Below, piece by piece: positions 1 through 64,000 of a stretch of 64,000 nt of DNA; the stretch's first letter is position 1; each line of letters begins with the position of its first letter. Below the pieces are notes generated by a model. The model was not told the DNA's origin, did no database searches, and was given only the letters and a program-made list of their open reading frames with translations. Source of the stretch: Cupriavidus sp. EM10 (GTDB lineage: Bacteria > Pseudomonadota > Gammaproteobacteria > Burkholderiales > Burkholderiaceae); contig NZ_CP076060.1 in assembly GCF_018729255.1 (NCBI RefSeq), positions 1,550,001-1,614,000 of the forward strand, in the 5' to 3' direction. Position numbers and translations under genes: made by a program.

Positions 1-42
1 AAGGCTACAGATATTTTTATAGGGAAGGTAGAGGGTTAACCC

Positions 43-690
43 ATGCAATCGCTACAAGATCGCATTCGCGAAGGCGTGATCGCCGCCATCCAGGCGGGAG
101 ACCTGCGCCCCGGCGCCCAGATTGACGAGAAGGGGCTGGCCGATCGGTTCGACAGCTCCCGCACCCCCGTACGCGAGGCGCTGCTGATGCTCGCCGCCCA
201 GGGGCTGGTGTCGATTGCGCCGCGCGCGGGCATGTTTGTGCACAAGCCCGGCGCCGCCGAACTGGTGGCGATGTTCGAGACGCTGGCAGAGATGGAGGGC
301 GTGGTGGCGCGCCTGGCCACGCGGCGCATTTCGGCCGAGGGACGCAAGGCGCTGGTCGATTCGCACGACGCGGCGGGTGTGCCCGCGCGCGCCCGCGACG
401 CTGCGGCCTATGCCGAGGCCAACCGCGTGTTTCACGAGGTGCTGTACCAGGCGGCGGCCAATCCGTTCCTGTCGGAGCAGATCGTCCAGTTGCGGCGCCG
501 GCTGGCCATTTACTGGCAGCGCAAGGACCTGATCAACGAGGCGCGCGTGGCCACGTCATACCGCGAGCATGGCCAGGTGGTCGAGGCCATCCTGAGCGGT
601 CAGGCCGATGCCGCCGCCGAGGCCATGCGGACGCATATCTCGGCAGGCGGCCGGGCGCTGGCGGACCTTGTGTTGCTGGCCGACGTCTGA
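43..690 (+). CDS. GntR-family transcriptional regulator, FCD subfamily
   Basis: 215-residue DNA-binding regulator. The N-terminal winged helix-turn-helix (about residues 5-65) contains the GntR recognition helix TPVREALLMLAAQGLV. The rest (about 75-205) is an all-helical FCD ligand-binding domain, with histidines in FHEVLY and in the EAMRTHI stretch where this family binds metal or an organic acid. The ATG at 43 follows an in-frame TAA at 37-39 and has a GAGGG ribosome site 7 bases upstream, so the start is firm. FadR/FCD regulators usually control carboxylic-acid or amino-acid catabolism. The target is probably to the left of the window and cannot be named from here. Confidence 0.9.
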   Translation: MQSLQDRIREGVIAAIQAGDLRPGAQIDEKGLADRFDSSRTPVREALLMLAAQGLVSIAPRAGMFVHKPGAAELVAMFETLAEMEGVVARLATRRISAEGRKALVDSHDAAGVPARARDAAAYAEANRVFHEVLYQAAANPFLSEQIVQLRRRLAIYWQRKDLINEARVATSYREHGQVVEAILSGQADAAAEAMRTHISAGGRALADLVLLADV

Positions 691-779
691 CCGGCGGGGG
701 GCGCGTGCGAGGGCGCCGGCCCCTCAGGGAACGGAATTTGCTGCATGCCTTGGCCGTTCACCTGAATCGGGAGACCATC

Positions 780-1247
780 ATGAGCATCTTCAAGGACATC
801 CTCAACAAGCTGCTGCACCGAGGCCAGTCAACCACCGGCACCGCTACCGCCACGCCGGGGACGACTCCAGCCGCCAACAGCGGCACGACGGCGCCATCGG
901 CCAGCCCGGGCGCACCGGCGCCGGGCGCCGTGCCGCCGCCTGGCAGCGCACCGGCGCCAGCCGCGGCACCGGCCCAGCAGCCGCTGTCGCAGGTCGACGT
1001 GGAGGCCGTCATGGACAAGGCGGCCAGCGAGGCGGGGCAGCCGCTGAACTGGCGCACGTCGATTGTCGATACGCTCAAGGCGCTGGGCATCGACAGCAGC
1101 CTGGAGCATCGCAAGGCGCTGGCAAAGGAGCTGAACTATTCCGGCGACACGAACGATTCCGCGGCGATGAACACGTGGCTGCACAAGCGCGTGATGCAGG
1201 AACTGGCCGCCAATGGCGGCAAGCTGCCGAAGGATCTGACGGACTGA
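780..1247 (+). CDS. DUF3597 domain-containing protein
   Basis: 155-residue protein starting MSIFKDILNKLLH. Residues about 20-75 are a low-complexity Ala/Pro/Gly/Thr linker. The C-terminal 80 residues form the DUF3597 domain, with the conserved blocks DVEAVMDKAA, LNWRTSIVDTLKALGIDSS, GDTNDSAAMNTWLHK and LAANGGKLP. The ATG at 780 is preferred over upstream in-frame starts because the family begins MSIF and a GGGAG ribosome site precedes it. No signal peptide is visible, so it should be cytoplasmic. The family resembles small stress-associated helical proteins, but its function is unknown. It appears monocistronic. Confidence 0.85.
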   Translation: MSIFKDILNKLLHRGQSTTGTATATPGTTPAANSGTTAPSASPGAPAPGAVPPPGSAPAPAAAPAQQPLSQVDVEAVMDKAASEAGQPLNWRTSIVDTLKALGIDSSLEHRKALAKELNYSGDTNDSAAMNTWLHKRVMQELAANGGKLPKDLTD

Positions 1248-1248
1248 C

Positions 1249-1284
1249 GGGAAGGGCCGAGGGAAGGGCCGAGGGAAGCGCCGA
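1249..1284 (+). repeat. Three tandem 12-bp repeats after DUF3597 gene
   Basis: Immediately after the stop codon of the DUF3597 gene there are three head-to-tail copies of GGGAAGGGCCGA; the third differs at one base (GGGAAGCGCCGA). They lie in the 136-bp gap between two convergent genes. No function is evident. Confidence 0.6.
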
Positions 1285-1301
1285 CGGAGGGGATAAGCCG
1301 G

Positions 1302-1319
1302 AGAAGGGCTGTCCCTTCT
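1302..1319. terminator. Stem-loop between convergent genes
   Basis: Perfect 7-bp inverted repeat, AGAAGGG and CCCTTCT, around a CTGT loop. It lies between the rightward DUF3597 gene and the leftward NRDE gene. There is no T-tract on either strand, so it may be a weak or Rho-assisted bidirectional terminator. Confidence 0.35.
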
Positions 1320-1383
1320 GCACGCGCCGTCCGGCTTTGCATGTCTGTCTTGCAAACCGCGGCGCGTGTTCCGGCGAAGGACG

Positions 1384-2241
1384 TTACCTGGGCGCCGGCA
1401 CGGTCCCGGTATCGCTGGCCACGTTCAGCCGGCCCTGGTACGAGACTTCGCCGGTCTGGCCGTCGGCGTCGAAGCTGCGTTCGACGAAATCGAAACGGCC
1501 ATCGTGGCGCACGCGCAGCACCGTGCTGGCACGGGTGCCATAGCTGGGCGAGCGGATAAATGCCGACGACAGCAGTTTTTCCCATTCGGGCGCCACGCCG
1601 GTGCTGGGCAGTTCCCAGTCCGGCGCCTGCTTTTCATCGGCCAGCAGCTGCAGGTAGGGCTCGGAATCCGATCCGAACTGTCCGCGATCGGCGGCCAGCA
1701 CCTCGCACAGCGCGCCCACGCGGCTGCGCACCTTGGGCCACGGCGTGTCGAGCAGGGCATTCGACAGGCCGTACAGCCCGGGCTTGAGCTTTTGCGGCTG
1801 GCGCGACTTCGACCGGTTGCTGTACCACCAGAGATCGTGCAGATCGCTGGCCAGCAGGTTGAAGCCGTTGTAGGCGCCTGGCGCGCGGGCCAGGTCGTGC
1901 AGGTACTCGTCGGGCGTCTGGTTGCCGCGCAGGAAATGCGCCACCAGTTCGCCGCGCGAGCGGGCATCGGTACGTTTTTCGGAAGGGGCGCGGTAGTTGG
2001 TCAGCGCCGCGAAACGGGCGCGCGAATCATCGGGCCATTCGGGCGATTCGGCATTGGCGACGCCCATCCACGTGCCGGCATCGCCAATCACCTCCGCCAG
2101 GTCGCGGCCGCCCAGCACTTCGTGGGCATCGTGCCACCAGTGCGCGGGCGCCGCCGGGCGGGCATAGAATTCGTCGCGGTTGCCAGCTACCACCAGGGCA
2201 TAGTCCGGGTGCGATTGCCAGGCCACCAGTATCAGACACAT
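1384..2241 (-). CDS. NRDE (TANGO2-like) family protein
   Basis: 285-residue cytoplasmic protein. It begins MCLILVAWQ and carries the family-defining GNRDEFYARPA motif at about residues 19-29, where the Cys2 next to the initiator Met is the N-terminal nucleophile expected of an Ntn-hydrolase-like fold. Further blocks are GTWMGVA and FAALTNYRAP. The start at 2241 makes Cys the second residue, which is strongly conserved; longer in-frame starts upstream lose that. The human homologue TANGO2 is linked to haem or lipid trafficking, but the bacterial role is not established. It lies 38 bp downstream of the leftward DUF4936/ygfZ pair. Confidence 0.87.
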   Translation of the reverse strand: MCLILVAWQSHPDYALVVAGNRDEFYARPAAPAHWWHDAHEVLGGRDLAEVIGDAGTWMGVANAESPEWPDDSRARFAALTNYRAPSEKRTDARSRGELVAHFLRGNQTPDEYLHDLARAPGAYNGFNLLASDLHDLWWYSNRSKSRQPQKLKPGLYGLSNALLDTPWPKVRSRVGALCEVLAADRGQFGSDSEPYLQLLADEKQAPDWELPSTGVAPEWEKLLSSAFIRSPSYGTRASTVLRVRHDGRFDFVERSFDADGQTGEVSYQGRLNVASDTGTVPAPR

Positions 2242-2279
2242 GGGGCTTCCTTTACTGCCTTGTTTTGTGTGCGGCGCGG

Positions 2280-2570
2280 TCAGAGCACGTCCAGGTCGAT
2301 GAACCGCTCCGCCATCCGATCGCCGCTGATCCACTGCGCCAGTCCGCTCTGGCGCCACAGCCCGTCGAGCGTGGCATCGAACGCGGGCGGTACATCGGCA
2401 TAACACTCCATCCACGTCTGCAGGCCCGCGCGGGTCTCGGGCCTGCGCATCAGCGTACCACCAATCCCGGTCGCCTCGGCGACCGTTTCCATCCAGCGGT
2501 GCCAGTGCGGCAGCGCGTCGGCCGCGTGCGCATCGGGTACCTTGAAGTAGACGTAGAGATGATCGCTCAT
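2280..2570 (-). CDS. DUF4936 family protein
   Basis: 96-residue protein starting MSDHLYVYFKVP. The pattern of a beta strand followed by HWHRWMETVAE, LMRRPE and TWMECYADVP matches the small DUF4936 family found next to ygfZ in Burkholderiales. It resembles a ferredoxin-like (dimeric alpha-beta barrel) fold. The start at 2570 is chosen because the conserved family sequence begins there and it lies 19 bp after the ygfZ stop, implying co-transcription. Biochemical function unknown. Confidence 0.8.
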   Translation of the reverse strand: MSDHLYVYFKVPDAHAADALPHWHRWMETVAEATGIGGTLMRRPETRAGLQTWMECYADVPPAFDATLDGLWRQSGLAQWISGDRMAERFIDLDVL

Positions 2571-2589
2571 GGCGGCGTTCCCGTGGCGT

Positions 2590-3600
2590 TCAGCTGGCCG
2601 CTTCGGCCTCGTTGGGCAGCGGCACTTCGTACGGCAGCGCACGCGTGGCCAGGGCCGGCCCGTCGGCGGCGCCCAGGTGCAGCGCGCCGGCGGCGGCATC
2701 GATCTTCAGTTCGGCCAGGCCGTCCCAGCCACCCAGCGGCGACGCGGCGGCGTTGACGATCATGCCGCACGGCTGGCCCGGATCTTCCGGACGGAAAATC
2801 TCGGCCGCCGCGCCCGGCACGGCGCCTTCGCCCTGCACGCGCCACATCCGGCGCTTGAGCGTACCGCGATACTGGCTGCGCGCCACCACTTCCTGGCCCG
2901 GGTAGCAGCCCTTGCGGAAATTGACGCCACCGACCAGCTCGAAGTTGATCATTTGCGGCACGAACTGCTCTTGCGTCGGGGCCGTGATGCGCGGGATGCC
3001 GGCGCCGACGTCGAGCCAGTCCCAGAACGCCGGGGCGGCAGCCGACAGCGTGGCGCCCAGCGCCTGTTGCAGTGCATCGGCACGCTCGGCGGCGGCCACG
3101 ATCTGCCAGCGGGCTTCGCCTTCGGCGTCGGCCAGGCGGATCACGGTCACGCCATCGGCATGGGCCACGGCAAGCGGGCCCTGCGGCGCGGGCAGTCCGG
3201 CCTGGCGCAGCGCAGTGTCGGCGCCGCCGCCGGCCACGCCCAGCACGCGGTGCGTGGCGGACAGGTCAGACAGCCTGGCCTTGGCGCGCAGCACGAACAT
3301 GGCGAGGCGTTTCTGGATGGCGGGCTGGATATCGGCCGACAGTTGCAGCACGATGCCGTCGGCATCGCGCCACACCAGGAAGCTGGCCATCAGCCGTCCC
3401 TTGGGCGAGCAGTAGCCGGCCAGCCGCGCGGTGTCGGCGGGCAGGTCGTCCACGGCGTTGGTCAGCTGGGTATGCAGGAAGCTGGCGGCATCGTCGCCGG
3501 CCACGCGGATCAGGCCAAGCCCGGCGGGCGCGGTCACGATACCGGCGGCGGGCAGGGCGGTGAAGCTGTCAGCGAGGGTCGGGAATTCAGTGGCGGACAT
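2590..3600 (-). CDS. ygfZ: Folate-binding protein YgfZ
   Basis: 336-residue tetrahydrofolate-dependent protein of the GcvT/YgfZ family, which helps assemble or repair iron-sulfur clusters in enzymes such as MiaB. The diagnostic motif KGCYPGQEVVAR is present about two thirds along, with the essential Cys. The N-terminal GcvT-like domain shows LIRVAGDDAASFLHTQLTN, and the C-terminal part is the barrel that follows the KGC motif. The ATG at 3600 precedes MSATEFPTLAD, and longer in-frame extensions reach into the divergent promoter. It is the first gene of a leftward unit with DUF4936, divergent from mltG, an arrangement common in Burkholderiaceae. Confidence 0.93.
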   Translation of the reverse strand: MSATEFPTLADSFTALPAAGIVTAPAGLGLIRVAGDDAASFLHTQLTNAVDDLPADTARLAGYCSPKGRLMASFLVWRDADGIVLQLSADIQPAIQKRLAMFVLRAKARLSDLSATHRVLGVAGGGADTALRQAGLPAPQGPLAVAHADGVTVIRLADAEGEARWQIVAAAERADALQQALGATLSAAAPAFWDWLDVGAGIPRITAPTQEQFVPQMINFELVGGVNFRKGCYPGQEVVARSQYRGTLKRRMWRVQGEGAVPGAAAEIFRPEDPGQPCGMIVNAAASPLGGWDGLAELKIDAAAGALHLGAADGPALATRALPYEVPLPNEAEAAS

Positions 3601-3838
3601 GCGGACGGTCCTGAAAATCGTATGGATCGGTGAATTGGGGGCGCAATGGGCAGAACCAATGGGCTCCAACGGGCAAAACTCAAGCGGACATGCCCACGGG
3701 GCGTCACCGCGTAACGCTCGGTGACACATTGGCCACAAGGCTCCCGGTATTATATGGGCCTGTCGCCATTCCGACCGGCCGCTCCAATGATCCCGACCCG
3801 CCGGCGGGGGCATGGCGGCCGGTGCTTATTCTTACTCC
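3601..3838. promoter_or_regulatory. Divergent promoter region ygfZ / mltG
   Basis: 238-bp non-coding gap between two divergent genes, so it must carry promoters in both directions. On the plus strand an AT-rich TATTATAT at about 3748-3755, 85-90 bp before mltG, is the best -10 candidate. No perfect -35 partner is present at standard spacing. Confidence 0.4.
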
Positions 3839-4837
3839 ATGAAACGTCTGTTCCTGCGCCTGGCCGGGGTATTGCTGGTGTTCGCCGTGGCCGCCGCCGG
3901 CGGCTTTGCCTGGTGGGCCAACCAGCCGCTGCCCCTGTCGGCATCCCCCGTCGAAGTCATCATCAAGCCGAATTCCGGCGTGGCCAGCGTCGGCCGCCAG
4001 ATCCAGCGCGGCGGGGTGGGCATGGACCCGCGCCTGTTCCAGCTGCTGGCCCGCGTCACGGGGCATGCCACCGAGCTCAAGGCCGGCGGCTATCAGTTCG
4101 AAACCGGCGTCACGCCGCGCGAAGTGATCGACAAGCTGGCCAGGGGCGACGTCACGCACTATGTCGTGACCGTGATCGAGGGCTGGGAATTCCGCAAGAT
4201 GCGCGCGGCCGTGGACGCCAATCCGGCCCTCAGGCACGACACCCGGGACATGTCCGATGCCGACCTGATGAAGGCCATCGGCGCCGCCGAGGCATCGCCC
4301 GAAGGCATGTTCTTTCCCGATACCTACCTGTTCGCGCGGGGCAGCAGCGACGTCGAACTCTACAAGCATGCCTACCGGGCCATGCAGAAGCGCCTGACCG
4401 ACGCCTGGAACGCGCGGTCGCCCGATCTGCCTTACAAGACACCTTACGAGGCACTGGTCATGGCGTCGATTGTCGAGAAGGAAACGGGGCAGGCCGGCGA
4501 GCGGCCGCTGATTGCCGCCGTATTCGTCAATCGGCTACGCAAGAACATGATGCTGCAGACCGACCCGACCGTGATCTACGGCATCGGCCCGAGCTTCGAC
4601 GGCAACCTGCGCAAGAAGGATCTGCTGACCGACACCCCTTACAATACCTACACCCGGACCGGCCTGCCGCCGACCCCGATCGCGCTGCCGGGCCTGGCCT
4701 CGCTGGCCGCGGCCACCACGCCGGCGCCGTCGGACGCGCTGTACTTCGTGGCGCGCGGGGACGGCAGCAGCCATTTTTCCAGCTCACTCCCCGAACACAA
4801 TCGCGCGGTCGACAAGTACCAGCGCGGAAAGCCCTGA
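3839..4837 (+). CDS. mltG: Endolytic transglycosylase MltG (YceG)
   Basis: 332-residue inner-membrane lytic transglycosylase that cleaves nascent glycan strands and acts as a terminase during peptidoglycan synthesis. One N-terminal membrane helix (about residues 5-27) is followed by a LysM-like segment and the YceG catalytic domain. The active-site block [15 protein letters not shown] is at residues 209-223, and the downstream TDPTVIYG and [15 protein letters not shown] motifs are intact. The ATG at 3839 gives [11 protein letters not shown], a proper signal anchor. tmk follows 4 bp after the stop, so the two are translationally coupled, as in many proteobacteria. Confidence 0.95.
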
Positions 4838-4841
4838 ATTC

Positions 4842-5444
4842 ATGCGCGGCAGATTCATCACTTTTGAAGGCATCGACGGCGCCGGCAAGAGCACCCATAT
4901 CGACTGGGTCGCCGGCCGCCTGCGCGAACGCACCACCGTCGTCACCACCCGCGAGCCGGGCGGCACGCCGCTGGGCGAAGACCTGCGCGGCCTGCTGTTG
5001 CATCGCAAGATGGACCTGGAAACCGAGGCGCTGCTGATGTTCGCGGCGCGCCGGGAGCATATCGCCGAGGTCATCGAGCCGGCGCTGGCGCGCGGCGACT
5101 GGGTCATCTCCGACCGCTTTACCGATGCCACCTTTGCCTACCAGGGCGGCGGGCGCGGCCTGCCGCGCGAGCGGCTGGAAACGCTGGAGCAGTGGGTGCA
5201 GGGCGACCTCCAGCCCGACCTGACGCTGCTGTTCGACGTGCCGCTGGAGACGGCGGCCCAGCGCCTGGCCAACGCCCGCGAGCCGGACAAGTTCGAGGCC
5301 GAGTCGCGCGCCTTCTTCGAACGGACCCGCGCCGAATACCTGCGCCGGGCCGCCGAAGCGCCCGGGCGGTTCCGCGTGATCGACGCCACGCGCTCGATCG
5401 AGGAAATTCGCGTGGAGCTTGAGAAGATCGTCGCAAGCCTCTGA
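4842..5444 (+). CDS. tmk: Thymidylate kinase
   Basis: 200-residue cytoplasmic kinase converting dTMP to dTDP with ATP. The P-loop GIDGAGKST occupies residues 10-18, the [11 protein letters not shown] substrate loop follows at about 36-46, and the [16 protein letters not shown] lid/base-recognition block is near residue 90. Length and motif order match the Tmk family. It sits between mltG (4-bp gap) and holB, the classic proteobacterial mltG-tmk-holB order. Confidence 0.97.
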
Positions 5445-5530
5445 TTTATTGCATTTATATATGCGCGATGATGTTGCCGGGCCACGTTCCGACAATACAT
5501 GAGACGGTCGCGCCAACTGATTGATCCGGC

Positions 5531-6553
5531 ATGCTTTATCCCTGGCAACGAGAAGACTGGCAACGGCTGGCCGCACTGCGCGACCGGCTGCCGCATGCGC
5601 TGCTGCTGCACGGGCAGCAAGGCATCGGCAAGCGCGACCTGGCGCTGCATTTCGCCCAGGGCCTGCTGTGCGAATCCCCCCTGGCCGATGGCCAGCCCTG
5701 CAACACCTGCGGCGCCTGCCACTGGTTCGGCCAGGGCAACCATCCCGACTTCACCGTGGTGCGGCCCGAGGCGCTGGAAGCCGGCGCGGGCGATGGCGAT
5801 GGGGACGGCGAAGGCAGCGGTAGCAGCAGCAAGAAGAAGGCGCCGAGCAAGATCATCCGCATGGAGCAGGTGCGGGGGCTGATCGAGGCCGTCGGCGTGG
5901 GTACCCATCGCGCGGGCCTCCGAGTCGTGGTGGTCTACCCGCTCGACGCGCTGCAGACCGAGGGCGCCAACGCGCTGCTCAAGACGCTGGAAGAGCCGCC
6001 GCCGTCGACCGTGTTCCTGCTGGTGACCGACCGGCTCGACCGCGTGCTGCCGACCATCCTGTCGCGCTGCCGCCAGTTCTCGGTCACGCGCCCGACCCAG
6101 GCCGCCGCGCTGGAATGGCTGCGCAGCCAGGGCGTGGCCGATGTCGAGGCGCAACTGGCGCTGTCGGGCGGCGCGCCGCTGACCGCGCTGCATGCCGCCG
6201 AGGCCGAAGAGCAGCCGCTGCAGCGCCTGCTGGTGGGCCAGCTTGGCGCCGGCCCCGCATTCGATCCGCTGGCCGCGGCCGAACAGCTGCAGAAGCTGCC
6301 TGTGCCGGCCGTGCTGGGCGTGCTGCAGCGCTGGACGTACGACCTGCTGGCGCTGTGCCTGGGCACGGGCGCCGTGCGGTACTTCCCGAAGGAGCAGGCC
6401 GCGCTGGGCCGTTGTGCCAGCGCCACCGACGCCCATCGGCTGCAGGGGTTTGCCGCCCGGCTGGTCAACCACCGCCGCAGCGAGAACCATCCGCTGGCGG
6501 CCCGGCTGGTCATGGAGTCCGTTTTTCTCGATTACCGCCAATTGTTCCGCTAA
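5531..6553 (+). CDS. holB: DNA polymerase III subunit delta'
   Basis: 340-residue clamp-loader subunit that, with gamma/tau and delta, opens the sliding clamp. It shows the AAA+ P-loop remnant HGQQGIGKRDLA (about residues 27-38), the four-cysteine zinc module (C47, C57, C60, C63), and the sensor segment LLKTLEEPPPSTVFLLV followed by LSRCR. A Gly/Asp/Ser-rich insert (about residues 85-105) is an unusual low-complexity linker between the zinc module and the KIIRMEQVR strand. The gene follows tmk and precedes pilZ. Confidence 0.95.
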   Translation: MLYPWQREDWQRLAALRDRLPHALLLHGQQGIGKRDLALHFAQGLLCESPLADGQPCNTCGACHWFGQGNHPDFTVVRPEALEAGAGDGDGDGEGSGSSSKKKAPSKIIRMEQVRGLIEAVGVGTHRAGLRVVVVYPLDALQTEGANALLKTLEEPPPSTVFLLVTDRLDRVLPTILSRCRQFSVTRPTQAAALEWLRSQGVADVEAQLALSGGAPLTALHAAEAEEQPLQRLLVGQLGAGPAFDPLAAAEQLQKLPVPAVLGVLQRWTYDLLALCLGTGAVRYFPKEQAALGRCASATDAHRLQGFAARLVNHRRSENHPLAARLVMESVFLDYRQLFR

Positions 6554-6565
6554 ACGCCACAAAAC

Positions 6566-6581
6566 GGCCCGCCAGCGGGCC
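6566..6581. terminator. GC-rich stem-loop after holB
   Basis: Perfect inverted repeat GGCCCGC / GCGGGCC with a 2-base loop, 13 bp after the holB stop. A second hairpin, GCCCGC-ACAA-GCGGGC, lies at 6646-6661 just before pilZ. Neither has a T-tract, so termination or mRNA processing between holB and pilZ is only a suggestion. Confidence 0.3.
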
Positions 6582-6682
6582 AAGGGCATAGGCATCGATG
6601 GGCACACGTGGTAAAAGTCGAGCCACGCATTTCCCATATTCCATAGCCCGCACAAGCGGGCAAAGCCAAGCAGGGGTCAAAC

Positions 6683-7105
6683 ATGAATGCACCAGTCACG
6701 ACGCCACCGCGTCCGGCGACAGCCGCGCCCGGCAATCCAGCGGGGCCTGCCACCGGAACCGGCGCGCCGCAGCGGCCCAATGTGCTGTCGCTGTCGATCA
6801 AGGACCAGGCCGGACTCTACGGCGCCTATATGCCGTTCCTGGCGCGCGGCGGCATCTTTGTGCCGTCGAACCGGCCGTTCCGGCTGGGCGAGCCGGTCTT
6901 CCTGGTGCTTTCATTGCTTGACCGCCCGCAGAAGTACCAGGTGCAAGGCACCGTGGCCTGGATCACCCCGGCCGGCACGCCAATGAAGACGCCCGGCGTG
7001 GGCGTGCATCTGCCAGACGACGACAATGGCCGCGCGCTCAAGCGTGCGGTCGAAGAACTGCTGGGCAAGACCATCGAATCCGGGCGGCCCACGCAGACCC
7101 TGTAA
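6683..7105 (+). CDS. pilZ: Type IV pilus assembly protein PilZ
   Basis: 140-residue single PilZ-domain protein. A disordered Ala/Pro/Thr-rich N-terminus (about residues 1-30) precedes the domain, which begins LSLSIKDQAGLYGAYMPFL and continues ARGGIFVPSNRPFRLGEPV. The arginine-rich N-terminal motif and the D/N-x-S-x-x-G motif of c-di-GMP-binding PilZ domains are absent, which is typical of true PilZ proteins that act by contacting PilB/FimX rather than the nucleotide. Position directly after holB and upstream of tatD is conserved in proteobacteria and supports the name. Confidence 0.88.
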   Translation: MNAPVTTPPRPATAAPGNPAGPATGTGAPQRPNVLSLSIKDQAGLYGAYMPFLARGGIFVPSNRPFRLGEPVFLVLSLLDRPQKYQVQGTVAWITPAGTPMKTPGVGVHLPDDDNGRALKRAVEELLGKTIESGRPTQTL

Positions 7106-7148
7106 CTTCAAGTGGAAGGCGAAGCATGCTTCGCAAGTATCTGTTTTT

Positions 7149-7658
7149 ATGAGCAATATCGGCTTCAAGGTGCGTCTGGCGACGCGCGACGACCTGCCTG
7201 GTATCGTCGAGATCTACAACAGCACGGTGCCGTCGCGCATGGTGACGGCCGATACGGAGCCGGTGTCCGTGGAATCGCGCGAGGCGTGGTTCGCGGCGCA
7301 CCAGCCCGAGCGCCGCCCGCTGTGGGTGTGCGAAGCCGCCGACGGCCGCATGGCCGGCTGGGTCAGCTACTCTGACTTCTATGGCCGTCCTGCGTACGGC
7401 GCCACCGCCGAAGTCTCCATCTATCTGCACGAAGCCTTCCGTGGCCAGGGCCTGGGCCGCTTCCTGCTGGAAGAAGCCATCGCGCACGCGCCCAAGGTGG
7501 GCGTGAACACGCTGCTGGGCTTCATCTTTGGCCACAACGCGCCGAGCCTGGCCCTGTTCGAGCGCCACGGCTTCACGCGTTGGGGCGACCTGCCGCGCGT
7601 GGCCGTGCTCGACGGCGTCGAGCGCGATCTCGTGATCCTGGGCCGCCGCCTGGACTGA
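7149..7658 (+). CDS. GNAT family N-acetyltransferase (phosphinothricin-type)
   Basis: 169-residue acetyltransferase. The acetyl-CoA pyrophosphate loop RGQGLG is at residues 98-103, the preceding strand AEVSIYLH is intact, and FGHNAPSLALFERHGF at 127-142 matches motif B. Residues IVEIYNSTV and the WFAAHQPERRPLWV block resemble the Pat/Bar (phosphinothricin acetyltransferase) subfamily, whose members acetylate small amines or amino-acid analogues; the true substrate is unknown. The start at 7149 gives MSNIGFKVRLA, which aligns with the family. It is inserted between pilZ and tatD, which are usually adjacent. Confidence 0.87.
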   Translation: MSNIGFKVRLATRDDLPGIVEIYNSTVPSRMVTADTEPVSVESREAWFAAHQPERRPLWVCEAADGRMAGWVSYSDFYGRPAYGATAEVSIYLHEAFRGQGLGRFLLEEAIAHAPKVGVNTLLGFIFGHNAPSLALFERHGFTRWGDLPRVAVLDGVERDLVILGRRLD

Positions 7659-7674
7659 GCGCGGAGTACGCACC

Positions 7675-8472
7675 ATGTTTGTCGATTCCCACTGTCATAT
7701 CGATTTTCCGGAGCTGGCGCAGCGCCTGCCCCAGTTGCTGGAAAACATGAAGACCAACCAGGTCACGCATGCGCTGTGCATTTCCGTGACGCTGGAGGAT
7801 TTTCCGCGCGTGCTGGCGCTGGCCGAACAGCATCCGCATCTCTACGCCTCGGTGGGCGTGCATCCCGACTACGAGGAAGATGCCGAGGAACCGACGCTGG
7901 AGCGGCTGGTGACGCTGTCCGCCCATCCGCGCGTGGTGGGCACCGGCGAGACCGGGCTGGACTACTACCGCCTGAACGGCCGCAGCGTCGACGACATGGA
8001 ATGGCAGCGCGAGCGCTTTCGTACCCATATCCGTGCCGCGCGCCAGACCGGCAAGCCGCTGATCATCCATACCCGCTCGTCGGCCGACGACACGATCCGG
8101 CTGATGCGCGAGGAAAATGCGCGCGAGGCCGGCGGCGTCATGCACTGCTTTACCGAGACCTGGGACATTGCGAAGCAGGCGCTGGACGAGGGTTTCTACA
8201 TCTCGTTCTCGGGCATCGTCACCTTCAAGAGCGCGGCCGACCTGCAGGAAACGGCCAAGAAGGTGCCGATGGACCGCATGCTGATCGAGACCGATTCGCC
8301 GTACCTGGCGCCGGTGCCGTATCGTGGCAAGACCAACGAGCCGGCCTGGGTGCGTCACGTGGGCGAGTTCATCGCCAGGCTGCGGGATGTGCCCGTGGAA
8401 GCCGTTGCGGAACAGACGACGGATAACTTCTTCCGTCTTTTCAAGCACATAGACAGGAATGCTCATGCTTGA
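7675..8472 (+). CDS. TatD family metal-dependent hydrolase (DNase)
   Basis: 265-residue TIM-barrel hydrolase of the amidohydrolase superfamily. Metal ligands are visible as HCHIDF near the N-terminus, the GETGLDYY Glu, the PLIIHTRSS and MHCFTE histidines and the ETDSPYLAP Asp. TatD/YcfH proteins are 3'-5' exonucleases involved in DNA repair and in clearing DNA. It closes the mltG-tmk-holB-pilZ operon. Its 3' end overlaps the next gene's start by 8 bp, implying coupled translation. Confidence 0.92.
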   Translation: MFVDSHCHIDFPELAQRLPQLLENMKTNQVTHALCISVTLEDFPRVLALAEQHPHLYASVGVHPDYEEDAEEPTLERLVTLSAHPRVVGTGETGLDYYRLNGRSVDDMEWQRERFRTHIRAARQTGKPLIIHTRSSADDTIRLMREENAREAGGVMHCFTETWDIAKQALDEGFYISFSGIVTFKSAADLQETAKKVPMDRMLIETDSPYLAPVPYRGKTNEPAWVRHVGEFIARLRDVPVEAVAEQTTDNFFRLFKHIDRNAHA

Positions 8473-9208
8473 TATCAAGATTCGACGCCTGGCATCGGCG
8501 ATGGCCCTGGTGGGTCTGACGGCGATGTCGGGCTGCGCGCTGGTGCAGGCTGCGCCGGCTGACGACATGCGCAAGGCCGTGGAATTCGACGACGGCAACT
8601 CGGTGCAGAAGCTGCTGGCCAAGGGCGTGGACCCGAACCTGGTGGACAACCGCGGCAATCCGATGCTGGTGGTGGCGCTGCGCGAGAAGTCGAAGAAGGC
8701 GGCCACGGCGCTGATCAAGGCCAGGAACATCGACTTCGACAAGACCAACCCGGCCGGCGAGAACGCGCTGATGATGGCGGCGCTCAATGGCGACCTCGAC
8801 ATGATCAAGCTGATGGTCGATGGCGAGGAGGCCGAGGTCAACAAGAAGGGCTGGGCGCCGCTGCACTACGCCGCGACCAACGGCCATAACGACGTGGTCA
8901 AGTACCTGGTCGACCATGCCGCCTACCTGGACGCCGAAAGCCCCAACGGCACTACGCCGCTGATGATGGCGGCGCGCGGCGGGCATATCGAGACGGTCAA
9001 GCTGCTGCTGGACGAAGGCGCGGACATGCGCCTGAAGAACCAGCAGGGCATGACGGTGATCGACTTTGCCGATCAGTACAACCAGAAGGAAATCGCCGAC
9101 GGCCTGAGGTCGCGCTGGCAGAAGCTCTACGGCAATGTGCCCGCGCCGGCACCCAAGCCCAAGCCCTACGTGGCGCCGAACGGCCAGCCGCAGCCCAAGG
9201 CTTACTGA
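8465..9208 (+). CDS. Ankyrin-repeat protein, exported
   Basis: 247-residue protein with an N-terminal export signal (MLDIKIRRLASAMALVGLTAMSGCALVQA). The segment AMSGC resembles a lipobox, so it may be a lipoprotein; otherwise cleavage after AQA/QAA is possible. Four to five ankyrin repeats follow (ENALMMAALNGDLDMIKLMV, APLHYAATNGHNDVVKYL, TPLMMAARGGHIETVKLLL). A Pro/Lys-rich tail closes the protein. The ATG at 8465 is preferred over 8459 because AGACAGGA lies 6 bases before it. The gene overlaps tatD and probably shares its transcript. Likely a periplasmic protein-binding scaffold; partner unknown. Confidence 0.82.
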   Translation: MLDIKIRRLASAMALVGLTAMSGCALVQAAPADDMRKAVEFDDGNSVQKLLAKGVDPNLVDNRGNPMLVVALREKSKKAATALIKARNIDFDKTNPAGENALMMAALNGDLDMIKLMVDGEEAEVNKKGWAPLHYAATNGHNDVVKYLVDHAAYLDAESPNGTTPLMMAARGGHIETVKLLLDEGADMRLKNQQGMTVIDFADQYNQKEIADGLRSRWQKLYGNVPAPAPKPKPYVAPNGQPQPKAY

Positions 9209-9242
9209 GCCGCGACCGCCGGGACCGCCAGGACTCCGGTTT

Positions 9243-10319
9243 TCAGGGAAATTCGCGCTCGGAAATCGTCACCGAGCGCGAGGTGCCGTCCGGCACCGCG
9301 TACAGCTTGAAGACATTGCGGTTGGCGCTGGTGCCGGCCGGCTCGCGGATTTCCGACAGATCGAAGCGTTCCGAGCGGAAGATCTCGCCGGAGTCCAGGC
9401 TCTGGTAGCGCAGGTCGTAGGCGCCGGGCGAAATATTTTCCATCGTGAATGACGATCCGCTGCGCACGAAGCTGGTGCGCACCGGCAGCGGCGCATTGCC
9501 GTCGACGGCGACCAGTTTCAGCAGCACGTCGGACGCGCTTCCCGAATTGTCCACCGTCAGCGTGGACAACCCATTCTTGTTGAGTACCGGATAGCCCGGC
9601 AGATAGCCCGAATGCTCGGGCCATGGCATGCCGCGCGGCGTCATCGACGGCCGGCTGTATGCGCGCTCGCGCGACACCAGCTGCACGCCCGGCGATACCG
9701 ATCGGACCAACGCCTGCGCGGCGCTGGCTGGCGCGGGCCGGGCGTTGTTGCTGCCGGCCGTCGCTTCGCCGGTGCCTGTCCAGTCCCCCAGCATGATCAC
9801 GATGATGGCGCCGATGGCCGCATAGAGCGCGATCGATCCGTATTTCGGCAACGGCGCGGCGGGGCCGTCGGCGGCGTGTTCGCGGGCTTTGCGCCGGGTG
9901 CGACCCTGGCGTTCCTGGCGCTCGGGACGTGCCTTGCGCGAGCGGTACGGCGGCGCGTCGGTGGGTTCGGGCTCGGGGGCGCGTGCCGGCGCCGGACGCG
10001 CAGACGCCTGGCGGGCGGCCTGCTGGCGCTGGGCGGCCTGGCGCTGAGCGGCTGCCGCACGATGGGCCTGCGCCTGCCGCTGCGCCCGTTCGGCCTCGCG
10101 CCGTTCCTCGGCCATGATCCACTGGTCGTGCTCGGCACGGCGGTCCGGGTCGCGCAGCACCTCGTAGGCCGCGTTCAGCAGGCGCATGATGCGATTGGCT
10201 TCCTCGCTGTCCGCGTGCCGGTCGGGATGATATTTCTGGCTCAAGGACTTGTAGGCGGCCCGAATGACTTCGGTCGGCGCGTCGCGTGAAACCTTGAGGT
10301 TGTCGTAGTGGGTATGCAT
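9243..10319 (-). CDS. DnaJ-domain membrane protein
   Basis: 358-residue protein. An N-terminal J domain (about residues 1-70) has the HPD signature in QKYHPDRHAD, followed by ANRIMRLLNAAYEVLRDPDRRAEHD. A long Ala/Gln/Arg/Glu-rich helical stretch (about 80-165) follows, then a single membrane helix (YGSIALYAAIGAIIVIMLGD, about 190-210). The C-terminal part (about 270-358) is beta-rich with no recognised family. J domains stimulate Hsp70 (DnaK); here it would be membrane-tethered, with the tail outside. The ATG at 10319 gives MHTHYDNLKVSRDAP, the expected J-domain start. Convergent with the ankyrin gene, divergent from the HD-GYP gene. Confidence 0.85.
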   Translation of the reverse strand: MHTHYDNLKVSRDAPTEVIRAAYKSLSQKYHPDRHADSEEANRIMRLLNAAYEVLRDPDRRAEHDQWIMAEERREAERAQRQAQAHRAAAAQRQAAQRQQAARQASARPAPARAPEPEPTDAPPYRSRKARPERQERQGRTRRKAREHAADGPAAPLPKYGSIALYAAIGAIIVIMLGDWTGTGEATAGSNNARPAPASAAQALVRSVSPGVQLVSRERAYSRPSMTPRGMPWPEHSGYLPGYPVLNKNGLSTLTVDNSGSASDVLLKLVAVDGNAPLPVRTSFVRSGSSFTMENISPGAYDLRYQSLDSGEIFRSERFDLSEIREPAGTSANRNVFKLYAVPDGTSRSVTISEREFP

Positions 10320-10706
10320 CAAGCGGAAAGACGCAATGGCGGTGGTCGACAACAGATAACGGCAAACTGCCGCGAATATCAAGCCTGAACGCGCAGGCGA
10401 AGTCCGGCGCCGACAAGTTTCACGCTTTGGGGGACAGGGGTCTGCGGGGTGGCGAACAAAGCGCGGGCCGGCCACCACCCGTGTCGGGCCGGTGGTGTTG
10501 TTTTTTGGCGGCAACATGGTCTGGATGGCCCTGACTTTTGGCATGCTGTTGTTCGACGCGCAAACGCGGATTTAAAGAAATCCGGCCGTCTGCCGATAAT
10601 GGCGGCCAACGATAAGAATCAGAGCAAGGGGCCGGCCTGACCAGAGCCCCGCTCGGTCGGGCATGCGAGGCACGGGCTTCGCAAGCCATTTGATAGGGGC
10701 GTGTGC
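10320..10706. other. Intergenic region, dnaJ-like / HD-GYP divergent promoters
   Basis: 387-bp gap with no convincing coding sequence. It should hold promoters for both divergent genes. The clearest structure is a terminator-like hairpin at 10473-10506 on the plus strand. An AGGGG ribosome site at 10695-10699 serves the HD-GYP gene. Confidence 0.5.
10473..10506 (+). terminator. Terminator-like hairpin upstream of HD-GYP gene
   Basis: CACCACC and GGTGGTG form a 7-bp stem around an 11-base loop and are followed by TTGTTTTTT, the layout of an intrinsic terminator reading rightward. It lies about 200 bp before the HD-GYP start, so it would either block transcripts entering from the left or act as an attenuator in a long leader. 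Confidence 0.5.
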
Positions 10707-11897
10707 ATGCTGAGAAGAATCAAGGCGGAACAGCTGCAGATTGGCATGTTCGTGGCAAGGCTGGGCGGGCCGTGGATCAACCATCCGTTCTGGCGGTCGC
10801 GCTTTCTGGTCACCAGCGACGAGCAGGTGGAGCAGATCCAGTCCGCCAATGTGCAGGACGTGTGGATCGACATCCTCAAGGGCAGGAACCTGCCGACTCC
10901 GGCGGCACCGGAGATGATGGAAGCCGACGATGCCGGCGACGATCCCGAATCGAGTTTCGAGGACGAGCTGGAGCGGGCGCGCGAGCTGATCAAGACCGGC
11001 CGCGTGCTGATCGGCAATCTGTTCAACGACGTGCGCATGGGCCGCGCGCTGGAATCCAACGGCGCGCTGCTGCTGGTGGATTCGGCGTCGACGTCGCTGT
11101 CGCGCCATTCCCAGGCGCTGCTGGCCATGGCCCGGCTCAAGGTCAAGGACGACTACACCTACCTGCATTCGTTCTCGGTCTGCGCGCTGATGATCGCGGT
11201 GGGCCGCAACCTGAAGCTGCCGGACGGCGAGGTGCGCGAACTGGGGCTGGCCGGGCTGGTGCACGATATCGGCAAGCTGACGCTGCCGGAATCGCTGCTG
11301 ATGAAGGGCGGCGACCTGTCGCCGTCGGAAGAGGAGCAAATGCGCCGGCATCCGTCGGCGGGGTACCGCATCCTGAACGAGGCGCGGCTCTATACCAACA
11401 TTCCGCTCGATGTCTGCGTGCACCACCATGAACGGGTGGACGGGCGCGGCTATCCGTTCGGGCTGCTGGAGCACGAGATCAGCATCCACGCCAAGATCGC
11501 GGCCATCTGCGACACGTACGATTCGCTGACCTCGCCGCGTCCCAACCACCTGGCGTGGTCGCCGGCGCGGGCCATGGAGTACATCGCCGTGCGCGTCGAC
11601 ACGCTGTTCGACCGCCGCGTGTTCAAGGCGTTTACGCGCACCATCGGCATCTATCCGCTGGGCACGGTGCTGCGCCTGCGCTCGGGCCGGCTGGCCGTGG
11701 TCTGCGGCCAGAACGACGGCGAGCCGCTGCGGCCGCGCGTGATGGTGTTCTACTCGGTGACCGATGCCAAGCCGTTGCCGCCCGAGGTGCTGGACCTGAC
11801 CCAGGCCGACGACACCGTGATCGCGTTCGAGGATGCCCGCCAGTGGGGCTTCAACGACGACCAGCTGATGGCGATGTACGCGCCTCACGCGAAGTAG
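10707..11897 (+). CDS. HD-GYP domain c-di-GMP phosphodiesterase with DUF3391
   Basis: 396-residue cytoplasmic protein. The N-terminal DUF3391 domain (about residues 1-130) begins RRIKAEQLQIGMFVARL. The HD-GYP domain (about 150-340) has the metal motif VHDIGK, then HPSAGYRIL and HHERVDGRGYP, which is the catalytic HHExxDGxGYP signature. HD-GYP enzymes hydrolyse c-di-GMP to pGpG or GMP, lowering this second messenger. The ATG at 10707 has AGGGG 7 bases upstream and is preferred over nearby GTGs. The tail after residue 340 is a small beta domain. Monocistronic, convergent with the LysR gene. Confidence 0.92.
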   Translation: MLRRIKAEQLQIGMFVARLGGPWINHPFWRSRFLVTSDEQVEQIQSANVQDVWIDILKGRNLPTPAAPEMMEADDAGDDPESSFEDELERARELIKTGRVLIGNLFNDVRMGRALESNGALLLVDSASTSLSRHSQALLAMARLKVKDDYTYLHSFSVCALMIAVGRNLKLPDGEVRELGLAGLVHDIGKLTLPESLLMKGGDLSPSEEEQMRRHPSAGYRILNEARLYTNIPLDVCVHHHERVDGRGYPFGLLEHEISIHAKIAAICDTYDSLTSPRPNHLAWSPARAMEYIAVRVDTLFDRRVFKAFTRTIGIYPLGTVLRLRSGRLAVVCGQNDGEPLRPRVMVFYSVTDAKPLPPEVLDLTQADDTVIAFEDARQWGFNDDQLMAMYAPHAK

Positions 11898-11931
11898 GGC
11901 GGCGGCTGGCGCGCAGGCTTGGAACGGCGCT

Positions 11932-12825
11932 TCAGTCCTGTAGCACCCACGGCGACTGCCGCAGCGCGTCGGTCACGAAGTCGTTGAAGGCGCGCACGCG
12001 TGCGCTGTGGCGCAGGTCCGGATGGGTCAGCAGCCACAGCGGCGTGTCGAGCGCGGGCTCCGGCTCGGCCAGCCGCACCAGCGACGCGTCGGCATCGCCC
12101 AGCATGCACAGCACCATGCCGGCGCCCATCCCAAGCCGCACGGCCTGCGCCATGGCCACCAGGCTGTCCGCGCGCACCGCGCTGCGGTCGGCGGGGACAT
12201 TGGCCAGCGCCCAGCGGGCCTGCGCCAGGTGCGCCAGGCTGTCGTCGGGCACCACCCACCAGTGGCCGGGCCAGTGCGCCTCGGCCGGCGCCTGCATTCG
12301 TTCGAGATAGTCGCGCGAGGCATAGGGCGCGGTCTGCAGGCGCCCCACGTGGCGGCCCAGCAGGTGCTCGGGCGGCGCCGAAGCCGGGCGAATGGCCACG
12401 TCGGCCTCGCGGCGGGTCAGGTTCAGGAAGGTGTTGTGGATCACCACCTGCAGCTCGATGCGGGGATGGCGGGCCCGGAAATCGGCCAGGATCGGCATCA
12501 GCAGGCCGTAGGCCAGGGTATCGGTGGTGGTCACGCGCAGCGGGCCGCTCAGTTCGGTGTCGCGCCCGGCCAGCACGCGCTGCGCGGCGTCGATCTGCTC
12601 GCCAACGCCAGCCAGCTGCCCGGCCAGCGTTTCGCCGGCCGGCGTCATCACGTAGCCGCCCAGATCGCGTGAGAACAGCCGCGTACCCAGGTCTTCCTCC
12701 AGCTTGTTCAGCCGCCGCAGCACCGTCGAATGATTGATCCGCAGCGCCCGTGCGGCCGCCGCCAGAGATCCCTGCCGGCTCACCGCCAGGAATACGCGCA
12801 GGTCGTCCCAGTCTGCTTCCTGCAT
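11932..12825 (-). CDS. LysR-family transcriptional regulator
   Basis: 297-residue regulator. The N-terminal winged HTH (about residues 5-65) includes FLAVSRQGSLAAAARALRINHSTVLRRLNKLEEDLGTRLFSRD. The C-terminal part is a periplasmic-binding-protein-like effector domain (about 90-290). LTTRs usually regulate a divergent gene; the divergent neighbour here is the MscS-type channel 226 bp away, which is a plausible but unproven target. The effector is unknown. Confidence 0.9.
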   Translation of the reverse strand: MQEADWDDLRVFLAVSRQGSLAAAARALRINHSTVLRRLNKLEEDLGTRLFSRDLGGYVMTPAGETLAGQLAGVGEQIDAAQRVLAGRDTELSGPLRVTTTDTLAYGLLMPILADFRARHPRIELQVVIHNTFLNLTRREADVAIRPASAPPEHLLGRHVGRLQTAPYASRDYLERMQAPAEAHWPGHWWVVPDDSLAHLAQARWALANVPADRSAVRADSLVAMAQAVRLGMGAGMVLCMLGDADASLVRLAEPEPALDTPLWLLTHPDLRHSARVRAFNDFVTDALRQSPWVLQD

Positions 12826-13051
12826 TTTTGCAGAGCCTTTCCGCGATTTACGCGAATATTTATGCCGATCTGCAGAGCCTACAGTCTGGCCTCAGGCAAG
12901 GCAACCGGGAGGACATGGCGGCACCGGCGGGGGTTGCTTCGACCATGAGACAAGTCCGAATTTGCCTGGTCAGGCACGCAAAGTGTGGCGCGGGGGCGCA
13001 TGGCTAGTAGACTAGTCGGCTGTTCCGACCTGATTCCCCTGCATTGCCTTG

Positions 13052-14389
13052 ATGACATTTGACGCCCTGCTGGACCTGTTCCAGCAACGCATTCCCGCCC
13101 ATCCGTGGGCGCAGATCGCGCTTTACGTGCTGGCGCTGGTGGTGATCGCCGCGCTGGCGCAGTGGCTGGTGGCCCGCGTGGTGGGCCGTGTGGTCTACCG
13201 TGTGCTGAGCCTTTCGGGCAACCGCGAATGGGCGGCCGCGCTGATGCGGCACCGCACCTACCGCCGGCTTGGCTACGCTGTGTTCCTGGCCGTGATCACG
13301 GTCGGCGTCAGCCAGGTGCCGGACCTGGGCAAGTTCTCGATCCTGATCGAGCGGCTGGCGCACGCCGGCACGTGGGTCAGCGTGTTCCTGATGCTGTCCG
13401 GCGTGCTCGGCGCCTGGCAGACCGTGTTCGCCAACAGCCGCCGTGCGCAGACCCGGTCGATCAAGGGTTACGTGCAGATTGCCCAGTTGGCGCTGTGGCT
13501 GGTGTGCGGCGTCCTGGTGCTGTCGATCCTGATCGACCGCTCGCCGCTGTGGATGCTGTCCGGTATCGGCGCGCTGTCGGCGGTGCTGCTGCTGGTGTTC
13601 AAGGACACGCTGCTGTCGCTGGTGGCCAGCACGCAGCTGACGTCGAACGACATGCTGCGCATCGGCGACTGGATCGAGATGCCGCAGTCCAACGCCGACG
13701 GCTTCGTGATGGATATCGCGCTGCACACGGTCAAGGTCAAGAACTGGGACAACACCGTGACCACGGTGCCGACCTACAAGCTGTTCTCGGAGAGCTACCG
13801 CAACTACCGGCACATGTTCGAATCGGGCGCGCGCCGCATCAAGCGCACGCTGCGCATCGACGCCACGTCGGTGCGTTTCCTGAACGATGACGAGGTGAAG
13901 GCGCTGATGCGCTTCCGGCTGCTGCACGACTACCTGGAGGTCAAGCAACAGGAGGTGGAGCAGACCAACCGGGCGCTGCAGGGCGCCGACACCGACCCCG
14001 TGAACCGCCGCCGGCTGACCAACCTGGGCACGTTCCGCGCCTACGGCATCGCGTTCCTGCGCGCGCACCCCGATATCCACCACGACCTGCTGCTGAACCT
14101 GCGCATGATGGAGCCGGATTCGCAGGGCATCCCCATCGAGGTCTACTGCTTCAGCACCCGCACGGGCTGGATGGACTACGAACGCATCCAGGGCGACATC
14201 TTCGACCACCTGTTCGCAATCCTGCCGGAACTGGGGCTGCGGCTGTACCAGGCACCTTCGGGCGCCGACCTGAGCAATTTGCGGGATTCACCACGCGGCG
14301 CGCATGCCGCATTGGCAGTGGCCGCGTCCGACCCCGGCGCGCGCGAGCCGATGGCAGCGCAGACGGACAGGGCGGATCGGGTGGTGTGA
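13052..14389 (+). CDS. Mechanosensitive ion channel, MscS family
   Basis: 445-residue inner-membrane protein. Membrane helices are visible at about residues 20-45, 75-95, 105-130 and 150-175, the last two flanking LLLVFKDTLLSLVAS, the MscS pore-lining region. The soluble beta domain follows with DWIEMPQSNADGFVMDIALHTVKVKNWDNT and VPTYKLFSESYRNY. This is the YbdG-like subtype, with an inserted region between the beta and C-terminal domains. Such channels release solutes on hypo-osmotic shock. The ATG at 13052 is chosen over a TTG three bases earlier. Convergent with purT. Confidence 0.88.
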   Translation: MTFDALLDLFQQRIPAHPWAQIALYVLALVVIAALAQWLVARVVGRVVYRVLSLSGNREWAAALMRHRTYRRLGYAVFLAVITVGVSQVPDLGKFSILIERLAHAGTWVSVFLMLSGVLGAWQTVFANSRRAQTRSIKGYVQIAQLALWLVCGVLVLSILIDRSPLWMLSGIGALSAVLLLVFKDTLLSLVASTQLTSNDMLRIGDWIEMPQSNADGFVMDIALHTVKVKNWDNTVTTVPTYKLFSESYRNYRHMFESGARRIKRTLRIDATSVRFLNDDEVKALMRFRLLHDYLEVKQQEVEQTNRALQGADTDPVNRRRLTNLGTFRAYGIAFLRAHPDIHHDLLLNLRMMEPDSQGIPIEVYCFSTRTGWMDYERIQGDIFDHLFAILPELGLRLYQAPSGADLSNLRDSPRGAHAALAVAASDPGAREPMAAQTDRADRVV

Positions 14390-14400
14390 GGTCGGTTTTG

Positions 14401-14432
14401 GCTCCCCTCTCCCGCGTGCGGGAGAGGGGAGC
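14401..14432. repeat. REP-like palindromic element, copy 1
   Basis: Perfect 15-bp arms GCTCCCCTCTCCCGC / GCGGGAGAGGGGAGC with a GT loop, filling the 50-bp gap between convergent mscS and purT. The core CCCCTCTCCCGC recurs at three further sites in this window. It may double as a bidirectional terminator. Confidence 0.85.
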
Positions 14433-14439
14433 AACACCA

Positions 14440-15642
14440 TCAAGCCTTGCGCGGCTTGACCTTGCTGGCGGCTTCCTTGGCGCGATCGCGGGCAGTATCG
14501 ACGTCGCCGCCGTAGGCCAGTGCCACGCCCATGCGGCGCTTGGTGAACGACTCGGGCTTGCCGAACAGGCGCAGTTCGGTCTGCGGCACGCGCAGCGCCT
14601 CGTCCACGCCGTCAAACACGATGCCTTCGGCGTCCACGCCACCGTAGATCACGGCGCTGGCACCCGGAGCGCGCAGGCTGGTGTCCACCGGCAGGCCCAG
14701 GATGGCGCGGGCATGCAGTTCGAATTCGTTCTGCCACTGGGTGATCATCGTCACCATGCCGGTGTCGTGCGGACGCGGGCTGACTTCGCTGAACCAGACC
14801 TGCTCGCCCTTGACGAACAGTTCCACGCCGAACAGGCCCTGGCCGCCCAGGTCGGCCGTCACGGCGCGGGCGATGTGCTGGGCCGTTTCCAGCGCCTTGG
14901 GATGCATCGGGTGCGGCTGCCAGCTTTCGACATAGTCACCCGCCACCTGCACATGGCCGATGGGCTCGCAGAATTGCGTCTCCACCTGGCCATTGGCGCC
15001 GACGGCGCGCACCGTCAGCAACGTGATTTCGTAGTCGAAATCGATAAAGCCTTCCACGATGATGCGGCCGTGGCTCACACGGCCACCGGCCATGGCGTAG
15101 TCCCACGCGGCCTTGACGCCCTCGGGGCCGTCGATTTTGCTTTGGCCCTTGCCCGAACTGCTCATGACCGGCTTGACCACGCACGGATAGCCAATGCCGC
15201 CGTCGATGGCGGCCTGCAGCTCTTCCAGCGAATCGCAGAACTTGTACGGGCTGGTGGGCAGGCCCAGCGTCTCGGCGGCCAGGCGACGGATGCCCTCGCG
15301 GTCCATGGTCAGGCGCGCGGCGCGGGCGGTGGGGATCACGCGGACCACGCCGGCGGCTTCCAGGGCCTCCAGCATCGGCGTGGCGATGGCTTCGATCTCG
15401 GGCACCACCAGGTCGGGGCGCTCGGCTTCGATCAGCGCCTTGAGCTGGTCGCCATCGCTCATCGTGATCGTGCGCGCATGGTGCGCCACCTGCTGGCCCG
15501 GTGCGTTCTCGTAGCGGTCCACGGCGATGGTCTCCACGCCCAGGCGCTGCAGCGCGATCAGCACTTCCTTGCCAAGCTCGCCGGAGCCCAGCAGCATGAC
15601 TTTGGTGGCGGACGGGGAAAGGGGAGTTCCAAGGGTGGTCAT
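14440..15642 (-). CDS. purT: Formate-dependent phosphoribosylglycinamide formyltransferase
   Basis: 400-residue ATP-grasp enzyme converting GAR, formate and ATP to formyl-GAR in purine synthesis. The N-terminal dinucleotide-like loop [12 protein letters not shown] precedes the GAR-binding segment [18 protein letters not shown]-grasp residues include [14 protein letters not shown] (about residues 150-163). Mg ligands appear in [25 protein letters not shown], a hallmark of PurT/PurK. Length equals that of typical PurT. The start at 15642 yields [19 protein letters not shown]. Confidence 0.96.
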
Positions 15643-15780
15643 GGCGGGGGCTCGGCAGGAAGGAAAAACCGGGATTGTAGCAAGGAGCCCCGGGGGTTTC
15701 GCGCCACGGTCGTGCGCGTATGAAGAGCGGGGACGAGGGCAGCGGTCGACACCATGACATGTCGCAATCTGAACCGCTGA

Positions 15781-15823
15781 CCCTCACCCCCAGCCCCTCT
15801 CCCGCATGGCGGGAGAGGGGAGC
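15781..15823. repeat. REP-like palindromic element, copy 2
   Basis: A CCCTCACCCCCAG leader (15781-15793) precedes arms CCCCTCTCCCGC (15794-15805) and GCGGGAGAGGGG (15809-15820) with an ATG loop. It sits downstream of the TonB receptor gene and upstream of purT, in an otherwise empty 207-bp gap. The leader reappears inverted in copy 4. Confidence 0.85.
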
Positions 15824-15849
15824 AAACCAGCCAACGCGGCTGCGCCCAA

Positions 15850-18048
15850 TCAGTAAGCGATCTTCGCGCTCAGGCTGATGGCGCGCGGGTCGGCCGGCTG
15901 GGCGTAGTTTTCGTACTGGAAGCCCCAGTAGCGCTTGTTGGTCAGGTTGGTCAGCGCGGCACGCAGCGTCAGGTCCTTGCCGGACACGCGCGTGTTGTAC
16001 GTGGCGCCGAGGTTGAAGACCGTGTAGCCGCCCAGGTTCAGGCTGTTGGCGGCGTCGGCCTTGATCGGGCCGGTGTACTTGCCGTCCACGCCCACCTTCA
16101 GGCCCGGCACGAACGGGATGCGGTAGGCCACGCGGCCGGTCAGCATGACGCTCGGGGCGCCCGCCACGCGGTTGCCGATATTGGAATCGCCCTCGGTGTA
16201 CCTGGTGTGCAGGAACATCGTGCTGCCGCCCACTTCCCATTGCGAGCCGATACGCGACGAAGCCGCCAGTTCCAGGCCCTGGTAGACCGACTTGCCATCC
16301 TGGACGAAGGTCGGCAGCGATCCGACGCCGTTGTCGCGTGCAAACTCGCTGCGGCGCTCGATGCGGAACAGCGCGGCGGTACCGGTCCAGAAGCCCTGGT
16401 CGGTCTTGGCGCCCACTTCGTACTGGCGGCTCTTGGCCGGGGTCAGGCCCTGGCCGGCGTTCGAATAGTTGGTGGCCACCACGCCGCCGCCGTCGAACGA
16501 CTCGACGTAGCTGGCGTACAGCGTCGTGCTGGGCATCGGCTTGAACATGATCGCCGCCGTTGGCGTCAGCAGGCCGTTCTTGCTGTAGTTCGTGTCACCC
16601 GAGCCGGTGCCGGTGTAGCTGTTCTGCTCGTAGTTGGTCACGCGCAGGCCGCCCAGGACCGACCACTTGTCCGTCAGGTGCATGGTGTCGCTGACAAACG
16701 CGGCCTTCTGGGTGGTGTCGCCGGCGCGATACTTCTGGAAGACCGTGTCGCTGTAGTGCACGCCCGTGTACGGGCCAAACAGGTTGCCGGACGCCAGCGA
16801 TCCGTTATTGAAGAAGTTGCTGGAATAGCGGTCGATCTGCTTCTGCCAGCTCAGGCCGGTCACCAGTTCATGGCGGAACGGGCCCGTGCGGAACTTGCCC
16901 TCGACCATCGTCGTCCAGTTGCTGAACTGCTGGTTCTCGGCGCCGTCGTAGCGCGAGCTGGTGTAGTCGCCGGCCGCGTTCGACAGGAAGAACGTGCTTT
17001 CGTTACGGCTGCGCGCCTGCTTGCTGAAGCTGTAGATCGAGCTGACCGTCCAGTCCTGGTTCAGGTTGTAGCGCAGGCCGGTCTGGTAGACCTGCAGGTT
17101 CGAGTAGAAGTGCGTGTCGGGGCCGGCGTACAGGCCGCCACGGCCGCTGATCACGCCAGGCATCTGGCCGGTCAGGCCGCCAAGGTAGAACGACGGCGTG
17201 GCGCCCCAGGTATTGCGATCCTGGTACAGGCCGTCGAAGGTCCACGTGAGGTCGCGCGTGATGCGGGCATCCAGGCCCAGCGACACGGAATTGCGGTTGA
17301 TGCCAACGGCGTTGGCCGGCTTGCCTTCTTCGTGCGTCACGTTCAGGCGGTAGCCGAACATGTTCTCGGGGCCGGCGCGGCCGCCCACGTCGACGTGCTC
17401 GGTCCACACGTGCGACGACCGGTAGCCCAGTTCCACGCTGGCCGTGAACTGGTCGGTCGGCTTCCTGGTGACGTAGTTGACGGTGCCGCCGGGGTTGCCG
17501 AATCCGTACATGAAGCCGGACGCGCCCTTGAGCAGTTCCACCTGGTCCAGCTGTTCGTAGGGTAGCGTGATGCCGTAGGCGATAAACGGCATGCCGTTGA
17601 TCTTGTACGCATTGCGCCAGTCAAGCTGCAGGCCGCGCACGGTGGTGTACGACGCCCAGGCGTTGTTGCCGTTGCTGTTGTCCGAGACCGAGGCGTCGTT
17701 GAAGAATACGTCGCCCACCTTGGTCACCTGGCGGTCGGCCAGGTCTTCGCCGCTGACTACCGTGGTGGAAAACGGCGTATCGAGCTGCGAGCGGTTGCCC
17801 AGCGCGCCGCCCGAGGCTTTCTTCTGGAGTTGCGGGCCCAGTTCGATGTCCTGCGCCGCGGTCACGGTCACCGCCGGCAGGGCCTGGTCGGCTGCCGCCG
17901 CCTGGGCGGTCTGGGCGCTCTGGGCGAAGGCGGCGGCAGATCCGCAGAGCGGAAAGCCGGCCAGGACGGCTACGCGGGCGAAGGCGGCGAGGGGGCGGAT
18001 ACGCGAGGGTGCGTGCTGGCTGGATGCCGGCGACGGGCAGGACGTCAT
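15850..18048 (-). CDS. TonB-dependent siderophore receptor
   Basis: 732-residue outer-membrane receptor. The N-terminal signal peptide has a hydrophobic core AFARVAVLAGFPLCGSAAAFAQ. The plug domain (about residues 55-200) shows TPFSTTVVSGEDLADRQVTK, SYTTVRGLQLDWRNAYKING, VELLKGASGFMYGFGNPGG and NYVTRKP, typical of FhuA/FoxA-like siderophore receptors. The beta-barrel ends with LSAKIAY, an aromatic terminus as required for outer-membrane assembly. The ATG at 18048 gives a standard signal peptide; an upstream ATG at 18099 would put the palindrome at 18078-18104 inside the gene. The ligand cannot be named. No TonB-ExbBD or siderophore genes are nearby. Confidence 0.9.
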   Translation of the reverse strand: MTSCPSPASSQHAPSRIRPLAAFARVAVLAGFPLCGSAAAFAQSAQTAQAAAADQALPAVTVTAAQDIELGPQLQKKASGGALGNRSQLDTPFSTTVVSGEDLADRQVTKVGDVFFNDASVSDNSNGNNAWASYTTVRGLQLDWRNAYKINGMPFIAYGITLPYEQLDQVELLKGASGFMYGFGNPGGTVNYVTRKPTDQFTASVELGYRSSHVWTEHVDVGGRAGPENMFGYRLNVTHEEGKPANAVGINRNSVSLGLDARITRDLTWTFDGLYQDRNTWGATPSFYLGGLTGQMPGVISGRGGLYAGPDTHFYSNLQVYQTGLRYNLNQDWTVSSIYSFSKQARSRNESTFFLSNAAGDYTSSRYDGAENQQFSNWTTMVEGKFRTGPFRHELVTGLSWQKQIDRYSSNFFNNGSLASGNLFGPYTGVHYSDTVFQKYRAGDTTQKAAFVSDTMHLTDKWSVLGGLRVTNYEQNSYTGTGSGDTNYSKNGLLTPTAAIMFKPMPSTTLYASYVESFDGGGVVATNYSNAGQGLTPAKSRQYEVGAKTDQGFWTGTAALFRIERRSEFARDNGVGSLPTFVQDGKSVYQGLELAASSRIGSQWEVGGSTMFLHTRYTEGDSNIGNRVAGAPSVMLTGRVAYRIPFVPGLKVGVDGKYTGPIKADAANSLNLGGYTVFNLGATYNTRVSGKDLTLRAALTNLTNKRYWGFQYENYAQPADPRAISLSAKIAY

Positions 18049-18077
18049 GATGCGATGGCTCGTAAGTGAAATGTAAA

Positions 18078-18104
18078 CCGTAATACGAACAACTCGCATT
18101 ACGG
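18078..18104. promoter_or_regulatory. Candidate operator upstream of TonB receptor
   Basis: Imperfect palindrome: CCGTAATACGA, a 5-base spacer, then TCGCATTACGG, giving 11-bp arms with a single mismatch. It ends 30 bp before the receptor start, where an operator or promoter is expected. It does not resemble a Fur box. The binding protein is unknown; the neighbouring IclR regulators are possible. Confidence 0.5.
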
Positions 18105-18254
18105 ATTTGAAGGGCGAATGATGCCCAGCGAGCCGTTGCGCCGTCAAGGTTTAGCCCGGGCCCGGCCAGGGTCCTTGTCTGATTTCCAACACAAGCAGGC
18201 GGTGATGCAATCCGGACAAGACAACGCGCGGATGGCGGCTTTCGTACTCTTGCG

Positions 18255-19055
18255 CTAGCGCAACCCCAGCAGGTCTTCCAGCGTGCGGGCCAGGGCCACC
18301 CCACGCGGCCCGACGCGCCTCTGCACGGCGTCGAACGTGCCGGGGCGCGCCGGCACGCCGCAATTGACGACGAACCATTGGGAGTCCACCGGCCGGCATA
18401 GCGGAACGGCGAAGCCGAATACGTCGTGCCGCCATTCGGCCCGGTTCGAGCAGTAGCCGACCGATTCCAGATCGATCCGCGCCTGCGCCAGGGCCGGCTC
18501 GGCGCGGTGCCAGGCGTCGGGCGACGCCAGCCGTAGCCGGTTCAGCACCGGATCGCGCAAGTCGGCCGGTACGCGCCAAAGCCAGGCCTTGCCGATGGCG
18601 GTGGTCAGCATCGGCAGGGCCGCGCCGATGTCGGGCGGCACGAACAGGTTGTCGGTCGAACGTGCCGTTTCCACGTAGATCATCTGCGTACGGTCGCGAA
18701 CACCCAGCGACACGGCGCCGCCGATCTCGTCGGCCAGCGCCTTCATCAGTGGCCGTGCCACCTGCCGGATCTGCATGCTGGCCAGCAACGGGTAGCCCGG
18801 CGCCAGCACCGGCGCGCCGAGGCGGTACTTGCCCAGCGCCGCCTCGTGGCGCAGGTAGCCGAGCACCGCCAGCGTGTGGGTGAGCCGCGCGACCGTGGAT
18901 TTCGACAGCCCTGTGCGCTGCACGAAATCGCGGTTGCCCAGCAGCGCCTCTCCGGGCCGGTAGGCCAGCAGGATGTCGATGCCATTGGCCAGGGTCCGGG
19001 CGAACTGGCGGTCACCCGGATCGTCGCCGGGGATGCCCGGAGCGTGCCCGGTCAT
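18255..19055 (-). CDS. IclR-family transcriptional regulator (second of tandem pair)
   Basis: 266-residue regulator with an N-terminal winged HTH (about residues 18-80; RTGLSKSTVARLTHTLAVLGYLRH) and a C-terminal IclR effector domain (about 95-260; GAVSLGVRDRTQMIYVE, AIGKAWLW, NCGVPARPG). The effector lobe is similar throughout to the gene immediately upstream, with shared blocks such as ASMQIRQVARPLMKALAD. The start overlaps the upstream stop by 4 bp (ATGA), so the two are co-translated. Ligand unknown. Confidence 0.9.
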   Translation of the reverse strand: MTGHAPGIPGDDPGDRQFARTLANGIDILLAYRPGEALLGNRDFVQRTGLSKSTVARLTHTLAVLGYLRHEAALGKYRLGAPVLAPGYPLLASMQIRQVARPLMKALADEIGGAVSLGVRDRTQMIYVETARSTDNLFVPPDIGAALPMLTTAIGKAWLWRVPADLRDPVLNRLRLASPDAWHRAEPALAQARIDLESVGYCSNRAEWRHDVFGFAVPLCRPVDSQWFVVNCGVPARPGTFDAVQRRVGPRGVALARTLEDLLGLR

Positions 19056-19837
19056 GCCAGCAGCGCCTCCACTTCGGCCACCAGTTCGATCAGGCGCGGA
19101 CCCATCTCGCGTTCGAGCTTGCCGGGGGTCATGCGGGCAGCGGGCACGCCGCAGTTGAAGACCAGCGTCTCGCCGTCGATGGGGTGTCGCATCGGCACGG
19201 CCACCGCGTGGACATCGGGTAGCCAGTCGCCGGCCGATCGCGTAAAGCCGAGCGTGGCCAGGTCGGCGATGGCCGCCGGGATGGCGTCGGCGTGACGATG
19301 CCAGTCATCGGGCTCGGCGTCGCGCAGGCCATCCAGCACCGCCGCGCGCAAGTCGGCGGGCGCCTGCGCCAGCCAGGCCCGGCCGATGGCCGAAGCCAGC
19401 ATGGGCAGCGACGCGCCGATATCTGGACGAAATGCGATGGCATCGTGGCCGCGGCTGGTTTCCACATAGACCATGCGCAGGCGGTCGCGCAGCCCCAGCG
19501 ACACCGACCCGCCCATGCGGTCGGCCAGCGCCTTCATCAGTGGCCGCGCCACCTGCCGCACGCGCAGGCTGGCCAGCAGCGGATATCCCAGGGAAAGCGC
19601 CGTCGACCCCAGCCGGTAGCGGCGTAGGCGTGAGTCGTAGAGCAGCAGGCCGCGCACGGCCAGCGTGTAGGTCAGCCGGCTGATGGTGGCCTTGGACAGC
19701 CCCGTGCGCTCGGCCAGTTCCTTGTTGCTGAGCACCGTTTCGCCCACCCGAAAGCACTGCAGCAGCGCCAGGCCGTGCGCCAGCGTGGTGGCGAAGGCCG
19801 GATCGGGGTGGTGGAGGGGAGATTTGGGCGCGGGCAT
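19052..19837 (-). CDS. IclR-family transcriptional regulator (first of tandem pair)
   Basis: 261-residue IclR regulator: HTH at about residues 16-78 (ERTGLSKATISRLTYTLAVRG) and effector domain after about 95 (GSVSLGLRDRLRMVYVETSRG, LPMLASAIGRAWL, VFNCGVPAARM). It is a close paralogue of the downstream gene, so the pair arose by tandem duplication. It is divergent from the acyl-CoA dehydrogenase operon 135 bp away, the natural candidate target, since IclR proteins commonly control adjacent catabolic operons and are released by a pathway acid. Confidence 0.9.
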   Translation of the reverse strand: MPAPKSPLHHPDPAFATTLAHGLALLQCFRVGETVLSNKELAERTGLSKATISRLTYTLAVRGLLLYDSRLRRYRLGSTALSLGYPLLASLRVRQVARPLMKALADRMGGSVSLGLRDRLRMVYVETSRGHDAIAFRPDIGASLPMLASAIGRAWLAQAPADLRAAVLDGLRDAEPDDWHRHADAIPAAIADLATLGFTRSAGDWLPDVHAVAVPMRHPIDGETLVFNCGVPAARMTPGKLEREMGPRLIELVAEVEALLA

Positions 19838-19972
19838 CGGTTGTCATCCTACCGAAGCCAGTATGGCGCTGGGCGGGCTGACGTTCAAGATAGCGAAACA
19901 ACTGTGCCGGCATATCGAAGCCCGGCGTACGCTTGGTGCCATCACAAAAGACCAGTTCGATGGAGCGAGACA
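19838..19972. promoter_or_regulatory. Divergent promoter region, iclR pair / acyl-CoA dehydrogenase operon
   Basis: 135-bp gap between divergent transcripts, expected to contain both promoters and any IclR operator. I see no strong palindrome longer than 5 bp. Only the position supports the assignment. Confidence 0.4.
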
Positions 19973-21130
19973 ATGATTCGTGATCCCGACGTATTCCAGC
20001 CGTTCCTGCATTCGCTGCGCCGGTTCGTACGCGAGCGGCTGGTGCCGCGCGAGGCCGAGGTGGCCGCGCTCGACCTGGTTCCCGAAGACCTGGTCGACGC
20101 CATGGCCGCGCAGGGCATGTTCGGGTATTCGATTCCCGAGGAATACGGCGGCGCCGGCATGACCACCGAGGAACTGGTGCTGGCGGCCATGGAACTGTCG
20201 CAGTGCTCGGTGGCGTTCCGGGCCCGCGTGGGAACCAATACCGGCATCGGCTCCGAGGCCCTGGTGGCCGATGGCACGGCCGAGCAGAAGGCGCGCTACC
20301 TGCCGCTGCTGGCCAGCGGCGAGCTGACCGGCTCGTTCGCGCTGACCGAGCCCGACGCGGGTTCCGACGCCACGGCGCTCAAGACCACGGCCGTGCGCGA
20401 TGGCGACCACTACATCCTGAACGGCACCAAGTGCTTCATCACCAATGCGCCGATTGCTGGCGTGTTCACGGTGATGGCGCGTACCGATCCCGACAAGCCC
20501 GGCGCGGGCGGCATTTCGGCATTCATCGTGCCGCGCAACACGCCGGGGCTGGGCACCGGGCAGCCGTACCAGAAGATGGGCCAGGCCGGATCGCCGGTGT
20601 CCGAGGTCTATTTCAACGATTGCCGCGTGCCGGCCGCCAACCTGATCGGCGGCGAGGAAGGCCAGGGCTTCAAAACGGCGATGAAGGTGCTGAACAAGCA
20701 GCGCATCCACCTGGCCGCACTGTGCACCGGCCCGGCCATCCGCATGCTCGACGACGCCGTGCGCTTTGTGACCGAGCGCAAGCAGTTCGGCCAGCTGCTG
20801 GCCGATTTCCAGCTGGTGCAGGCCATGATCGCCGACTGCCAGACCGAGATCCACGCGGCCCGCGCGCTGATCCTGGATACGGCCCGCAAGCGCGACGACG
20901 GCCAGGACGTGACCATGGAGGCGTCGATCTGCAAGTACTTTGCGTCCGAGATGTGCGGGCGCGTTGCCGACCGCTGCGTGCAGCTGTTTGGCGGCTACGG
21001 TTACATTGCCGACTACGGCATCGAGCGCTTCTACCGCGACGTGCGCCTGTTCCGGCTGTACGAAGGCACCAGCCAGATCCACCAGCTCAATATCGCCAAG
21101 CGCACCTTCGCGCAGGCCGGCAGCCGCTGA
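19973..21130 (+). CDS. Acyl-CoA dehydrogenase
   Basis: 385-residue FAD flavoenzyme oxidising an acyl-CoA to its 2,3-enoyl form. Signature 1 is GSFALTEPDAGSDATALKT (about residues 120-138), with NGTKCFITNA as the middle-domain strand. Signature 2 is QLFGGYGYIADYGIERFYRDVR near the C-terminus. The catalytic glutamate lies in LYEGTSQIHQLNIAKR. First gene of a three-gene operon with a Bug solute-binding protein (34 bp) and a CoA transferase (3 bp), so the substrate is probably an imported carboxylate activated by CoA transfer. The exact acid cannot be told. Confidence 0.93.
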   Translation: MIRDPDVFQPFLHSLRRFVRERLVPREAEVAALDLVPEDLVDAMAAQGMFGYSIPEEYGGAGMTTEELVLAAMELSQCSVAFRARVGTNTGIGSEALVADGTAEQKARYLPLLASGELTGSFALTEPDAGSDATALKTTAVRDGDHYILNGTKCFITNAPIAGVFTVMARTDPDKPGAGGISAFIVPRNTPGLGTGQPYQKMGQAGSPVSEVYFNDCRVPAANLIGGEEGQGFKTAMKVLNKQRIHLAALCTGPAIRMLDDAVRFVTERKQFGQLLADFQLVQAMIADCQTEIHAARALILDTARKRDDGQDVTMEASICKYFASEMCGRVADRCVQLFGGYGYIADYGIERFYRDVRLFRLYEGTSQIHQLNIAKRTFAQAGSR

Positions 21131-21164
21131 GCGGCCGCGACGACAAGCAAAGACGGAGACAAGC

Positions 21165-22154
21165 ATGTTCAAGCCCATCCTGAGCGCCGCCGGCCTGCTG
21201 TGCGGCATGGCGTTGATTCCGCTGACCCCGGCCCACGCGGCCGACGCCGATGCCAAATATCCGAGCAAGGTCATCCGGCTGGTGGTGCCGTTTGCGCCGG
21301 GCGGGTCCACCGATATCGTGGCGCGGCTGATTTCCGAGCCGCTGCGCGAGGAACTGGGCCAGACCGTGATCGTCGACAACCGTCCCGGCGCAGGCGGCAA
21401 TATCGGCGGCGATATCGTGGCCAAGGCGGCACCGGATGGCTACACGCTGCTGATGGCCGCCGCGGGCCAGATCGCCATCAACCCGAGCCTGTACGCGAAG
21501 ATGAGCTACGAGCCTGCCCGCGACCTGGCGGCCGTGACGATGATCGCGCGCGACCACAACATGATGGCCGTCAACGCGTCGCTGCCGGTCAAGAACGTCA
21601 AGGAATTCATCGCCTACGCCAAGGCCCATCCGACCCAGGTCACGTTTGGCTCGCCCGGCAACGGCAGTCCGGCGCAACTGGCTGGTGAACTGCTGAACCA
21701 GACCGCCGGCCTGAAGATGCAGCACGTACCCTACAAGGGCAGCGGCCCGGCCGTGGCCGACCTGATCGCCGGCCATATCACGCTGATGATCGACAACATG
21801 CCAGCCATCTGGCCGCACGTACAGTCGGGCAAGCTGCGCGCGCTGGCGGTGACCAGCGAGAAACGTGCTTCGGGGGCGACCGATGTGCCCACGGCCGAGG
21901 AAGCCGGGCTCAAGGGCTACGTGGTGACGGCCTGGAAGGGCCTGATGGTGCCGGCCCAAACGCCGCGCCCGATCGTCGACCGCCTGAACCAGGCCATGGT
22001 CAAGGTGCTGGCACGGCCCGAGATCCGCAAGCGGCTGATCGAGCAGGGCGCCGAGCCGGTGGGCAATACGCCGGAACAGTTCGCGCAGCAGATCAAGGCC
22101 GACACCGCGTGGTGGGCCGCGCTGGTGAAATCCACGCATACCACGCTGGACTGA
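21165..22154 (+). CDS. Tripartite tricarboxylate transporter substrate-binding protein (Bug family)
   Basis: 329-residue periplasmic binding protein. The signal peptide ends at PAHAAD (about residue 27). Bug-family features are clear: YPSKVIRLVVPFAPGGSTDIVAR, VDNRPGAGGNIGGDIVAKAAPDGYTLL, and VPYKGSGPAVADLIAGHI. Bug proteins bind carboxylates through two main-chain loops and often act without a dedicated membrane pair; none is encoded here. The ATG at 21165 follows a GGAGA site. Located within the catabolic operon, it likely captures the operon's substrate. Confidence 0.93.
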   Translation: MFKPILSAAGLLCGMALIPLTPAHAADADAKYPSKVIRLVVPFAPGGSTDIVARLISEPLREELGQTVIVDNRPGAGGNIGGDIVAKAAPDGYTLLMAAAGQIAINPSLYAKMSYEPARDLAAVTMIARDHNMMAVNASLPVKNVKEFIAYAKAHPTQVTFGSPGNGSPAQLAGELLNQTAGLKMQHVPYKGSGPAVADLIAGHITLMIDNMPAIWPHVQSGKLRALAVTSEKRASGATDVPTAEEAGLKGYVVTAWKGLMVPAQTPRPIVDRLNQAMVKVLARPEIRKRLIEQGAEPVGNTPEQFAQQIKADTAWWAALVKSTHTTLD

Positions 22155-22157
22155 TCG

Positions 22158-23336
22158 ATGACGCACGCCTCCACGCCACAAGCGTCCGGCCCGCTGGCCG
22201 GCATCCGCATCCTCGACATGGCCACGGTGCTGGCCGCGCCGTTTTCCAGCACGCTCTGCGCCGACATGGGCGCCGAGGTGGTCAAGCTCGAACTGCCCGA
22301 CGGCAGCGATCCGCTACGCGGCCTGGCCCCGGTCAAGGGTGACCTGGCGCTGTACTGGAAGGTTACCAACCGGGGCAAGCGGGGCATCACGCTGGATGTG
22401 CGCAAGCCGGCCGGGCGTGAGCTGTTCCTGAAGCTGCTGCCGGAGTTCGACGTGCTGGTCGAGAACTTCCGCACTGGCACGCTCGACCGCTGGGGCCTGG
22501 ACCTGGCCACGCTGCACCGGGCCAATCCCCGGTTGACCGTGCTGCGCCTGACCGGCTTCGGCCAGACCGGCCCGTACGCGCAGCGCGCCGGGTTTGCGCG
22601 GATTTTCGAGGCGATGAGCGGCTTTACGAACCTGACCGGCGAACCGGGCGGCGCGCCGCTGCATATGAATTTCCCGATGGGCGACATGGTGGCCGGCCTG
22701 TTTGGCGCGTTTGCCATCGCCAGCGCCATGGCCGAGCGCCGCCGCCCGGGCAACGACGCCATGCCGGGCCAGGAGATCGACCTGGCGGCCACCGAGGCGC
22801 TGTTCCGGGTGCTGGAGCCGCTGGCCGTCGAACATGAGCAACTGGGGCAGGTGCGCCAGCGCGCCGGCAACCGGGCCACCTACACCGCGCCATCGAACAT
22901 GTACGCGACGGCGGACGGGCAATGGGTGTCGCTGGTGGCCTCGTCGGGGCCGATCTTCCGCCGGCTGTGCCAGGCCATCGGCCAGCCTGACCTGGCCGAC
23001 GACGCGCGCTTTGCCACCAACCCGTCGCGCGTGCGGCACCTGGACACCCTCGACGCCGCCATTGCCGGCTGGTTCGCCGCACATGCCTACGCCGAGGTGG
23101 CGCAGGCGCTGGCGGCGCATGAGATTCCGTTCAGCAAGATCTTCTCGATTGCCGATATCGTCGACGATCCGCACTTCCAGGCCCGCCAGGCCATCGTCCG
23201 GCTGCCCGACCCCGACCTGGGCACGATCCCGGCACCCTGCGTGGTGCCAAGGTTTTCCGGGCACGCGCCCGCCCCGCGCGCAGCGGGCCGGGCGTGGGGG
23301 AACACAATGTCGAGGTTTTCGGCGAGGTGGGGCTGA
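22158..23336 (+). CDS. CoA transferase, CaiB/BaiF family (class III), C-terminus frameshifted
   Basis: Read as given, 392 residues. It transfers CoA between carboxylic acids. The N-terminal Rossmann part has GIRILDMATVLAAPFSSTLCADMGAEVVK, and the catalytic Asp lies in FPMGDMVAGLFGA (about residue 177). The frame ends in GRAWGNTMSRFSARWG, which is not family-like. The normal C-terminus SGPGVGEHNVEVFGEVGL followed by TADDIEGLKRDGVV is encoded one frame back, ending at TGA 23378-23380. Adding one C to the C4 run at 23272-23275 joins the frames and gives a 407-residue enzyme. The break is probably a sequence error. Third gene of the acyl-CoA dehydrogenase operon. Confidence 0.88.
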   Translation: MTHASTPQASGPLAGIRILDMATVLAAPFSSTLCADMGAEVVKLELPDGSDPLRGLAPVKGDLALYWKVTNRGKRGITLDVRKPAGRELFLKLLPEFDVLVENFRTGTLDRWGLDLATLHRANPRLTVLRLTGFGQTGPYAQRAGFARIFEAMSGFTNLTGEPGGAPLHMNFPMGDMVAGLFGAFAIASAMAERRRPGNDAMPGQEIDLAATEALFRVLEPLAVEHEQLGQVRQRAGNRATYTAPSNMYATADGQWVSLVASSGPIFRRLCQAIGQPDLADDARFATNPSRVRHLDTLDAAIAGWFAAHAYAEVAQALAAHEIPFSKIFSIADIVDDPHFQARQAIVRLPDPDLGTIPAPCVVPRFSGHAPAPRAAGRAWGNTMSRFSARWG

Positions 23337-23396
23337 CCGCCGACGACATCGAAGGGCTGAAGCGGGACGGGGTGGTCTGAGACCGCCGCTCCTGCC

Positions 23397-23430
23397 AAAA
23401 AAAACGCCGCGACCAGGGAAGGCGCGGCGT
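23397..23430 (-). terminator. Intrinsic terminator, leftward
   Basis: Read on the minus strand: ACGCCGCG, an 11-base loop, CGCGGCGT, then a run of eight T. It stops leftward transcripts (from the hybrid-kinase module) before they run antisense into the CoA-transferase operon. It may also weakly terminate the rightward operon ending at 23380. Confidence 0.7.
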
Positions 23431-23617
23431 CAGAAATGCCCGTAACCGGGATGTGTCCGGGCACGAGGCAATCTAATGCAACGAACGTGTGACCGAAGAT
23501 GTCCGTATTGGGCACTTTTCGCACACACACGCACGGCTCAACTTCCGTCAATCTGTGGCGCGTCAGAGGGGATGGCTCACACCATGAGGTGAGCCGGAAA
23601 CAGATCAGGAGATCGCG

Positions 23618-23884
23618 ATGGTACGCAATGCCTTACGCGACGCGGTGATGCTGGAGCAGTACGTCACGTATCTGCAGACCAGGGTTGCCAAGCAGCAGGC
23701 CGTCGTTGCACAGCTCAGGGCATGCGGGCTGGACCCGCATGAAGACCAGCTCGTCCTGGACAATCTGCAGGGCGCCACCCAGGCCCTGGCGCGGCAGCTC
23801 GACCAGCTCCAGGCGCCGGCGGGCCTGCCCGGGGCCGGCGGACGGCGCACGGCGATGCCGTTGCCGCTGCATGCATTGGCCTGA
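23618..23884 (+). CDS. Small hypothetical protein, helical
   Basis: 88-residue protein starting MVRNALRDAVMLEQYVTYL. It is predicted almost entirely helical with heptad-like spacing (QTRVAKQQAVVAQL, LDNLQGATQALARQLDQLQ) and a flexible Pro/Gly-rich C-terminus. An AGGAG ribosome site 8 bases before the ATG supports translation. No family recognised. It is convergent with the hybrid kinase gene and separated from the CoA transferase by a terminator. Confidence 0.6.
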   Translation: MVRNALRDAVMLEQYVTYLQTRVAKQQAVVAQLRACGLDPHEDQLVLDNLQGATQALARQLDQLQAPAGLPGAGGRRTAMPLPLHALA

Positions 23885-23918
23885 AGCCGTGCCAGGGCGG
23901 GCGCCTGGCGCGGGTCGC

Positions 23919-25886
23919 CTACGCTGGCGCCATCGCCGTCTCGATCGCGTCCATCAGTTCCTGCAACCGTAGCGGCTTGCCGCAGACCGCGTCGAAGCCC
24001 GATTCGATGGCGGCGCGGCGGTCCTGCTGGCGCGTGAACGCGGTCAGGGCCACGGCGGGCACGCGCTGCAGTGCTTCCACGGCCTCGCGCACGCGGATCT
24101 CGCGGATCAGGTCGTTACCGTCGCGGCCCGGCAGGCCGATATCGCTGATGACCAGGTCGGGAGCGACCCGCGTCAATTCATTGAGCGCTTCCTCGCAATC
24201 GCGCGCCGTGCGCACCCGTGCGCCGTAGTCCGTCAGGATCGCGGACAGCGCGGCGGCCGCATCGGCGTCGTCTTCCACCACCAGCACGTCCAGCGCTGTC
24301 AGGGGCACCGTCTGCTGCAGCGCCGGCACCGGCAGGCCCGCTGGCGGGGCCTCCGGTGCGCCCGGTTCGGCCAGCGGAATGACCACCTCGAAGGTCGCGC
24401 CCAGCCCTTCGCCGGCGCTGAACGCCTGCACCGTGCCGCCGTGCATCTCCGACAGGTGCTTGACGATGGCCAGCCCCAGCCCCAGGCCGCCATGCTTGCG
24501 GCGGTTGGCGTCCTCGCTCTGGGTGAAGCGGTCGAACAGCAGCGGCACGAATTCGGCCGGGATGCCACGCCCGTTGTCGACCACGCGCACATGCAGGTAG
24601 TCGGTGTCGGACGACACATTGATCTGCACCACGCCTTCCTCGGGCGAGAACTTGATGGCGTTCGACACCAGGTTCCACAGGATCTGCTGGAAGCGCGCGG
24701 CATCGAGCCAGGCCGACTCGGCCATGGCCGGCGCCAGATGCAGTTCCAGCTTGACCTGCCGCTCGGCGGCCTGCGCCTGCATCGTATCCAGCGCGCCGCG
24801 CACCACCTCGGCCACGTTGGCGCGCTCGCGTTCCAGCTTCATCTTGCCGACGTTGAGCATCGACACGTCGACCAGGTCGGCCACCAGCCGGCGCTGGATG
24901 GCGACGTTGCGCTCCACGGCCGCCAGCCCGCGCCGGCCTTCCTCGGTCTCGATATGCCGCGCCAGCACGTGGGTCCACACCGAAATCACGTTCAGCGGGT
25001 TGCGCAGTTCATGCGACAGGATCGCGATGAAGTCGTCCTTCATCCGGTTCAGCCGCTCCACGGCCGCACGCGCGGCCTGCTCGCGCTCGATCAGCTGCGC
25101 GCGCTGGCGTTCCAGGTTGATGTGGTCGGTGATGTTCGACACCACCACTACCTTGACGCCCGTCTCCAGCACGGCCGAGATGCTCCACTCCAGGTGCATG
25201 GTCTCGCCATGCGCATCCTGCAGCGGAAACGTACCCTGCCAGCCGTGCACCTGTGCCTGGCCGGTGGCCTCGGCCACCTGGTCGCGGTACTCGGGCGGGG
25301 CGAAGGCGGCCACGGGCTGGCCCACCAGTTCTTCCTCGGTGCGCTTGAGCAGCTCCACCATGGCCGGATTCACGTCGACGAAGCGGCCGGCCAGGTCCAG
25401 CGTGCAGATGCCGCCGATGGCCTGGTGGTAGATCGCGCGGAAGCGGGCCTCGCTCTCGCGCATCGAGCGCTCTGCCGCGCTGGCGCGCAGCAGCGACGCA
25501 ATCGTGGCCACCAGCACGCCCGGTTCGGCGGGGTGGACCAGGTAGGCGCTGGCGCCGGCATCCAGGCCACGCACCTTGTCGTAGTCGGCCACATAGGTCG
25601 CCGACAGGTGTACCACCGGCACGGTGGCGGTCTGGGGACGGCCGCGCAGCGTGCGGCAGACCTGGAACCCGTCGATATCGGGCAGGTTGACGTCCAGCAC
25701 CACCGCCGACACGCTGGTGTCGGCCAGCTGCAAGGCCTCCTGGCCGCTCTCGGCTTCAACGGTCCGGTACCCCGCGGCCGTCAGCACCCGGACGGTGGCG
25801 TAGCGCGTGACCGGGTTGTCGTCCACCACCAGCACCAGCGGGTTCGGGGCGGCAGGCTGGGGGACGCTGCGGATTTCATCCGGCAT
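23919..25886 (-). CDS. Hybrid sensor histidine kinase/response regulator (REC-PAS-HK-REC)
   Basis: 655-residue soluble protein. Order: N-terminal receiver (about 15-130; VLVVDDNP, phospho-Asp in VVLDVNLPDIDG), PAS domain (about 150-265), HisKA with FIAILSHELRNPLNVIS (about 290-355), HATPase with NLVSNAIKFS, VDNGRGIPAE and GGLGLGLAIVKHL (about 395-500), and a C-terminal receiver (about 525-650; VVEDDADAA, VISDIGLPGRDG). No membrane helix. Its start overlaps the preceding kinase gene by 11 bp. Last gene of the stressosome-like operon, so it probably relays that module's signal. No DNA-binding output domain is present. Confidence 0.93.
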   Translation of the reverse strand: MPDEIRSVPQPAAPNPLVLVVDDNPVTRYATVRVLTAAGYRTVEAESGQEALQLADTSVSAVVLDVNLPDIDGFQVCRTLRGRPQTATVPVVHLSATYVADYDKVRGLDAGASAYLVHPAEPGVLVATIASLLRASAAERSMRESEARFRAIYHQAIGGICTLDLAGRFVDVNPAMVELLKRTEEELVGQPVAAFAPPEYRDQVAEATGQAQVHGWQGTFPLQDAHGETMHLEWSISAVLETGVKVVVVSNITDHINLERQRAQLIEREQAARAAVERLNRMKDDFIAILSHELRNPLNVISVWTHVLARHIETEEGRRGLAAVERNVAIQRRLVADLVDVSMLNVGKMKLERERANVAEVVRGALDTMQAQAAERQVKLELHLAPAMAESAWLDAARFQQILWNLVSNAIKFSPEEGVVQINVSSDTDYLHVRVVDNGRGIPAEFVPLLFDRFTQSEDANRRKHGGLGLGLAIVKHLSEMHGGTVQAFSAGEGLGATFEVVIPLAEPGAPEAPPAGLPVPALQQTVPLTALDVLVVEDDADAAAALSAILTDYGARVRTARDCEEALNELTRVAPDLVISDIGLPGRDGNDLIREIRVREAVEALQRVPAVALTAFTRQQDRRAAIESGFDAVCGKPLRLQELMDAIETAMAPA

Positions 25887-26805
25887 GGTCGTCTCCGGAG
25901 GCGGGCGTGGCCGCCGGCCGCCGCGGTGGCAACGGCAGCTGCACATTGGGCAGCGTGGTCGGCAGCGTCACGTAGAAGCGCGATCCCACGCCCACTTCGC
26001 TTTCGAAGCCGACATGACCGCCCAGCAACTCGGCCAGCCGCTTGGACAGCGCCAGGCCCAGTCCCGAGCCGCGGTAGCGCCGCTGCAGCGGCGAATCGAT
26101 CTGCACGAAGTCCTGGAAGACCTCGCCGTGCGAATCGGGCGGGATGCCGATGCCGGTATCGCGCACCGAGAACGTGATGGTGTCCGGCGAGCCGCAGGTG
26201 GCCGACACGCGCACCTCGCCGCTGGGGGTGAACTTCAGCGCGTTGGAGATGTAGTTGCGCAGGATATGCGACACCTTGCGGTCGTCGCTGAACAGCTTCT
26301 GCACGTCGTGCGGTTCCTCGAAGATCAGCGACACCTCGGGGTTGGTCAGCACGGGCTTGAACATGCCGCGCAGCGCGTCGAACATCGCCACCATGTCGAA
26401 CCAGGCCGGCGACACCTCGACCCGGCCGGCTTCCAGGCGCGCCAGGTCCAGCAGGTCGTTGACCATCTCGGAAAACTCGGCGGCCGTGTCGCGCACGAAG
26501 CCGACCTGCTTTTCCTGCTCGGGCGTCAGCGGGCCGTCCACGCGGTCCATCAGCAGCCGCGTGATGCTCTGGATCGCCACGATCGGCGTGCGGAACTCGT
26601 GGCTCATGTAGGCCAGGAAGCGGCTTTTCAGCTCGGTGGCCTGCCGCAGCTGCTCGGCCTGCATGTCCAGTTCGGAATACAGTGCCACCACGCCGCGGTT
26701 GGTTTCCTCGATCTCGGCGCGCAGCGCTTCCACTTCCTCGGTACGGGATTCCAGGGCGGCGCGCAACGCGGCCACGTCGTCGGGCAGGGCGTCCGGGGCA
26801 TTCAT
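25876..26805 (-). CDS. Sensor histidine kinase, soluble
   Basis: 309-residue kinase. An N-terminal coiled coil (about residues 10-60; RAALESRTEEVEALRAEIEE) replaces a classical sensor. HisKA contains the H-box FLAYMSHEFRTPIVAIQS (about 65-82). HATPase motifs are NYISNALKFTPSG, VRDTGIGIPPD and RGSGLGLALSKRL. No transmembrane segment, so the input is cytoplasmic, plausibly the stressosome proteins encoded upstream. The start ATG overlaps the stop of the SpoIIE gene (ATGA) and the end overlaps the hybrid kinase by 11 bp, showing a tightly coupled operon. Confidence 0.92.
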   Translation of the reverse strand: MNAPDALPDDVAALRAALESRTEEVEALRAEIEETNRGVVALYSELDMQAEQLRQATELKSRFLAYMSHEFRTPIVAIQSITRLLMDRVDGPLTPEQEKQVGFVRDTAAEFSEMVNDLLDLARLEAGRVEVSPAWFDMVAMFDALRGMFKPVLTNPEVSLIFEEPHDVQKLFSDDRKVSHILRNYISNALKFTPSGEVRVSATCGSPDTITFSVRDTGIGIPPDSHGEVFQDFVQIDSPLQRRYRGSGLGLALSKRLAELLGGHVGFESEVGVGSRFYVTLPTTLPNVQLPLPPRRPAATPASGDDHAG

Positions 26806-27868
26806 GTCTGGTTCTCCGCGCGGCGTATCACCACCACGGTGGCGTCGTCGCGTCCACGGCTGAATTTCCAAATGACGAAGGCGGCCACGATGGCCGGATC
26901 ACGTTGCAGCACGGTTGCGTCGTCGAACTGCCAGCGCGACTGGATGCCGTCCGAATGCAGGATCACCAGCGCATGCGCGGGCCAGTCCATCTCCTGTTCC
27001 TGCACCGTGCGCACCTGCACGCCGGCCGTGCCACTCTGGCTGACCAGCGTGCGGTCGCCAATGCCCGAGATCACGCGGCCCAGGATATTGCCTGCGCCGG
27101 CAAAGCGGATGCGCCCGGTCTCGCGGTCCATCCGGTACGCGCCGATGGCCGCCCCCGCGTGCCGCGCAGCGCCTGGTGGGCGCGCTCCACGAAATTGCCG
27201 GGGGCGCCGCCGTGCAGCGGATCGAACACGGTCAGCGCGGCCGCGGCCGCCTCGGCGGCATCGGGTCCATGGCCCAGGCCGTCCACCACCACCACGTCGG
27301 CACGCTGCGCCTGCAAGGCCACGCCCCAGCCATCGCCGCTGACGTGCTCGCCGGGCGCCGCCAGGCATACCGCGCCCACCGCAAATCCGCCGTTGGGCCG
27401 GCGCGGCTTGCCGGCCACATCGCGCTCCCGGTAGAAGCGCGCCAGGATCAGCGTACCGTGGCCCGGCTGGGTATGGATGTCGAAATCGTCGGCCAGCCGG
27501 CTGACCGCGCCCAGCCCCTCGCCGGCGCTGCCGGCCGTCGAATAGCCGTCACGCAGGCAGGCCTGCAGGTCGGCCATGCCGGGGCCGTCGTCGATCGACA
27601 GCAGTTCGATGGCCAGGGAGCCAGCCACCTCGCGGGCGGCCAGCAGCAGCCGGCCGCCGGTGGCGTGGCGGATGAGATTGTTGCCCAGTTCGTTGACGGC
27701 TACCGCCAGGCGGCCGGACTGGATGGCGTCGAATCCCAGCCGTGACGACATGGCGGCCGCATGGCGCCGCGCCTCGCCCACGCGGCTGGGATCGCCCATC
27801 GGCACCGCATGATGCGGGCCGTGGTTCCTACTTCCACCGAGTGATGCTGACACAGGTTCCCTCGCCAA
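26802..27868 (-). pseudogene. RsbX-like: ATP-binding SpoIIE-family phosphatase, frameshifted
   Basis: Two overlapping reading frames together make one protein. The 5' frame (from 27868, or ATG 27799) encodes a HATPase-like domain (VNELGNNLIRHA, SIDDGPGM, GEGLGAVSRLAD) and the start of a PP2C-type phosphatase (VGAVCLAAPGEHVSGDGW, VVVDGLGHGPDAAEA). The second frame supplies the rest (GAYRMDRETGRIRFAGAGN, LHSDGIQSRW, GRDDATVVVIRR). The frames join if one base is added to the C5 run at 27152-27156, giving about 332-355 residues. RsbX-type phosphatases dephosphorylate RsbR and RsbS to reset the stressosome. Probably intact in the organism. Confidence 0.85.
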
Positions 27869-28238
27869 CTTGGGTGCGTATCTGGAACTCGTTCACCAGG
27901 CGGCGGGTGCCGGACAGGCCCATGCCCAGGCCGCTGCCGGAAGTCCAGCCGTCGACCAGCGCCTGCTCGACGTCCGGGATGCCCGGACCGTGGTCCTCGA
28001 AGTGCAGCAGCAGCCCGCGCCGCAGGCCGTCGCTCAGCAGTTCCCAGCGCATTTCGCCGCCGCCGCCGTAGACCATCGTGTTGCGGGCCAGTTCGCTGGC
28101 CGCCGTAATCATCTTAGTCTGCTCCACCAGCGAGAACTTCAGCTGGGCCGTCAATGTGCGCACCAGGGCGCGTGCCTGCACGATGTCGCGCTCGTCCTGG
28201 ATCGGCGCGCTGCCCGTCGGGGCCAGTTCGGTCGCCAC
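27828..28238 (-). CDS. RsbT-like serine/threonine kinase (anti-sigma-type ATPase)
   Basis: 136-residue HATPase_c protein. The N-box TAASELARNTMVYGGGG (about residues 45-61), the G1 box EDHGPGIPD (about 83-91) and the G2 region GLGMGLSGTRRLV (about 103-115) are all present. This size and architecture match RsbT, the switch kinase that phosphorylates RsbS and RsbR and is then released. It lies directly after rsbS-like (1 bp) and overlaps or abuts the phosphatase gene. In non-Bacillus modules released RsbT acts on partners other than RsbU; here the two downstream kinases are candidates. Confidence 0.9.
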   Translation of the reverse strand: MATELAPTGSAPIQDERDIVQARALVRTLTAQLKFSLVEQTKMITAASELARNTMVYGGGGEMRWELLSDGLRRGLLLHFEDHGPGIPDVEQALVDGWTSGSGLGMGLSGTRRLVNEFQIRTQVGEGTCVSITRWK

Positions 28239-28239
28239 G

Positions 28240-28599
28240 TCAGGCCACCCGCGTGGCGTCGAGCATCGCCATGCCGCGTTCCACGTTCAGCGCGGTCTTC
28301 ACCCCGCCCAGCGACAGCCCAAGCTCCACCAGCGTGATGGCCACGGCCGGCCGGATGCCCACCACCACCGTGGTGGCGCCCAGGATGCGGCTGATGTCCG
28401 AGATGCTGACCAGCATGCGGCCGATGAACGAATCGACCATTTCCAGCGCCGAGACGTCGATCAGCACGCCATGCGCGCCGGTTTTCTCGACCATCGTCGC
28501 CAGGTCTTCCTGCAGCTGCAGCGCGGTCTGGTCCTGCATGTCGATCTGGATGGTGACAAGCAGGTGCTTGCCCATCCTCAGGATTGGAATCCGTTCCAT
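28240..28599 (-). CDS. RsbS-like STAS domain protein
   Basis: 119-residue single STAS domain. Key segment GVLIDVSALEMVDSFIGRML holds the Ser in VDSFIG, which aligns with the RsbS phosphorylation site, followed by GATTVVVGIRPAVAITLVEL. RsbS is the scaffold antagonist that binds RsbT in the stressosome. The start MERIPILRMGKHLLV at 28599 lies 16 bp after the RsbR stop. Order RsbR-RsbS-RsbT is the canonical one. Confidence 0.92.
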   Translation of the reverse strand: MERIPILRMGKHLLVTIQIDMQDQTALQLQEDLATMVEKTGAHGVLIDVSALEMVDSFIGRMLVSISDISRILGATTVVVGIRPAVAITLVELGLSLGGVKTALNVERGMAMLDATRVA

Positions 28600-28615
28600 G
28601 ACTGGGTCGCCCGGT

Positions 28616-29467
28616 TCAGTTGCCGTTGCGGGACACCGTGTGCCCCGTCATGCGCATGGCCGTGGCCAGCGCGTCGGCCAGCGTCGACTTGGTGACGATG
28701 CCCTGCAGGTCGATACCCAGGTGCACGATGGTCTGCGCGATCTGCGGACGGATGCCGCTGATGATGCTTTCGGCCCCCATCAGGCGGATGGCCGTCACGG
28801 TCTTCATCAGGTGCTGCGCCACCAGCGTGTCCACGGTCGGCACGCCTGTGATGTCGATGATGGCCAGCTCGGAGCCGGTTTCCACCAGGCGTTCGAGCAG
28901 CGATTCCATCACCGTCTGCGCGCGGCTGCTGTCCAGCGTGCCGATCAGGGGCACCGCCAGCACGCCATCCCACAGCTTGATGACCGGCGTGGACAGCTCC
29001 AGCAGTTCGTTCTGCTGGCGCACGATGATTTCCTCGCGCGTCTTCTGGTAGGTGGAAACGGTCCACTGGGCCATGCGGTCGACGATGGCCGACGTGGTCC
29101 AGATCACGTCGATCTGGCCTTCCACGCCGCCGGTCTGGCGCTGCAGCGCGTCGAAAATGGGGCGTTTGAGCGCCAGCACGAAGCCGCTGGTGACTTCTGC
29201 GGTCTCGCCCTGGGCCGCCCGGTTGCGGGACAGGTGCGACAGCGCCTCGCGCAGCGCGCCCCACGGGCCGCTGTGGAAGTTGGCGGCGTCGCCGTCGGCG
29301 CGCAGGCCCGCTTCCAGGCTTTGCAGGATGGCCGTCTGTTCGGACGTGACGTTCTGCGTCAGGCCGCGACCCTCGGCATAGTTGCGGTATTCCGCCGTCC
29401 AGCCGCTCAGGAGGGTTTCGCGCTCGTCGCGCAGGAGGTCGGCAAGTCGCTGGTTTTCGGTGCGCAT
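28616..29467 (-). CDS. RsbR-like co-antagonist (RsbRD N-terminal domain plus STAS)
   Basis: 283-residue protein. The N-terminal helical sensory domain (about residues 1-150) with LADLLRDERETLLSGWTAEY resembles the RsbRD-type, non-haem N-terminus. A linker helix (QKTREEIIVRQQNELLELS) leads to the C-terminal STAS domain (about 170-280), with conserved threonine positions in DITGVPTVDTLVAQHLMK and GAESIISGIRPQIAQTIVHLG. RsbR forms the stressosome shell with RsbS and senses stress through its N-terminal turret. The start at 29467 (MRTENQRLADL) fits the family. First gene of the leftward six-gene operon. Confidence 0.92.
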   Translation of the reverse strand: MRTENQRLADLLRDERETLLSGWTAEYRNYAEGRGLTQNVTSEQTAILQSLEAGLRADGDAANFHSGPWGALREALSHLSRNRAAQGETAEVTSGFVLALKRPIFDALQRQTGGVEGQIDVIWTTSAIVDRMAQWTVSTYQKTREEIIVRQQNELLELSTPVIKLWDGVLAVPLIGTLDSSRAQTVMESLLERLVETGSELAIIDITGVPTVDTLVAQHLMKTVTAIRLMGAESIISGIRPQIAQTIVHLGIDLQGIVTKSTLADALATAMRMTGHTVSRNGN

Positions 29468-29550
29468 GGGCGTCGCTATGATGGGGTTGGGATGGCCGGC
29501 GAAGGGCAGGGGCCGGCAGTCAGGTGAATCAGACCATTCTAGGAGAGATT

Positions 29551-29566
29551 GATAGTTCACACTATC
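29551..29566. promoter_or_regulatory. Palindrome upstream of stressosome operon
   Basis: GATAGT-TCAC-ACTATC, perfect 6-bp arms, 84-99 bp upstream of the RsbR start in the divergent gap 29468-29733. It is a candidate operator; no regulator gene sits next to it. Confidence 0.35.
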
Positions 29567-29733
29567 GGCGTCCGGCTGATTGACGGCACAACCAAAATCG
29601 GCATATCGGAAAAATACGAAGCCAGCGGCCGCCGCAAGCCGGGAAAGGGCACGCCTGTGAGAATACGCCGACACGCGAACGGGACCGCTCCGGCTGACGG
29701 CACGCTGCGCCCCGGCCTAGTCTGGAGCATCGG

Positions 29734-30021
29734 ATGACGGAGGTGACCGTGGACTGGCTTGATGCGCTGCAATGGCCTGCGATGGCGGTAACGGTGCTGG
29801 CAACCTGGCTGGTGGGCAGCGAATCGCCAGGCCGCCGCAAGGCCGGATTCTGGTGCTTCCTGTTCAGCAACGCCATGTGGGTGGGCTGGGGATGGCATAC
29901 CGACGCATGGGCGCTGGTGGTGCTGCAGTTCGCGCTGGCGGTGCTCAATATTCGTGGCCAGGCCAAGGCAGACCGGGCCCAGCACGGTGGCGGCTCCCGC
30001 CAGGAGGGCGCGCCGGGCTGA
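29734..30021 (+). CDS. Small hypothetical membrane protein
   Basis: 95-residue protein with two to three hydrophobic segments (LQWPAMAVTVLATWLVG, about 12-28; GFWCFLFSNAMWVGWGWH, about 38-55; ALVVLQFALAVLNI, about 60-73). A charged, Gly/Gln-rich tail follows. It resembles small PnuC-like or quaternary-transport-like proteins found in Burkholderiales, but I do not recognise a named family. Located 53 bp before the exonuclease gene and possibly co-transcribed with the DNA repair operon. Confidence 0.65.
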   Translation: MTEVTVDWLDALQWPAMAVTVLATWLVGSESPGRRKAGFWCFLFSNAMWVGWGWHTDAWALVVLQFALAVLNIRGQAKADRAQHGGGSRQEGAPG

Positions 30022-30074
30022 TTCCCGGGATGGCTGGATGGCTGGATGGGTGGTGGATGATTGTCGGGACGCAC

Positions 30075-31148
30075 ATGGCATCGGACCTGATCGTGGCAAC
30101 GCCGCAAGGGCTGTACTGCCCGCCCGGCGATTTCTATATAGACCCCTGGCGACCCGTGGCGCGGGCCATCATCACGCACGCCCACGCGGACCACGCCCGG
30201 CCCGGCAACGGCCAGTACCTGTGCGCCGAGCCCGGCCGTGGCGTGCTGCTGGCGCGGCTGCCGGGGATCACGCTCGATACGCTGCCCTATGGCGAGCGCA
30301 TCACGCACCACGGTGTGACGCTGAGCCTGCATCCGGCCGGCCACGTGCTCGGGTCCGCCCAGGTGCGGCTGGAGCATGGCGGCCAGGTCTGGGTGGCGTC
30401 GGGCGACTACAAGGTGGAACCGGAAGGCACCTGCGTGCCGTTCGAGCCGGTGCGCTGCGATACCTTCATCACGGAAAGCACGTTTGGCCTGCCGATCTAC
30501 CGCTGGCCGCGCGAATCCGACCTGATGGCGGAAATCTTCGGCTGGTGGCAGGACAACGCGGCGGCGGGCCGGGCCAGCGTGCTGTATTGCTACGCGTTCG
30601 GCAAGGCCCAGCGCATCCTGAACGGGCTGATGCGGCACGCCGGCGCCGATCTGGCGATGCCCGGCCCGATTGTCGCCCATGGCGCCATGACGTCGCTGAA
30701 CCATGCCTATATGGAAGCCGGCGTGGCCCTGCCGCCCACCATGACCACGGCAGACCTGCCCGCGCGCAGCCCGGCCCTGCGCCGGGCGCTGGTGGTGGCG
30801 CCGCCGTCGGCGCAGCGCTCCACGTGGCTGCGGCGCTTTGGCGATGCGTCCGATGCATTCGCCAGCGGCTGGATGCAGCTGCGCGGCACGCGCCGCCGGC
30901 GCGGCGTGGACCGGGGCTTCGCGCTGTCCGACCACGCCGACTGGCCCGGGCTGCTGTCGGCCATCGCCGCCACGGGCGCCGAACGGGTGATCGTCACCCA
31001 TGGCAACGTGCCCGTGATGGTGCGCTACCTGTGCGAGCAGGGCCTGCACGCACAGGGCTTCCGCACCGAGTTCGGCGATGACGACGACGCCACCGGGGCC
31101 GCGGCAGAAGCTGTCCCGGACGCCCCCGCCGGAGAAGCATCGGCATGA
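30075..31148 (+). CDS. Ligase-associated DNA exonuclease (metallo-beta-lactamase fold)
   Basis: 357-residue MBL/beta-CASP-type nuclease. The dinuclear zinc motif is THAHADHARPG (about residues 33-43). GHVLGSAQV and SGDYK supply further ligands, and the C-terminal SDHADWPGLL and VTHGN match RNase J/CPSF-like enzymes. It is the exonuclease of the four-gene repair cluster with ATP-dependent ligase, Lhr-like helicase and a phosphoesterase. The ATG at 30075 gives MASDLIVATPQGLYCPPGDFY, the family start; an in-frame ATG at 30057 is possible. It overlaps the ligase start by 4 bp. Confidence 0.9.
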   Translation: MASDLIVATPQGLYCPPGDFYIDPWRPVARAIITHAHADHARPGNGQYLCAEPGRGVLLARLPGITLDTLPYGERITHHGVTLSLHPAGHVLGSAQVRLEHGGQVWVASGDYKVEPEGTCVPFEPVRCDTFITESTFGLPIYRWPRESDLMAEIFGWWQDNAAAGRASVLYCYAFGKAQRILNGLMRHAGADLAMPGPIVAHGAMTSLNHAYMEAGVALPPTMTTADLPARSPALRRALVVAPPSAQRSTWLRRFGDASDAFASGWMQLRGTRRRRGVDRGFALSDHADWPGLLSAIAATGAERVIVTHGNVPVMVRYLCEQGLHAQGFRTEFGDDDDATGAAAEAVPDAPAGEASA

Positions 31149-32820
31149 AGGCATTCGCCGACCTCTACAGCGAACTCGACGGCACCACGTCGAGCAAGGC
31201 CAAGCTGGCGGCGCTGGCGCGCTATTTCCGCAGCGCCGCCCCCGCCGATGCGGCCTGGGCGGTCTACTTTTATCGGGCGGCAAGCCGCGCCAGGTTGTGC
31301 CGGTGGCCGCGCTGCGCGGGCTGGCGCAGCGCGCGGCGGGGTTGCCCGAATGGCTGTTCGAGGAAAGCTACCAGGCCGTGGGCGACCTGGCCGAAACCAT
31401 CGCCTTGCTGCTGCCCGACGCCGATCACGTGGACACGGCCGGCCTGGCCGAGTGGGTCGAACAGCGCGTGCTGCCGCTGCGCGACCTGGCCCGCAACCAG
31501 CCCGAGGCGCTGCCCGACGCGCTGGATGCCCTGTGGCGCCCGCTCGATGCGCGCGGCCGGCTGGTGCTGTTCAAGCTCATCACCAGCAGCTTCCGCGTCG
31601 GGGTGTCGAAGCTGCTGGTGACGCGGGCGCTGGGCGAGGTGGCCGGCATCGATCCAAAACGCGTGGCCGAGCGCCTGGTCGGCTATACCGATATCAAGGC
31701 GCTGCCGACGCCGGAGCGCTTCCTGGCCCTGATCGCCCCCGAGGATGAAGCCGGCACCACGCTGTCGCGCGGCGGCCAGCCCTATCCATTCTTCCTGGCC
31801 CACCCGCTGCAGGCGCCGGTGGACGAGTTCGGCACCGTCCTGGGCGATCCGGCACGCTGGCAGGTGGAATGGAAGTGGGACGGCATCCGCGCGCAGCTGG
31901 TACGCCGCGAAGGCCAGGCGTGGCTCTGGTCGCGCGGCGAGGAACTGATCACCGACCGTTTTCCCGAACTGGCCGAGGTCGCGCAGCGGCTGCCGGACGG
32001 CACCGTGCTCGATGGCGAGATCATCGTCTGGATCGACGGCCGCGTGCAGCCGTTTGCCTTGCTGCAGCAGCGCATCGGCCGCAAGACGGTGGGCGCCAAG
32101 CTGCTGCGCGACGCGCCGGCGATCTTGATGGCGTATGACCTGCTGGAATGGCAGGGGCAGGACTGGCGCGGCCGCCCGCAGGCCGAGCGCCGCGCCCAGC
32201 TGGCCCGCGTGGTGGCCGAGCACGTCCATCCTGCGCTGGAACTGAGTCCGCTGGTGCAGGCCGACGACTGGCCGCACTTCGCCCGGCTGCGCGACACCTC
32301 GCGCGCGCTGGGCGTGGAAGGCTTCATGCTCAAGGCCGCCGACGCCGCCTACGGGGCGGGGCGCACGCGCGACGTGGGCATCTGGTGGAAGTGGAAGATC
32401 GACCCGTACACGGTCGACGCCGTGCTGGTGTACGCCCAGCGTGGCCACGGGCGCCGCGCCAGCCTCTATACCGATTTCACGTTCGCGGTCTGGAATGCAC
32501 CGCCCGGCACGCCGGACCGCGCGCTGGTGCCGTTCGCCAAGGCCTATTCGGGCCTGACCGACGAGGAAATGCGCGCCGTCGACGCCATCGTGCGGCGTAC
32601 CACAGTGGAACAGTTCGGCCCGGTGCGCAGCGTCACGCCAACGCAGGTATTCGAACTGGGCTTCGAGGGCATCGGCCGCAGCGGGCGCCACAAGAGCGGC
32701 ATCGCAGTGCGCTTTCCGCGCATGCTGCGCTGGCGCACCGACAAGCCGGTGGAAGAGGCCGATACGCTGGACACCCTCGAAGCCATGCTGCCGGCGGCAC
32801 CGGCCCGGGACGCCGCATGA
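31145..32820 (+). pseudogene. ATP-dependent DNA ligase (LigB/LigD-ligase type), frameshifted near N-terminus
   Basis: The first 41 residues, MKAFADLYSELDGTTSSKAK onward to WAVYF, are in one frame; everything from LSGGKPRQVVPVAAL to the end is in another. One extra T in the T4 run at 31268-31271 joins them and gives a 558-residue ligase of normal length. The nucleotidyl motif KWDGIRAQLV contains the adenylated Lys. LDGEIIVW (motif III/IV region), EGFMLK and WWKWKID (motifs IV-V) follow, then an OB domain. The enzyme seals nicks and works with the flanking exonuclease and helicase. The break looks like an assembly error. Confidence 0.88.
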
Positions 32821-35510
32821 GCGCCAGCGAATCCGCCCCGTTCGTCCAGGCGCCGCCCGTGGCCGAATCGCTGCCGGCGCTGTTCGCGGCCCGGCACTGG
32901 CAGCCGTTCGATTTCCAGCGCGCGGTCTGGCAAGCCATCGGCGAGGGCAAGAGCGGCCTGTTGCACGCCACCACGGGCACCGGCAAGACCTACGCGGCCT
33001 GGCTTGGGGCCTTGCTGGCATACGCGGTGCCCCCGGTGCGGGCCGGCGCGCCGCCGCCGCCGCTGACCGTGCTGTGGCTCACGCCGATGCGGGCGCTGGC
33101 CGCCGATACCACGCGCGCGCTGCAGGCGCCGCTGGCCGAACTGGGGCTGGACTGGACCGTCGCGCTGCGCACCGGCGACACCGGCAGCACCGAGCGCGCC
33201 GCGCAGGCCCGCCGCCTGCCAACCGCGCTGGTCACCACGCCGGAAAGCCTGTCGCTGCTGCTGACCCGGGCCGATGCCCGCGAAGCCTTGGGCCGCGTGC
33301 GGCTGGTCGTCGTCGACGAATGGCACGAGCTGATCGGCAGCAAGCGCGGCGTGCAGGTGCAACTGGCGCTGGCCCGGCTGCACCAGTGGCAGCCGAAGCT
33401 GTGCGTCTGGGGGCTGTCGGCCACGCTGGGCAACCTGGACCATGCGCGCGACGTGCTGCTGGCCGGCGTGCCGAAGAAGCGCCGCGTGCTGGTGCACGGG
33501 CACACGCCCAAGACGCTGATCGTAGATACGCTGCTGCCCGACGCCGCCGGGCGCTTTCCGTGGGCCGGTCACCTGGGCCTGTCGATGCTGCCGCACGTGC
33601 TGCGCGAGCTGGAGACCAGCAGCACGACGCTGGTGTTCCTCAACACACGCTCGCAGGCCGAGATCTGGTACCAGGCCATGCTCGATGCCCGGCCGGACTG
33701 GGCCGGGCAGATCGCACTGCATCACGGCTCGCTGGACCGCGCCGTGCGCGAATGGGTAGAAGTGAATCTCAAGAATGGCGCGCTGCGGGCCGTGGTCTGC
33801 ACGTCCAGCCTGGACCTGGGCGTGGATTTCCTGCCCGTGGAGCGCGTGCTGCAGATCGGCTCGCCCAAGGGCGTGGCGCGGCTGCTGCAGCGGGCGGGGC
33901 GCTCGGGCCACGCGCCGGGCCGCGCGTCGCGCGTGACCGTGGTGCCCACGCACAGCCTGGAACTGGTGGAATCGGTGGCGGCGCGGCTGGCAATCCAGGC
34001 CGGCCGCATCGAGGCCCGCGAATCGCCCGACAAGCCGCTCGACGTGCTGGCCCAGCATCTGGTGACGGTGGCGCTGGGCGGCGGCTTCCGGCCCGACGAA
34101 CTGCTGGCCGAGGTGCGCCAGGCCTGGGCCTATCGCAACCTGACCGACGACGAATGGCGCTGGTGCCTGGATTTCGTGCGGCAGGGCGGGCCCACGCTGT
34201 CGGCCTATCCCGACTACCGGCGCGCGATGCCCGACGACGCCGGCGTCTGGCGCGTGCCCGACGCACGGCTGGCCCGCCGCCATCGCATGAGCGTCGGCAC
34301 CATCGTCAGCGATGCGTCGATGCAGGTGCGATTCTGGACGCGCGCCGGCAGCGGTGGGGCGTCGCTGGGCACGGTGGAGGAGGGATTTATCGCGCGCCTG
34401 GCGCCGGGCGACTGCTTCCTGTTCGGCGGGCGCCTGCTGGAACTGGTGCGCGTGCAGGAGATGACGGCCTACGTGCGGCGCGCCACGGGCAAGCGTCCGT
34501 CCGTGCCGCGCTGGAACGGCGGCAAGATGCCGCTGTCGACCGAACTTGCCGAAGCCGTAGTGGCCACGCTCGACGCCGTGCAGGCCGGGCAGCTGGACCC
34601 CGCCGCCACGCCGGAACTGCCGCTGATCGCGCCGATCGTGGCGCTGCAGGCGCGCTGGTCGGCGCTGCCTTCGCCGCAGACGCTGCTGGCCGAGAGCCTG
34701 CATTCGCGCGAAGGCTGGCACCTGTTCCTGTATCCGTTCGCGGGGCGCTCGGTGCATCTGGGGCTGGGCAGCCTGCTGGCGTGGCGGCTGGGCCAGAAGG
34801 TGCCGGCCACGTTCTCGGTGGCCGTCAACGACTACGGGCTGGAACTGCTGGCGTCCGCTCCGGTGGACTGGGCGCTGTGGTTGCCGCAGGTGCTGGCCGA
34901 CGAGCGCCAGCGCGACCTGGCCGCCGATGTGCTGGGCAGCCTGAACGCCGGTGAACTGTCGCTGCGGCGCTTCCGGGAAATCGCGCGGGTGGCCGGGCTG
35001 ATCTTCCAGGGCTACCCGGGCGCGCACCACAGCGCGCGGCAGCTGCAGGCATCGTCAAGCCTGTTTTATGAAGTCTTCCGCAAGCACGACCCCGGTAACC
35101 TGCTGATCGGGCAGGCCGAGCGCGAGGTGTTAATGCAGGAACTGGACGCCCACCGGCTGGCCGATACGCTGCAGCGGATGGCGGCGCTGCGGCTCGACCT
35201 GCGCACGTTGCAGCGGCCATCGCCGCTGTCCTTTCCGCTGATCGTGGAATTCCTGCGGGAAAAGCTCAGCACGGAGAAGCTGGCCGACCGCATCGCGCGA
35301 ATGCTGGCCGAGCTGGAACAGGCGGCCGCCCAGCCCGATAGCGGCAACAACGACGGCTACCGAGGCCCGATGCACGACAACCCGCCCGCGCAGGATGCGG
35401 CGCGCGTGGCCGAACTGGCGCGCTTCGGCATGGCCGACCACGCGGGTCCGGCCGGGCCGCGCAAGCCACGGCGGCCGCGCAAGCCGTCGAAGCCGTTGCC
35501 ATTGCTATGA
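32817..35510 (+). CDS. Ligase-associated DEXH-box helicase (Lhr-like)
   Basis: 897-residue superfamily 2 helicase. Walker A is [11 protein letters not shown] (about residues 51-61). Motif Ia is TPMRALA, motif II DEWHE, motif III LSATLGN. Motif V is [20 protein letters not shown] and motif [12 protein letters not shown]. The C-terminal half (about 500-870) carries the winged-helix and Lhr-type beta domains. Lhr-family helicases are 3'-5' DNA translocases. It overlaps ligase and phosphoesterase genes by 4 bp on each side, which fixes it as the third gene of the repair operon. Confidence 0.94.
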
Positions 35511-36472
35511 CGCCGGACCAGGCAGGCGCACAGCTGATCGAACTGGCCGGCGAGACACTGTGGCTGCTGCCCGAGCACGCGGTCTGGTGGCCTGCCGCCG
35601 CCACGCTGATGGTGGCTGACGTCCATATCGGCAAGGCCGCCGCGTTCCGCGCCCTGGGCCAGCCCGTGCCGCATGGCACCACGGCCGACAACCTGGCGCG
35701 CCTGCTCGACCTGGCGCGACGCTACCCGGCGCGCGACCTGTTGTTCCTGGGCGATTTCCTGCATGCGAGGGCCGCCCGCACGGCGGCGGTGCTGCTGGCC
35801 CTGCACGACTGGCGCCGCGCCATGCCGTCCCGCGTGCGCTGCACGCTGGTGCGCGGCAATCACGATACGCACGCGGGCGATCCGCCGCGCGAGTTGGGTT
35901 TTGAAGTGGTGACCGAACCGCTGGTGATGCCGCCGTTCGCGCTATGCCACGAACCGGGCGCGCGGCCCGAGGGCTACGTGCTGGCCGGGCATCTGCATCC
36001 GGCCTGCGTGCTGCGCGGCAGGGGGTCAGATGCGCTGCGGCTGCCGTGCTTCGTGGTGGGTCAGCGGGGGATGATCCTGCCGGCGTTTGGCGCGTTTACG
36101 GGGCACGCGACGGTGCGGGCGGGGGAGGGGGAGCGGGTGTTTGTGGTGGGGGTGGCAGGGTGTGGGGGTGCCGGGCGGGTGAGTGGTTTGCAGGCGCTGG
36201 GGCCTCACCCCGGCCCCTCTCCCGCATGGCGGGAGAGGGGAGAAAACCGATGGCGGACGAAATACCTGTGGTTTTTCTCCCCTCTCCCGCACCGCGGGAG
36301 AGGGGCTGGGGGTGAGGGTAAAGCCCGTCTATCACCGCCCAGGCATCACTCCCCCGCAATCACCTTCAACAACAGATCCAGCTCCACCGGTTTCACCAAA
36401 TGCACATCGAACCCCGCCGCCGCCGTCTGCTCGCGGTCCGATGCCTGGCCGAAGCCGGTCAGCGCGACATAG
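35507..36472 (+). CDS. pdeM: Ligase-associated DNA damage-response metallophosphoesterase, abnormal C-terminus
   Basis: Calcineurin-like phosphoesterase (about residues 1-215): metal motifs [28 protein letters not shown] and GHLHP. Fourth gene of the ligase operon. As read it is 321 residues, but the last 95 are the translation of a REP-like repeat and of the antisense strand of the next gene. Adding one G to each of two G5 runs (36148-36152, 36164-36168) gives VFVVGGGRVWGVPGG and a stop at 36180-36182, ahead of the repeat, with a normal length of about 225. Either the real gene stops there, or the repeat has replaced its end. Confidence 0.85.
36203..36318. repeat. Head-to-head pair of REP-like elements (copies 3 and 4)
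   Basis: Copy 3: arms CCCCTCTCCCGC (36214-36225) and GCGGGAGAGGGG (36229-36240), preceded by CCTCACCCCGG. Copy 4: the same arms at 36279-36290 and 36294-36305, followed by CTGGGGGTGAGGG (36306-36318), which is the reverse complement of the copy 2 leader. The copies therefore point toward each other, with GAGAAAACC / GGTTTTTCTC also inverted, a BIME-like unit. It separates the repair operon from the convergent hybrid kinase. Confidence 0.85.
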
Positions 36473-38268
36473 CGGGTGCCCGACAGCGCCGGCATGCCGC
36501 GCAGGGCGTGGATGACCGCGAAGCCGTCCATGCCCGGCATGGCCAGGTCGATCAGCGCCACGTCGGGCCGCACCCGGGCGGCGGCATGGATGGCTTCCAT
36601 GCCGTCGTAGGCAATCGTCACATGGTGGCCGGACATTTCCAGCAGGATCGACATGCTGTCGGCGGCGTCGCGGTTGTCGTCGACCAGCAGCACGCGCCGC
36701 TGGTGGCCGTCGCCGGGGGCCGTGCCGCCGCCGGCGCCCGGCGTATCGGTGACCGCCGCCATCGGCAACTGCACCGAAAACGTGGCGCCGAGCCCCGGGC
36801 CCTCGCTGGTGGCGGAAATCGATCCGCCGTGCATTTCCACCAGCGAACGGCACAGCGACAGCCCGATGCCCAGCCCGCCTTGCGCCGTGCTGCCCGGCCG
36901 GTCTTCCTGCGCGAACAGGTTGAAGATCGATTCCAGCGCATCAGGCGCGATGCCCCGGCCATGATCGATGACCTGGATCACCAGCGTGCGGTGGCGCACC
37001 GACGCCGAGACGGCGATCTGCGCCCCCGGCGACGAGAATTTCGAGGCATTGAGCAGCAGGTTCTGCATGACCTGGCTCAGGCGGGTGCGGTCGGCGTGCA
37101 GCGGCAGCGGTGCGGCATCGGTGGTCACGGTCACGGTCTGCGACTTCGCCGCCAGGGCCGGCTCGGCGGCCTCGATGCCAAGCGCGATGATGTCGCGCGT
37201 GTCCACCGGCTCCAGCCGCAGGTCGATCTTGCCTGCCGCGATGCGGCCGACGTCGAGCAGGTCGTCCACCAGCCGGGTCAGGTGCGACATCTGCCGCTCG
37301 ACCAGGCCCACGCTTTTCTGCATGGCGTGCGGGTCGTCCGGCCGCATCTGCATCACGGTCAGCGCGTTGCGGATTGGCGCAAGGGGGTTGCGCAGTTCAT
37401 GGGAAAGTGTCGCCAGGAATTCGTTCATGCGCCGTTCCGATTGCTCCAGTTCCTCCAGCCGCTTGCGCTCGCTCATGTCGCGGGTGACCTTGGCAAAGCC
37501 GCGCAGGGCGCGCGTTTCGTCGTAGACGGCGGTGATGGTTACGTTGGCCCAGAACAGCGAGCCGTCCTTGCGCACGCGCCAGCCTTCGTCCTCCACGCGG
37601 CCCTGCTCGCGCGCGATGACCAGCTCGCGGCCGGGCTTGTCCGACGCCACATCGTCCGGCGGGTAGAACACCGAGAAGTGCTTGCCGATGATTTCGTCGC
37701 GGCGGTAGCCCTTGATGTACGACGCGCCGGGGTTCCAGCTCATGACATGGCCGGTGGGGTCCAGCATGAAGATCGCATAGTCCTTGACGCTGTCGACCAG
37801 CAGCCGGAAGGTTTCCTCGCTCTGGCGCAGCGCCTCGGCCGTGGCGCGCTGCGTGGTCATGTCGCGCGTGACCTTGCCGAAGCCGGTCAGCTTGCCATGT
37901 GCGTCGAACAGGGCGGTGATGATGACGTTGGCCCAGAACTGGGTGCCGTCCTTGCGCACGCGCCAGCCTTCGTCCTCGAAGCGGCCCAGCCGCGCGGCGG
38001 CCTCCAGTTCGGTGTCGGGCCAGTGGCGCGCCTTGGCCTCCTCGGTATAGAAGACGGAAAAATGCTGGCCAAGGATGTCGTCGCGGGTGTAGCCCTTGAT
38101 GCGGGCAGCGCCGGCGTTCCAGCTCATGACGTGGCCGGTGGCGTCGAGCCGGAAGATGGCGTAGTCGGAAATCGACTCGACCAGGGTGCGATACGAGGCG
38201 TCGTCGTCGGGGTCGCGGTGCGGCACCGGCTTGCGGGCGGAACGGGACATGGTCGAAGTGGCTGGCAT
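36346..38268 (-). CDS. Hybrid sensor histidine kinase with two PAS domains and a receiver
   Basis: 640-residue soluble protein. Two PAS/PAC units (about residues 25-145 and 150-270) are very similar to each other (both contain DYAIF, GHVMSWN, IKGY, HFSVFY, DEGWRVRKDG, FWANV), showing an internal duplication. HisKA (about 275-345) has FLATLSHELRNPLAPIRNAL. HATPase has NLLLNASKFSSPG, VIDHGRGIAPD and GGLGIGLSLCRSL. The C-terminal receiver (about 520-638) has LLVDDNRDAAD and ALIDLAMPGMDG. The start at 38268 gives MPATSTMSRSARKP. No output domain, so it must pass phosphate to another protein. Confidence 0.92.
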   Translation of the reverse strand: MPATSTMSRSARKPVPHRDPDDDASYRTLVESISDYAIFRLDATGHVMSWNAGAARIKGYTRDDILGQHFSVFYTEEAKARHWPDTELEAAARLGRFEDEGWRVRKDGTQFWANVIITALFDAHGKLTGFGKVTRDMTTQRATAEALRQSEETFRLLVDSVKDYAIFMLDPTGHVMSWNPGASYIKGYRRDEIIGKHFSVFYPPDDVASDKPGRELVIAREQGRVEDEGWRVRKDGSLFWANVTITAVYDETRALRGFAKVTRDMSERKRLEELEQSERRMNEFLATLSHELRNPLAPIRNALTVMQMRPDDPHAMQKSVGLVERQMSHLTRLVDDLLDVGRIAAGKIDLRLEPVDTRDIIALGIEAAEPALAAKSQTVTVTTDAAPLPLHADRTRLSQVMQNLLLNASKFSSPGAQIAVSASVRHRTLVIQVIDHGRGIAPDALESIFNLFAQEDRPGSTAQGGLGIGLSLCRSLVEMHGGSISATSEGPGLGATFSVQLPMAAVTDTPGAGGGTAPGDGHQRRVLLVDDNRDAADSMSILLEMSGHHVTIAYDGMEAIHAAARVRPDVALIDLAMPGMDGFAVIHALRGMPALSGTRYVALTGFGQASDREQTAAAGFDVHLVKPVELDLLLKVIAGE

Positions 38269-38638
38269 GTCTCTGGATGAGTAGTCTGAAAGAATAACCC
38301 GAGAGCGCCCGTTCGCCCCGGGCCCGGCGTAAATGTGTTGCAAAACAGCCGTCCGGCGCGCGGCCAGGATGCCTTTCACCCTTTTGGAGGTTGACGCGCG
38401 TTCTTCGGCAAATAAACGGGGAAAGCGCGCAGAAAGCGCAGCCCGAAGGCGAAAAAGCGCCCACCTAGCGCCCACCGAGCGCCCACCGAGCGCCCACCGC
38501 CCCTGCCGCCAGTCGGATAAAAGCTGACAGACCGCCGCCCGGCATTGGGTTAGACTCGACGGATTCCTGCCCGATGTCCCCCAACCGCGCCATTCAGGCG
38601 CCGGAGATCGAGTGCCTGGCCCCATGGAGACGTCCCGC
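38269..38638. other. Intergenic region, hybrid kinase / Rieske gene
   Basis: About 370 bp between divergent genes with no plausible coding sequence. It contains the 11-bp tandem repeat at 38457-38500 and must contain both promoters. Long frames on the minus strand through here are stop-free only because of base composition. Confidence 0.45.
38457..38500 (+). repeat. Four tandem 11-bp repeats
   Basis: Four head-to-tail copies of GCGCCCACCGA (variants end TA, GA, GA, GC), 44 bp in all, about 190 bp upstream of the hybrid kinase start. An 11-bp period places each copy on the same face of the helix, so this could be a multi-site regulator binding region, or simply replication slippage. Confidence 0.7.
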
Positions 38639-38727
38639 ATGTATGCAGAGTCTGCGCTTGACCGCCGTGCTTCCGATTCCGGCGCCGATCCGGCTTCGGC
38701 CGGTTCCGCGTCGCCCGTCCCCCGACA

Positions 38728-39789
38728 TTGCCCGAAGCACCGCCGCGCGATCTGCGCCGCGTGCCGATCCATCCCGATTTCTGGTATCCGCTGGCCTGGT
38801 CGCGCGAGGTCAAGGCCGGTCGCGCCCATGGCGTGACGTTCGCCGGCGACCCCATTGTGCTGGTGCGTACCGCCAGCGGCAAGGTGTTCGCGCTGGAAGA
38901 CCGCTGTGCGCACCGCCAGGTGCCGCTGCATGCCGGTGTGGTGGATGGCGAATCGATCCGCTGCTGCTACCACGGCTGGACTTACGACTGCACCGGCCGC
39001 TGCATCGACGTGCCGTACCTGGGCAAGGAGCGCCTGCCCAACGGCGTGCGCGCGTACCCGTGCCAGGAAAAGGCCGGGCTGATTTTCGTGTTCCCGGGCG
39101 ATCCCGGGCTGGCCGAGCAGAAGCCGCTGCCCGACTTTGCCTCGGTGTCGGACCCCAAGTACAAGACGCGCCGGCTGGGCCGCCCGGTCAAGTGCCACTA
39201 CTCGTTCATGCACGAGAACCTGATGGACATGAACCACCAGTTCCTGCACCGCAAGCAGATGGGCATGATGCGCGCGCGCTCGCTGGGCCGGCGCCGGGGC
39301 GACGACTTTGTCGAAGTGGACTACGTGTTCGAGCGCGAAGGCGGCAAGCAGCCGGTGGGCGAGGCGCTGGTGTTCGGCAAGGACGGCGGCCAGAACAACA
39401 AGGACGTGATGACGGTGCGCACCGGCTATCCGTACCAGACGCTGCAGATCCGCTCGGGCTCCGGCACGCTGGTCATGGACCTGTGGATCGTCTACGTGCC
39501 GCTGGACGCCGCGCAGCGCACCAATCGCACGTTCGGCATGCTGTCGATCCGCCGGCCCGGCGTGCCGCTGGTGCTGGACGCGGCGTGGCCGCTGCTGGTC
39601 TGGTTCACCGAGCGGATTTTCAAGGAAGACCGCGAGATCGTGGAGATGGAGCAGGCCGCCCATGACCGCCAGGGCGAGGACTGGAACCACGAGGTCTTCC
39701 CAGTCATCAAGGAATTGCGCGACCTGCTGCGTCAATGCGGCGGCCGTACCGTGATTCCGATCCAGCCCATCCCGGCCGGGCAGGGCTGA
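38728..39789 (+). CDS. Rieske (2Fe-2S) aromatic ring-hydroxylating oxygenase, alpha-subunit-like
   Basis: At least 353 residues. The Rieske cluster ligands are CAHRQVPLH and CCYHGW (about residues 60-83). The mononuclear iron site is in HENLMDMNHQFLH. This is a VanA/PobA-like oxygenase that uses a separate reductase. The TTG at 38728 has no ribosome site. A better N-terminus starts at ATG 38639 (GGAGA 8 bases before) in another frame: MYAESALDRRAS; adding one C to the C5 run at 38719-38723 fuses the two into a 383-residue protein. Substrate unknown; no reductase gene adjacent. Confidence 0.87.
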   Translation: MPEAPPRDLRRVPIHPDFWYPLAWSREVKAGRAHGVTFAGDPIVLVRTASGKVFALEDRCAHRQVPLHAGVVDGESIRCCYHGWTYDCTGRCIDVPYLGKERLPNGVRAYPCQEKAGLIFVFPGDPGLAEQKPLPDFASVSDPKYKTRRLGRPVKCHYSFMHENLMDMNHQFLHRKQMGMMRARSLGRRRGDDFVEVDYVFEREGGKQPVGEALVFGKDGGQNNKDVMTVRTGYPYQTLQIRSGSGTLVMDLWIVYVPLDAAQRTNRTFGMLSIRRPGVPLVLDAAWPLLVWFTERIFKEDREIVEMEQAAHDRQGEDWNHEVFPVIKELRDLLRQCGGRTVIPIQPIPAGQG

Positions 39790-39822
39790 GCGGCCGGGCG
39801 CCCCCGGGCGCCCACCAGTACT

Positions 39823-40902
39823 TCAGGCCCGGATGGCCTGGTCCAGCGTCGGATAGTCGGTATAGCCCTGGGCCGGTTCGCCCGGGCTGCCGTACAACGT
39901 GGCCGGGTCCACTGCGTTCAGCGCGGCGCGCTGCTTCAGGCGATCCACCAGGTCCGGGTTGGCGATGTAGGCGCGCCCAAAGGCCACCGCATCGGCTTCG
40001 CCGCTGGCCAGCACGGCCTGGGCGGCGTCCTGGTCGAACCCGTCATTGGCGATGATCGCGCCACCGAACTTCTGCTTCAGCTGAGGCAGCAGCGCGCCTT
40101 CGCCGCGCGTTTCCCGCACGAACAGGAATCCCAGCCCGCGCTGGCCCAGCGCCTCGGCCACGTAGCCGAAGGTCTGCGCCGGCTGGCTTTCGCTCATCGA
40201 ATGGCTCGGCGAGCGCGGGGCCAGGTGCACGCCCACGCGGTTGGGGCTCCAGACGGCCGTGACGGCATCGGCCACTTCCAGCAGGATACGGGCGCGGTTC
40301 TCGACCGATCCGCCATAGGCGTCGGTGCGGTCATTGCTGCCGTCCTGCAGGAACTGGTCCAGCAGGTAGCCGTTGGCGGCGTGGATCGTCACGCCGTCGA
40401 AGCCGGCGGCCTTGGCGTTGGCGGCGGCGCGGCCAAAATCGGCCACGACCTGGCCGATTTCTTCCACGGTCAGCGCACGCGGCACCACGAACGGGCGCTG
40501 CGGACGCAGCAGGCTGACATTGCCGCCAGCCGCGATGGCGCTGGGCGCCACCGGCGTACGGCCATCGAGCAGGCTAGGGTCGGAGATGCGGCCCACGTGC
40601 CACAGCTGTGCCACGATACGGCCACCGGCGCGATGCACGGCATCGGTGACCTGCTTCCAGCCGGCCACCTGCTCGTCGGACCACAGGCCCGGCACGTTCT
40701 GGTAGCCCACGCCGTCGGGCGACACCGGCACGCCTTCGGAAATCAGCAGGCCCGCGCTGGCACGCTGCGCGTAGTACTCGGCCATCAGGGCGTTGGGTAC
40801 GTGGACCGGATCGGCCGCGCGCAGGCGCGTCAGCGGCGCCATCACGATACGGTTGGGCAGGTGCAGATCACCAATCTGGAGCGGATCGAAGAGGGTAGTC
40901 AT
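39823..40902 (-). CDS. Old yellow enzyme family alkene reductase (NemA-like)
   Basis: 359-residue FMN-dependent TIM-barrel oxidoreductase using NAD(P)H to reduce activated C=C bonds or nitro compounds. FMN and substrate residues are seen in NRIVMAPLTRLRA, VAQLWHVGRIS, and the HxxN-type pair IHAANGYLLDQFLQDGSNDRTD, then AFGRAYIANPDL. The Y in the NDRTDAYGGSVENRAR block is the usual conserved segment. The start at 40902 gives MTTLFDPLQIGDLHLPNR. Convergent with the Rieske gene (33 bp) and divergent from the phospholipase-D lipoprotein. Confidence 0.93.
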   Translation of the reverse strand: MTTLFDPLQIGDLHLPNRIVMAPLTRLRAADPVHVPNALMAEYYAQRASAGLLISEGVPVSPDGVGYQNVPGLWSDEQVAGWKQVTDAVHRAGGRIVAQLWHVGRISDPSLLDGRTPVAPSAIAAGGNVSLLRPQRPFVVPRALTVEEIGQVVADFGRAAANAKAAGFDGVTIHAANGYLLDQFLQDGSNDRTDAYGGSVENRARILLEVADAVTAVWSPNRVGVHLAPRSPSHSMSESQPAQTFGYVAEALGQRGLGFLFVRETRGEGALLPQLKQKFGGAIIANDGFDQDAAQAVLASGEADAVAFGRAYIANPDLVDRLKQRAALNAVDPATLYGSPGEPAQGYTDYPTLDQAIRA

Positions 40903-40927
40903 AAGCTTATGCGGCTGGGCTATATAG

Positions 40928-40942
40928 CTTTCACAATGAAAG
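40928..40942. promoter_or_regulatory. Palindrome in the oye / PLD divergent promoter
   Basis: CTTTCA-CAA-TGAAAG, perfect 6-bp arms, 26 bp upstream of the old yellow enzyme start and in the AT-richest part of the gap. OYE genes are commonly repressed by electrophile-sensing TetR or HxlR proteins; no such regulator is adjacent, so the binder is unknown. Confidence 0.45.
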
Positions 40943-41031
40943 TATCGAAAGCATAGCAGCGCGCGGTAAGATCGCCATCGTTGTTTCCGTACATGTCCAT
41001 TGTTCAGGCTGGAACAATCAGGGGAGGGGGC

Positions 41032-42615
41032 ATGATGCAAGTCACGCAAGCTGCGCTTGGCAAGGTGGGACGGCCATTGATGGTGATGCTGGCGCTGCTG
41101 CTGGGCGCTTGCGCCGGGCTGCCGCAAAGGCCCGCCCTGGCGCCGGAAATGGCGCTGCAGGACACCGGCGACACTGCGCTGGCGCGCGGCATGGCGCCGA
41201 AGCTGGCCGCGCATCCGGGGCAGTCAGCCTTCTATCCGCTGCTGTCGGGCACCGACGCGCTGGCGATGCGGATCGCGCTGGTCCGCACCGCCCAGCGCAG
41301 CCTGGACATCCAGTACTACATCTTCGACGCCGACAACACCGGCCTGACGCTGCTGGCCGAGATCATGGCCGCCGCCGACCGGGGCGTGCGGGTGCGGGTG
41401 CTGCTGGACGATATCCACCTGGCCGGGCAGGACGGCGCGCTGTCGGCCGTGGATGCGCATCCCAACGTCGAAGTCCGCGTGTTCAACCCGTTTGCCAGCC
41501 GCGACGTTCGCCTGTTCGAATACGTGACCGATTTCCGGCGCATCAACCGGCGCATGCACAACAAGTCGCTGACGGCCGACAACCAGCTGACCATCGTCGG
41601 CGGCCGCAATATCGGCGACCAGTACTACGGCGCGGCCGATACCGATTTCACCGACCTCGACCTGCTGGCCGCCGGGCCGGCGGTGCCCAGGGTGTCGGCG
41701 GTATTCGACGATTTCTGGAACAGCGAGGCCGTCTATCCGCTGTCGGCCATGGCCAAACCGCTATCTGGCGACGAGGCGGTCACCCAGCAGCAGAAGCTGC
41801 GCAGCTACCTGGACGAGCACGCCGTCAACATGCGCGCCACGCCTTACGGCCAGTCGCTGCTCGATACCGGCATCGTCCAGCTGCTGCGTGAGAACAAGCT
41901 GCCCGAGTACTGGGGCAACGCCACCGTCATCGCCGACCGCGCGGCCAAGGTGCTGCTGCCGCCCGAGGACGATTCCACCCACGCGATTCCGAAGCTGGTG
42001 AAGTTCATGGAAGGGGCGCAGCATGACCTGACGCTGATCTCGCCGTATTTCGTGCCGCCCGATTCGGCCGTGACCTGGCTGGCCGACCTGCAGAAGCGCG
42101 GCGTGCAGGTTCGCATCCTGACCAATTCCTATGGCGCCACGGACGTGTCGGCAGTTCACGCCGGCTACGCGCCGAAGCGCCGCGCACTGCTCAAGGCCGG
42201 CGTGATCCTGTACGAACTGAAGCCCACCGCCTATGCCGAACTGGCCAGGCAGAAGCGCCACCGGGGGCCGGGCGGCAGCAGCCGCGCCAGCCTGCATGCC
42301 AAGACCTATATGGTCGACCGCCACGAACTGTTTATCGGATCGCTGAACCTGGACCCGCGCTCGGCACGGCTCAACACGGAGATGGGAATCATCGTCGACA
42401 GCCAGGAACTGTGCGCCATGCTGGGGCAGGGCGTCGACGAGGCGCTGCTGGACGCGGCCTACCAGGTGGTGCTGGCCGACGACGGGGACTCGCTGCAGTG
42501 GGTCACGCGCGAGGGCGGGGTGCTGCGCACCTACACCAGCGAGCCCGATATGAGCGGCTGGGACAAGTTCAAGCAGGGGGTGCTGCGGATGCTGCCGGTA
42601 GAGGAACAGCTATAG
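41032..42615 (+). CDS. Phospholipase D-family lipoprotein (cardiolipin synthase-like)
   Basis: 527-residue protein with a signal peptide ending in lipobox LLGAC (Cys about residue 24), so it is anchored as a lipoprotein. Two HKD catalytic motifs: HNKSLTADNQLTIVGGRNIG (about 180-200) and HAKTYMVDRHELFIGSLN (about 423-440). This is the ClsC/YmdC subtype, which can transfer phosphatidyl groups between phospholipids. A GGGGAGGGGG ribosome site precedes the ATG at 41032. It converges with the phosphonate operon across a strong terminator. Confidence 0.88.
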   Translation: MMQVTQAALGKVGRPLMVMLALLLGACAGLPQRPALAPEMALQDTGDTALARGMAPKLAAHPGQSAFYPLLSGTDALAMRIALVRTAQRSLDIQYYIFDADNTGLTLLAEIMAAADRGVRVRVLLDDIHLAGQDGALSAVDAHPNVEVRVFNPFASRDVRLFEYVTDFRRINRRMHNKSLTADNQLTIVGGRNIGDQYYGAADTDFTDLDLLAAGPAVPRVSAVFDDFWNSEAVYPLSAMAKPLSGDEAVTQQQKLRSYLDEHAVNMRATPYGQSLLDTGIVQLLRENKLPEYWGNATVIADRAAKVLLPPEDDSTHAIPKLVKFMEGAQHDLTLISPYFVPPDSAVTWLADLQKRGVQVRILTNSYGATDVSAVHAGYAPKRRALLKAGVILYELKPTAYAELARQKRHRGPGGSSRASLHAKTYMVDRHELFIGSLNLDPRSARLNTEMGIIVDSQELCAMLGQGVDEALLDAAYQVVLADDGDSLQWVTREGGVLRTYTSEPDMSGWDKFKQGVLRMLPVEEQL

Positions 42616-42635
42616 CAGCCATGGAGCGAAGGCAC

Positions 42636-42666
42636 GCCACGTCCCGAAGGACGTGGCATTTTCTTT
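42636..42666 (+). terminator. Intrinsic terminator after phospholipase D gene
   Basis: Perfect 9-bp stem GCCACGTCC / GGACGTGGC with a stable CGAA tetraloop, followed by ATTTTCTTT. It ends rightward transcription 21 bp after the gene and may also serve the convergent phosphonate operon that stops at 42719. Confidence 0.9.
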
Positions 42667-42718
42667 AAATGTCGTCGGACCGTGAGCCTGCCGGTGTGGG
42701 CGCGACGGCCCCGACCCA

Positions 42719-43786
42719 TCAACGATGCAGCAGTTCGCGGAAGCCGGCGATCAGCCGGTGCATGTCGGCCGCCGTCAGCGCGCCCATGGTCGAAATCCGG
42801 AACAGTTGCGACGACAGGCCGCCCTGGCCGGCATAGATCACGAAGCCGCGCGCCTTGAGGCCGTCGTGCAGTTGCTCGTACGTGACGCCTTGCGGCAGCT
42901 TGTACGCGCGCAGCACCACCGACGACTGCGCCGCCGGCCACAGTGCCTCGATGCCCAGCGCGGCCAGGCCGCTGCGCACTTCCTCGGCCAGCGCGGCGTA
43001 GCGCTGGTGGCGCGCCTGCCAGCCGCCTTCGTCGCTGTGCTCGCGCAGCGCCTCCACCAACGCGTAGAACGCGTGGACAGACGGCGTGAACGGCGTGTTG
43101 CGCTGGTCCTGCTGCCTGGCGTACCGGGCGATGTCGAGGTAGTAGGTCCGGCTGACCGCGTTGGCCAGCGCCGCGCGTCGCACGATCACAAAGGCCGCGC
43201 CGGGCACGCCGTGCAGGCACTTGTTGGCCGTGGCCGCCACGGCGTCGATGTTGCCGCCGAAGTCGATGGCCTCGGCGCCGAAGCTGCTGACCGTATCGGC
43301 CAGCATGCGCACGCCGCGCGCCTGGCACAGCGCGTCGATGGCCGGCAGGTCGTTCAGCCGGCCGGTGGTGGTCTCGTGCTGGATCACCGCCAGGTGGGTG
43401 ATGGCCTTGTCCGCCGCCAGCGCCGCGTCGATGCGGGCCAGGTCCGGGGCTTCCATCCACTCATGCTTCACCACGGCATGCGGGATCTGGTACTGCGTGG
43501 CGATCTGGGCCACGCGCTCGCCATAGACGCCGTTCTGCACGATCAGCAGCTTGCCCTGGGCCGGCACCAGCCCGGCGATCATGCTTTCCAGCGCGGCAGT
43601 GCCCGAACCGGTCATCAGCACGGCCGTCCAGGTGGCCGGGTCCAGCCCGTAGATGTCGAGCAGCCGTTGGCGCGCTTCATCCTGCAGGTCGAAGAACTCG
43701 CTTTCGCGGTGGCACAGGTCCGTTTGCAGCAGGCTCTTGCGGACGCGTTCGGACAGCGTTACGGGGCCGGGATTCAGAAGCAGCAT
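42719..43786 (-). CDS. phnW: 2-aminoethylphosphonate:pyruvate transaminase
   Basis: 355-residue PLP enzyme, class V aminotransferase. The N-terminus MLLLNPGPVTLSERV is characteristic of AEP transaminases. The substrate loop MTGSGTAALESMI, DTVSSFGAEAIDFGG (Asp pairing with the pyridine) and the Schiff-base Lys in ATANKCLHGVPG are intact. PhnW usually degrades AEP, but here it follows PEP mutase and phosphonopyruvate decarboxylase, so it probably works in the biosynthetic direction, converting phosphonoacetaldehyde to 2-aminoethylphosphonate. The start at 43786 is preferred; an ATG at 43834 overlapping the upstream gene is possible. Last gene of the operon. Confidence 0.9.
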   Translation of the reverse strand: MLLLNPGPVTLSERVRKSLLQTDLCHRESEFFDLQDEARQRLLDIYGLDPATWTAVLMTGSGTAALESMIAGLVPAQGKLLIVQNGVYGERVAQIATQYQIPHAVVKHEWMEAPDLARIDAALAADKAITHLAVIQHETTTGRLNDLPAIDALCQARGVRMLADTVSSFGAEAIDFGGNIDAVAATANKCLHGVPGAAFVIVRRAALANAVSRTYYLDIARYARQQDQRNTPFTPSVHAFYALVEALREHSDEGGWQARHQRYAALAEEVRSGLAALGIEALWPAAQSSVVLRAYKLPQGVTYEQLHDGLKARGFVIYAGQGGLSSQLFRISTMGALTAADMHRLIAGFRELLHR

Positions 43787-43817
43787 GCGGTCTCTCAGGC
43801 AGGTTGGACGGGGTGGA

Positions 43818-44999
43818 TCAGGCGTGGTTGGCATTGCCCTGGTCGGCGCCGATCTGGCGGCCCAGGCGGGTGGACACCTGCACCGGCGTCACCGACGGGC
43901 GCGGCAGGTCGTCCGGCGAGCCGGGGCGCGTCTGCAGGCACACGAAATTCGGGCCAGCCGTGGCCGCACGGGCCAGCACGTCGTCGAGCATGGCCAGGTT
44001 GTCGCCCTCGATGGCCGATGCATAGCCGCACGCCGCCGCCACGCCGGCAAACGACACGTTGTGCGACACCGTGGCCTGGCCGCCCGTTGAATCGTGGGCG
44101 TTATTGTCCAGCAGCACGTGCGTCAGGTTGGCCGGCCCATAGGCGCCCAGCGTGGCGAACACGCCCATGCGCATCAGCGCGGCGCCATCGCCATCGACCG
44201 CCACCACCTTCAGGTCCGGACGCGCCAGCGCCAGGCCCAGCGCGAACGGCGTCAGGCAGCCCATCGAGCCCACCATGTAGAGCTGGTTGGGCCGGTCGTC
44301 CAGCGCGTACAGTTCGCGGCCGCAGAAGCCGGTGGAGGCCAGCACCACGGTCGAATCGACCGGCGTATGGGCGATCACGCGCTGCAGCGCCTCGGTGCGG
44401 CTCGGCAGCGTGCCCGCGCCGGTATGGGACAGTTCGGGCAGCGCCTTGTCGCGCGCGATCGGGCCCTTCTGCGACTTCAGCGGGTAGGGCGCGACGCTGC
44501 CCTTCTGCATGATCAGCGCGTAGGGGCGGCCCGTGGCGTCCATATGGGCGATGGCCCGGTCCAGCGCGGGGCCCACGGCCTCCGGCCCGGTCGGGAACAG
44601 CTCCCACGGGATGTCCATCGTGTCCAGCATCTGCGGCGTGACCGGGCCCATCAGCGCGTGCTGGGGTTCGTCCGAGGCACCGCCGGGCTGGCCGCGCCAG
44701 GTGACGATCAGCAGTTGCGGCAGCCGGAACGTCCAGGTCAGCGACGTCAGCGGGCTCACCGCATTGCCCAGGCCCGAGTTCTGCATCATCGTGATGCCGC
44801 GTACGCCGTTCTGGGCGCCTTGCGTCACCCCGGCGATAAACGCCACGGCATCGCCTTCATTGGCCGCCGACACGTAGTGCAGCGACGGGTCCTGCACCAC
44901 GTAGTTGATGAACGGCGTCAGGTACGAGCAGGGCACGCCCGCATACCACGCGAAACCGCGCTCGCGCGCGGCCTCGACAAACTGTACCGCCTCGATCAT
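43818..44999 (-). CDS. ppd: Phosphonopyruvate decarboxylase
   Basis: 393-residue thiamine-diphosphate enzyme. The N-terminal pyrimidine-binding half has [28 protein letters not shown] with the activating Glu and [17 protein letters not shown]. The C-terminal half has [15 protein letters not shown] and the ThDP motif [16 protein letters not shown] through [12 protein letters not shown]. These are the hallmarks of Ppd, which pulls the unfavourable PEP mutase equilibrium forward by making phosphonoacetaldehyde. Presence of Ppd beside PepM is the accepted sign of phosphonate biosynthesis. It overlaps the PepM stop by 4 bp. Confidence 0.94.
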
Positions 45000-46702
45000 T
45001 GCGCGGCCTCGCCGTTACCGACCGCAAACGGCGTCTGGCCGTGCGCGAAATCGCCGGCGCGACGGAAGTCGTCCAGGTCGTTCACGCCGCGCCAGTGGCC
45101 GTGCACGTACTTGACCTCGACCTGTTCGCCGGCGGCCACCAGCGCGTTGAGCAGGTCGGGCAGGTCGAGCTTGTCGAAGTCCGGACGCTGGCGCAGTTCG
45201 ACCAGCAGCTTCTGCAGGCGCGCACGGCCTTCGCCACGGACGTTCATCAGGCCGATCCAGCGGCCATGCGGCGCGTCGCCGGCCGGCACGTCGTCCGAAA
45301 TCTTCTTCAGCAGCACCTTCTGGCCGAACAGGTCGCGGTCGTCCGATGCCGAGCACCAGGCAAAGTCGCGCACGCTCTGGTTCGACGGCGCCGATTCCGA
45401 CGAATCGATCACCACGCTGAACGGCGCATCGGTATCCACCAGGTCGCGCAGGATATAGCTGCGGAACAGCAGGTCGCCGTAGGCGATCACGGTGTCGTTC
45501 TGCAGCGCGTCGGCGGCGGCCGCCAGCGACGCCAGTTCGCCGGTCTCGGCGTAGCGGTCGTTGCGCACCAGGTTGATGCCGGCCGCATCGATGGCCTCGG
45601 CCTTGTAGCCGCCCACCACGGTGATGTCGTTGATGCCCTGGTTCTTGAAGCCGTCCACCAGCCAGCGCAGCAGCGGCTTGCCGGCCACCGGCAGCATGAC
45701 CTTGGGCTTGTCCTCGGTCAGCGCCTCCAGGCCCTTGCCACGGCCCGCGGCCAGCACCACGGCCGAGCCCGGGGCCTGGCCGCCGGTCAGGTAGATCTTT
45801 TCGGCGGCCGAGTATTCGTCGGCATCCTGCAGACGGAAGATCTCGTTGACGGTGGCGATGCGGTCTTCCACGTTCACCAGCGTCTGGTTCTCGTAGATAT
45901 CCTTGGCCACGGCCTGCATGCCCGATGCGGCCACGCGGATCAGGTGGTTGGCCCAGATGATCAGGCTGATGCCGGCCTTGCGGAACACGTCGGTCGGCGT
46001 GCTGTAGTACTTGGTCGGCACGATCACCAGCGGGGCGCGGTTGCCCCACTCGCGGGCGAAGGTCACGATCTCGTCGGCCTTCGACAGCTTGCTGTGGATC
46101 AGGATGGCGTCGGCGCCGGCCTGGTGATAGGCCTCGGCGCGGCGCAGCGCCTCTTCCATGCCCCAGCCGGCGATCAGGGCTTCCACGCGGGCCACGATCG
46201 AGAAATCGTCGTCGGCCTGCGAATCCTTGCCGGCCTTGATCTTGCCGCAGAACTCGTCGATATCGGCCAGCGGCTGCTGCTCGCCGCCGATGAAGCTGTT
46301 GGTCTTCGGGAAGATCTTGTCTTCGATGCAGACGCCGGCAATGCCGCGCTGTTCCAGCTTGCGCACCAGGCGGCGCACGTTGTTGAAGTTGCCGTAGCCG
46401 GTGTCGCCGTCCAGCAGGATCGGCAGGTCGCTGGCGTCGGCCATGAACTCCAGGTTGTCCACCACCTGGGTCCAGCTGGCCTCGTTGTTGTCGCGCACGC
46501 CGAACTGGGCCGAAATGGCCAGGCCCGACGCCCAGATGCCCTTGAAGCCGGCCTCGCGCACGATGCGGGCGGACAGGCCGTTGTGGGCTTCCATGATGAA
46601 TTCGAGCTCGTTCGAGAGCAGCATCTGGCGCAGCCGCGCGGCGCGCGACAGGGGCACCGAGGTACCGGAGGTGGCGAGCAGGTTCGGGTCGATGGCGTTC
46701 AT
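44996..46702 (-). CDS. pepM: Phosphoenolpyruvate mutase fused to a nucleotidyltransferase domain
   Basis: 568-residue fusion. Residues 1-300 are PEP mutase: the signature [10 protein letters not shown] lies at 127-136 and the Mg loop LLDGDTGYG at 97-105. It isomerises PEP to phosphonopyruvate. Residues about 313-568 are a sugar-nucleotidyltransferase-like domain ([20 protein letters not shown], then [12 protein letters not shown]). The usual G-x-G-T/S-R loop reads G-R-G-K-G, so the conserved Arg is missing. YGDLLFR supplies the metal Asp. PepM-NTP fusions are known in phosphonate clusters and are thought to activate the phosphonate with CTP. It overlaps both neighbours by 4 bp. Confidence 0.94.
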
Positions 46703-47454
46703 TGTGCGATTCCTACGGGCAGAAGTTGGGGCAGGACTTCTTCGGCGGCGCGCGAAACGTCGCCGGGGAAATCGATTTCGATCCAGGGGGCGCCGGTCAC
46801 GTCGGCGGTGTCGAACACGTGCGACTGCTCCAGCAGCAGGTCGCGCACGGCTTCCTCGTGCGGCATGTTGGCGCGGCCCGAGTCGACGTAGCCCTTGACG
46901 ATCCCGGCCAGGCGGCGGGCGCAGTCTTCCTTGAAGCGGAAGAAGCCCACCGATTCGCCGATGGTGTCGTATTGCAGGTCGGCCATCAGTTGCTTGCGCA
47001 GTTCCACGGGCACGCCGTCCTGCAGGCACAGCTTGACGGGCTCGTCGCCGGCCTCGAAGTCGCGGTCGATCAGCAGGCGGTTCACGGTGTCGCCGGCCAC
47101 CAGCTTGCTCATGATGCGCTCGTCGTAGAGCACGTCGGCGTCCATCAGCAGCACGTCGCCGCCGCGCGTCATGGCGTCGGCCACGGTGTGCACGGTCAGC
47201 ACGCTGCCCAGGTCATAGCGCGGGTTGATGACGATTTCCAGGTCGCGGCCGATACGGGCCAGCTCTTCCTTGACCTGGTCCGGCTCGAAGCCGAGTGCCA
47301 GCACCACCTCGGTCACGCCGGCGGCGTCGAGCAGGCGCAGGTGGCGTTCCAGCAGCGTGAGCCCGTCAAAGCTCAGCAGGCATTTCGGGAACTGCTTGCC
47401 CGGCTGTTGCTGGAGTCGCAGGCCAAGGCCCGCGGCAAGAATGATTGCTCGCAT
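46699..47454 (-). CDS. Nucleotidyltransferase, phosphocholine cytidylyltransferase-like
   Basis: 251-residue Rossmann-like NTP transferase. The N-terminus [20 protein letters not shown] carries a normal GxGxRL loop, followed by [27 protein letters not shown] supplies the catalytic aspartates. C-terminal [14 protein letters not shown] matches the LicC/PntC-type substrate and metal site. In this operon the likely reaction is CTP plus aminoethylphosphonate to CMP-aminoethylphosphonate; phosphocholine or a sugar phosphate are alternatives. ATG 47454 is chosen over a GTG one codon upstream. Its stop overlaps the pepM start (ATGA). Confidence 0.88.
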
Positions 47455-47487
47455 CACGTTGTTCTCGTTGGATATGAAAGGGCCGCG

Positions 47488-48558
47488 CTAGCCCCGGTCA
47501 GCCGACAGGGCATGCGCGGCGCGACGGCGCTGGAACTTCCGTTCGCTGAAATGCAGGTACACCAGTCCGGGGATGCCGAGCACCAGCTCGCGCACGCGCT
47601 TGGCCAGCGACAGCGCCAGCGCGGCGTCCGGCGGCAGGCCCACCAGCGGCGCCAGCAGCAGGTAGCCGCCTTCCTGCGCCCCCAGCGAGCCCGGAATGGC
47701 AAAGGCGGCGCCCCGGATCGCCTGGCCCACGCTTTCGAGCAACAGTGCCTCGTGCCAGTTCACCGGATGCCCCAGGAAATGCAGGATCAGCCAGACCTCG
47801 CCCGTGCCGGCGATCCAGCCCAGCAGGTTAAGCGCGAAGCTGGCGGCGACCTTTTTCCGGTCGCGATAGAGTTCTCGAATCGCACTGTCCACGGCATCGG
47901 CGCGCAGCGCCAGCCCGGCCCAGCGACCCGTTTTGGCGTTATTGCCATCGCTATTGCCATGGCCATCTCCGATAGCGGCATCCGTGGCCTCGGGGCGCTT
48001 GCCGAACAGTTTCTGGCCAAGGCGCATCATCCGGCCAAACATGCCGCGCCGCTGCAGCACGCAGAATCCCAGTACGCAGGCGCCCAGCACCACGGTCACG
48101 GCGATGATCGGCGTGCGGTACTCGGACATGTCATCGTTCGCGCCGAACACGGCGATACCGAGCAGGGCGAACAGCATCTGAGACAGTGCCTGAGTGGTGG
48201 TGCTGACGGTGATGGCCGCCGCGGCATCGCGCATGCGGGCGCCGCGATGCGACAGGTAGCGCACCATCAGCACTGGACCGCCGATCTGGCCGGCCGGCAG
48301 CAGGCTGTTGACCGATTCCCCGGTCCAGCGCGCCTTGAGCGCGCTGCAGAACGATCCGTGCCGGGTCTTGCGGTCCAGCAGCACGGCGATGGCGCCGGCG
48401 TCCAGCGCCAGCGGCACCAGGTGGAACGCAGCCACCACGGCCAGGCCCCAGCCGGCGGACATCAGCGTGGTGGTCACCGCGCCAAAGCCCTGCCAGGCCA
48501 GCAGCCCGACAAACAGCGCCGCGCCTGCCGACAGAAGAATGAAAGCTGCTCGATTCAC
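47488..48558 (-). CDS. Flippase-like integral membrane protein (LPG_synthase_TM family)
   Basis: 356-residue protein with about eight membrane helices (for example AFILLSAGAALFVGLLAW, GWGLAVVAAFHLVPLAL, TPIIAVTVVLGACVLGFCVL). Characteristic loops SVNSLLPAGQIGGPVLMVRYLS and GQAIRGAAFAIPGSLGAQEG place it in the lysylphosphatidylglycerol-synthase TM / AglD / HpnL group, which are thought to move or transfer lipid-linked groups. GTG 48558 gives MNRAAFILLS; I see no ATG that avoids a large overlap. Within a phosphonate operon that also has a CDP-alcohol phosphatidyltransferase, it could flip the lipid product. Confidence 0.85.
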   Translation of the reverse strand: MNRAAFILLSAGAALFVGLLAWQGFGAVTTTLMSAGWGLAVVAAFHLVPLALDAGAIAVLLDRKTRHGSFCSALKARWTGESVNSLLPAGQIGGPVLMVRYLSHRGARMRDAAAAITVSTTTQALSQMLFALLGIAVFGANDDMSEYRTPIIAVTVVLGACVLGFCVLQRRGMFGRMMRLGQKLFGKRPEATDAAIGDGHGNSDGNNAKTGRWAGLALRADAVDSAIRELYRDRKKVAASFALNLLGWIAGTGEVWLILHFLGHPVNWHEALLLESVGQAIRGAAFAIPGSLGAQEGGYLLLAPLVGLPPDAALALSLAKRVRELVLGIPGLVYLHFSERKFQRRRAAHALSADRG

Positions 48559-48575
48559 GCCGCTGACTACCTCGC

Positions 48576-49388
48576 TTACTTCCCGCCCAGCAGGCGCCGG
48601 AACACCTGCCGGAAACCGAAGTAGGCCACGGCGTCCTTCATGTCGGAGATGAAGCGCAGCCACGGGCGCATGCCCGGATCGGTCACATATTCAAAGGTCA
48701 GCGACACGCGGATCTCGTTCGGGCCGGCCGGCGTGATGCGGTGGCGCAGCTTGTCGCCGTCGAACAGCACGATGCCGCCCGGCGGGATCTGCACGGAGCC
48801 CGGTTCGTCGGGGATGTCGGGGTTGCGCGTATGCAGCTCGTAGTCGAGCCGGCAGGTCGATTCGTCCAGCACGCCGATCAGCAGCGTGTAGCGGCGGCCA
48901 TCGTAGTACGACGTGTCGTAGTGCCAGCCGATATGGTCGCCCTGGCGCGTGTAGTAATAGAGCGCGTAGGCGTGGGGGTCGGATTCCGGGCAAACCTGCA
49001 GCTTGTCGCCGGTCACGGCTTCCAGAAAGCCGATCAGTGCCTTCGAGCGGTACAGCTCGGCGATGAACGGCGCCTTTTCGTCGATGGTGTGGCGGCTGAC
49101 GCTGCCGCCCTGCTTGTGGCCGGGCAGGTAGTTGCGGTTCAGGCCGGCCTGCAGCGAGCGGGCCAGCGCCACCAGCTGCGCGGTTTCGTCCGGGGCCAGG
49201 AATTTGTCCAGGTACAGGAAGGCGCCCTGGCGGTCGAAATCCTGCCGCAGGGCGTGGGTGTCCAGCTGCGCCGTGACGCCGGCCACGGCGGCGTCCGGGC
49301 GGCGGGCGGCCGGACGCGCGGACACGGGTTCGGCTTCGCGCGCCATCTGCGGGGCGATGGCGATGTCGCCGGTAACTTGCTCTGGCAT
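48576..49388 (-). CDS. 2-oxoglutarate/Fe(II)-dependent dioxygenase
   Basis: 270-residue cupin-fold oxygenase. The iron ligands are H and D in HIGWHYDTSYYDG (about residues 155-167) and the distal His in DKLRHRITPAG, with the 2OG-binding Arg in NEIRVSLTFEYV. The N-terminal 40 residues are Ala/Arg-rich and probably disordered. No PhnY similarity that I can name. In this operon it may hydroxylate the phosphonate (for instance at C1 of aminoethylphosphonate) or an acyl chain of the lipid. The gene is 8 bp after the phosphatidyltransferase stop and 17 bp before the flippase. Confidence 0.87.
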   Translation of the reverse strand: MPEQVTGDIAIAPQMAREAEPVSARPAARRPDAAVAGVTAQLDTHALRQDFDRQGAFLYLDKFLAPDETAQLVALARSLQAGLNRNYLPGHKQGGSVSRHTIDEKAPFIAELYRSKALIGFLEAVTGDKLQVCPESDPHAYALYYYTRQGDHIGWHYDTSYYDGRRYTLLIGVLDESTCRLDYELHTRNPDIPDEPGSVQIPPGGIVLFDGDKLRHRITPAGPNEIRVSLTFEYVTDPGMRPWLRFISDMKDAVAYFGFRQVFRRLLGGK

Positions 49389-49396
49389 GGGCTGCC

Positions 49397-50077
49397 TCAG
49401 TGATCGGTGGAGGTTGCGACTGGCTGGGGGCGCCGCATGACTCGCCAGTAATCGATGATGACCAGCACGGCAAACAGCGGCGCGCCGATCGAGGCGGCGG
49501 TCAGGAAGGGACCGATGCCATTGGTCAGCGTCACCAGCGGCAGCAGGTACAGCACGTCTTCGGTCTCGAAACCGCCCGCCGACGCCTGCCTGGTGCCGCT
49601 TTTGCCAACCCGCGATTCTATACGCATGCGCAGGAAGAAGATCAGCGCGACCGCCAGGCCGGCAATCGTGCCGCGCAGCACCGGGCCGAAGACACCCGGT
49701 ACCGCATCGGCCGGTGCCGTGTTGGCCACGGCCATCCCGAAGCTGACAAACAGCAGCACGGTAATCAGCGCATCGCTGGCCAGGTCGTAAAAATGGCCGA
49801 TCTTGCTCGATTTGCCGCTAATTCGCGCCAACTCGCCGTCAGTGTGATCGACAAAATTCGATATCACCACCAGCAGCGCCCCCCAGTTGCTCCACGAGTA
49901 GCCGCCTTGCGCAATGCAGGCAATGCCGGCGACGCCGATCAGCAGGCGCAACGTGGTCAGGTGGTTCGGGGAGACACGGGTGTTCTTGAGGGGCCGCACC
50001 AAATGGCGGGCAATACGGGCATCCCAGGTGGACGGCAAAGGCGGTTCATCCGGGTATTTAGGGGATTTCTGGTTCAT
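49397..50077 (-). CDS. CDP-alcohol phosphatidyltransferase
   Basis: 226-residue membrane enzyme with about six hydrophobic segments. The full CDP-AP signature is present: DGELAR, eight residues, G, three residues, D, three residues, D (DGELARISGKSSKIGHFYD then LASD), which coordinates the metals and CDP. The family joins a CDP-activated alcohol or lipid to an acceptor. Here, as the first gene of the operon with PepM and cytidylyltransferases, the parsimonious reaction is CMP-phosphonate plus diacylglycerol, giving a phosphonolipid and CMP, analogous to ethanolaminephosphotransferase. The alternative is CDP-diacylglycerol as donor. Confidence 0.91.
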   Translation of the reverse strand: MNQKSPKYPDEPPLPSTWDARIARHLVRPLKNTRVSPNHLTTLRLLIGVAGIACIAQGGYSWSNWGALLVVISNFVDHTDGELARISGKSSKIGHFYDLASDALITVLLFVSFGMAVANTAPADAVPGVFGPVLRGTIAGLAVALIFFLRMRIESRVGKSGTRQASAGGFETEDVLYLLPLVTLTNGIGPFLTAASIGAPLFAVLVIIDYWRVMRRPQPVATSTDH

Positions 50078-50366
50078 CCGTCAAAACTATCTGGAGGGGC
50101 GGCTCCGGCACTTCGGCGCGCCAGGCGATGCGGAACACTACGCCTACGACGCCCGAATGACAAGTTCACCAGAATACGCCCTTTCCCGCACCCGTGCAGC
50201 AGGGGCGCGCGACTGGCCCTCTGACGGGGTATGCAACCCTGCGACGATCCGCCGGGCGTCTGGCATTGGCGGTAATTTTCAGATCGATCGCCGAAAAGAT
50301 TGAATATCCAGTGCGGCAGGGGGCGGGCGAGCATTGGGGCTTTCCAACCTGGATCGTCCTTTCGCC
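50078..50366. promoter_or_regulatory. Divergent promoter region, phosphonate operon / DUF1254 gene
   Basis: 289-bp gap between divergent transcripts, thus expected to hold promoters for both. I found no strong palindrome, riboswitch-like fold or adjacent regulator gene. Short frames here lack ribosome sites. Confidence 0.35.
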
Positions 50367-51878
50367 ATGGCTTGCCTTCGTTCGACACTGACCCGCCCCC
50401 TGATTGCCGCCGCCGTGCTTGCCGCCTGCCTGGCTTCCCCGATGGCGCAGGCGGCCGCCGACCCGGCCACAACCTCCTCGGCCAAGCTGCCGCCCGGTCC
50501 GGTGGCCGGCGCCAACATGCCGGCGTCCTATATCAAGACCGTGGCAAAGGCGGCGTATATCTGGGGCTGGCCGATGGTGAACATCCACAACCGGCATCTG
50601 GTGTTCTCGAAGGTGCCGGAGAACGGCCTGGGCGATGGCGTGCTGCCCGTGGCGCCGCTGAACCGGCTGACCATGCTGACCGACTACATCCAGCCCGAGG
50701 AACGCGCCGTGGCCACGCCGAACCAGGACGTGGCCTACGGTTTCGGCATCTTCTCGCTGGAGAAGGAGCCGGCCGTGTTCCAGGTGCCGGACTTCGGCAA
50801 CCGGTTCTGGGTCTATCAGCTTGGCGACCAGCGCACCGATACGCTGGGCGGTGCGGGCCGCATGTATGGCACCAAGCCGGGCTTCTATATGGTGGTGGGG
50901 CCGAACTGGAAGGGCAAGACGCCCAAGGGCATCCAGGGCGTGTACCGGTCGCCGACCAACATTGCTTACATCATCCCGCGCGCTTTTCTGGACGATACCG
51001 CGCAGGATCGCCAGGCCATCCGGCCGCTGGTGAGCCAGATCATGGCCTATCCGCTCAGCGAGTACGACGGCAAGATGAAGACCAAGGACTGGACGAAGAT
51101 TCCCACGCTGTCGGACCCCGCCGGCGGCAAGCAGGGCAGCGGCGCCGAGACGCAGTGGGTCAAGCCCGAGGCGTTTTTCAAGGAATTGCCAGCCATCCTG
51201 AAGGAAGTGCCGCCGCAGCGGGGCGAGGAAGCGCTGTACGCGTGGTTCCAGTCGCTGGTCGATGCGGCCGCCAAGGACCCGGCCATCGCCGACACGCTGC
51301 AGCAGGCCGCCATCGAGGCCGACAAGGAAATGATGCCGGAGATGCACCGGTACTCGAACGCCGGCGTGACGGTGGGCAATGGGTGGGTGGCGCCGATGAA
51401 CGGGGCCGAGTTCGGCACCGACTACTACAGCCGCGCGGCCGCCGCCAAGGCCAATATCTTCGTCAACCCGCGCCGCGAATCGGCGTACTTTGGCCAGGAA
51501 TTCGACGCGGCCAAGGGCCGGCTGAACGGCGCCAATGCGTACACCATCACGTTTCCGAAGGACGGCCTGCCGCCCGTGAACGGGTTCTGGTCGCTGACGC
51601 TCTACGACGGCGCCCACTTCTTCGCGCCGAACGACATCAAGCGATACTCGCTGGGCACCAAGAACAAGGACCTGGTCTTCAATCCGGATGGCTCGCTGAC
51701 GATCTACGTCCAGCATGGCAAGCCGGCCGCGGACAAGCTGGCCAACTGGCTGCCCGCGCCGGCCGGCGAGTTCGAGCTGTTCATCCGCGCCTACTGGCCC
51801 AAGGCCGCCATCCTGGAAAACCGCTGGGCGCCGCCGGCGGTGCAGAAGGCCGGCGCGAACGCGGTCAGCGGGAACTGA
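50367..51878 (+). CDS. DUF1254/DUF1214 domain-containing exported protein
   Basis: 503-residue protein with a signal peptide (LIAAAVLAACLASPMAQAAAD). The N-terminal DUF1254 domain (about residues 60-200) contains YIWGWPMVNIHNR and TPNQDVAYGFG. The C-terminal DUF1214 (about 390-490) contains GFWSLTLYDGAHFFAPN and ENRWAPP. This two-domain family is widespread and periplasmic, with no settled biochemical role. ATG 50367 gives a standard signal peptide. Its 3' end overlaps the convergent peroxidase gene by 14 bp. Confidence 0.88.
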   Translation: MACLRSTLTRPLIAAAVLAACLASPMAQAAADPATTSSAKLPPGPVAGANMPASYIKTVAKAAYIWGWPMVNIHNRHLVFSKVPENGLGDGVLPVAPLNRLTMLTDYIQPEERAVATPNQDVAYGFGIFSLEKEPAVFQVPDFGNRFWVYQLGDQRTDTLGGAGRMYGTKPGFYMVVGPNWKGKTPKGIQGVYRSPTNIAYIIPRAFLDDTAQDRQAIRPLVSQIMAYPLSEYDGKMKTKDWTKIPTLSDPAGGKQGSGAETQWVKPEAFFKELPAILKEVPPQRGEEALYAWFQSLVDAAAKDPAIADTLQQAAIEADKEMMPEMHRYSNAGVTVGNGWVAPMNGAEFGTDYYSRAAAAKANIFVNPRRESAYFGQEFDAAKGRLNGANAYTITFPKDGLPPVNGFWSLTLYDGAHFFAPNDIKRYSLGTKNKDLVFNPDGSLTIYVQHGKPAADKLANWLPAPAGEFELFIRAYWPKAAILENRWAPPAVQKAGANAVSGN

Positions 51879-53130
51879 CCGAAACTGTCGCGTAGCCGTC
51901 GTCGAGCGTCTTCAGGAACGCCACCACGTCGCGGATCTCGGCATCGTTCAGGGCCGGCCGCGCGTCGGGTTGACGGTCGAACGGCGGGTCGAAGTGGTCG
52001 ACATAGCGGCGCATGGCAGGGGGCAGGTCGTCATACAGGACGGGCTGCCCCTTGTCGTTCCTGGCATACCACCTTGCCGGTTGCTGGTCCCGCTGGACGT
52101 AGAAGCGCACCGCGTCCTCCAGGTCATGGAAGCGCCCATTGTGGAACCAGGCGCCGCGCCGGGCGGTGTTGCGCAGCGTCGGCGTCTTGAACATGCCGCA
52201 GTAGTCAGCGCGGTTGAGCTGGTCAGTGCGTTTCGGGCCGCACAGGCCCAGGTCGAAGTACGCCGGATCGGCATTGGCGGCGATCTCGGCATTGCGCGGC
52301 ACGCCCAGCGCGGCGAACTGGTAGTCGGTGAAGAGCGGATGCGAGCCGTCGGCGCGCTTGTCCATCAGGTGGCAGGCGGCGCAGTTGCCCTTGTCGGGAT
52401 CGGCGAACAGATTCAGGCCGCGCATCTCGGCGGCATTGAGGGTTGTGCGGCCGTCGAGATAGGCGTCGAACTTGCTGTCGAAGCGGTGAAAGCTCGGGTC
52501 GTCGAGTTCGAACCGCTCCAGCGCGCGCATGGCGGCGGCGAAGGCGCGCTCGGGGTCATCGAACACGTTCTGGCCGAAGGCGGCGCGGAAGTCGTTGGCA
52601 TAGGCGGCGCGCGCCAGCTTGGCGGCTACGGCGGCCCGGCTCTCGTTGGCCATTTCGTCGGGATCCAGCAGCGGGGCGCCGGCCTGGTCGTGCAGGCTGT
52701 TGAAGCGACCATCCCACATCAGGCCGCCCTTGGGTGGATTGTCGGTCTCGGTCAGGCGTTCGCTGACGCTGGCGGCCTGCACGTGCGTCCAGACCGGCGT
52801 GGCGTTCAGCGTGTAGGCCAGCCCCGGCGTGGCGCGCTTGCCCTGTCGGTCCAGGTTCGGGCCGCCCAGCTGCACGGCCAGACGGTTAGGCGGGCCGTAG
52901 CCGTGATCCGGATCATGGCAGCTTGCGCACGATTGCCGGCCCGATGCGGACAGCGACGTGTCGAAGAACATCGCCTTGCCCAGCCGGGCCAGCGTGGCGG
53001 CGTCGGGCGATGGCACGGACGCGGCTGGGCTGGCGTCCTGCTTCGGCTGGCATGCGGCCAGCAGGCCCAGCGTGGCAAGCGCCAGCAGCACGCCCGCCAG
53101 GGGTCGCGCGAGGAAGAAATTCGGAGTCAT
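51865..53130 (-). CDS. Di-haem cytochrome-c peroxidase, MauG/CcpA-like
   Basis: 421-residue periplasmic protein, exported by a signal with lipobox LLAAC (Cys about residue 27). Two haem-c sites are seen: CASCH (about residues 68-72) and CAACH (about 250-254). Further family blocks are MFFDTSLSASGRQSC, GLMWDGRFNSLHDQA, and FKTPTLRNTARRGAWFHNGRF. It reduces peroxide with electrons from periplasmic c-type cytochromes, or acts like MauG in modification. Convergent overlap with the DUF1254 gene by 14 bp. The next leftward gene, a phosphoesterase, lies 86 bp upstream. Confidence 0.9.
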   Translation of the reverse strand: MTPNFFLARPLAGVLLALATLGLLAACQPKQDASPAASVPSPDAATLARLGKAMFFDTSLSASGRQSCASCHDPDHGYGPPNRLAVQLGGPNLDRQGKRATPGLAYTLNATPVWTHVQAASVSERLTETDNPPKGGLMWDGRFNSLHDQAGAPLLDPDEMANESRAAVAAKLARAAYANDFRAAFGQNVFDDPERAFAAAMRALERFELDDPSFHRFDSKFDAYLDGRTTLNAAEMRGLNLFADPDKGNCAACHLMDKRADGSHPLFTDYQFAALGVPRNAEIAANADPAYFDLGLCGPKRTDQLNRADYCGMFKTPTLRNTARRGAWFHNGRFHDLEDAVRFYVQRDQQPARWYARNDKGQPVLYDDLPPAMRRYVDHFDPPFDRQPDARPALNDAEIRDVVAFLKTLDDGYATVSVSSR

Positions 53131-53216
53131 GTCGGCAACAGGCCGCCGGGGCGCGGGGCCACGGCGGCGTGGGATAACCGGCTGCCGGGGCGAACTGCCC
53201 GACAGCCTGGCATCGA

Positions 53217-54536
53217 TCAGAGGTTGGTGAAGATATCGGTGCCGAACGGGACCAGGCCTTCCTGGCCGGCGTAGCCCAGGTATTCCTTTATGCCGAAGAT
53301 GTCCTCCAGCGTCTTCAGCATCGCGTAGTGGTTGTACGCGGTGGTCGACACCGTACCCGGCTTGATGAACGGCGACAGCAGCACGGCGCCCGTGCGGTCG
53401 CCGCCATAGCTCTGCGTCACCAGCTTGATGTCGTACGGATAGTGCGACACCGATGCCGGGAAGCTCTGCGACACCGGGAAGCTCGATGCCGGCACGTTCG
53501 GGCCCGCCTGCTGGCCGCAGCAGGTATTGCCGGAGAACGTCATGGTCAGCGACGGCGGCGTGGTCGAGGTGTCGAGCACCTGCGTGGCGTACGAGCTTTC
53601 ATCGAAGTTGATGATGATCAGGCCGTCCTGCTGGTAGGCCGGCGACGCCATGATCAGCGGCACCCACTTTTGCAGGAACGCGTCGGCCGACTCCAGGCCG
53701 CCCGGGTCGCCGTTCACGCACTTGGACGATGCGCTGCCGCCATCGTGGCCGTCGTTGCACAGGTTGGGCGTGATGAAGGTGAAGTTCGGCGTGGTAGCGA
53801 CCGACTTCAGGTCATCGGTCAGCTTGGTCAGGTTGACCACGTTGGTCGCGCAGTCCGGCGAGTCGACGATCGAGTGGAAGTACATGAACGGGTTGTGGCG
53901 CGTCGCGTACTGGTCGGCCGGCAGGCCGCCGGCGGTGGCGGCCTGGGCGGACTGCGTGCCGTCCGTGGTGTTCAGGGCCGGGTGGCCGCAGGTGGCGCTT
54001 TCGCGCGACGGGTCGTTGCCCATGTCTTCCATGTAGCCGCGCCACGTCAGGTTGGCGGCCTTGAGCTGGTCGGGCAGCGTCTTGACCGATGCCGGGTAGA
54101 CGCAGCCGGTGCCGATGGCCTGGCCGTGGTCGCCCATGCCGGACAGTGCGAAATCCTTGTAGACCATGCAGTCCATCTGCGTGTCGGCCGTGACGGACTG
54201 GCCGCTGATCATGGCGATGTAGTTGCCCAGGCTCACGTGCGTGGTGCCGAAGTACTGCTGCAGGTGGGCGCCCTGGCTGACCAGCGTCTTCGACAGGTAG
54301 GGGGCCTTGGAGTTGGCCGCGAACGTGGTGGCGTAGTTCTCGTTCTCCAGCGTGATCACGAACACGTGCTTGATCGACTGGATCGTCTTCGGTACCGGGG
54401 TGGTCACGGCGGGGGTGGTGGTGTCCGTGGACTTGCTGTCGTCGGAGCCGCAGCCGGCCAGGACCAGGGCCGTGCCGGCGGCCAGCAGGGCAGCCAGCAG
54501 GCCGGCCAGCCGCGATGAACGGGGGTGCTTGAACAT
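53217..54536 (-). CDS. Phosphoesterase family lipoprotein (AcpA/phospholipase C-like)
   Basis: 439-residue exported protein. Signal peptide ends in lipobox LVLAGC (Cys about residue 28), then a Thr/Pro linker. The core shows the alkaline-phosphatase superfamily pattern of AcpA/PLC enzymes: IKHVFVITLENENYATTF (metal-binding Glu-Asn), GNYIAMISGQS, INFDESSY and YNHYAMLKTLEDIFGI. It likely hydrolyses phosphomonoesters or phospholipids in the periplasm. ATG 54536 is chosen to give the lipoprotein signal; longer in-frame starts reach into the divergent TetR gene. Confidence 0.88.
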   Translation of the reverse strand: MFKHPRSSRLAGLLAALLAAGTALVLAGCGSDDSKSTDTTTPAVTTPVPKTIQSIKHVFVITLENENYATTFAANSKAPYLSKTLVSQGAHLQQYFGTTHVSLGNYIAMISGQSVTADTQMDCMVYKDFALSGMGDHGQAIGTGCVYPASVKTLPDQLKAANLTWRGYMEDMGNDPSRESATCGHPALNTTDGTQSAQAATAGGLPADQYATRHNPFMYFHSIVDSPDCATNVVNLTKLTDDLKSVATTPNFTFITPNLCNDGHDGGSASSKCVNGDPGGLESADAFLQKWVPLIMASPAYQQDGLIIINFDESSYATQVLDTSTTPPSLTMTFSGNTCCGQQAGPNVPASSFPVSQSFPASVSHYPYDIKLVTQSYGGDRTGAVLLSPFIKPGTVSTTAYNHYAMLKTLEDIFGIKEYLGYAGQEGLVPFGTDIFTNL

Positions 54537-54655
54537 TGGGATCTTTCCTCGTTGTTGTGGGACGGCGCCTGGGATGGCTGGGGGCCGACGGCCGCTGGCT
54601 CGCGGAACCGCCGCGCATCGCCGTTCGTCCATCGTCAGTCGCGCGGCCGAGATAT

Positions 54656-54677
54656 AAACAAACTTGTATGTTTGTTT
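54656..54677. promoter_or_regulatory. Candidate TetR operator
   Basis: Perfect inverted repeat of 8-bp arms, AAACAAAC and GTTTGTTT, spaced by TTGTAT. The 22-bp size and A/T-rich ends are typical of TetR/AcrR operators. It lies in the divergent gap, 68 bp before the TetR start and 120 bp before the phosphoesterase start, so it could repress both. Confidence 0.65.
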
Positions 54678-54744
54678 TGTGACAAAGACGGGATGCGTTG
54701 CCCACTCAACGCGGCGCCATGGCGTTGTCGTTACAATCCGTGCC

Positions 54745-55344
54745 ATGCCGACCCAAGCCGAACGAAGCGCGTCCACAAGACAGGCGCTGATCGACGCCAC
54801 CACCACATTACTGATCGAGCAAGGCTATGCCGCCTTCGGCGAGGCCCGCGTCTGCGAGATCGCCGGCATCAGCCGTGGCTCGCTGCGGCACCAGTTTCCG
54901 GAAGGGCGCTACGACCTGCTCCCGGCGACGGTGGCGAACCTGCTCGATACCGAGGCCCGCAAGCTGGCGATGCTGGGGCCGATGGCACCGCGCGTGCGGC
55001 TGCACCTGATGCTGCACACGCTGGTTCACCGGCGGCAGCGCCATACCTCGCTGGCGATTCTGGAAGTCTGGATGGCTTCGCGCGGTGATCGCCGCCTGGC
55101 CGATGCGGTCGGGCCGTTGCTGGCGCAGGTCCCGGTCCAGCTGTTCGGCTACGACCCTGCCGTGTCGCCCGATCCCGAATTGCTGGCGCTGCGACTGTTC
55201 CTGCACGGCGCCACGCTGCACAGTTTTTCAGCGGATTACGACCCCGACAGGCTGGCGGAATCGGTCCAATGGGTGATCGACCAGCTCAAGCCATGCCCGG
55301 AACTGGCCGAGGTCATGGCGCGCATCGCCGCGTTGCAGCGGTAG
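54745..55344 (+). CDS. TetR-family transcriptional regulator
   Basis: 199-residue regulator. The N-terminal TetR HTH (about residues 8-60) shows TRQALIDATTTLLIEQGYAAF and VCEIAGISRGSLRHQFPEGRYDLL, and the rest is a helical ligand-binding domain. The ATG at 54745 (MPTQAERSAS) is preferred because upstream in-frame starts would place the operator palindrome inside the gene. It probably represses itself and the divergent phosphoesterase. Ligand unknown. Confidence 0.87.
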   Translation: MPTQAERSASTRQALIDATTTLLIEQGYAAFGEARVCEIAGISRGSLRHQFPEGRYDLLPATVANLLDTEARKLAMLGPMAPRVRLHLMLHTLVHRRQRHTSLAILEVWMASRGDRRLADAVGPLLAQVPVQLFGYDPAVSPDPELLALRLFLHGATLHSFSADYDPDRLAESVQWVIDQLKPCPELAEVMARIAALQR

Positions 55345-55378
55345 GCGCGGTCGCCGAAAGCCTTCCAGCATTCTCATT

Positions 55379-55435
55379 ACTAAAGTTCTTGCTTAACTAT
55401 CGCGCGTCTCTATACTAAAGGACATGCTTAACTAT
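55379..55435 (+). repeat. 22-bp direct repeat spanning the arsR-like promoter and start
   Basis: ACTAAAGTTCTTGCTTAACT (55379-55398) plus AT, and ACTAAAGGACATGCTTAACT (55414-55433) plus AT, identical at 19 of 22 positions and offset by 35 bp. The second copy includes the ribosome site (AAAGGA) and the ATG at 55424 of the ArsR gene. This is a likely two-site autoregulatory operator. Confidence 0.6.
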
Positions 55436-55798
55436 TCCGATCCTCTCGACGCTACCTTCCAGGCCCTGGCCGATACCACGCGGCGCACGATGCTGGTGCA
55501 ACTGGCGCGCGGGCCGCTGTCGGTTTCCGACCTGGCCCGGCCGCTGGAGATGTCGCTGCCGGCGGTGATGCAGCACCTGTCGGTGCTGGAACAGGCCGGG
55601 CTGGTCAGCACCGAGAAGGTGGGTCGGGTTCGCACCTGCCGCATGGCGCCCAATGCGCTGAGCCAGGCAGAACAGTGGATCAGCGCCCGCCGCGCCGAAT
55701 GGGAAGGCCATTTCGACCGTCTGGGCGAATACCTGGAAACCATGAAAAAGGAGGCAGCATCCGATGGCACCCGCGACCACAACCGCAACGAAGACTGA
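55424..55798 (+). CDS. ArsR-family transcriptional regulator
   Basis: 124-residue winged-helix repressor. The HTH covers residues about 10-85 (QALADTTRRTMLVQL, SLPAVMQHLSVLEQAGLVSTEKVGRVRTC). The usual metal-binding Cys motif is absent, placing it in the group paired with AHSA1/SRPBCC proteins rather than metal sensors. It overlaps the downstream AHSA1 gene by 35 bp, an arrangement found in many proteobacteria. The start at 55424 has AAAGGA 3-8 bases upstream. Confidence 0.9.
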   Translation: MLNYSDPLDATFQALADTTRRTMLVQLARGPLSVSDLARPLEMSLPAVMQHLSVLEQAGLVSTEKVGRVRTCRMAPNALSQAEQWISARRAEWEGHFDRLGEYLETMKKEAASDGTRDHNRNED

Positions 55799-56735
55799 AA
55801 GCTCCCAATCGGCACAACACCGGCTGGACATATCGCGCGCCTTCAACGCCCCGCGCGACCTCGTCTTCAAGGCCTGGAGCACGGCCGAGCACCTGAAGCA
55901 CTGGTTCTGCCCGCAGGGCTTCACGGTGCCGGCCTGCGAGATCGAATTCCGTCCGGGCGGCAAGTTCGACCTGTGCATGCGCTCGCAAGGCGGCGAGTTC
56001 GAGCACTGGATTCGCGGCCACTTTATCGAGGTCATGCCACACTCGCGGCTGGTGATCGACATGACGGTGGTGACGGTCGACGGCAAGCAACTGTTCAATG
56101 CGCTGACCACCGTGGGTTTCGAGACCGTCTGCGGCGGCACCGAGATGTCGGTCAGCCAGGCATACACCTTGCTGGATCCGTCGGCCGGCGACTTCACCCG
56201 TGGCGCCGAGGAAGGCTGGAAGCAGACGCTGGACCGGCTGGAAAAGGAAGTGGCCCGCATCGTCGCGGCAACCCCGGCCCGCTCGGTGGCCCATGGCACC
56301 TTCACGATTTCGCGAAATTACGATGCGCCGCCGGCGCTGGTGTTCCGCGCCCTGACCGATCCGGCGGCCAAGGCCCAGTGGTTCCAGGGTGGTCCCGGTT
56401 ACGAAACCGTGTCGCGCATCATGGATGTGCGGCCCGGCGGCCGCGAGCACCTGCAGGGCAAGTGGGACAACGGCCTGGTGTCGACGTTCGACGCCGTGTA
56501 TTTCGACGTGATTCCGAACGAGCGGCTGGTCTACAGCTACGAAATGCACATGGGCGAACGCAAGATATCGGTGTCGCTGGCGGTCTTCGAGCTGAAGGCC
56601 GTGGGGCAGGGCACGCAGCTGACGCTGACCGAACATGGCGCCTATCTCGATGGCTATGACGATGCGGGGTCGCGCGAGCATGGCTCGGGGTTGCTGCTCG
56701 ATGCCATCGGCGCGTGGCTCGCGCAGGCACGCTGA
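55764..56735 (+). CDS. Tandem SRPBCC/AHSA1 domain protein
   Basis: 323-residue protein with two START-like AHSA1 domains. Domain 1 (about residues 20-165) has ISRAFNAPRDLVFKAWSTAEHLKHWFCPQGF, domain 2 (about 180-320) has ISRNYDAPPALVFRALTDPAAKAQWF. The domains are related but diverged, so this is a fusion of two normally separate AHSA1 proteins. AHSA1 folds bind hydrophobic ligands or modulate partner proteins. An AGGAGG site at about 55749 precedes the ATG. Its translation is coupled to the ArsR gene by overlap. Confidence 0.88.
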   Translation: MAPATTTATKTESSQSAQHRLDISRAFNAPRDLVFKAWSTAEHLKHWFCPQGFTVPACEIEFRPGGKFDLCMRSQGGEFEHWIRGHFIEVMPHSRLVIDMTVVTVDGKQLFNALTTVGFETVCGGTEMSVSQAYTLLDPSAGDFTRGAEEGWKQTLDRLEKEVARIVAATPARSVAHGTFTISRNYDAPPALVFRALTDPAAKAQWFQGGPGYETVSRIMDVRPGGREHLQGKWDNGLVSTFDAVYFDVIPNERLVYSYEMHMGERKISVSLAVFELKAVGQGTQLTLTEHGAYLDGYDDAGSREHGSGLLLDAIGAWLAQAR

Positions 56736-56783
56736 GACGGCGGCCCGGATGGCGCGCGCGAGACCAGCCTGCCCAGCGTGGCG

Positions 56784-57770
56784 CTAGGCCTTGCGCAGGC
56801 TGCGCCATTCGGCCCACTGCCACGACAGCAGGGCCGGCACGCCGAAGGCAAGTTCACGCGCGCGTTTGAGCAGGGCGAGCGCCAGCGACGTCGGCGGTGC
56901 GACGCCCAGGCCAGTGCCCAGCAGGACAAGCACGGCTTCCTGCACGCCAAGACCGGCGGGGATGAAGAAGACCATCTGCCGGGCCGCCAGCGTCAATGCC
57001 TCGATGGCAAGCGCGTCGCCGAAACTCACGGGATGGCCCAGCAGCGACAGGCCCCACCAGACTTCCAGGGTCCCCACGGCCAGCCCGGCCAACTGCCATG
57101 CCAGCGTGCTCCACAGCACGCGCGAGCACCGGCACAAGGCGCGAATCCGCGCGTCCAGCCGCTTGCCGTCGATCTGCGACGCGAGGCGGTGTTCATGGCC
57201 CAGGATGCGACGTGCCGCCGCTTCGATCCGTGTGAACCATGCGCCCTGCCGCAGCGCATAGGCAAACAGGGCGGGCACCGGCAGCGACAGCAGCAGACCG
57301 ACGCAGACCAGCATGCCGTGGCCGGTGAGCGGTGTTGTCGAGACCAGCAGCAACACGCCCGCCAGTGCGAAGAGATAGTGCGCGAACATCGTCACCATGA
57401 CTTCGATCACCACGCTGGCCGTGACCGCGCTGCCATCGGGTACCCGGCGCCATGCCAGGCGGATGCCGACGATCTCGCCGCCGATGCCGGCGCTTGGCAG
57501 CAACCGCGAAACCGCCTCGCGCACCGTGGCAACCCATAGCAGGAAATGGGTGCCGGCCCGGGCCGCGGGGTCCGCCGGCGCCAGCAGCGTGCGCCATCCG
57601 CGCGCATCGAGCCACAACGCAGCCAGGTGGATCGGCACCAGCCACAGCAACGGCCAGCCGGCGCGTCCCAGCATGGCGCCAACGTCGGCAAGGCCGGTCC
57701 TGGCTACGACGATGGTGAGGATCAGCAAGCCGGCCAGCACGCCCGCCAGCGCAAAGCGTTTCAGCGTCAT
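56784..57770 (-). CDS. hpnL: Hopanoid-cluster membrane protein HpnL
   Basis: 328-residue integral membrane protein with about eight helices (FALAGVLAGLLILTIVVART, HYLFALAGVLLLVSTTP, LVCVGLLLSLPVPALFAYAL). Loop LLPSAGIGGEIVGIRLAW and QMVFFIPAGLGVQEAVLVLL place it in the LPG_synthase_TM family and in the HpnL subgroup that accompanies hopanoid genes. Exact role unknown; lipid transport or transfer is inferred. The start overlaps the hpnK stop by 4 bp. Distant paralogue of the flippase-like gene in the phosphonate operon. Confidence 0.88.
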   Translation of the reverse strand: MTLKRFALAGVLAGLLILTIVVARTGLADVGAMLGRAGWPLLWLVPIHLAALWLDARGWRTLLAPADPAARAGTHFLLWVATVREAVSRLLPSAGIGGEIVGIRLAWRRVPDGSAVTASVVIEVMVTMFAHYLFALAGVLLLVSTTPLTGHGMLVCVGLLLSLPVPALFAYALRQGAWFTRIEAAARRILGHEHRLASQIDGKRLDARIRALCRCSRVLWSTLAWQLAGLAVGTLEVWWGLSLLGHPVSFGDALAIEALTLAARQMVFFIPAGLGVQEAVLVLLGTGLGVAPPTSLALALLKRARELAFGVPALLSWQWAEWRSLRKA

Positions 57771-58588
57771 GCGGCAAGGAGGTCGGCAAAGCCGCCGCGT
57801 CGCGGGGCCACGCGTTCGGCCACGGCGCGCACGCGCGGCGACAGCAGCGCCGCCAGTTCGTCGGCATGCCGATAGCCCGGCATCGACGCGCCGATCCGTG
57901 CGCCCGAACTGACGGCCGGATGGAGATACATTTCCACCACCCCGTGCGGCAGCCGATCGAGCGCGGCAAGCACGGCGGTTTCGTCCATTGCCCCGCTGGA
58001 GGACAACCCGATCACGAAATCGTTGTGAGCAATGCCCGCACGCTCCAGCCGCCGGCGCAGCAAGGCCAGCCACGGGCGCAGGAGCAGGGGGCCGCCAGCC
58101 TCGCGCGGCAGCCGCATGGCCTGCAGGCCAAAGTCGCGGCCAATGCGCAGGATCAGCCCCAGCACCGTGGGGTGCAGGTGGAAGTGCTTGTGGGCGTTCA
58201 CGTGATCGAGCGCCAGGCCGGTGCGCGCGAACGCTTCGAACTGGGCGTGAATTTCAGCGGCCAGTTGCGCGCGCAGCGCGGGATACAGCGCGAATCGCAT
58301 GCCATCGCGCACCATGGCATCGCCAAAGCGGCCATCGATATCGACCAGATCGGGAATCGACTCCCAAGGCAGCGTCGACCAGCCATCGGCCAGCACCAGG
58401 TGCAGGCCCACGCGCAGCCCGGGCAGCCGGTGGGCACGCACCACGGCATCGGCCGTGGATGGCGCACTGATCATCAGGCTGGCGGCATTGAGGATGCCGT
58501 GGCAATGCGCGCGTTCCACGGCCTCGTTGACGTCCTCGTGCAGCCCGAAGTCGTCGGCGGTAACGATCAGCATCCGGCGGCGGGCCAT
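57767..58588 (-). CDS. hpnK: Hopanoid biosynthesis deacetylase HpnK (ChbG/YdjC family)
   Basis: 273-residue carbohydrate deacetylase-like protein. Metal-site residues: IVTADDFGLHEDVN near the N-terminus, VGLHLVLADGW, and DHVNAHKHFHLHP (about residues 125-137). HpnK removes the acetyl group from N-acetylglucosaminyl-bacteriohopanetetrol to give glucosaminyl-BHT. The ATG at 58588 gives MARRRMLIVTADDFG; upstream ATGs would overlap hpnJ. Third of the hpnI-J-K-L operon. Confidence 0.92.
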   Translation of the reverse strand: MARRRMLIVTADDFGLHEDVNEAVERAHCHGILNAASLMISAPSTADAVVRAHRLPGLRVGLHLVLADGWSTLPWESIPDLVDIDGRFGDAMVRDGMRFALYPALRAQLAAEIHAQFEAFARTGLALDHVNAHKHFHLHPTVLGLILRIGRDFGLQAMRLPREAGGPLLLRPWLALLRRRLERAGIAHNDFVIGLSSSGAMDETAVLAALDRLPHGVVEMYLHPAVSSGARIGASMPGYRHADELAALLSPRVRAVAERVAPRRGGFADLLAA

Positions 58589-58592
58589 GGCG

Positions 58593-60014
58593 TCAGACCT
58601 CATGCGACCGCAGGAATCGGAAAAACTCCACGCCTTCACGCAGCCGCCGCCGCGTCATGCTCCAGCTGCCGGCCATTTCCCTGACGATCTCCCAGATCTT
58701 CGACGGCCGGAAGTAGAAGCGCCGGTAGAACATTTCCACGCCGTGATAGATCTCCTCGCGGCTCAGGTGCGGGTAGCTCAGTGCGGCCAGCTGCACGCCC
58801 TGGTCGTTCACCAGGTGTATCACCTTGTTGTCCTCGAGCCAGCCGTTGTCCACGGCCTGCCGGTACAGCGTGGTGCCCGGGTAGGGCGCGGCCAGCGATA
58901 CCTGGATCGTATGGGGATTGATGTCCTTGGCGTAGACGATGGTCTTCTCGATCGTTTCGCGCGTTTCGCCGGGCAGCCCCAGGATGAATGTGCCGTGGAT
59001 CTGGATGCCAAGCTTGCGGCAGTCCTCGGTGAAGCGACGTGCGATGTCGGTACGCAAGCCTTTCTTGATATTCAGAAGAATCTGGTCATCACCGGATTCG
59101 TAACCGACCAGCAGCAGCCGCAGGCCATTGTCCTTCATGATCTTGAGCGTGCTGTACGGCACGTTGGCCTTGGCATTGCACGACCAGGGCAAGCCGATCT
59201 GCCCCAGGCCACGGGCAATCTCTTCGGCGCGCGGCCTGGAATCGGTGAACGTGTCGTCATCGAACATGATCTCGCGCACCTCGGGCATGTTCTCCTTGAT
59301 CCACCTGACCTCGTCGATCACGTTCTGCGCCGACCTGGTGCGATAGCGATGCCCGCCCACGGTCTGCGGCCACAGGCAAAACGTGCAGCGCGACCGGCAG
59401 CCGCGCCCGGTGTAGATCGAGACATAGGGATGCAGCAGGTAGCCGATGAAGTAATTCCGGATCCGCAGGTCGCGCTTGTAGATCGGGGCGACGAATGGCA
59501 ATTCGTCCATATTTTCGATCATCGGTCGCGGCGGGTTGTGCTCGATCATGCCGTCCGGCAGCCGATAGCTGAGCCCGGCGATTTCCTGCAACGGCTTGCC
59601 TGCGGCCACGTCCTGGCAGGTGTAGTCGAATTCCTCGCGACATACGAAATCAATGGCCGTGGTGGCCGCAAGCGTGCCGCCGGGGTCCACGGCGGCCTTG
59701 GCGCCCACCATGCCGATCATCAGGCCGGGCCGCCGCGCCTTGAGTTGCCCGGCGAACCTTGCGTCGGTGGGAAATGACGGCGTGCTGGTGTGGATGATGA
59801 CCAGGTCGTAGTCGACGGCGATATTGAGGGTCTGCTCCACGCCCAGCCCGTCGGCCGGGGCGTCGAGCACGCGGCTGTTGGGCACCAGCGCGGCCGGTTG
59901 CGCCAGCCACGTGGGATACCAGAACGACCTGACTTCGCGCCTGGCCTGGTAGCGCGACCCGGCGCCTCCATCGAACCCGTCGTAGGACGGTGCCTGCAGG
60001 AACAGCGTTTTCAT
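58593..60014 (-). CDS. hpnJ: Hopanoid biosynthesis radical SAM protein HpnJ
   Basis: 473-residue radical SAM enzyme. An N-terminal cobalamin-binding-like half (about residues 1-170; DLVIIHTSTPSFPTD, GLMIGMVGAKAAVD) precedes the SAM barrel. The CxxxCxxC cluster motif is GCRSRCTFCLWP (about residues 208-219), then FDDDTFTD and LVGYESGDDQIL, HGTFILGLPGET. HpnJ catalyses ring contraction of glucosaminyl-BHT to BHT cyclitol ether. It starts within the hpnI stop (ATGA overlap) and ends 4 bp before hpnK. Confidence 0.94.
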   Translation of the reverse strand: MKTLFLQAPSYDGFDGGAGSRYQARREVRSFWYPTWLAQPAALVPNSRVLDAPADGLGVEQTLNIAVDYDLVIIHTSTPSFPTDARFAGQLKARRPGLMIGMVGAKAAVDPGGTLAATTAIDFVCREEFDYTCQDVAAGKPLQEIAGLSYRLPDGMIEHNPPRPMIENMDELPFVAPIYKRDLRIRNYFIGYLLHPYVSIYTGRGCRSRCTFCLWPQTVGGHRYRTRSAQNVIDEVRWIKENMPEVREIMFDDDTFTDSRPRAEEIARGLGQIGLPWSCNAKANVPYSTLKIMKDNGLRLLLVGYESGDDQILLNIKKGLRTDIARRFTEDCRKLGIQIHGTFILGLPGETRETIEKTIVYAKDINPHTIQVSLAAPYPGTTLYRQAVDNGWLEDNKVIHLVNDQGVQLAALSYPHLSREEIYHGVEMFYRRFYFRPSKIWEIVREMAGSWSMTRRRLREGVEFFRFLRSHEV

Positions 60015-61222
60015 CGTGTCTTGTCCTGTGGATGCGGATGGGAGGACGCCACCAGGCTGCCGCCCAGGGCGCGCGGCATCGTCGCGGGGGACATGCCGGG
60101 ACGGCCGCCCGGCGCCTCTGCCGTCGCTGGCAGGCCGGGGCTGTCGATGGTGGTCATCACGTGGCCACGCCAATGCACGTGCCCGTTGCCCAGCGCGGCC
60201 ACCCATTCGGCCAGCAGCAACGCGTCGCGCAGCGGTGCCATCACGGCCCTGGCCGGGCTGCCGGCCATGGCGCATCGCGCCAGCGCCCCGGCCAGGGCGA
60301 TCGCAAACACCACAGGCAGCGGGGCCAGCAGGCAGCCCAGCAGCAGCATCGGCCACGTGAACGTGACGAACATGAAATGGAAGCCGGGCGCGCTCAGCGA
60401 CCGGATCGTGCGCAGCCACCGCAACTCGTGGCGCCACAGCGCGGGCAGGCTGGTTTCGATCACATCGGTCTCCACGACCATTTCGGACAGCACGGTTTGC
60501 CAGCCCGACTGGCGCGTGAGCTCGGCCAGCCAGAAATCGTCGGCCAGGCGGTTGGCCAGCGCGTGGAAGCCGCCGACGGCGTTGAGCGTGTCGCGCCGCA
60601 GTGCGATCGTCGCGCCAAAGCCGAAACGCCGCGAGCCACCGGCATGGGCCACGCGCACGGACGGCAGGAACCAGTCGTCGATGAACGCGGCGCCCAGCCT
60701 GGACCAGACGTTGTCGACCGACCGGCCCCGATACAGGCACGTCACCACGCCGACGTGCGGATCGCTCAGTGGGCCCGCCAGACGCTGCAGGTAATCGGGC
60801 GGCACCGCGATATCGCTGTCGGCAATGACCAGGTGGTCGTGCCGGGCGGCCCGGTAAAGGTTGATCAGGTTCGAGACTTTGGGATTTCGGCCATGGATGC
60901 GCGCATCGATGACCAGTGCGATATCGCAGTCGGGGAATTCCGCCTGCAGCCGTTGCACGACGCCGATGGCCGGGTCGTCGGCGGCACTGACCCCGAAGAC
61001 CAGTTGAAAGCAGGGATGCTGCTGACGGCAGATTGCCACCAGGTTGTCGTAGAGGCGCGGCTCCGCGCCACACAGCGGCTTGAGCACCGAGACGGGCGCA
61101 AAGTGCCGCGGCAACGTGCAAGGTTGCGTGCTGCGGCGGCCGACGCTTGCGGCGACGATGGCATACACCGTGCCGGCTTCCACCAGCAGTTGGCCCACCG
61201 TAGCTGTCCAGACCGCGCTCAT
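60011..61222 (-). CDS. hpnI: Hopanoid biosynthesis glycosyltransferase HpnI
   Basis: 403-residue membrane-associated GT2 glycosyltransferase of the ceramide-glucosyltransferase-like group. N-terminal membrane helix, then VSVLKPLCGAEPRLYDNL, NPKVSNLINLYRAARHDHLV, DSDIAVPPDYL (D-x-D), and RLADDFWLAELTRQSGW (acceptor-site D and QxxRW-type region follow in LRWLRTIRS). C-terminal helices end at about residue 330; a Pro/Ser-rich tail follows. HpnI attaches N-acetylglucosamine to bacteriohopanetetrol. First gene of the operon; the squalene-hopene cyclase genes are not in this window. Confidence 0.92.
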   Translation of the reverse strand: MSAVWTATVGQLLVEAGTVYAIVAASVGRRSTQPCTLPRHFAPVSVLKPLCGAEPRLYDNLVAICRQQHPCFQLVFGVSAADDPAIGVVQRLQAEFPDCDIALVIDARIHGRNPKVSNLINLYRAARHDHLVIADSDIAVPPDYLQRLAGPLSDPHVGVVTCLYRGRSVDNVWSRLGAAFIDDWFLPSVRVAHAGGSRRFGFGATIALRRDTLNAVGGFHALANRLADDFWLAELTRQSGWQTVLSEMVVETDVIETSLPALWRHELRWLRTIRSLSAPGFHFMFVTFTWPMLLLGCLLAPLPVVFAIALAGALARCAMAGSPARAVMAPLRDALLLAEWVAALGNGHVHWRGHVMTTIDSPGLPATAEAPGGRPGMSPATMPRALGGSLVASSHPHPQDKTR

Positions 61223-61653
61223 GGCTTGCCCCTCTCTTGCGAGATGATCTCGACCCGTTCCTGCCGCAAGGGCCCGGCGGGATGCCGCAGTCTGTCGACA
61301 GCCGGCGCATCGGGCCCTCGCATTGTCGAAGCCACTTTGTCATCCCACCGTTAAGCGAACATTAACCCCCGACTTTTTGTGTGTCCGGGCGCGCCTTCGC
61401 CGGGCAATGACAATCATTGGCGAAAAGCGTCCTCAAGTGGCGCCGGCGCATCGGATCGATCCGGTCTGGCGAGCCGCATCACGAGAGAAATCCCATGCAT
61501 CTCAGCCTTCAATAATCGGCAACACAAAGTCATCCACCTGGCTGAGATGGTTTACCCGACGTGTTGCCTATGCTTGCAGCGGGCGTGCGCAGCGTGGGCA
61601 GCCTGGCCCACCGCTGCGTCGCGCCCAGCATGTGACGCAACCGGGAGCTCGCG
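61223..61653. other. Intergenic region, hpnI / GH25 gene
   Basis: 431-bp gap between divergent genes with no credible coding sequence. It contains a 13-bp palindrome CGAGAT-G-ATCTCG at 61240-61252, 18 bp before hpnI and next to its ribosome site (AGAGAGGGG on the minus strand), and an AT-rich stretch at about 61350-61367 that could be part of the hpn promoter. Confidence 0.5.
61240..61252. promoter_or_regulatory. Palindrome just upstream of hpnI
   Basis: Perfect 6-bp arms CGAGAT / ATCTCG with a single-base centre, 18 to 30 bp before the hpnI start. At this position it could be an operator or a leader hairpin affecting ribosome access. No regulator is identified. Confidence 0.35.
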
Positions 61654-62358
61654 ATGCCAGAAACCCTGTCAGGATCGATCGACGTCATCATCGATATCAA
61701 CCACGACAACCACTTCGACGCCGTGAAGGCGCGGAATGCGGGGGTCAGGGCGGTCATCCACAAGGCCAGCGAGGGCGCGACCTTCCAGGATCCGGCATAC
61801 CGCAAGCGGCGCCACGACGCGCTGGCCGCCGGGCTGTTATGGGGTGCCTACCACTTTTCCAGCGGGCGCACGGCGGCGGAGCAGGCCGAGAACTTCCTGT
61901 CCGCAGCGCAGGTTGGCGATCCGTCCGTGGACAACGGCGCCACGCTGTTCTGCCTCGATTTCGAGCCCAGTTCGAGCGGGCCCGACATGACGCTGGACCA
62001 GGCGCATGACTTCGTGACGCGGATCAAGGACAAGACCGGCCGCTGGCCAATGATCTACGGCGGCAACATGCTGCGCGACGCCGTGCAGGCACATGGCGCC
62101 GACCCCATCCTCAAGAATTGCCCGCTCTGGTACGCACGGTACCGGGACCAGCCGGTTGGCATTCCGACCGACACCTGGCCGCACTTCACGCTCTGGCAAT
62201 ACACCGACGGCCGATCCGGCCCGGTGCCGCACGCGTTTGCCGGCATGGCGGCCACCGATCGCGACTGCTATGTGGGGACCGAAGCGGACCTGAAGGCGAA
62301 ATGGCCGTTTGCCGATTTCTTCAGGACGGCACCGGGCGCGAACGACCAGAATGGCTAG
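61654..62358 (+). CDS. GH25 family muramidase-like protein
   Basis: 234-residue protein with a lysozyme (1,4-beta-N-acetylmuramidase) TIM-barrel of the GH25 type. VIIDINHDNHFD at the N-terminus, VIHKASEGATFQDPAY, AGLLWGAYHFSSG, and the catalytic pair in LFCLDFEPSSSG (D-x-E) are the family blocks, with TLWQYTDG and YVG at the end. No signal peptide is visible, so export would need phage-type lysis or a secretion apparatus. GGGAG precedes the ATG by 7 bases. Overlaps the downstream lipoprotein gene by 8 bp. Confidence 0.87.
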   Translation: MPETLSGSIDVIIDINHDNHFDAVKARNAGVRAVIHKASEGATFQDPAYRKRRHDALAAGLLWGAYHFSSGRTAAEQAENFLSAAQVGDPSVDNGATLFCLDFEPSSSGPDMTLDQAHDFVTRIKDKTGRWPMIYGGNMLRDAVQAHGADPILKNCPLWYARYRDQPVGIPTDTWPHFTLWQYTDGRSGPVPHAFAGMAATDRDCYVGTEADLKAKWPFADFFRTAPGANDQNG

Positions 62359-64000
62359 GGCACGTGCTCGCGGCCCGGGCCGGGTCGTGCCCGGCCTGAC
62401 GGTGGTGGTGCTGCTCGCGTCGCTTCTGTTGGGCGCCTGCGCGCCGAACCGCGCGTATCGGAGCCAGTTGCTGGATCTGGGCGCCGATCAACGCTGCGAG
62501 CGGGGCGGCGCCGCGCCGATGCCGGAACCGTGCGCCCATGTCTCGCCGGAGGCGGTGAAAGACCTCTACGAACTGCATTTCGTCGAGTTCGACGACCAGG
62601 GCTGGCTGTTTCCCGATGCGCCGGCGAACCCAGAGGCAAGTGCGGCAGCAAGTACGGCGAGTGCGACGGCAGCCGAGGCGCTGTCCTTCGGGCCATCGCA
62701 GCAGATCGACCGCGTGATGATGCGGCTGCGCGCCCTGCTGGACGACGGCAAGGACCTGAGCATCGTCGTCTTCGTGCATGGCTGGAAGCACAACGCCCAG
62801 GCCGACGATGCCAACGTGCAGGAGTTCCGCGATTTGCTCGAAGCCGCCGGGGCCGAAGAGCGGGACCGGACCCTGCCGGGCGGCACGGCGCGCAGGGTCG
62901 TGGGCATCTATGTGGCGTGGCGTGGCAAGTCATGGACCATACCGGACCCGGTGCTGAGCCTGACGTTCTGGGCGCGCAAGGAGGCCGCGCGGCGCGTCTC
63001 GGTCGGGTCGTCGCGCGAACTGTTCGCCCGGCTGCGTTCGCTGCGGACGCACTACAACGAGACGGTGGTGGTGGCGCCGGCTTCGGCGCCGGGGCAGGGG
63101 GCGGGGGAAATGCGCGGCCCGTTGTCGCGTTGCGGGCCCGGGCCGCCGAGCAGACCGGCGCATCGTCCGAGCAAGGGCCGCAACGCCCGCGCATCCGCAT
63201 GCTGATGATCGGCCACAGCTTCGGCGGACTGATCCTCTATGCCGCGATGTCGGGCTCGCTGATCGAGTCGCTGACCGCGCAGCGCGACCTGGCTGGCCTG
63301 GGCGTGGACGGGGAACTGGCCGAGCGCCCGGCCGACATGATCCTGCTGATCAATCCGGCCTTCGAGGCATCCCGCTATGAGTCGCTCTATCGCGTGTCGA
63401 ACGGTTACGCGCCCAGCCGTTTCCAGCCGCCGTTGCTGGTGTCGGTGACGTCGATCAAGGACTGGGCCACCGGCATCGCGTTCCCGATCGGCCGCTCGGT
63501 CAATACGCTTTTCGAGCGGGAAACGACGCCTGAGCAGGGCACGGCAATGAAGAAGACGCCGGGCCATATCGAGCAGTACCTGACACACCGGCTCCATGCG
63601 CACGTGCCGGCTGCATCGGGCGCATCGGGGTCGTCCGGTGAACCAGCCCCGGCCGACCCGTCCGGCGGGCGCTGCCCGGGCTGGAAATCCGAAGCCGAGC
63701 TGAAGGCATTGCACGGCAGCGAGCTAGGCCAGGCCGTGCGCCGCAACAAGCAGCTGGAAGCCGACAACACGGCGGCGTTCTTCCGCGAAAACCTTGCGCC
63801 CAGCCATCTGCTGAGGCCTGACTGGACCCGCACGTTCTGTGGCGGCAGCTACCTGACCATGGCCCGCAGCGGCGGCGATGCCAGGCAGGCCAACGCGCTG
63901 GTCTGGAATATCCAGGTGGACGGCGATGTCATCAGGAACCACGACGACGTGATGAACCCGGTGTTCCGGGCGTTCATGCGGCAGCTCTACACCGATGTAT
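62351..64000 (+). pseudogene. Lipoprotein alpha/beta-hydrolase, frameshifted and cut by window end
   Basis: The first frame (to 63205) encodes a lipoprotein signal (VVLLASLLLGAC, Cys about residue 30), VVFVHGWKHNAQADD (oxyanion region) and VVGIYVAWRGKSW. The next frame carries RIRMLMIGHSFGGLILYAAM, with the G-x-S-x-G nucleophile elbow, and runs past the window end. Adding one G to the G5 run at 63103-63107 joins them (GNARPVVALRARAAEQTG). The enzyme is probably an outer-membrane-anchored esterase or lipase. It starts inside the stop of the GH25 gene, so the two form a transcriptional pair. Confidence 0.8.

Follow-up and report, generated by a model that had tools for sequence, protein, structure and literature searches.

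Hopanoids, the bacterial counterpart of cholesterol, act as membrane stabilisers and are found as molecular fossils. In the hpnI/hpnK/hpnJ pathway to bacteriohopanetetrol cyclitol ether their side chain receives a sugar headgroup through a glycosyltransferase, a deacetylase and a radical SAM protein, and this pathway comes with its own hpnL, whose function is termed not established in the part of the 2025 paper cited here (PMC12583986). The inventory in that same part, covering 63 hopanoid derivatives of Alphaproteobacteria, distinguishes five types, none of them a phosphonate (PMC12583986). Among phosphonate systems, the Pnt clusters of Treponema denticola and Atopobium rimae, as far as the cited portion of Rice et al. 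2019 describes them, contain PEP mutase (PepM), phosphonopyruvate decarboxylase (Ppd), a 2-aminoethylphosphonate (AEP) transaminase and a PF12804 cytidylyltransferase, PntC, and also feature a PepM-PF12804 fusion (PMC6697681). A 2021 survey noted shc-pepM hybrid clusters in Roseomonas, and its account, in the part cited here, is confined to Acetobacteraceae and names no transferase, acceptor or HpnL (PMC8776678). Two further systems invite comparison, namely IPCT-DIPPS/phosphatidylinositol phosphate synthase, where a nucleotidyltransferase and a CDP-alcohol phosphotransferase together install inositol phosphate as the polar group, and the AEP hydroxylase PhnY* of oxidative phosphonate catabolism.

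The locus described here lies in a 64,000-nucleotide stretch of Cupriavidus sp. EM10 (NZ_CP076060.1, positions 1,550,001 to 1,614,000; hereafter the window). The seven-gene operon that an initial annotation had proposed at 42719-50077 is real, and its genes follow one another on the minus strand in this order:

49397..50077, minus strand: CDP-alcohol phosphotransferase (CDPPT), 226 aa, PF01066
48576..49388, minus strand: HalD/BesD-family 2OG-Fe(II) oxygenase, 270 aa, PF23169 (45.1 bits)
47488..48558, minus strand: HpnL-family membrane protein (LPG_synthase_TM), TIGR03476 (329.7 bits, cut-off 195.65)
46699..47457, minus strand: NTP2, stand-alone PntC/LicC-like cytidylyltransferase, 252 aa, PF12804
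44996..46702, minus strand: PepM (residues 1 to ~305) with a fused nucleotidyltransferase domain, NTP1; TIGR02320 (404.3 bits, cut-off 319.55)
43818..44999, minus strand: Ppd, TIGR03297 (435.3 bits, cut-off 312.5)
42719..43834, minus strand: AEP transaminase PhnW/AepZ, TIGR03301 (410.8 bits, cut-off 360.8)

HpnL most likely starts at the GTG at 48558 and not at 48663, from where its frame is open, and the transaminase probably starts at 43786 rather than 43834; once both starts are revised, each gene either shares 4 bp with the next or is separated from it by 8 to 31 bp. Among 80 relatives kept from 369 found, 46 have the genes from CDPPT through Ppd at one locus and in unchanged order, 43 of these with the transaminase as well, and the arrangement is therefore not a matter of chance. 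What the Pnt clusters share with this operon is completed here by the CDP-alcohol phosphotransferase, HpnL and the oxygenase.

Synthesis of AEP is almost certain from the gene content, as all three proteins named for it initially score above their curated family cut-offs. PepM matches the PEP mutase structure 1m1b (E 7.7e-130), and its EDKxxxxxNS motif is present in 91/91 distinct sequences from the fetched loci. Given this strong family membership, PepM would convert PEP to phosphonopyruvate, Ppd would yield phosphonoacetaldehyde and the transaminase AEP. Two operon proteins match PF12804. NTP2 has T. denticola PntC (6pd1) as its top PDB sequence match, over residues 3-245, and the Arg and Lys of the PntC motif GXG(T/S)RX4-8PK are found in all 87 distinct NTP2 sequences from the fetched loci, the T/S position being Leu in the window's protein. 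NTP1 keeps the Lys and lacks the GxGxR Arg in 91/91 distinct sequences from those loci, and so departs from PntC at this residue. Replacing the Arg in T. denticola PntC leaves <10% of activity, according to the cited part of PMC6697681, which makes the stand-alone NTP2 the likelier PntC. From this similarity and its intact motif residues, NTP2 would turn AEP into CMP-AEP, possibly CMP-(hydroxy)AEP, and activation of AEP as CMP-AEP is accordingly predicted with high confidence.

The 2OG-Fe(II) oxygenase had been recognised correctly and left without a role. It is a HalD/BesD-type enzyme whose H-x-D...H triad is intact; BesD is its top PDB sequence match, and its structure model (pLDDT 78) resembles HalB/HalD and lysine hydroxylase. 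Halogenases of this family have Gly or Ala at the metal-binding Asp position. Since H-x-D...H is retained in 79/79 distinct oxygenase sequences from the fetched loci, we rejected a halogenase function and consider these enzymes hydroxylase-type. Three Burkholderiales carriers (L161, L162, L163) that lack the oxygenase have a PhyH protein in its position. For the L161 protein NF052437 is the best profile by far (199.5 bits, E 6.6e-59; next, ectoine hydroxylase, 44.1 bits), and as it misses the cut-off of 500 we call it PhnY-like only; L162 and L163 have homologues. A PhnY-like hydroxylase in this position suggests 1-hydroxy-AEP, and by this analogy the oxygenase would hydroxylate the AEP phosphonate, most likely at C1, before or after activation. 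The proposed reaction is the one known from PhnY*, whereas the protein encoded in the window groups with HalD/BesD, and no PhnZ is present among the seven genes. We lean towards the phosphonate headgroup as its substrate, with the replacement suggesting a 1-hydroxylated product; to our knowledge a phosphonate would be the first such substrate for the HalD/BesD family. The same predicted headgroup matches the Bdellovibrio stolpii report, as cited in the part of PMC8154272 used here, of a sphingophosphonolipid bearing 1-hydroxy-AEP, and a serine-palmitoyltransferase-like gene lies near the distant PepM locus L182. A sphingolipid acceptor is nonetheless extremely improbable, as serine palmitoyltransferase (NF047599) exceeded its cut-off in 0/16 genomes, the top score in this genome being 300.8 bits against 500.

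The CDPPT signature reported initially is complete (D-D-G-A-R-G-D-D). The protein shows both DxxDGxxAR(x8)GxxxDxxxD and the corresponding fold, and all eight signature residues are retained in 95/96 distinct sequences from the fetched loci. Its closest folds include IPCT-DIPPS, and an aminophosphonate is proposed here in place of inositol phosphate. We predict with good confidence that CDPPT places the CMP-activated phosphonate on the hydroxyl of a lipid alcohol.

Co-occurrence supports a dedicated path from phosphonate to lipid, as claimed in the initial annotation. Of 200 Burkholderiales genomes, 7 have both CDPPT and the PepM fusion and the other 193 have neither (hypergeometric 4e-13, kinship not corrected). 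In genomes where the PepM locus lacks CDPPT, CDPPT and the oxygenase adjoin each other elsewhere in 33/33 searched, and the order CDPPT-oxygenase-HpnL-NTP2 is found in 20/20 of these split loci fetched at length. These two patterns together indicate that the operon behaves as a unit. CDPPT is thus present in every Burkholderiales carrier searched (7/7 of the draw and 33/33 split genomes), and is not replaced there by polysaccharide glycosyltransferases, the outcome that had been named as refuting the lipid pathway. ORFs around the loci were mostly judged by eye, with family scans for part of them. Outside Burkholderiales PepM-NTP1 fusions also keep other gene company, and among 398 Pseudomonadota a more distant CDPPT occurs without this PepM in 8 genomes and a PepM match without CDPPT in 10. 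That CMP-AEP instead goes to a polysaccharide, as in a phosphonoglycan, or to a lipid-A sugar is suggested by the assignment of most PepM clusters to cell-surface tailoring in the cited part of Rice et al. 2019 (PMC6697681), by the Fe-alcohol dehydrogenase and PF01467 protein of the distant PepM-fusion locus L181 (where a PF01066 protein is nonetheless encoded some kb away), and by a heptosyltransferase-like ORF (by eye) past the Rieske gene in L163. With CDPPT in all Burkholderiales carriers searched, and no glycosyltransferase or LicD-type gene in the operon or its split form, we regard such surface decoration as very unlikely.

The nature of the lipid is where our reading departs from the initial annotation, which had CDPPT modify diacylglycerol and so replace phosphoethanolamine. 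The membrane protein, described there as LPG_synthase_TM-type, is indeed so and more specifically an HpnL, and the window has a hopanoid gene group that had not been picked up:

60011..61222, minus strand: hpnI, bacteriohopanetetrol glucosamine glycosyltransferase, TIGR03472 (468.2 bits, cut-off 310)
58593..60014, minus strand: hpnJ, hopanoid radical SAM protein (cyclitol ether formation), TIGR03471 (830.8 bits, cut-off 577.6)
57767..58639, minus strand: hpnK, hopanoid-associated deacetylase, TIGR03473 (394.9 bits, cut-off 232.6)
56784..57806, minus strand: second hpnL, TIGR03476 (307.7 bits, cut-off 195.65)

This group shares the operon's strand and is situated 6.7 kb upstream of CDPPT, and the two HpnL proteins are 29% identical. 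Squalene-hopene cyclase (SHC; G000:C2:565127-566095, 460.3 bits) marks the host as a predicted hopanoid producer. SHC was found in 15/15 carriers tested, which were hand-chosen; full-strength matches (E < 1e-100) occur in 19/200 Burkholderiales genomes, including all 7 carriers, an association of 2e-8 uncorrected and ~0.001 when counted by family, assuming 49 families in all.

In several lineages the phosphonate genes run directly into hpn genes (Pandoraea, Mycetohabitans, Roseomonas and genome G125). In Pandoraea dxs and/or hpnN follow the transaminase in 14/14 loci (tblastn), and in Mycetohabitans dxs, hpnN (1242.8 bits, cut-off 1100), an hpnM-like gene scoring under its cut-off and ispH adjoin the cluster; the two probably reflect one shared event. 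G125 has hpnH, shc, hpnN, an hpnM-like gene and hpnL, onward into the phosphonate genes, its HpnN and HpnM scoring under their cut-offs. To the shc and pepM of the published Roseomonas clusters the Roseomonas marmotae run adds CDPPT, NTP2 and HpnL. A hopanoid-run query was matched in 23 of 124 loci (>6 kb, with PepM or CDPPT), 14 of them Pandoraea; one of the 23, L187, has an MlaA-like gene only. No match was seen in any of the 20 second loci (L123-L142), no hpn gene in the flanks (~5 to 9 kb) of 27 of the 43 complete loci among the 80, and none in the stretches fetched on both sides of the cluster in G191, G539 and G152.

Considering the hpnIJKL group in the window, and that G114 holds hpnI-, hpnJ- and hpnK-like genes (L203) beside a phosphonate cluster (L161) in the same genome, the acceptor might be an already decorated hopanoid, the glucosamine or cyclitol ether of bacteriohopanetetrol. 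We find this distinctly unlikely: hpnI or hpnK matches adjoin the cluster in none of the other loci examined, near PepM there are only weak hpnJ-like radical SAM matches (24 to 27%; L180, L181, L183), and hpnI/J/K are missing from the annotation of the R. marmotae stretch. A glycerolipid, in which CDPPT puts AEP or hydroxy-AEP on diacylglycerol to give a phosphonate analogue of phosphatidylethanolamine, with the hopanoid genes as mere neighbours and both lipids serving the same membrane, is unlikely, as it leaves unexplained SHC in all carriers tested, the HpnL membership and the unbroken hpn/phosphonate runs. These same three observations favour a bacteriohopanepolyol, so that diacylglycerol is probably not the acceptor and the replacement of phosphoethanolamine is not supported.

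Taken together, our sequence-based analysis suggests, at a probability of about 0.58, that the operon builds a phosphonate-headgroup hopanoid, the hopanoid acceptor itself being fairly likely. CDPPT would take (hydroxy)AEP off CMP and attach it to a C35 bacteriohopanepolyol, the receiving hydroxyl probably being the terminal hydroxyl of bacteriohopanetetrol; in contrast to the hpnI/hpnK/hpnJ pathway, the headgroup would thus be a phosphonate added through CMP activation and a CDP-alcohol phosphotransferase. HpnL would then carry or flip the headgroup-bearing lipid outwards, with HpnN/HpnM acting beyond. Against a phosphonate-bearing hopanoid, a shared life style could account for both SHC and the cluster, most loci show no hpn link, the SHC loci lie on another contig than the operon here, the hopanoid inventory cited above includes no phosphonate type, the nearest solved relatives of CDPPT are inositol-phosphate synthases and not hopanoid enzymes, and the R. 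marmotae run is without the oxygenase. A broader and tentative proposal, which we hold at slightly under even odds, is that Burkholderiales and some Acetobacteraceae make bacteriohopanepolyols with a (1-hydroxy-)2-aminoethylphosphonate headgroup, that HpnL is the flippase for headgroup-bearing hopanoids, and that family f79 (L190/L195, L196) makes phosphoinositol hopanoids in parallel by the same transferase-plus-HpnL logic.

Zwitterionic hopanoids of this kind could escape notice when samples are derivatised before analysis. If our reading is true, it would provide a biosynthetic source of 1-hydroxy-AEP, a compound that may be rather abundant in places, judging in the cited part of PMC8154272 by the frequency of a degradative enzyme. 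It would likewise supply a full set of genes leading from PEP to a phosphonolipid in bacteria and a proposed role for HpnL, and it would define a new class of hopanoid in which these lipids gain a charged, hydrolysis-resistant headgroup.

The seven-gene operon described in the initial annotation stands on gene order and family matches, with only small start-codon corrections. Its layout in this genome of 6.66 Mb is as follows:

50077 to 42719, minus strand: CDP-alcohol phosphotransferase (CDPPT); 2OG-Fe(II) oxygenase; HpnL-family membrane protein; stand-alone PF12804 nucleotidyltransferase (NTP2); PEP mutase (PepM) fused to a second PF12804 domain (NTP1); phosphonopyruvate decarboxylase (Ppd); 2-aminoethylphosphonate (AEP) aminotransferase
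44999-45802, within the operon: the PepM-fused domain NTP1
40981-42615, plus strand: PF13091 protein of the phospholipase D family, immediately downstream and on the strand opposite to the operon; several Cupriavidus loci conserve it

All three AEP enzymes exceed their curated cut-offs in profile searches. The nearest PepM fusions, at 98 to 99% identity, come from Ralstonia sp. 25mfcol4.1, Cupriavidus sp. U2 and C. pauculus UM1, and by these relatives the genome is Cupriavidus. Searching with this fusion (one genome per species, best 80 of 369 relatives retained), we found CDPPT, oxygenase, HpnL, NTP2, PepM-NTP1 and Ppd together and in the same order in 46/80 loci, 43 of which also hold the transaminase; no transaminase was seen in the fetched stretches of loci L073, L074 and L079, nor in L066, where the stretch ends early. 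The PepM stretches of the remaining 34 (28 titled Paraburkholderia, 6 Burkholderia sp.) were examined and have no visible CDPPT. A CDPPT search of 33 of these 34 genomes, that of L024 being left out, located the gene in 33/33, in each case directly adjoined by the oxygenase, and all 20 of the 33 second loci that were fetched at length (20/20) carry CDPPT-oxygenase-HpnL-NTP2. NTP2 occurs twice in six of these split genomes, ahead of PepM and again in the CDPPT locus (L022, L023, L025, L027, L028 and L072, paired in that order with L133, L127, L134, L136, L135 and L130). Long matches in Caballeronia hinted at a triple NTP2-PepM-NTP1 fusion, but this was dropped since NTP2 and PepM there map to different frames. 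When 200 evenly drawn Burkholderiales genomes were searched for CDPPT (E <= 1e-15) and for PepM-NTP1 (E <= 1e-80), the identical seven carried both and the other 193 carried neither. From the shared carriers we infer that CDPPT and PepM-NTP1 serve one product.

Which of the two nucleotidyltransferases activates AEP can be judged from the GXG(T/S)RX4-8PK motif of Tde-PntC, in which alanine mutants of the Arg and Lys retain <10% activity (PMC6697681, in part). Among the fetched loci both residues are present in 87/87 distinct NTP2 sequences, whereas NTP1 keeps the Lys but lacks the GxGxR Arg in 91/91. The best solved relative of NTP2 by PDB sequence match is Tde-PntC itself, over nearly the full length. 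On this sequence evidence, NTP2 and not the fused NTP1 is likely the AEP cytidylyltransferase.

The oxygenase groups in both sequence and predicted fold (pLDDT 78) with BesD, HalB, HalD and a lysine-hydroxylase relative; the substrates of its solved relatives, judged by structure titles, are free lysine or ornithine. Halogenase activity was set aside on the intact hydroxylase-type H-x-D, found in 79/79 distinct sequences. The oxygenase is missing from 3/7 cluster-bearing Burkholderiales genomes, and in all three loci (L161, L162 and L163) a PhyH protein lies between NTP2 and CDPPT; a PhyH homologue (44%) also adjoins NTP2 in genome G560. The L161 protein, the only one scanned, has as its best NCBIfam profile methylphosphonate hydroxylase PhnY (199.5 bits, E 6.6e-59, below the cut-off of 500), with ectoine hydroxylase second and far behind (44.1 bits). 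We did not adopt kinship with solved PhnY*, as the PDB sequence matches contain no phosphonate hydroxylase and the likeness comes from the NCBIfam profile only. PhnY* yields (R)-1-hydroxy-AEP during phosphonate breakdown (PMC8154272, in part). The alternation of two hydroxylase families in one operon suggests that both perform the same reaction, a putative hydroxylation of the phosphonate. Hydroxylation of the headgroup is probably not universal, since the Roseomonas run described below is without the oxygenase. A more distant oxygenase relative (34%) is found in G199, where the other cluster genes are absent.

The initial annotation had taken diacylglycerol as the lipid acceptor. This was not supported, and four lines of evidence point instead to hopanoids: the HpnL family of the membrane protein, the distribution of squalene-hopene cyclase (SHC), the continuity of the cluster with hpn genes, and a second hpn operon in the window. 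Alignment of the CDPPT model (pLDDT 81.9) ranks AF2299, phosphatidylinositol phosphate synthases and IPCT-DIPPS first and choline/ethanolamine phosphotransferases next. HpnL is a family that accompanies hopanoid genes, its function being called not established in the part of PMC12583986 consulted. SHC is present in 15/15 carrier genomes chosen for the test, two of which (G509 and G560) lie outside Burkholderiales. In the 200-genome draw some SHC match was found in 30 and a full-strength one (E < 1e-100) in 19, which include all seven cluster carriers; the probability of this overlap by chance is 2e-8 with kinship ignored, and ~0.001 when collapsed to families (family total taken as 49). The genome of the window carries two SHC loci (G000:C2:192271-193247 and C2:565127-566095), both on a contig other than that of the operon, a location that counts against the hopanoid link.

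In some lineages the cluster continues into hopanoid genes. On Roseomonas marmotae plasmid p1318-3, one stretch reads HpnN, polyprenyl synthetase, NTP2, PepM, Ppd, HpnL (259.6 bits), transaminase, CDPPT, and onward ispH, hpnH, hopanoid-associated phosphorylase, shc, hpnE, hpnD, hpnC, a glycosyltransferase and hpnA. By tblastn identity, on which the Pandoraea hpnN, hpnM and ispH assignments are based, dxs and/or hpnN follow the transaminase in 14/14 Pandoraea loci, hpnM-like and ispH genes lie within the fetched stretch in 12/14, and in L071 the run extends to hpnH and hpnA. Mycetohabitans rhizoxinica, with a complete cluster, has the same layout, and the transferase is also listed for Cupriavidus metallidurans. 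A single contig of G125 holds hpnH, shc, hpnN, hpnM-like and hpnL, then transaminase, Ppd, PepM, NTP2, PhyH and CDPPT, its hpnN and hpnM scoring under their cut-offs. An hpnM-like gene follows the transaminase in C. basilensis (L020, L075), and in G560 an hpnN-like gene lies alongside CDPPT and an HpnL-like gene. The window itself adds the following:

61222-56784, minus strand, as the operon: an hpnIJK set and a second hpnL, each gene scoring over its cut-off; CDPPT lies 6.7 kb downstream of this set
38728-39789, plus strand: Rieske oxygenase resembling the 4beta-methylsterol monooxygenase SdmA (189.9 bits, below the cut-off of 600)

An hpnL is thus present in two operons of this bacterium, and one of the two is the known set for hopanoid sugar headgroups. 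The Rieske oxygenase, which may modify the hopanoid part, recurs a few kb past the transaminase in 7/80 retained loci, every one bearing a Cupriavidus or Ralstonia title; in L161 and L163 a homologue (56% identical) adjoins CDPPT. In L161 (G114) a further CDP-alcohol phosphotransferase (12895-13797; 37% identical to that of the window) lies next to the cluster, with a Rieske oxygenase separating it from CDPPT.

Other results stand against a hopanoid link. Hopanoid-run queries matched in only 23/124 loci (>6 kb, with PepM or CDPPT), of which 14 are Pandoraea and one (L187) is MlaA-like only; the second loci L123-L142 gave no match (0/20). Of the complete loci, 27/43 showed no hpn gene in flanks spanning roughly 5 to 9 kb. 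For G191, G539 and G152, the fetched stretches on the sides of the cluster contained neither hpnIJKL nor any other hpn gene, and so the proximity of hpnIJKL to the operon may be confined to the Cupriavidus group of the window. In addition, none of the five hopanoid types named in the consulted part of a 2025 alphaproteobacterial inventory (PMC12583986) is phosphorus-bearing.

A glycan and a sphingolipid were set aside as destinations. For a glycan, polysaccharide glycosyltransferases would be expected in place of CDPPT; instead, all Burkholderiales carriers that were searched have CDPPT, and both the operon and the split form are without a glycosyltransferase, the flanking ORFs being mostly judged by eye. 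A heptosyltransferase-like ORF (by eye) lies beyond the cluster in L163. A sphingolipid acceptor was rejected, as the serine palmitoyltransferase family cut-off was exceeded in 0/16 genomes. A further result against the hopanoid link comes from the phylum scale: 15 of 398 Pseudomonadota genomes match CDPPT, 17 match the PepM fusion and seven match both. Four of the ten PepM-only genomes (G341, G349, G399 and G482) have a full-length fusion, and loci fetched from three of these four show different gene company. In locus L181 an Fe-alcohol dehydrogenase and a PF01467 protein accompany the fusion, and a PF01066 protein lies some kb away. Locus L182 (5188-6531 and 3167-4285) is a possible sphingophosphonolipid locus: its PepM-NTP1, Ppd and transaminase genes have in their vicinity a serine-palmitoyltransferase-like gene (278.8 bits, below the cut-off of 500) and an ORF resembling inositol-phosphate synthase by eye.

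A parallel case comes from family f79, in which eight genomes encode a protein related to CDPPT at 29 to 32% identity, 7/8 with an inositol-phosphate-synthase-like motif on the same stretch (loci listed for the two: L189-L191, L196 and L198-L200). The sole such gene scanned reached 455.4 bits with TIGR03450, below the cut-off of 638. In G352 (L195 and L190) both genes lie alongside shc, hpnN, hpnA and hpnL, and hpnL is likewise present in L196. By analogy, f79 may decorate hopanoids by the same logic, with inositol phosphate replacing AEP to give phosphoinositol hopanoids.

Taken together, we propose that PEP would be converted through phosphonopyruvate and phosphonoacetaldehyde to AEP, as family membership indicates, and that AEP would be hydroxylated to 1-hydroxy-AEP. 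NTP2 would perform CMP activation, a step we hold with strong confidence, and CDPPT would, with moderate confidence, attach the headgroup to a C35 hopanoid through one of its hydroxyls, bacteriohopanetetrol being the probable acceptor, for presumed export through HpnL and then HpnN/HpnM. PntC and PepM-nucleotidyltransferase fusions are known from the work of Rice et al. (2019), who expected phosphonoglycans and phosphonolipids at the cell surface (PMC6697681, in part). Credit for the terpene-phosphonate idea in Acetobacteraceae belongs to a 2021 survey (PMC8776678, in part), which noted shc-pepM linkage in Roseomonas and suggested an undiscovered terpene-phosphonate. In the open-access literature this paper alone combines 'hopanoid' with 'aminoethylphosphonate', and 'phosphoenolpyruvate mutase' with 'hopene cyclase'; among the matches listed there is no other joint study of hopanoids with AEP or PEP mutase, and the sole match for hopanoid with phosphonolipid concerns Hedgehog signalling. 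What is new here is the extension to Burkholderiales, a complete enzyme set with a proposed acceptor, a proposed role for HpnL, the predicted 1-hydroxy headgroup and doubt over the fused nucleotidyltransferase, whose missing Arg bears on PepM fusions assumed to be active PntCs.
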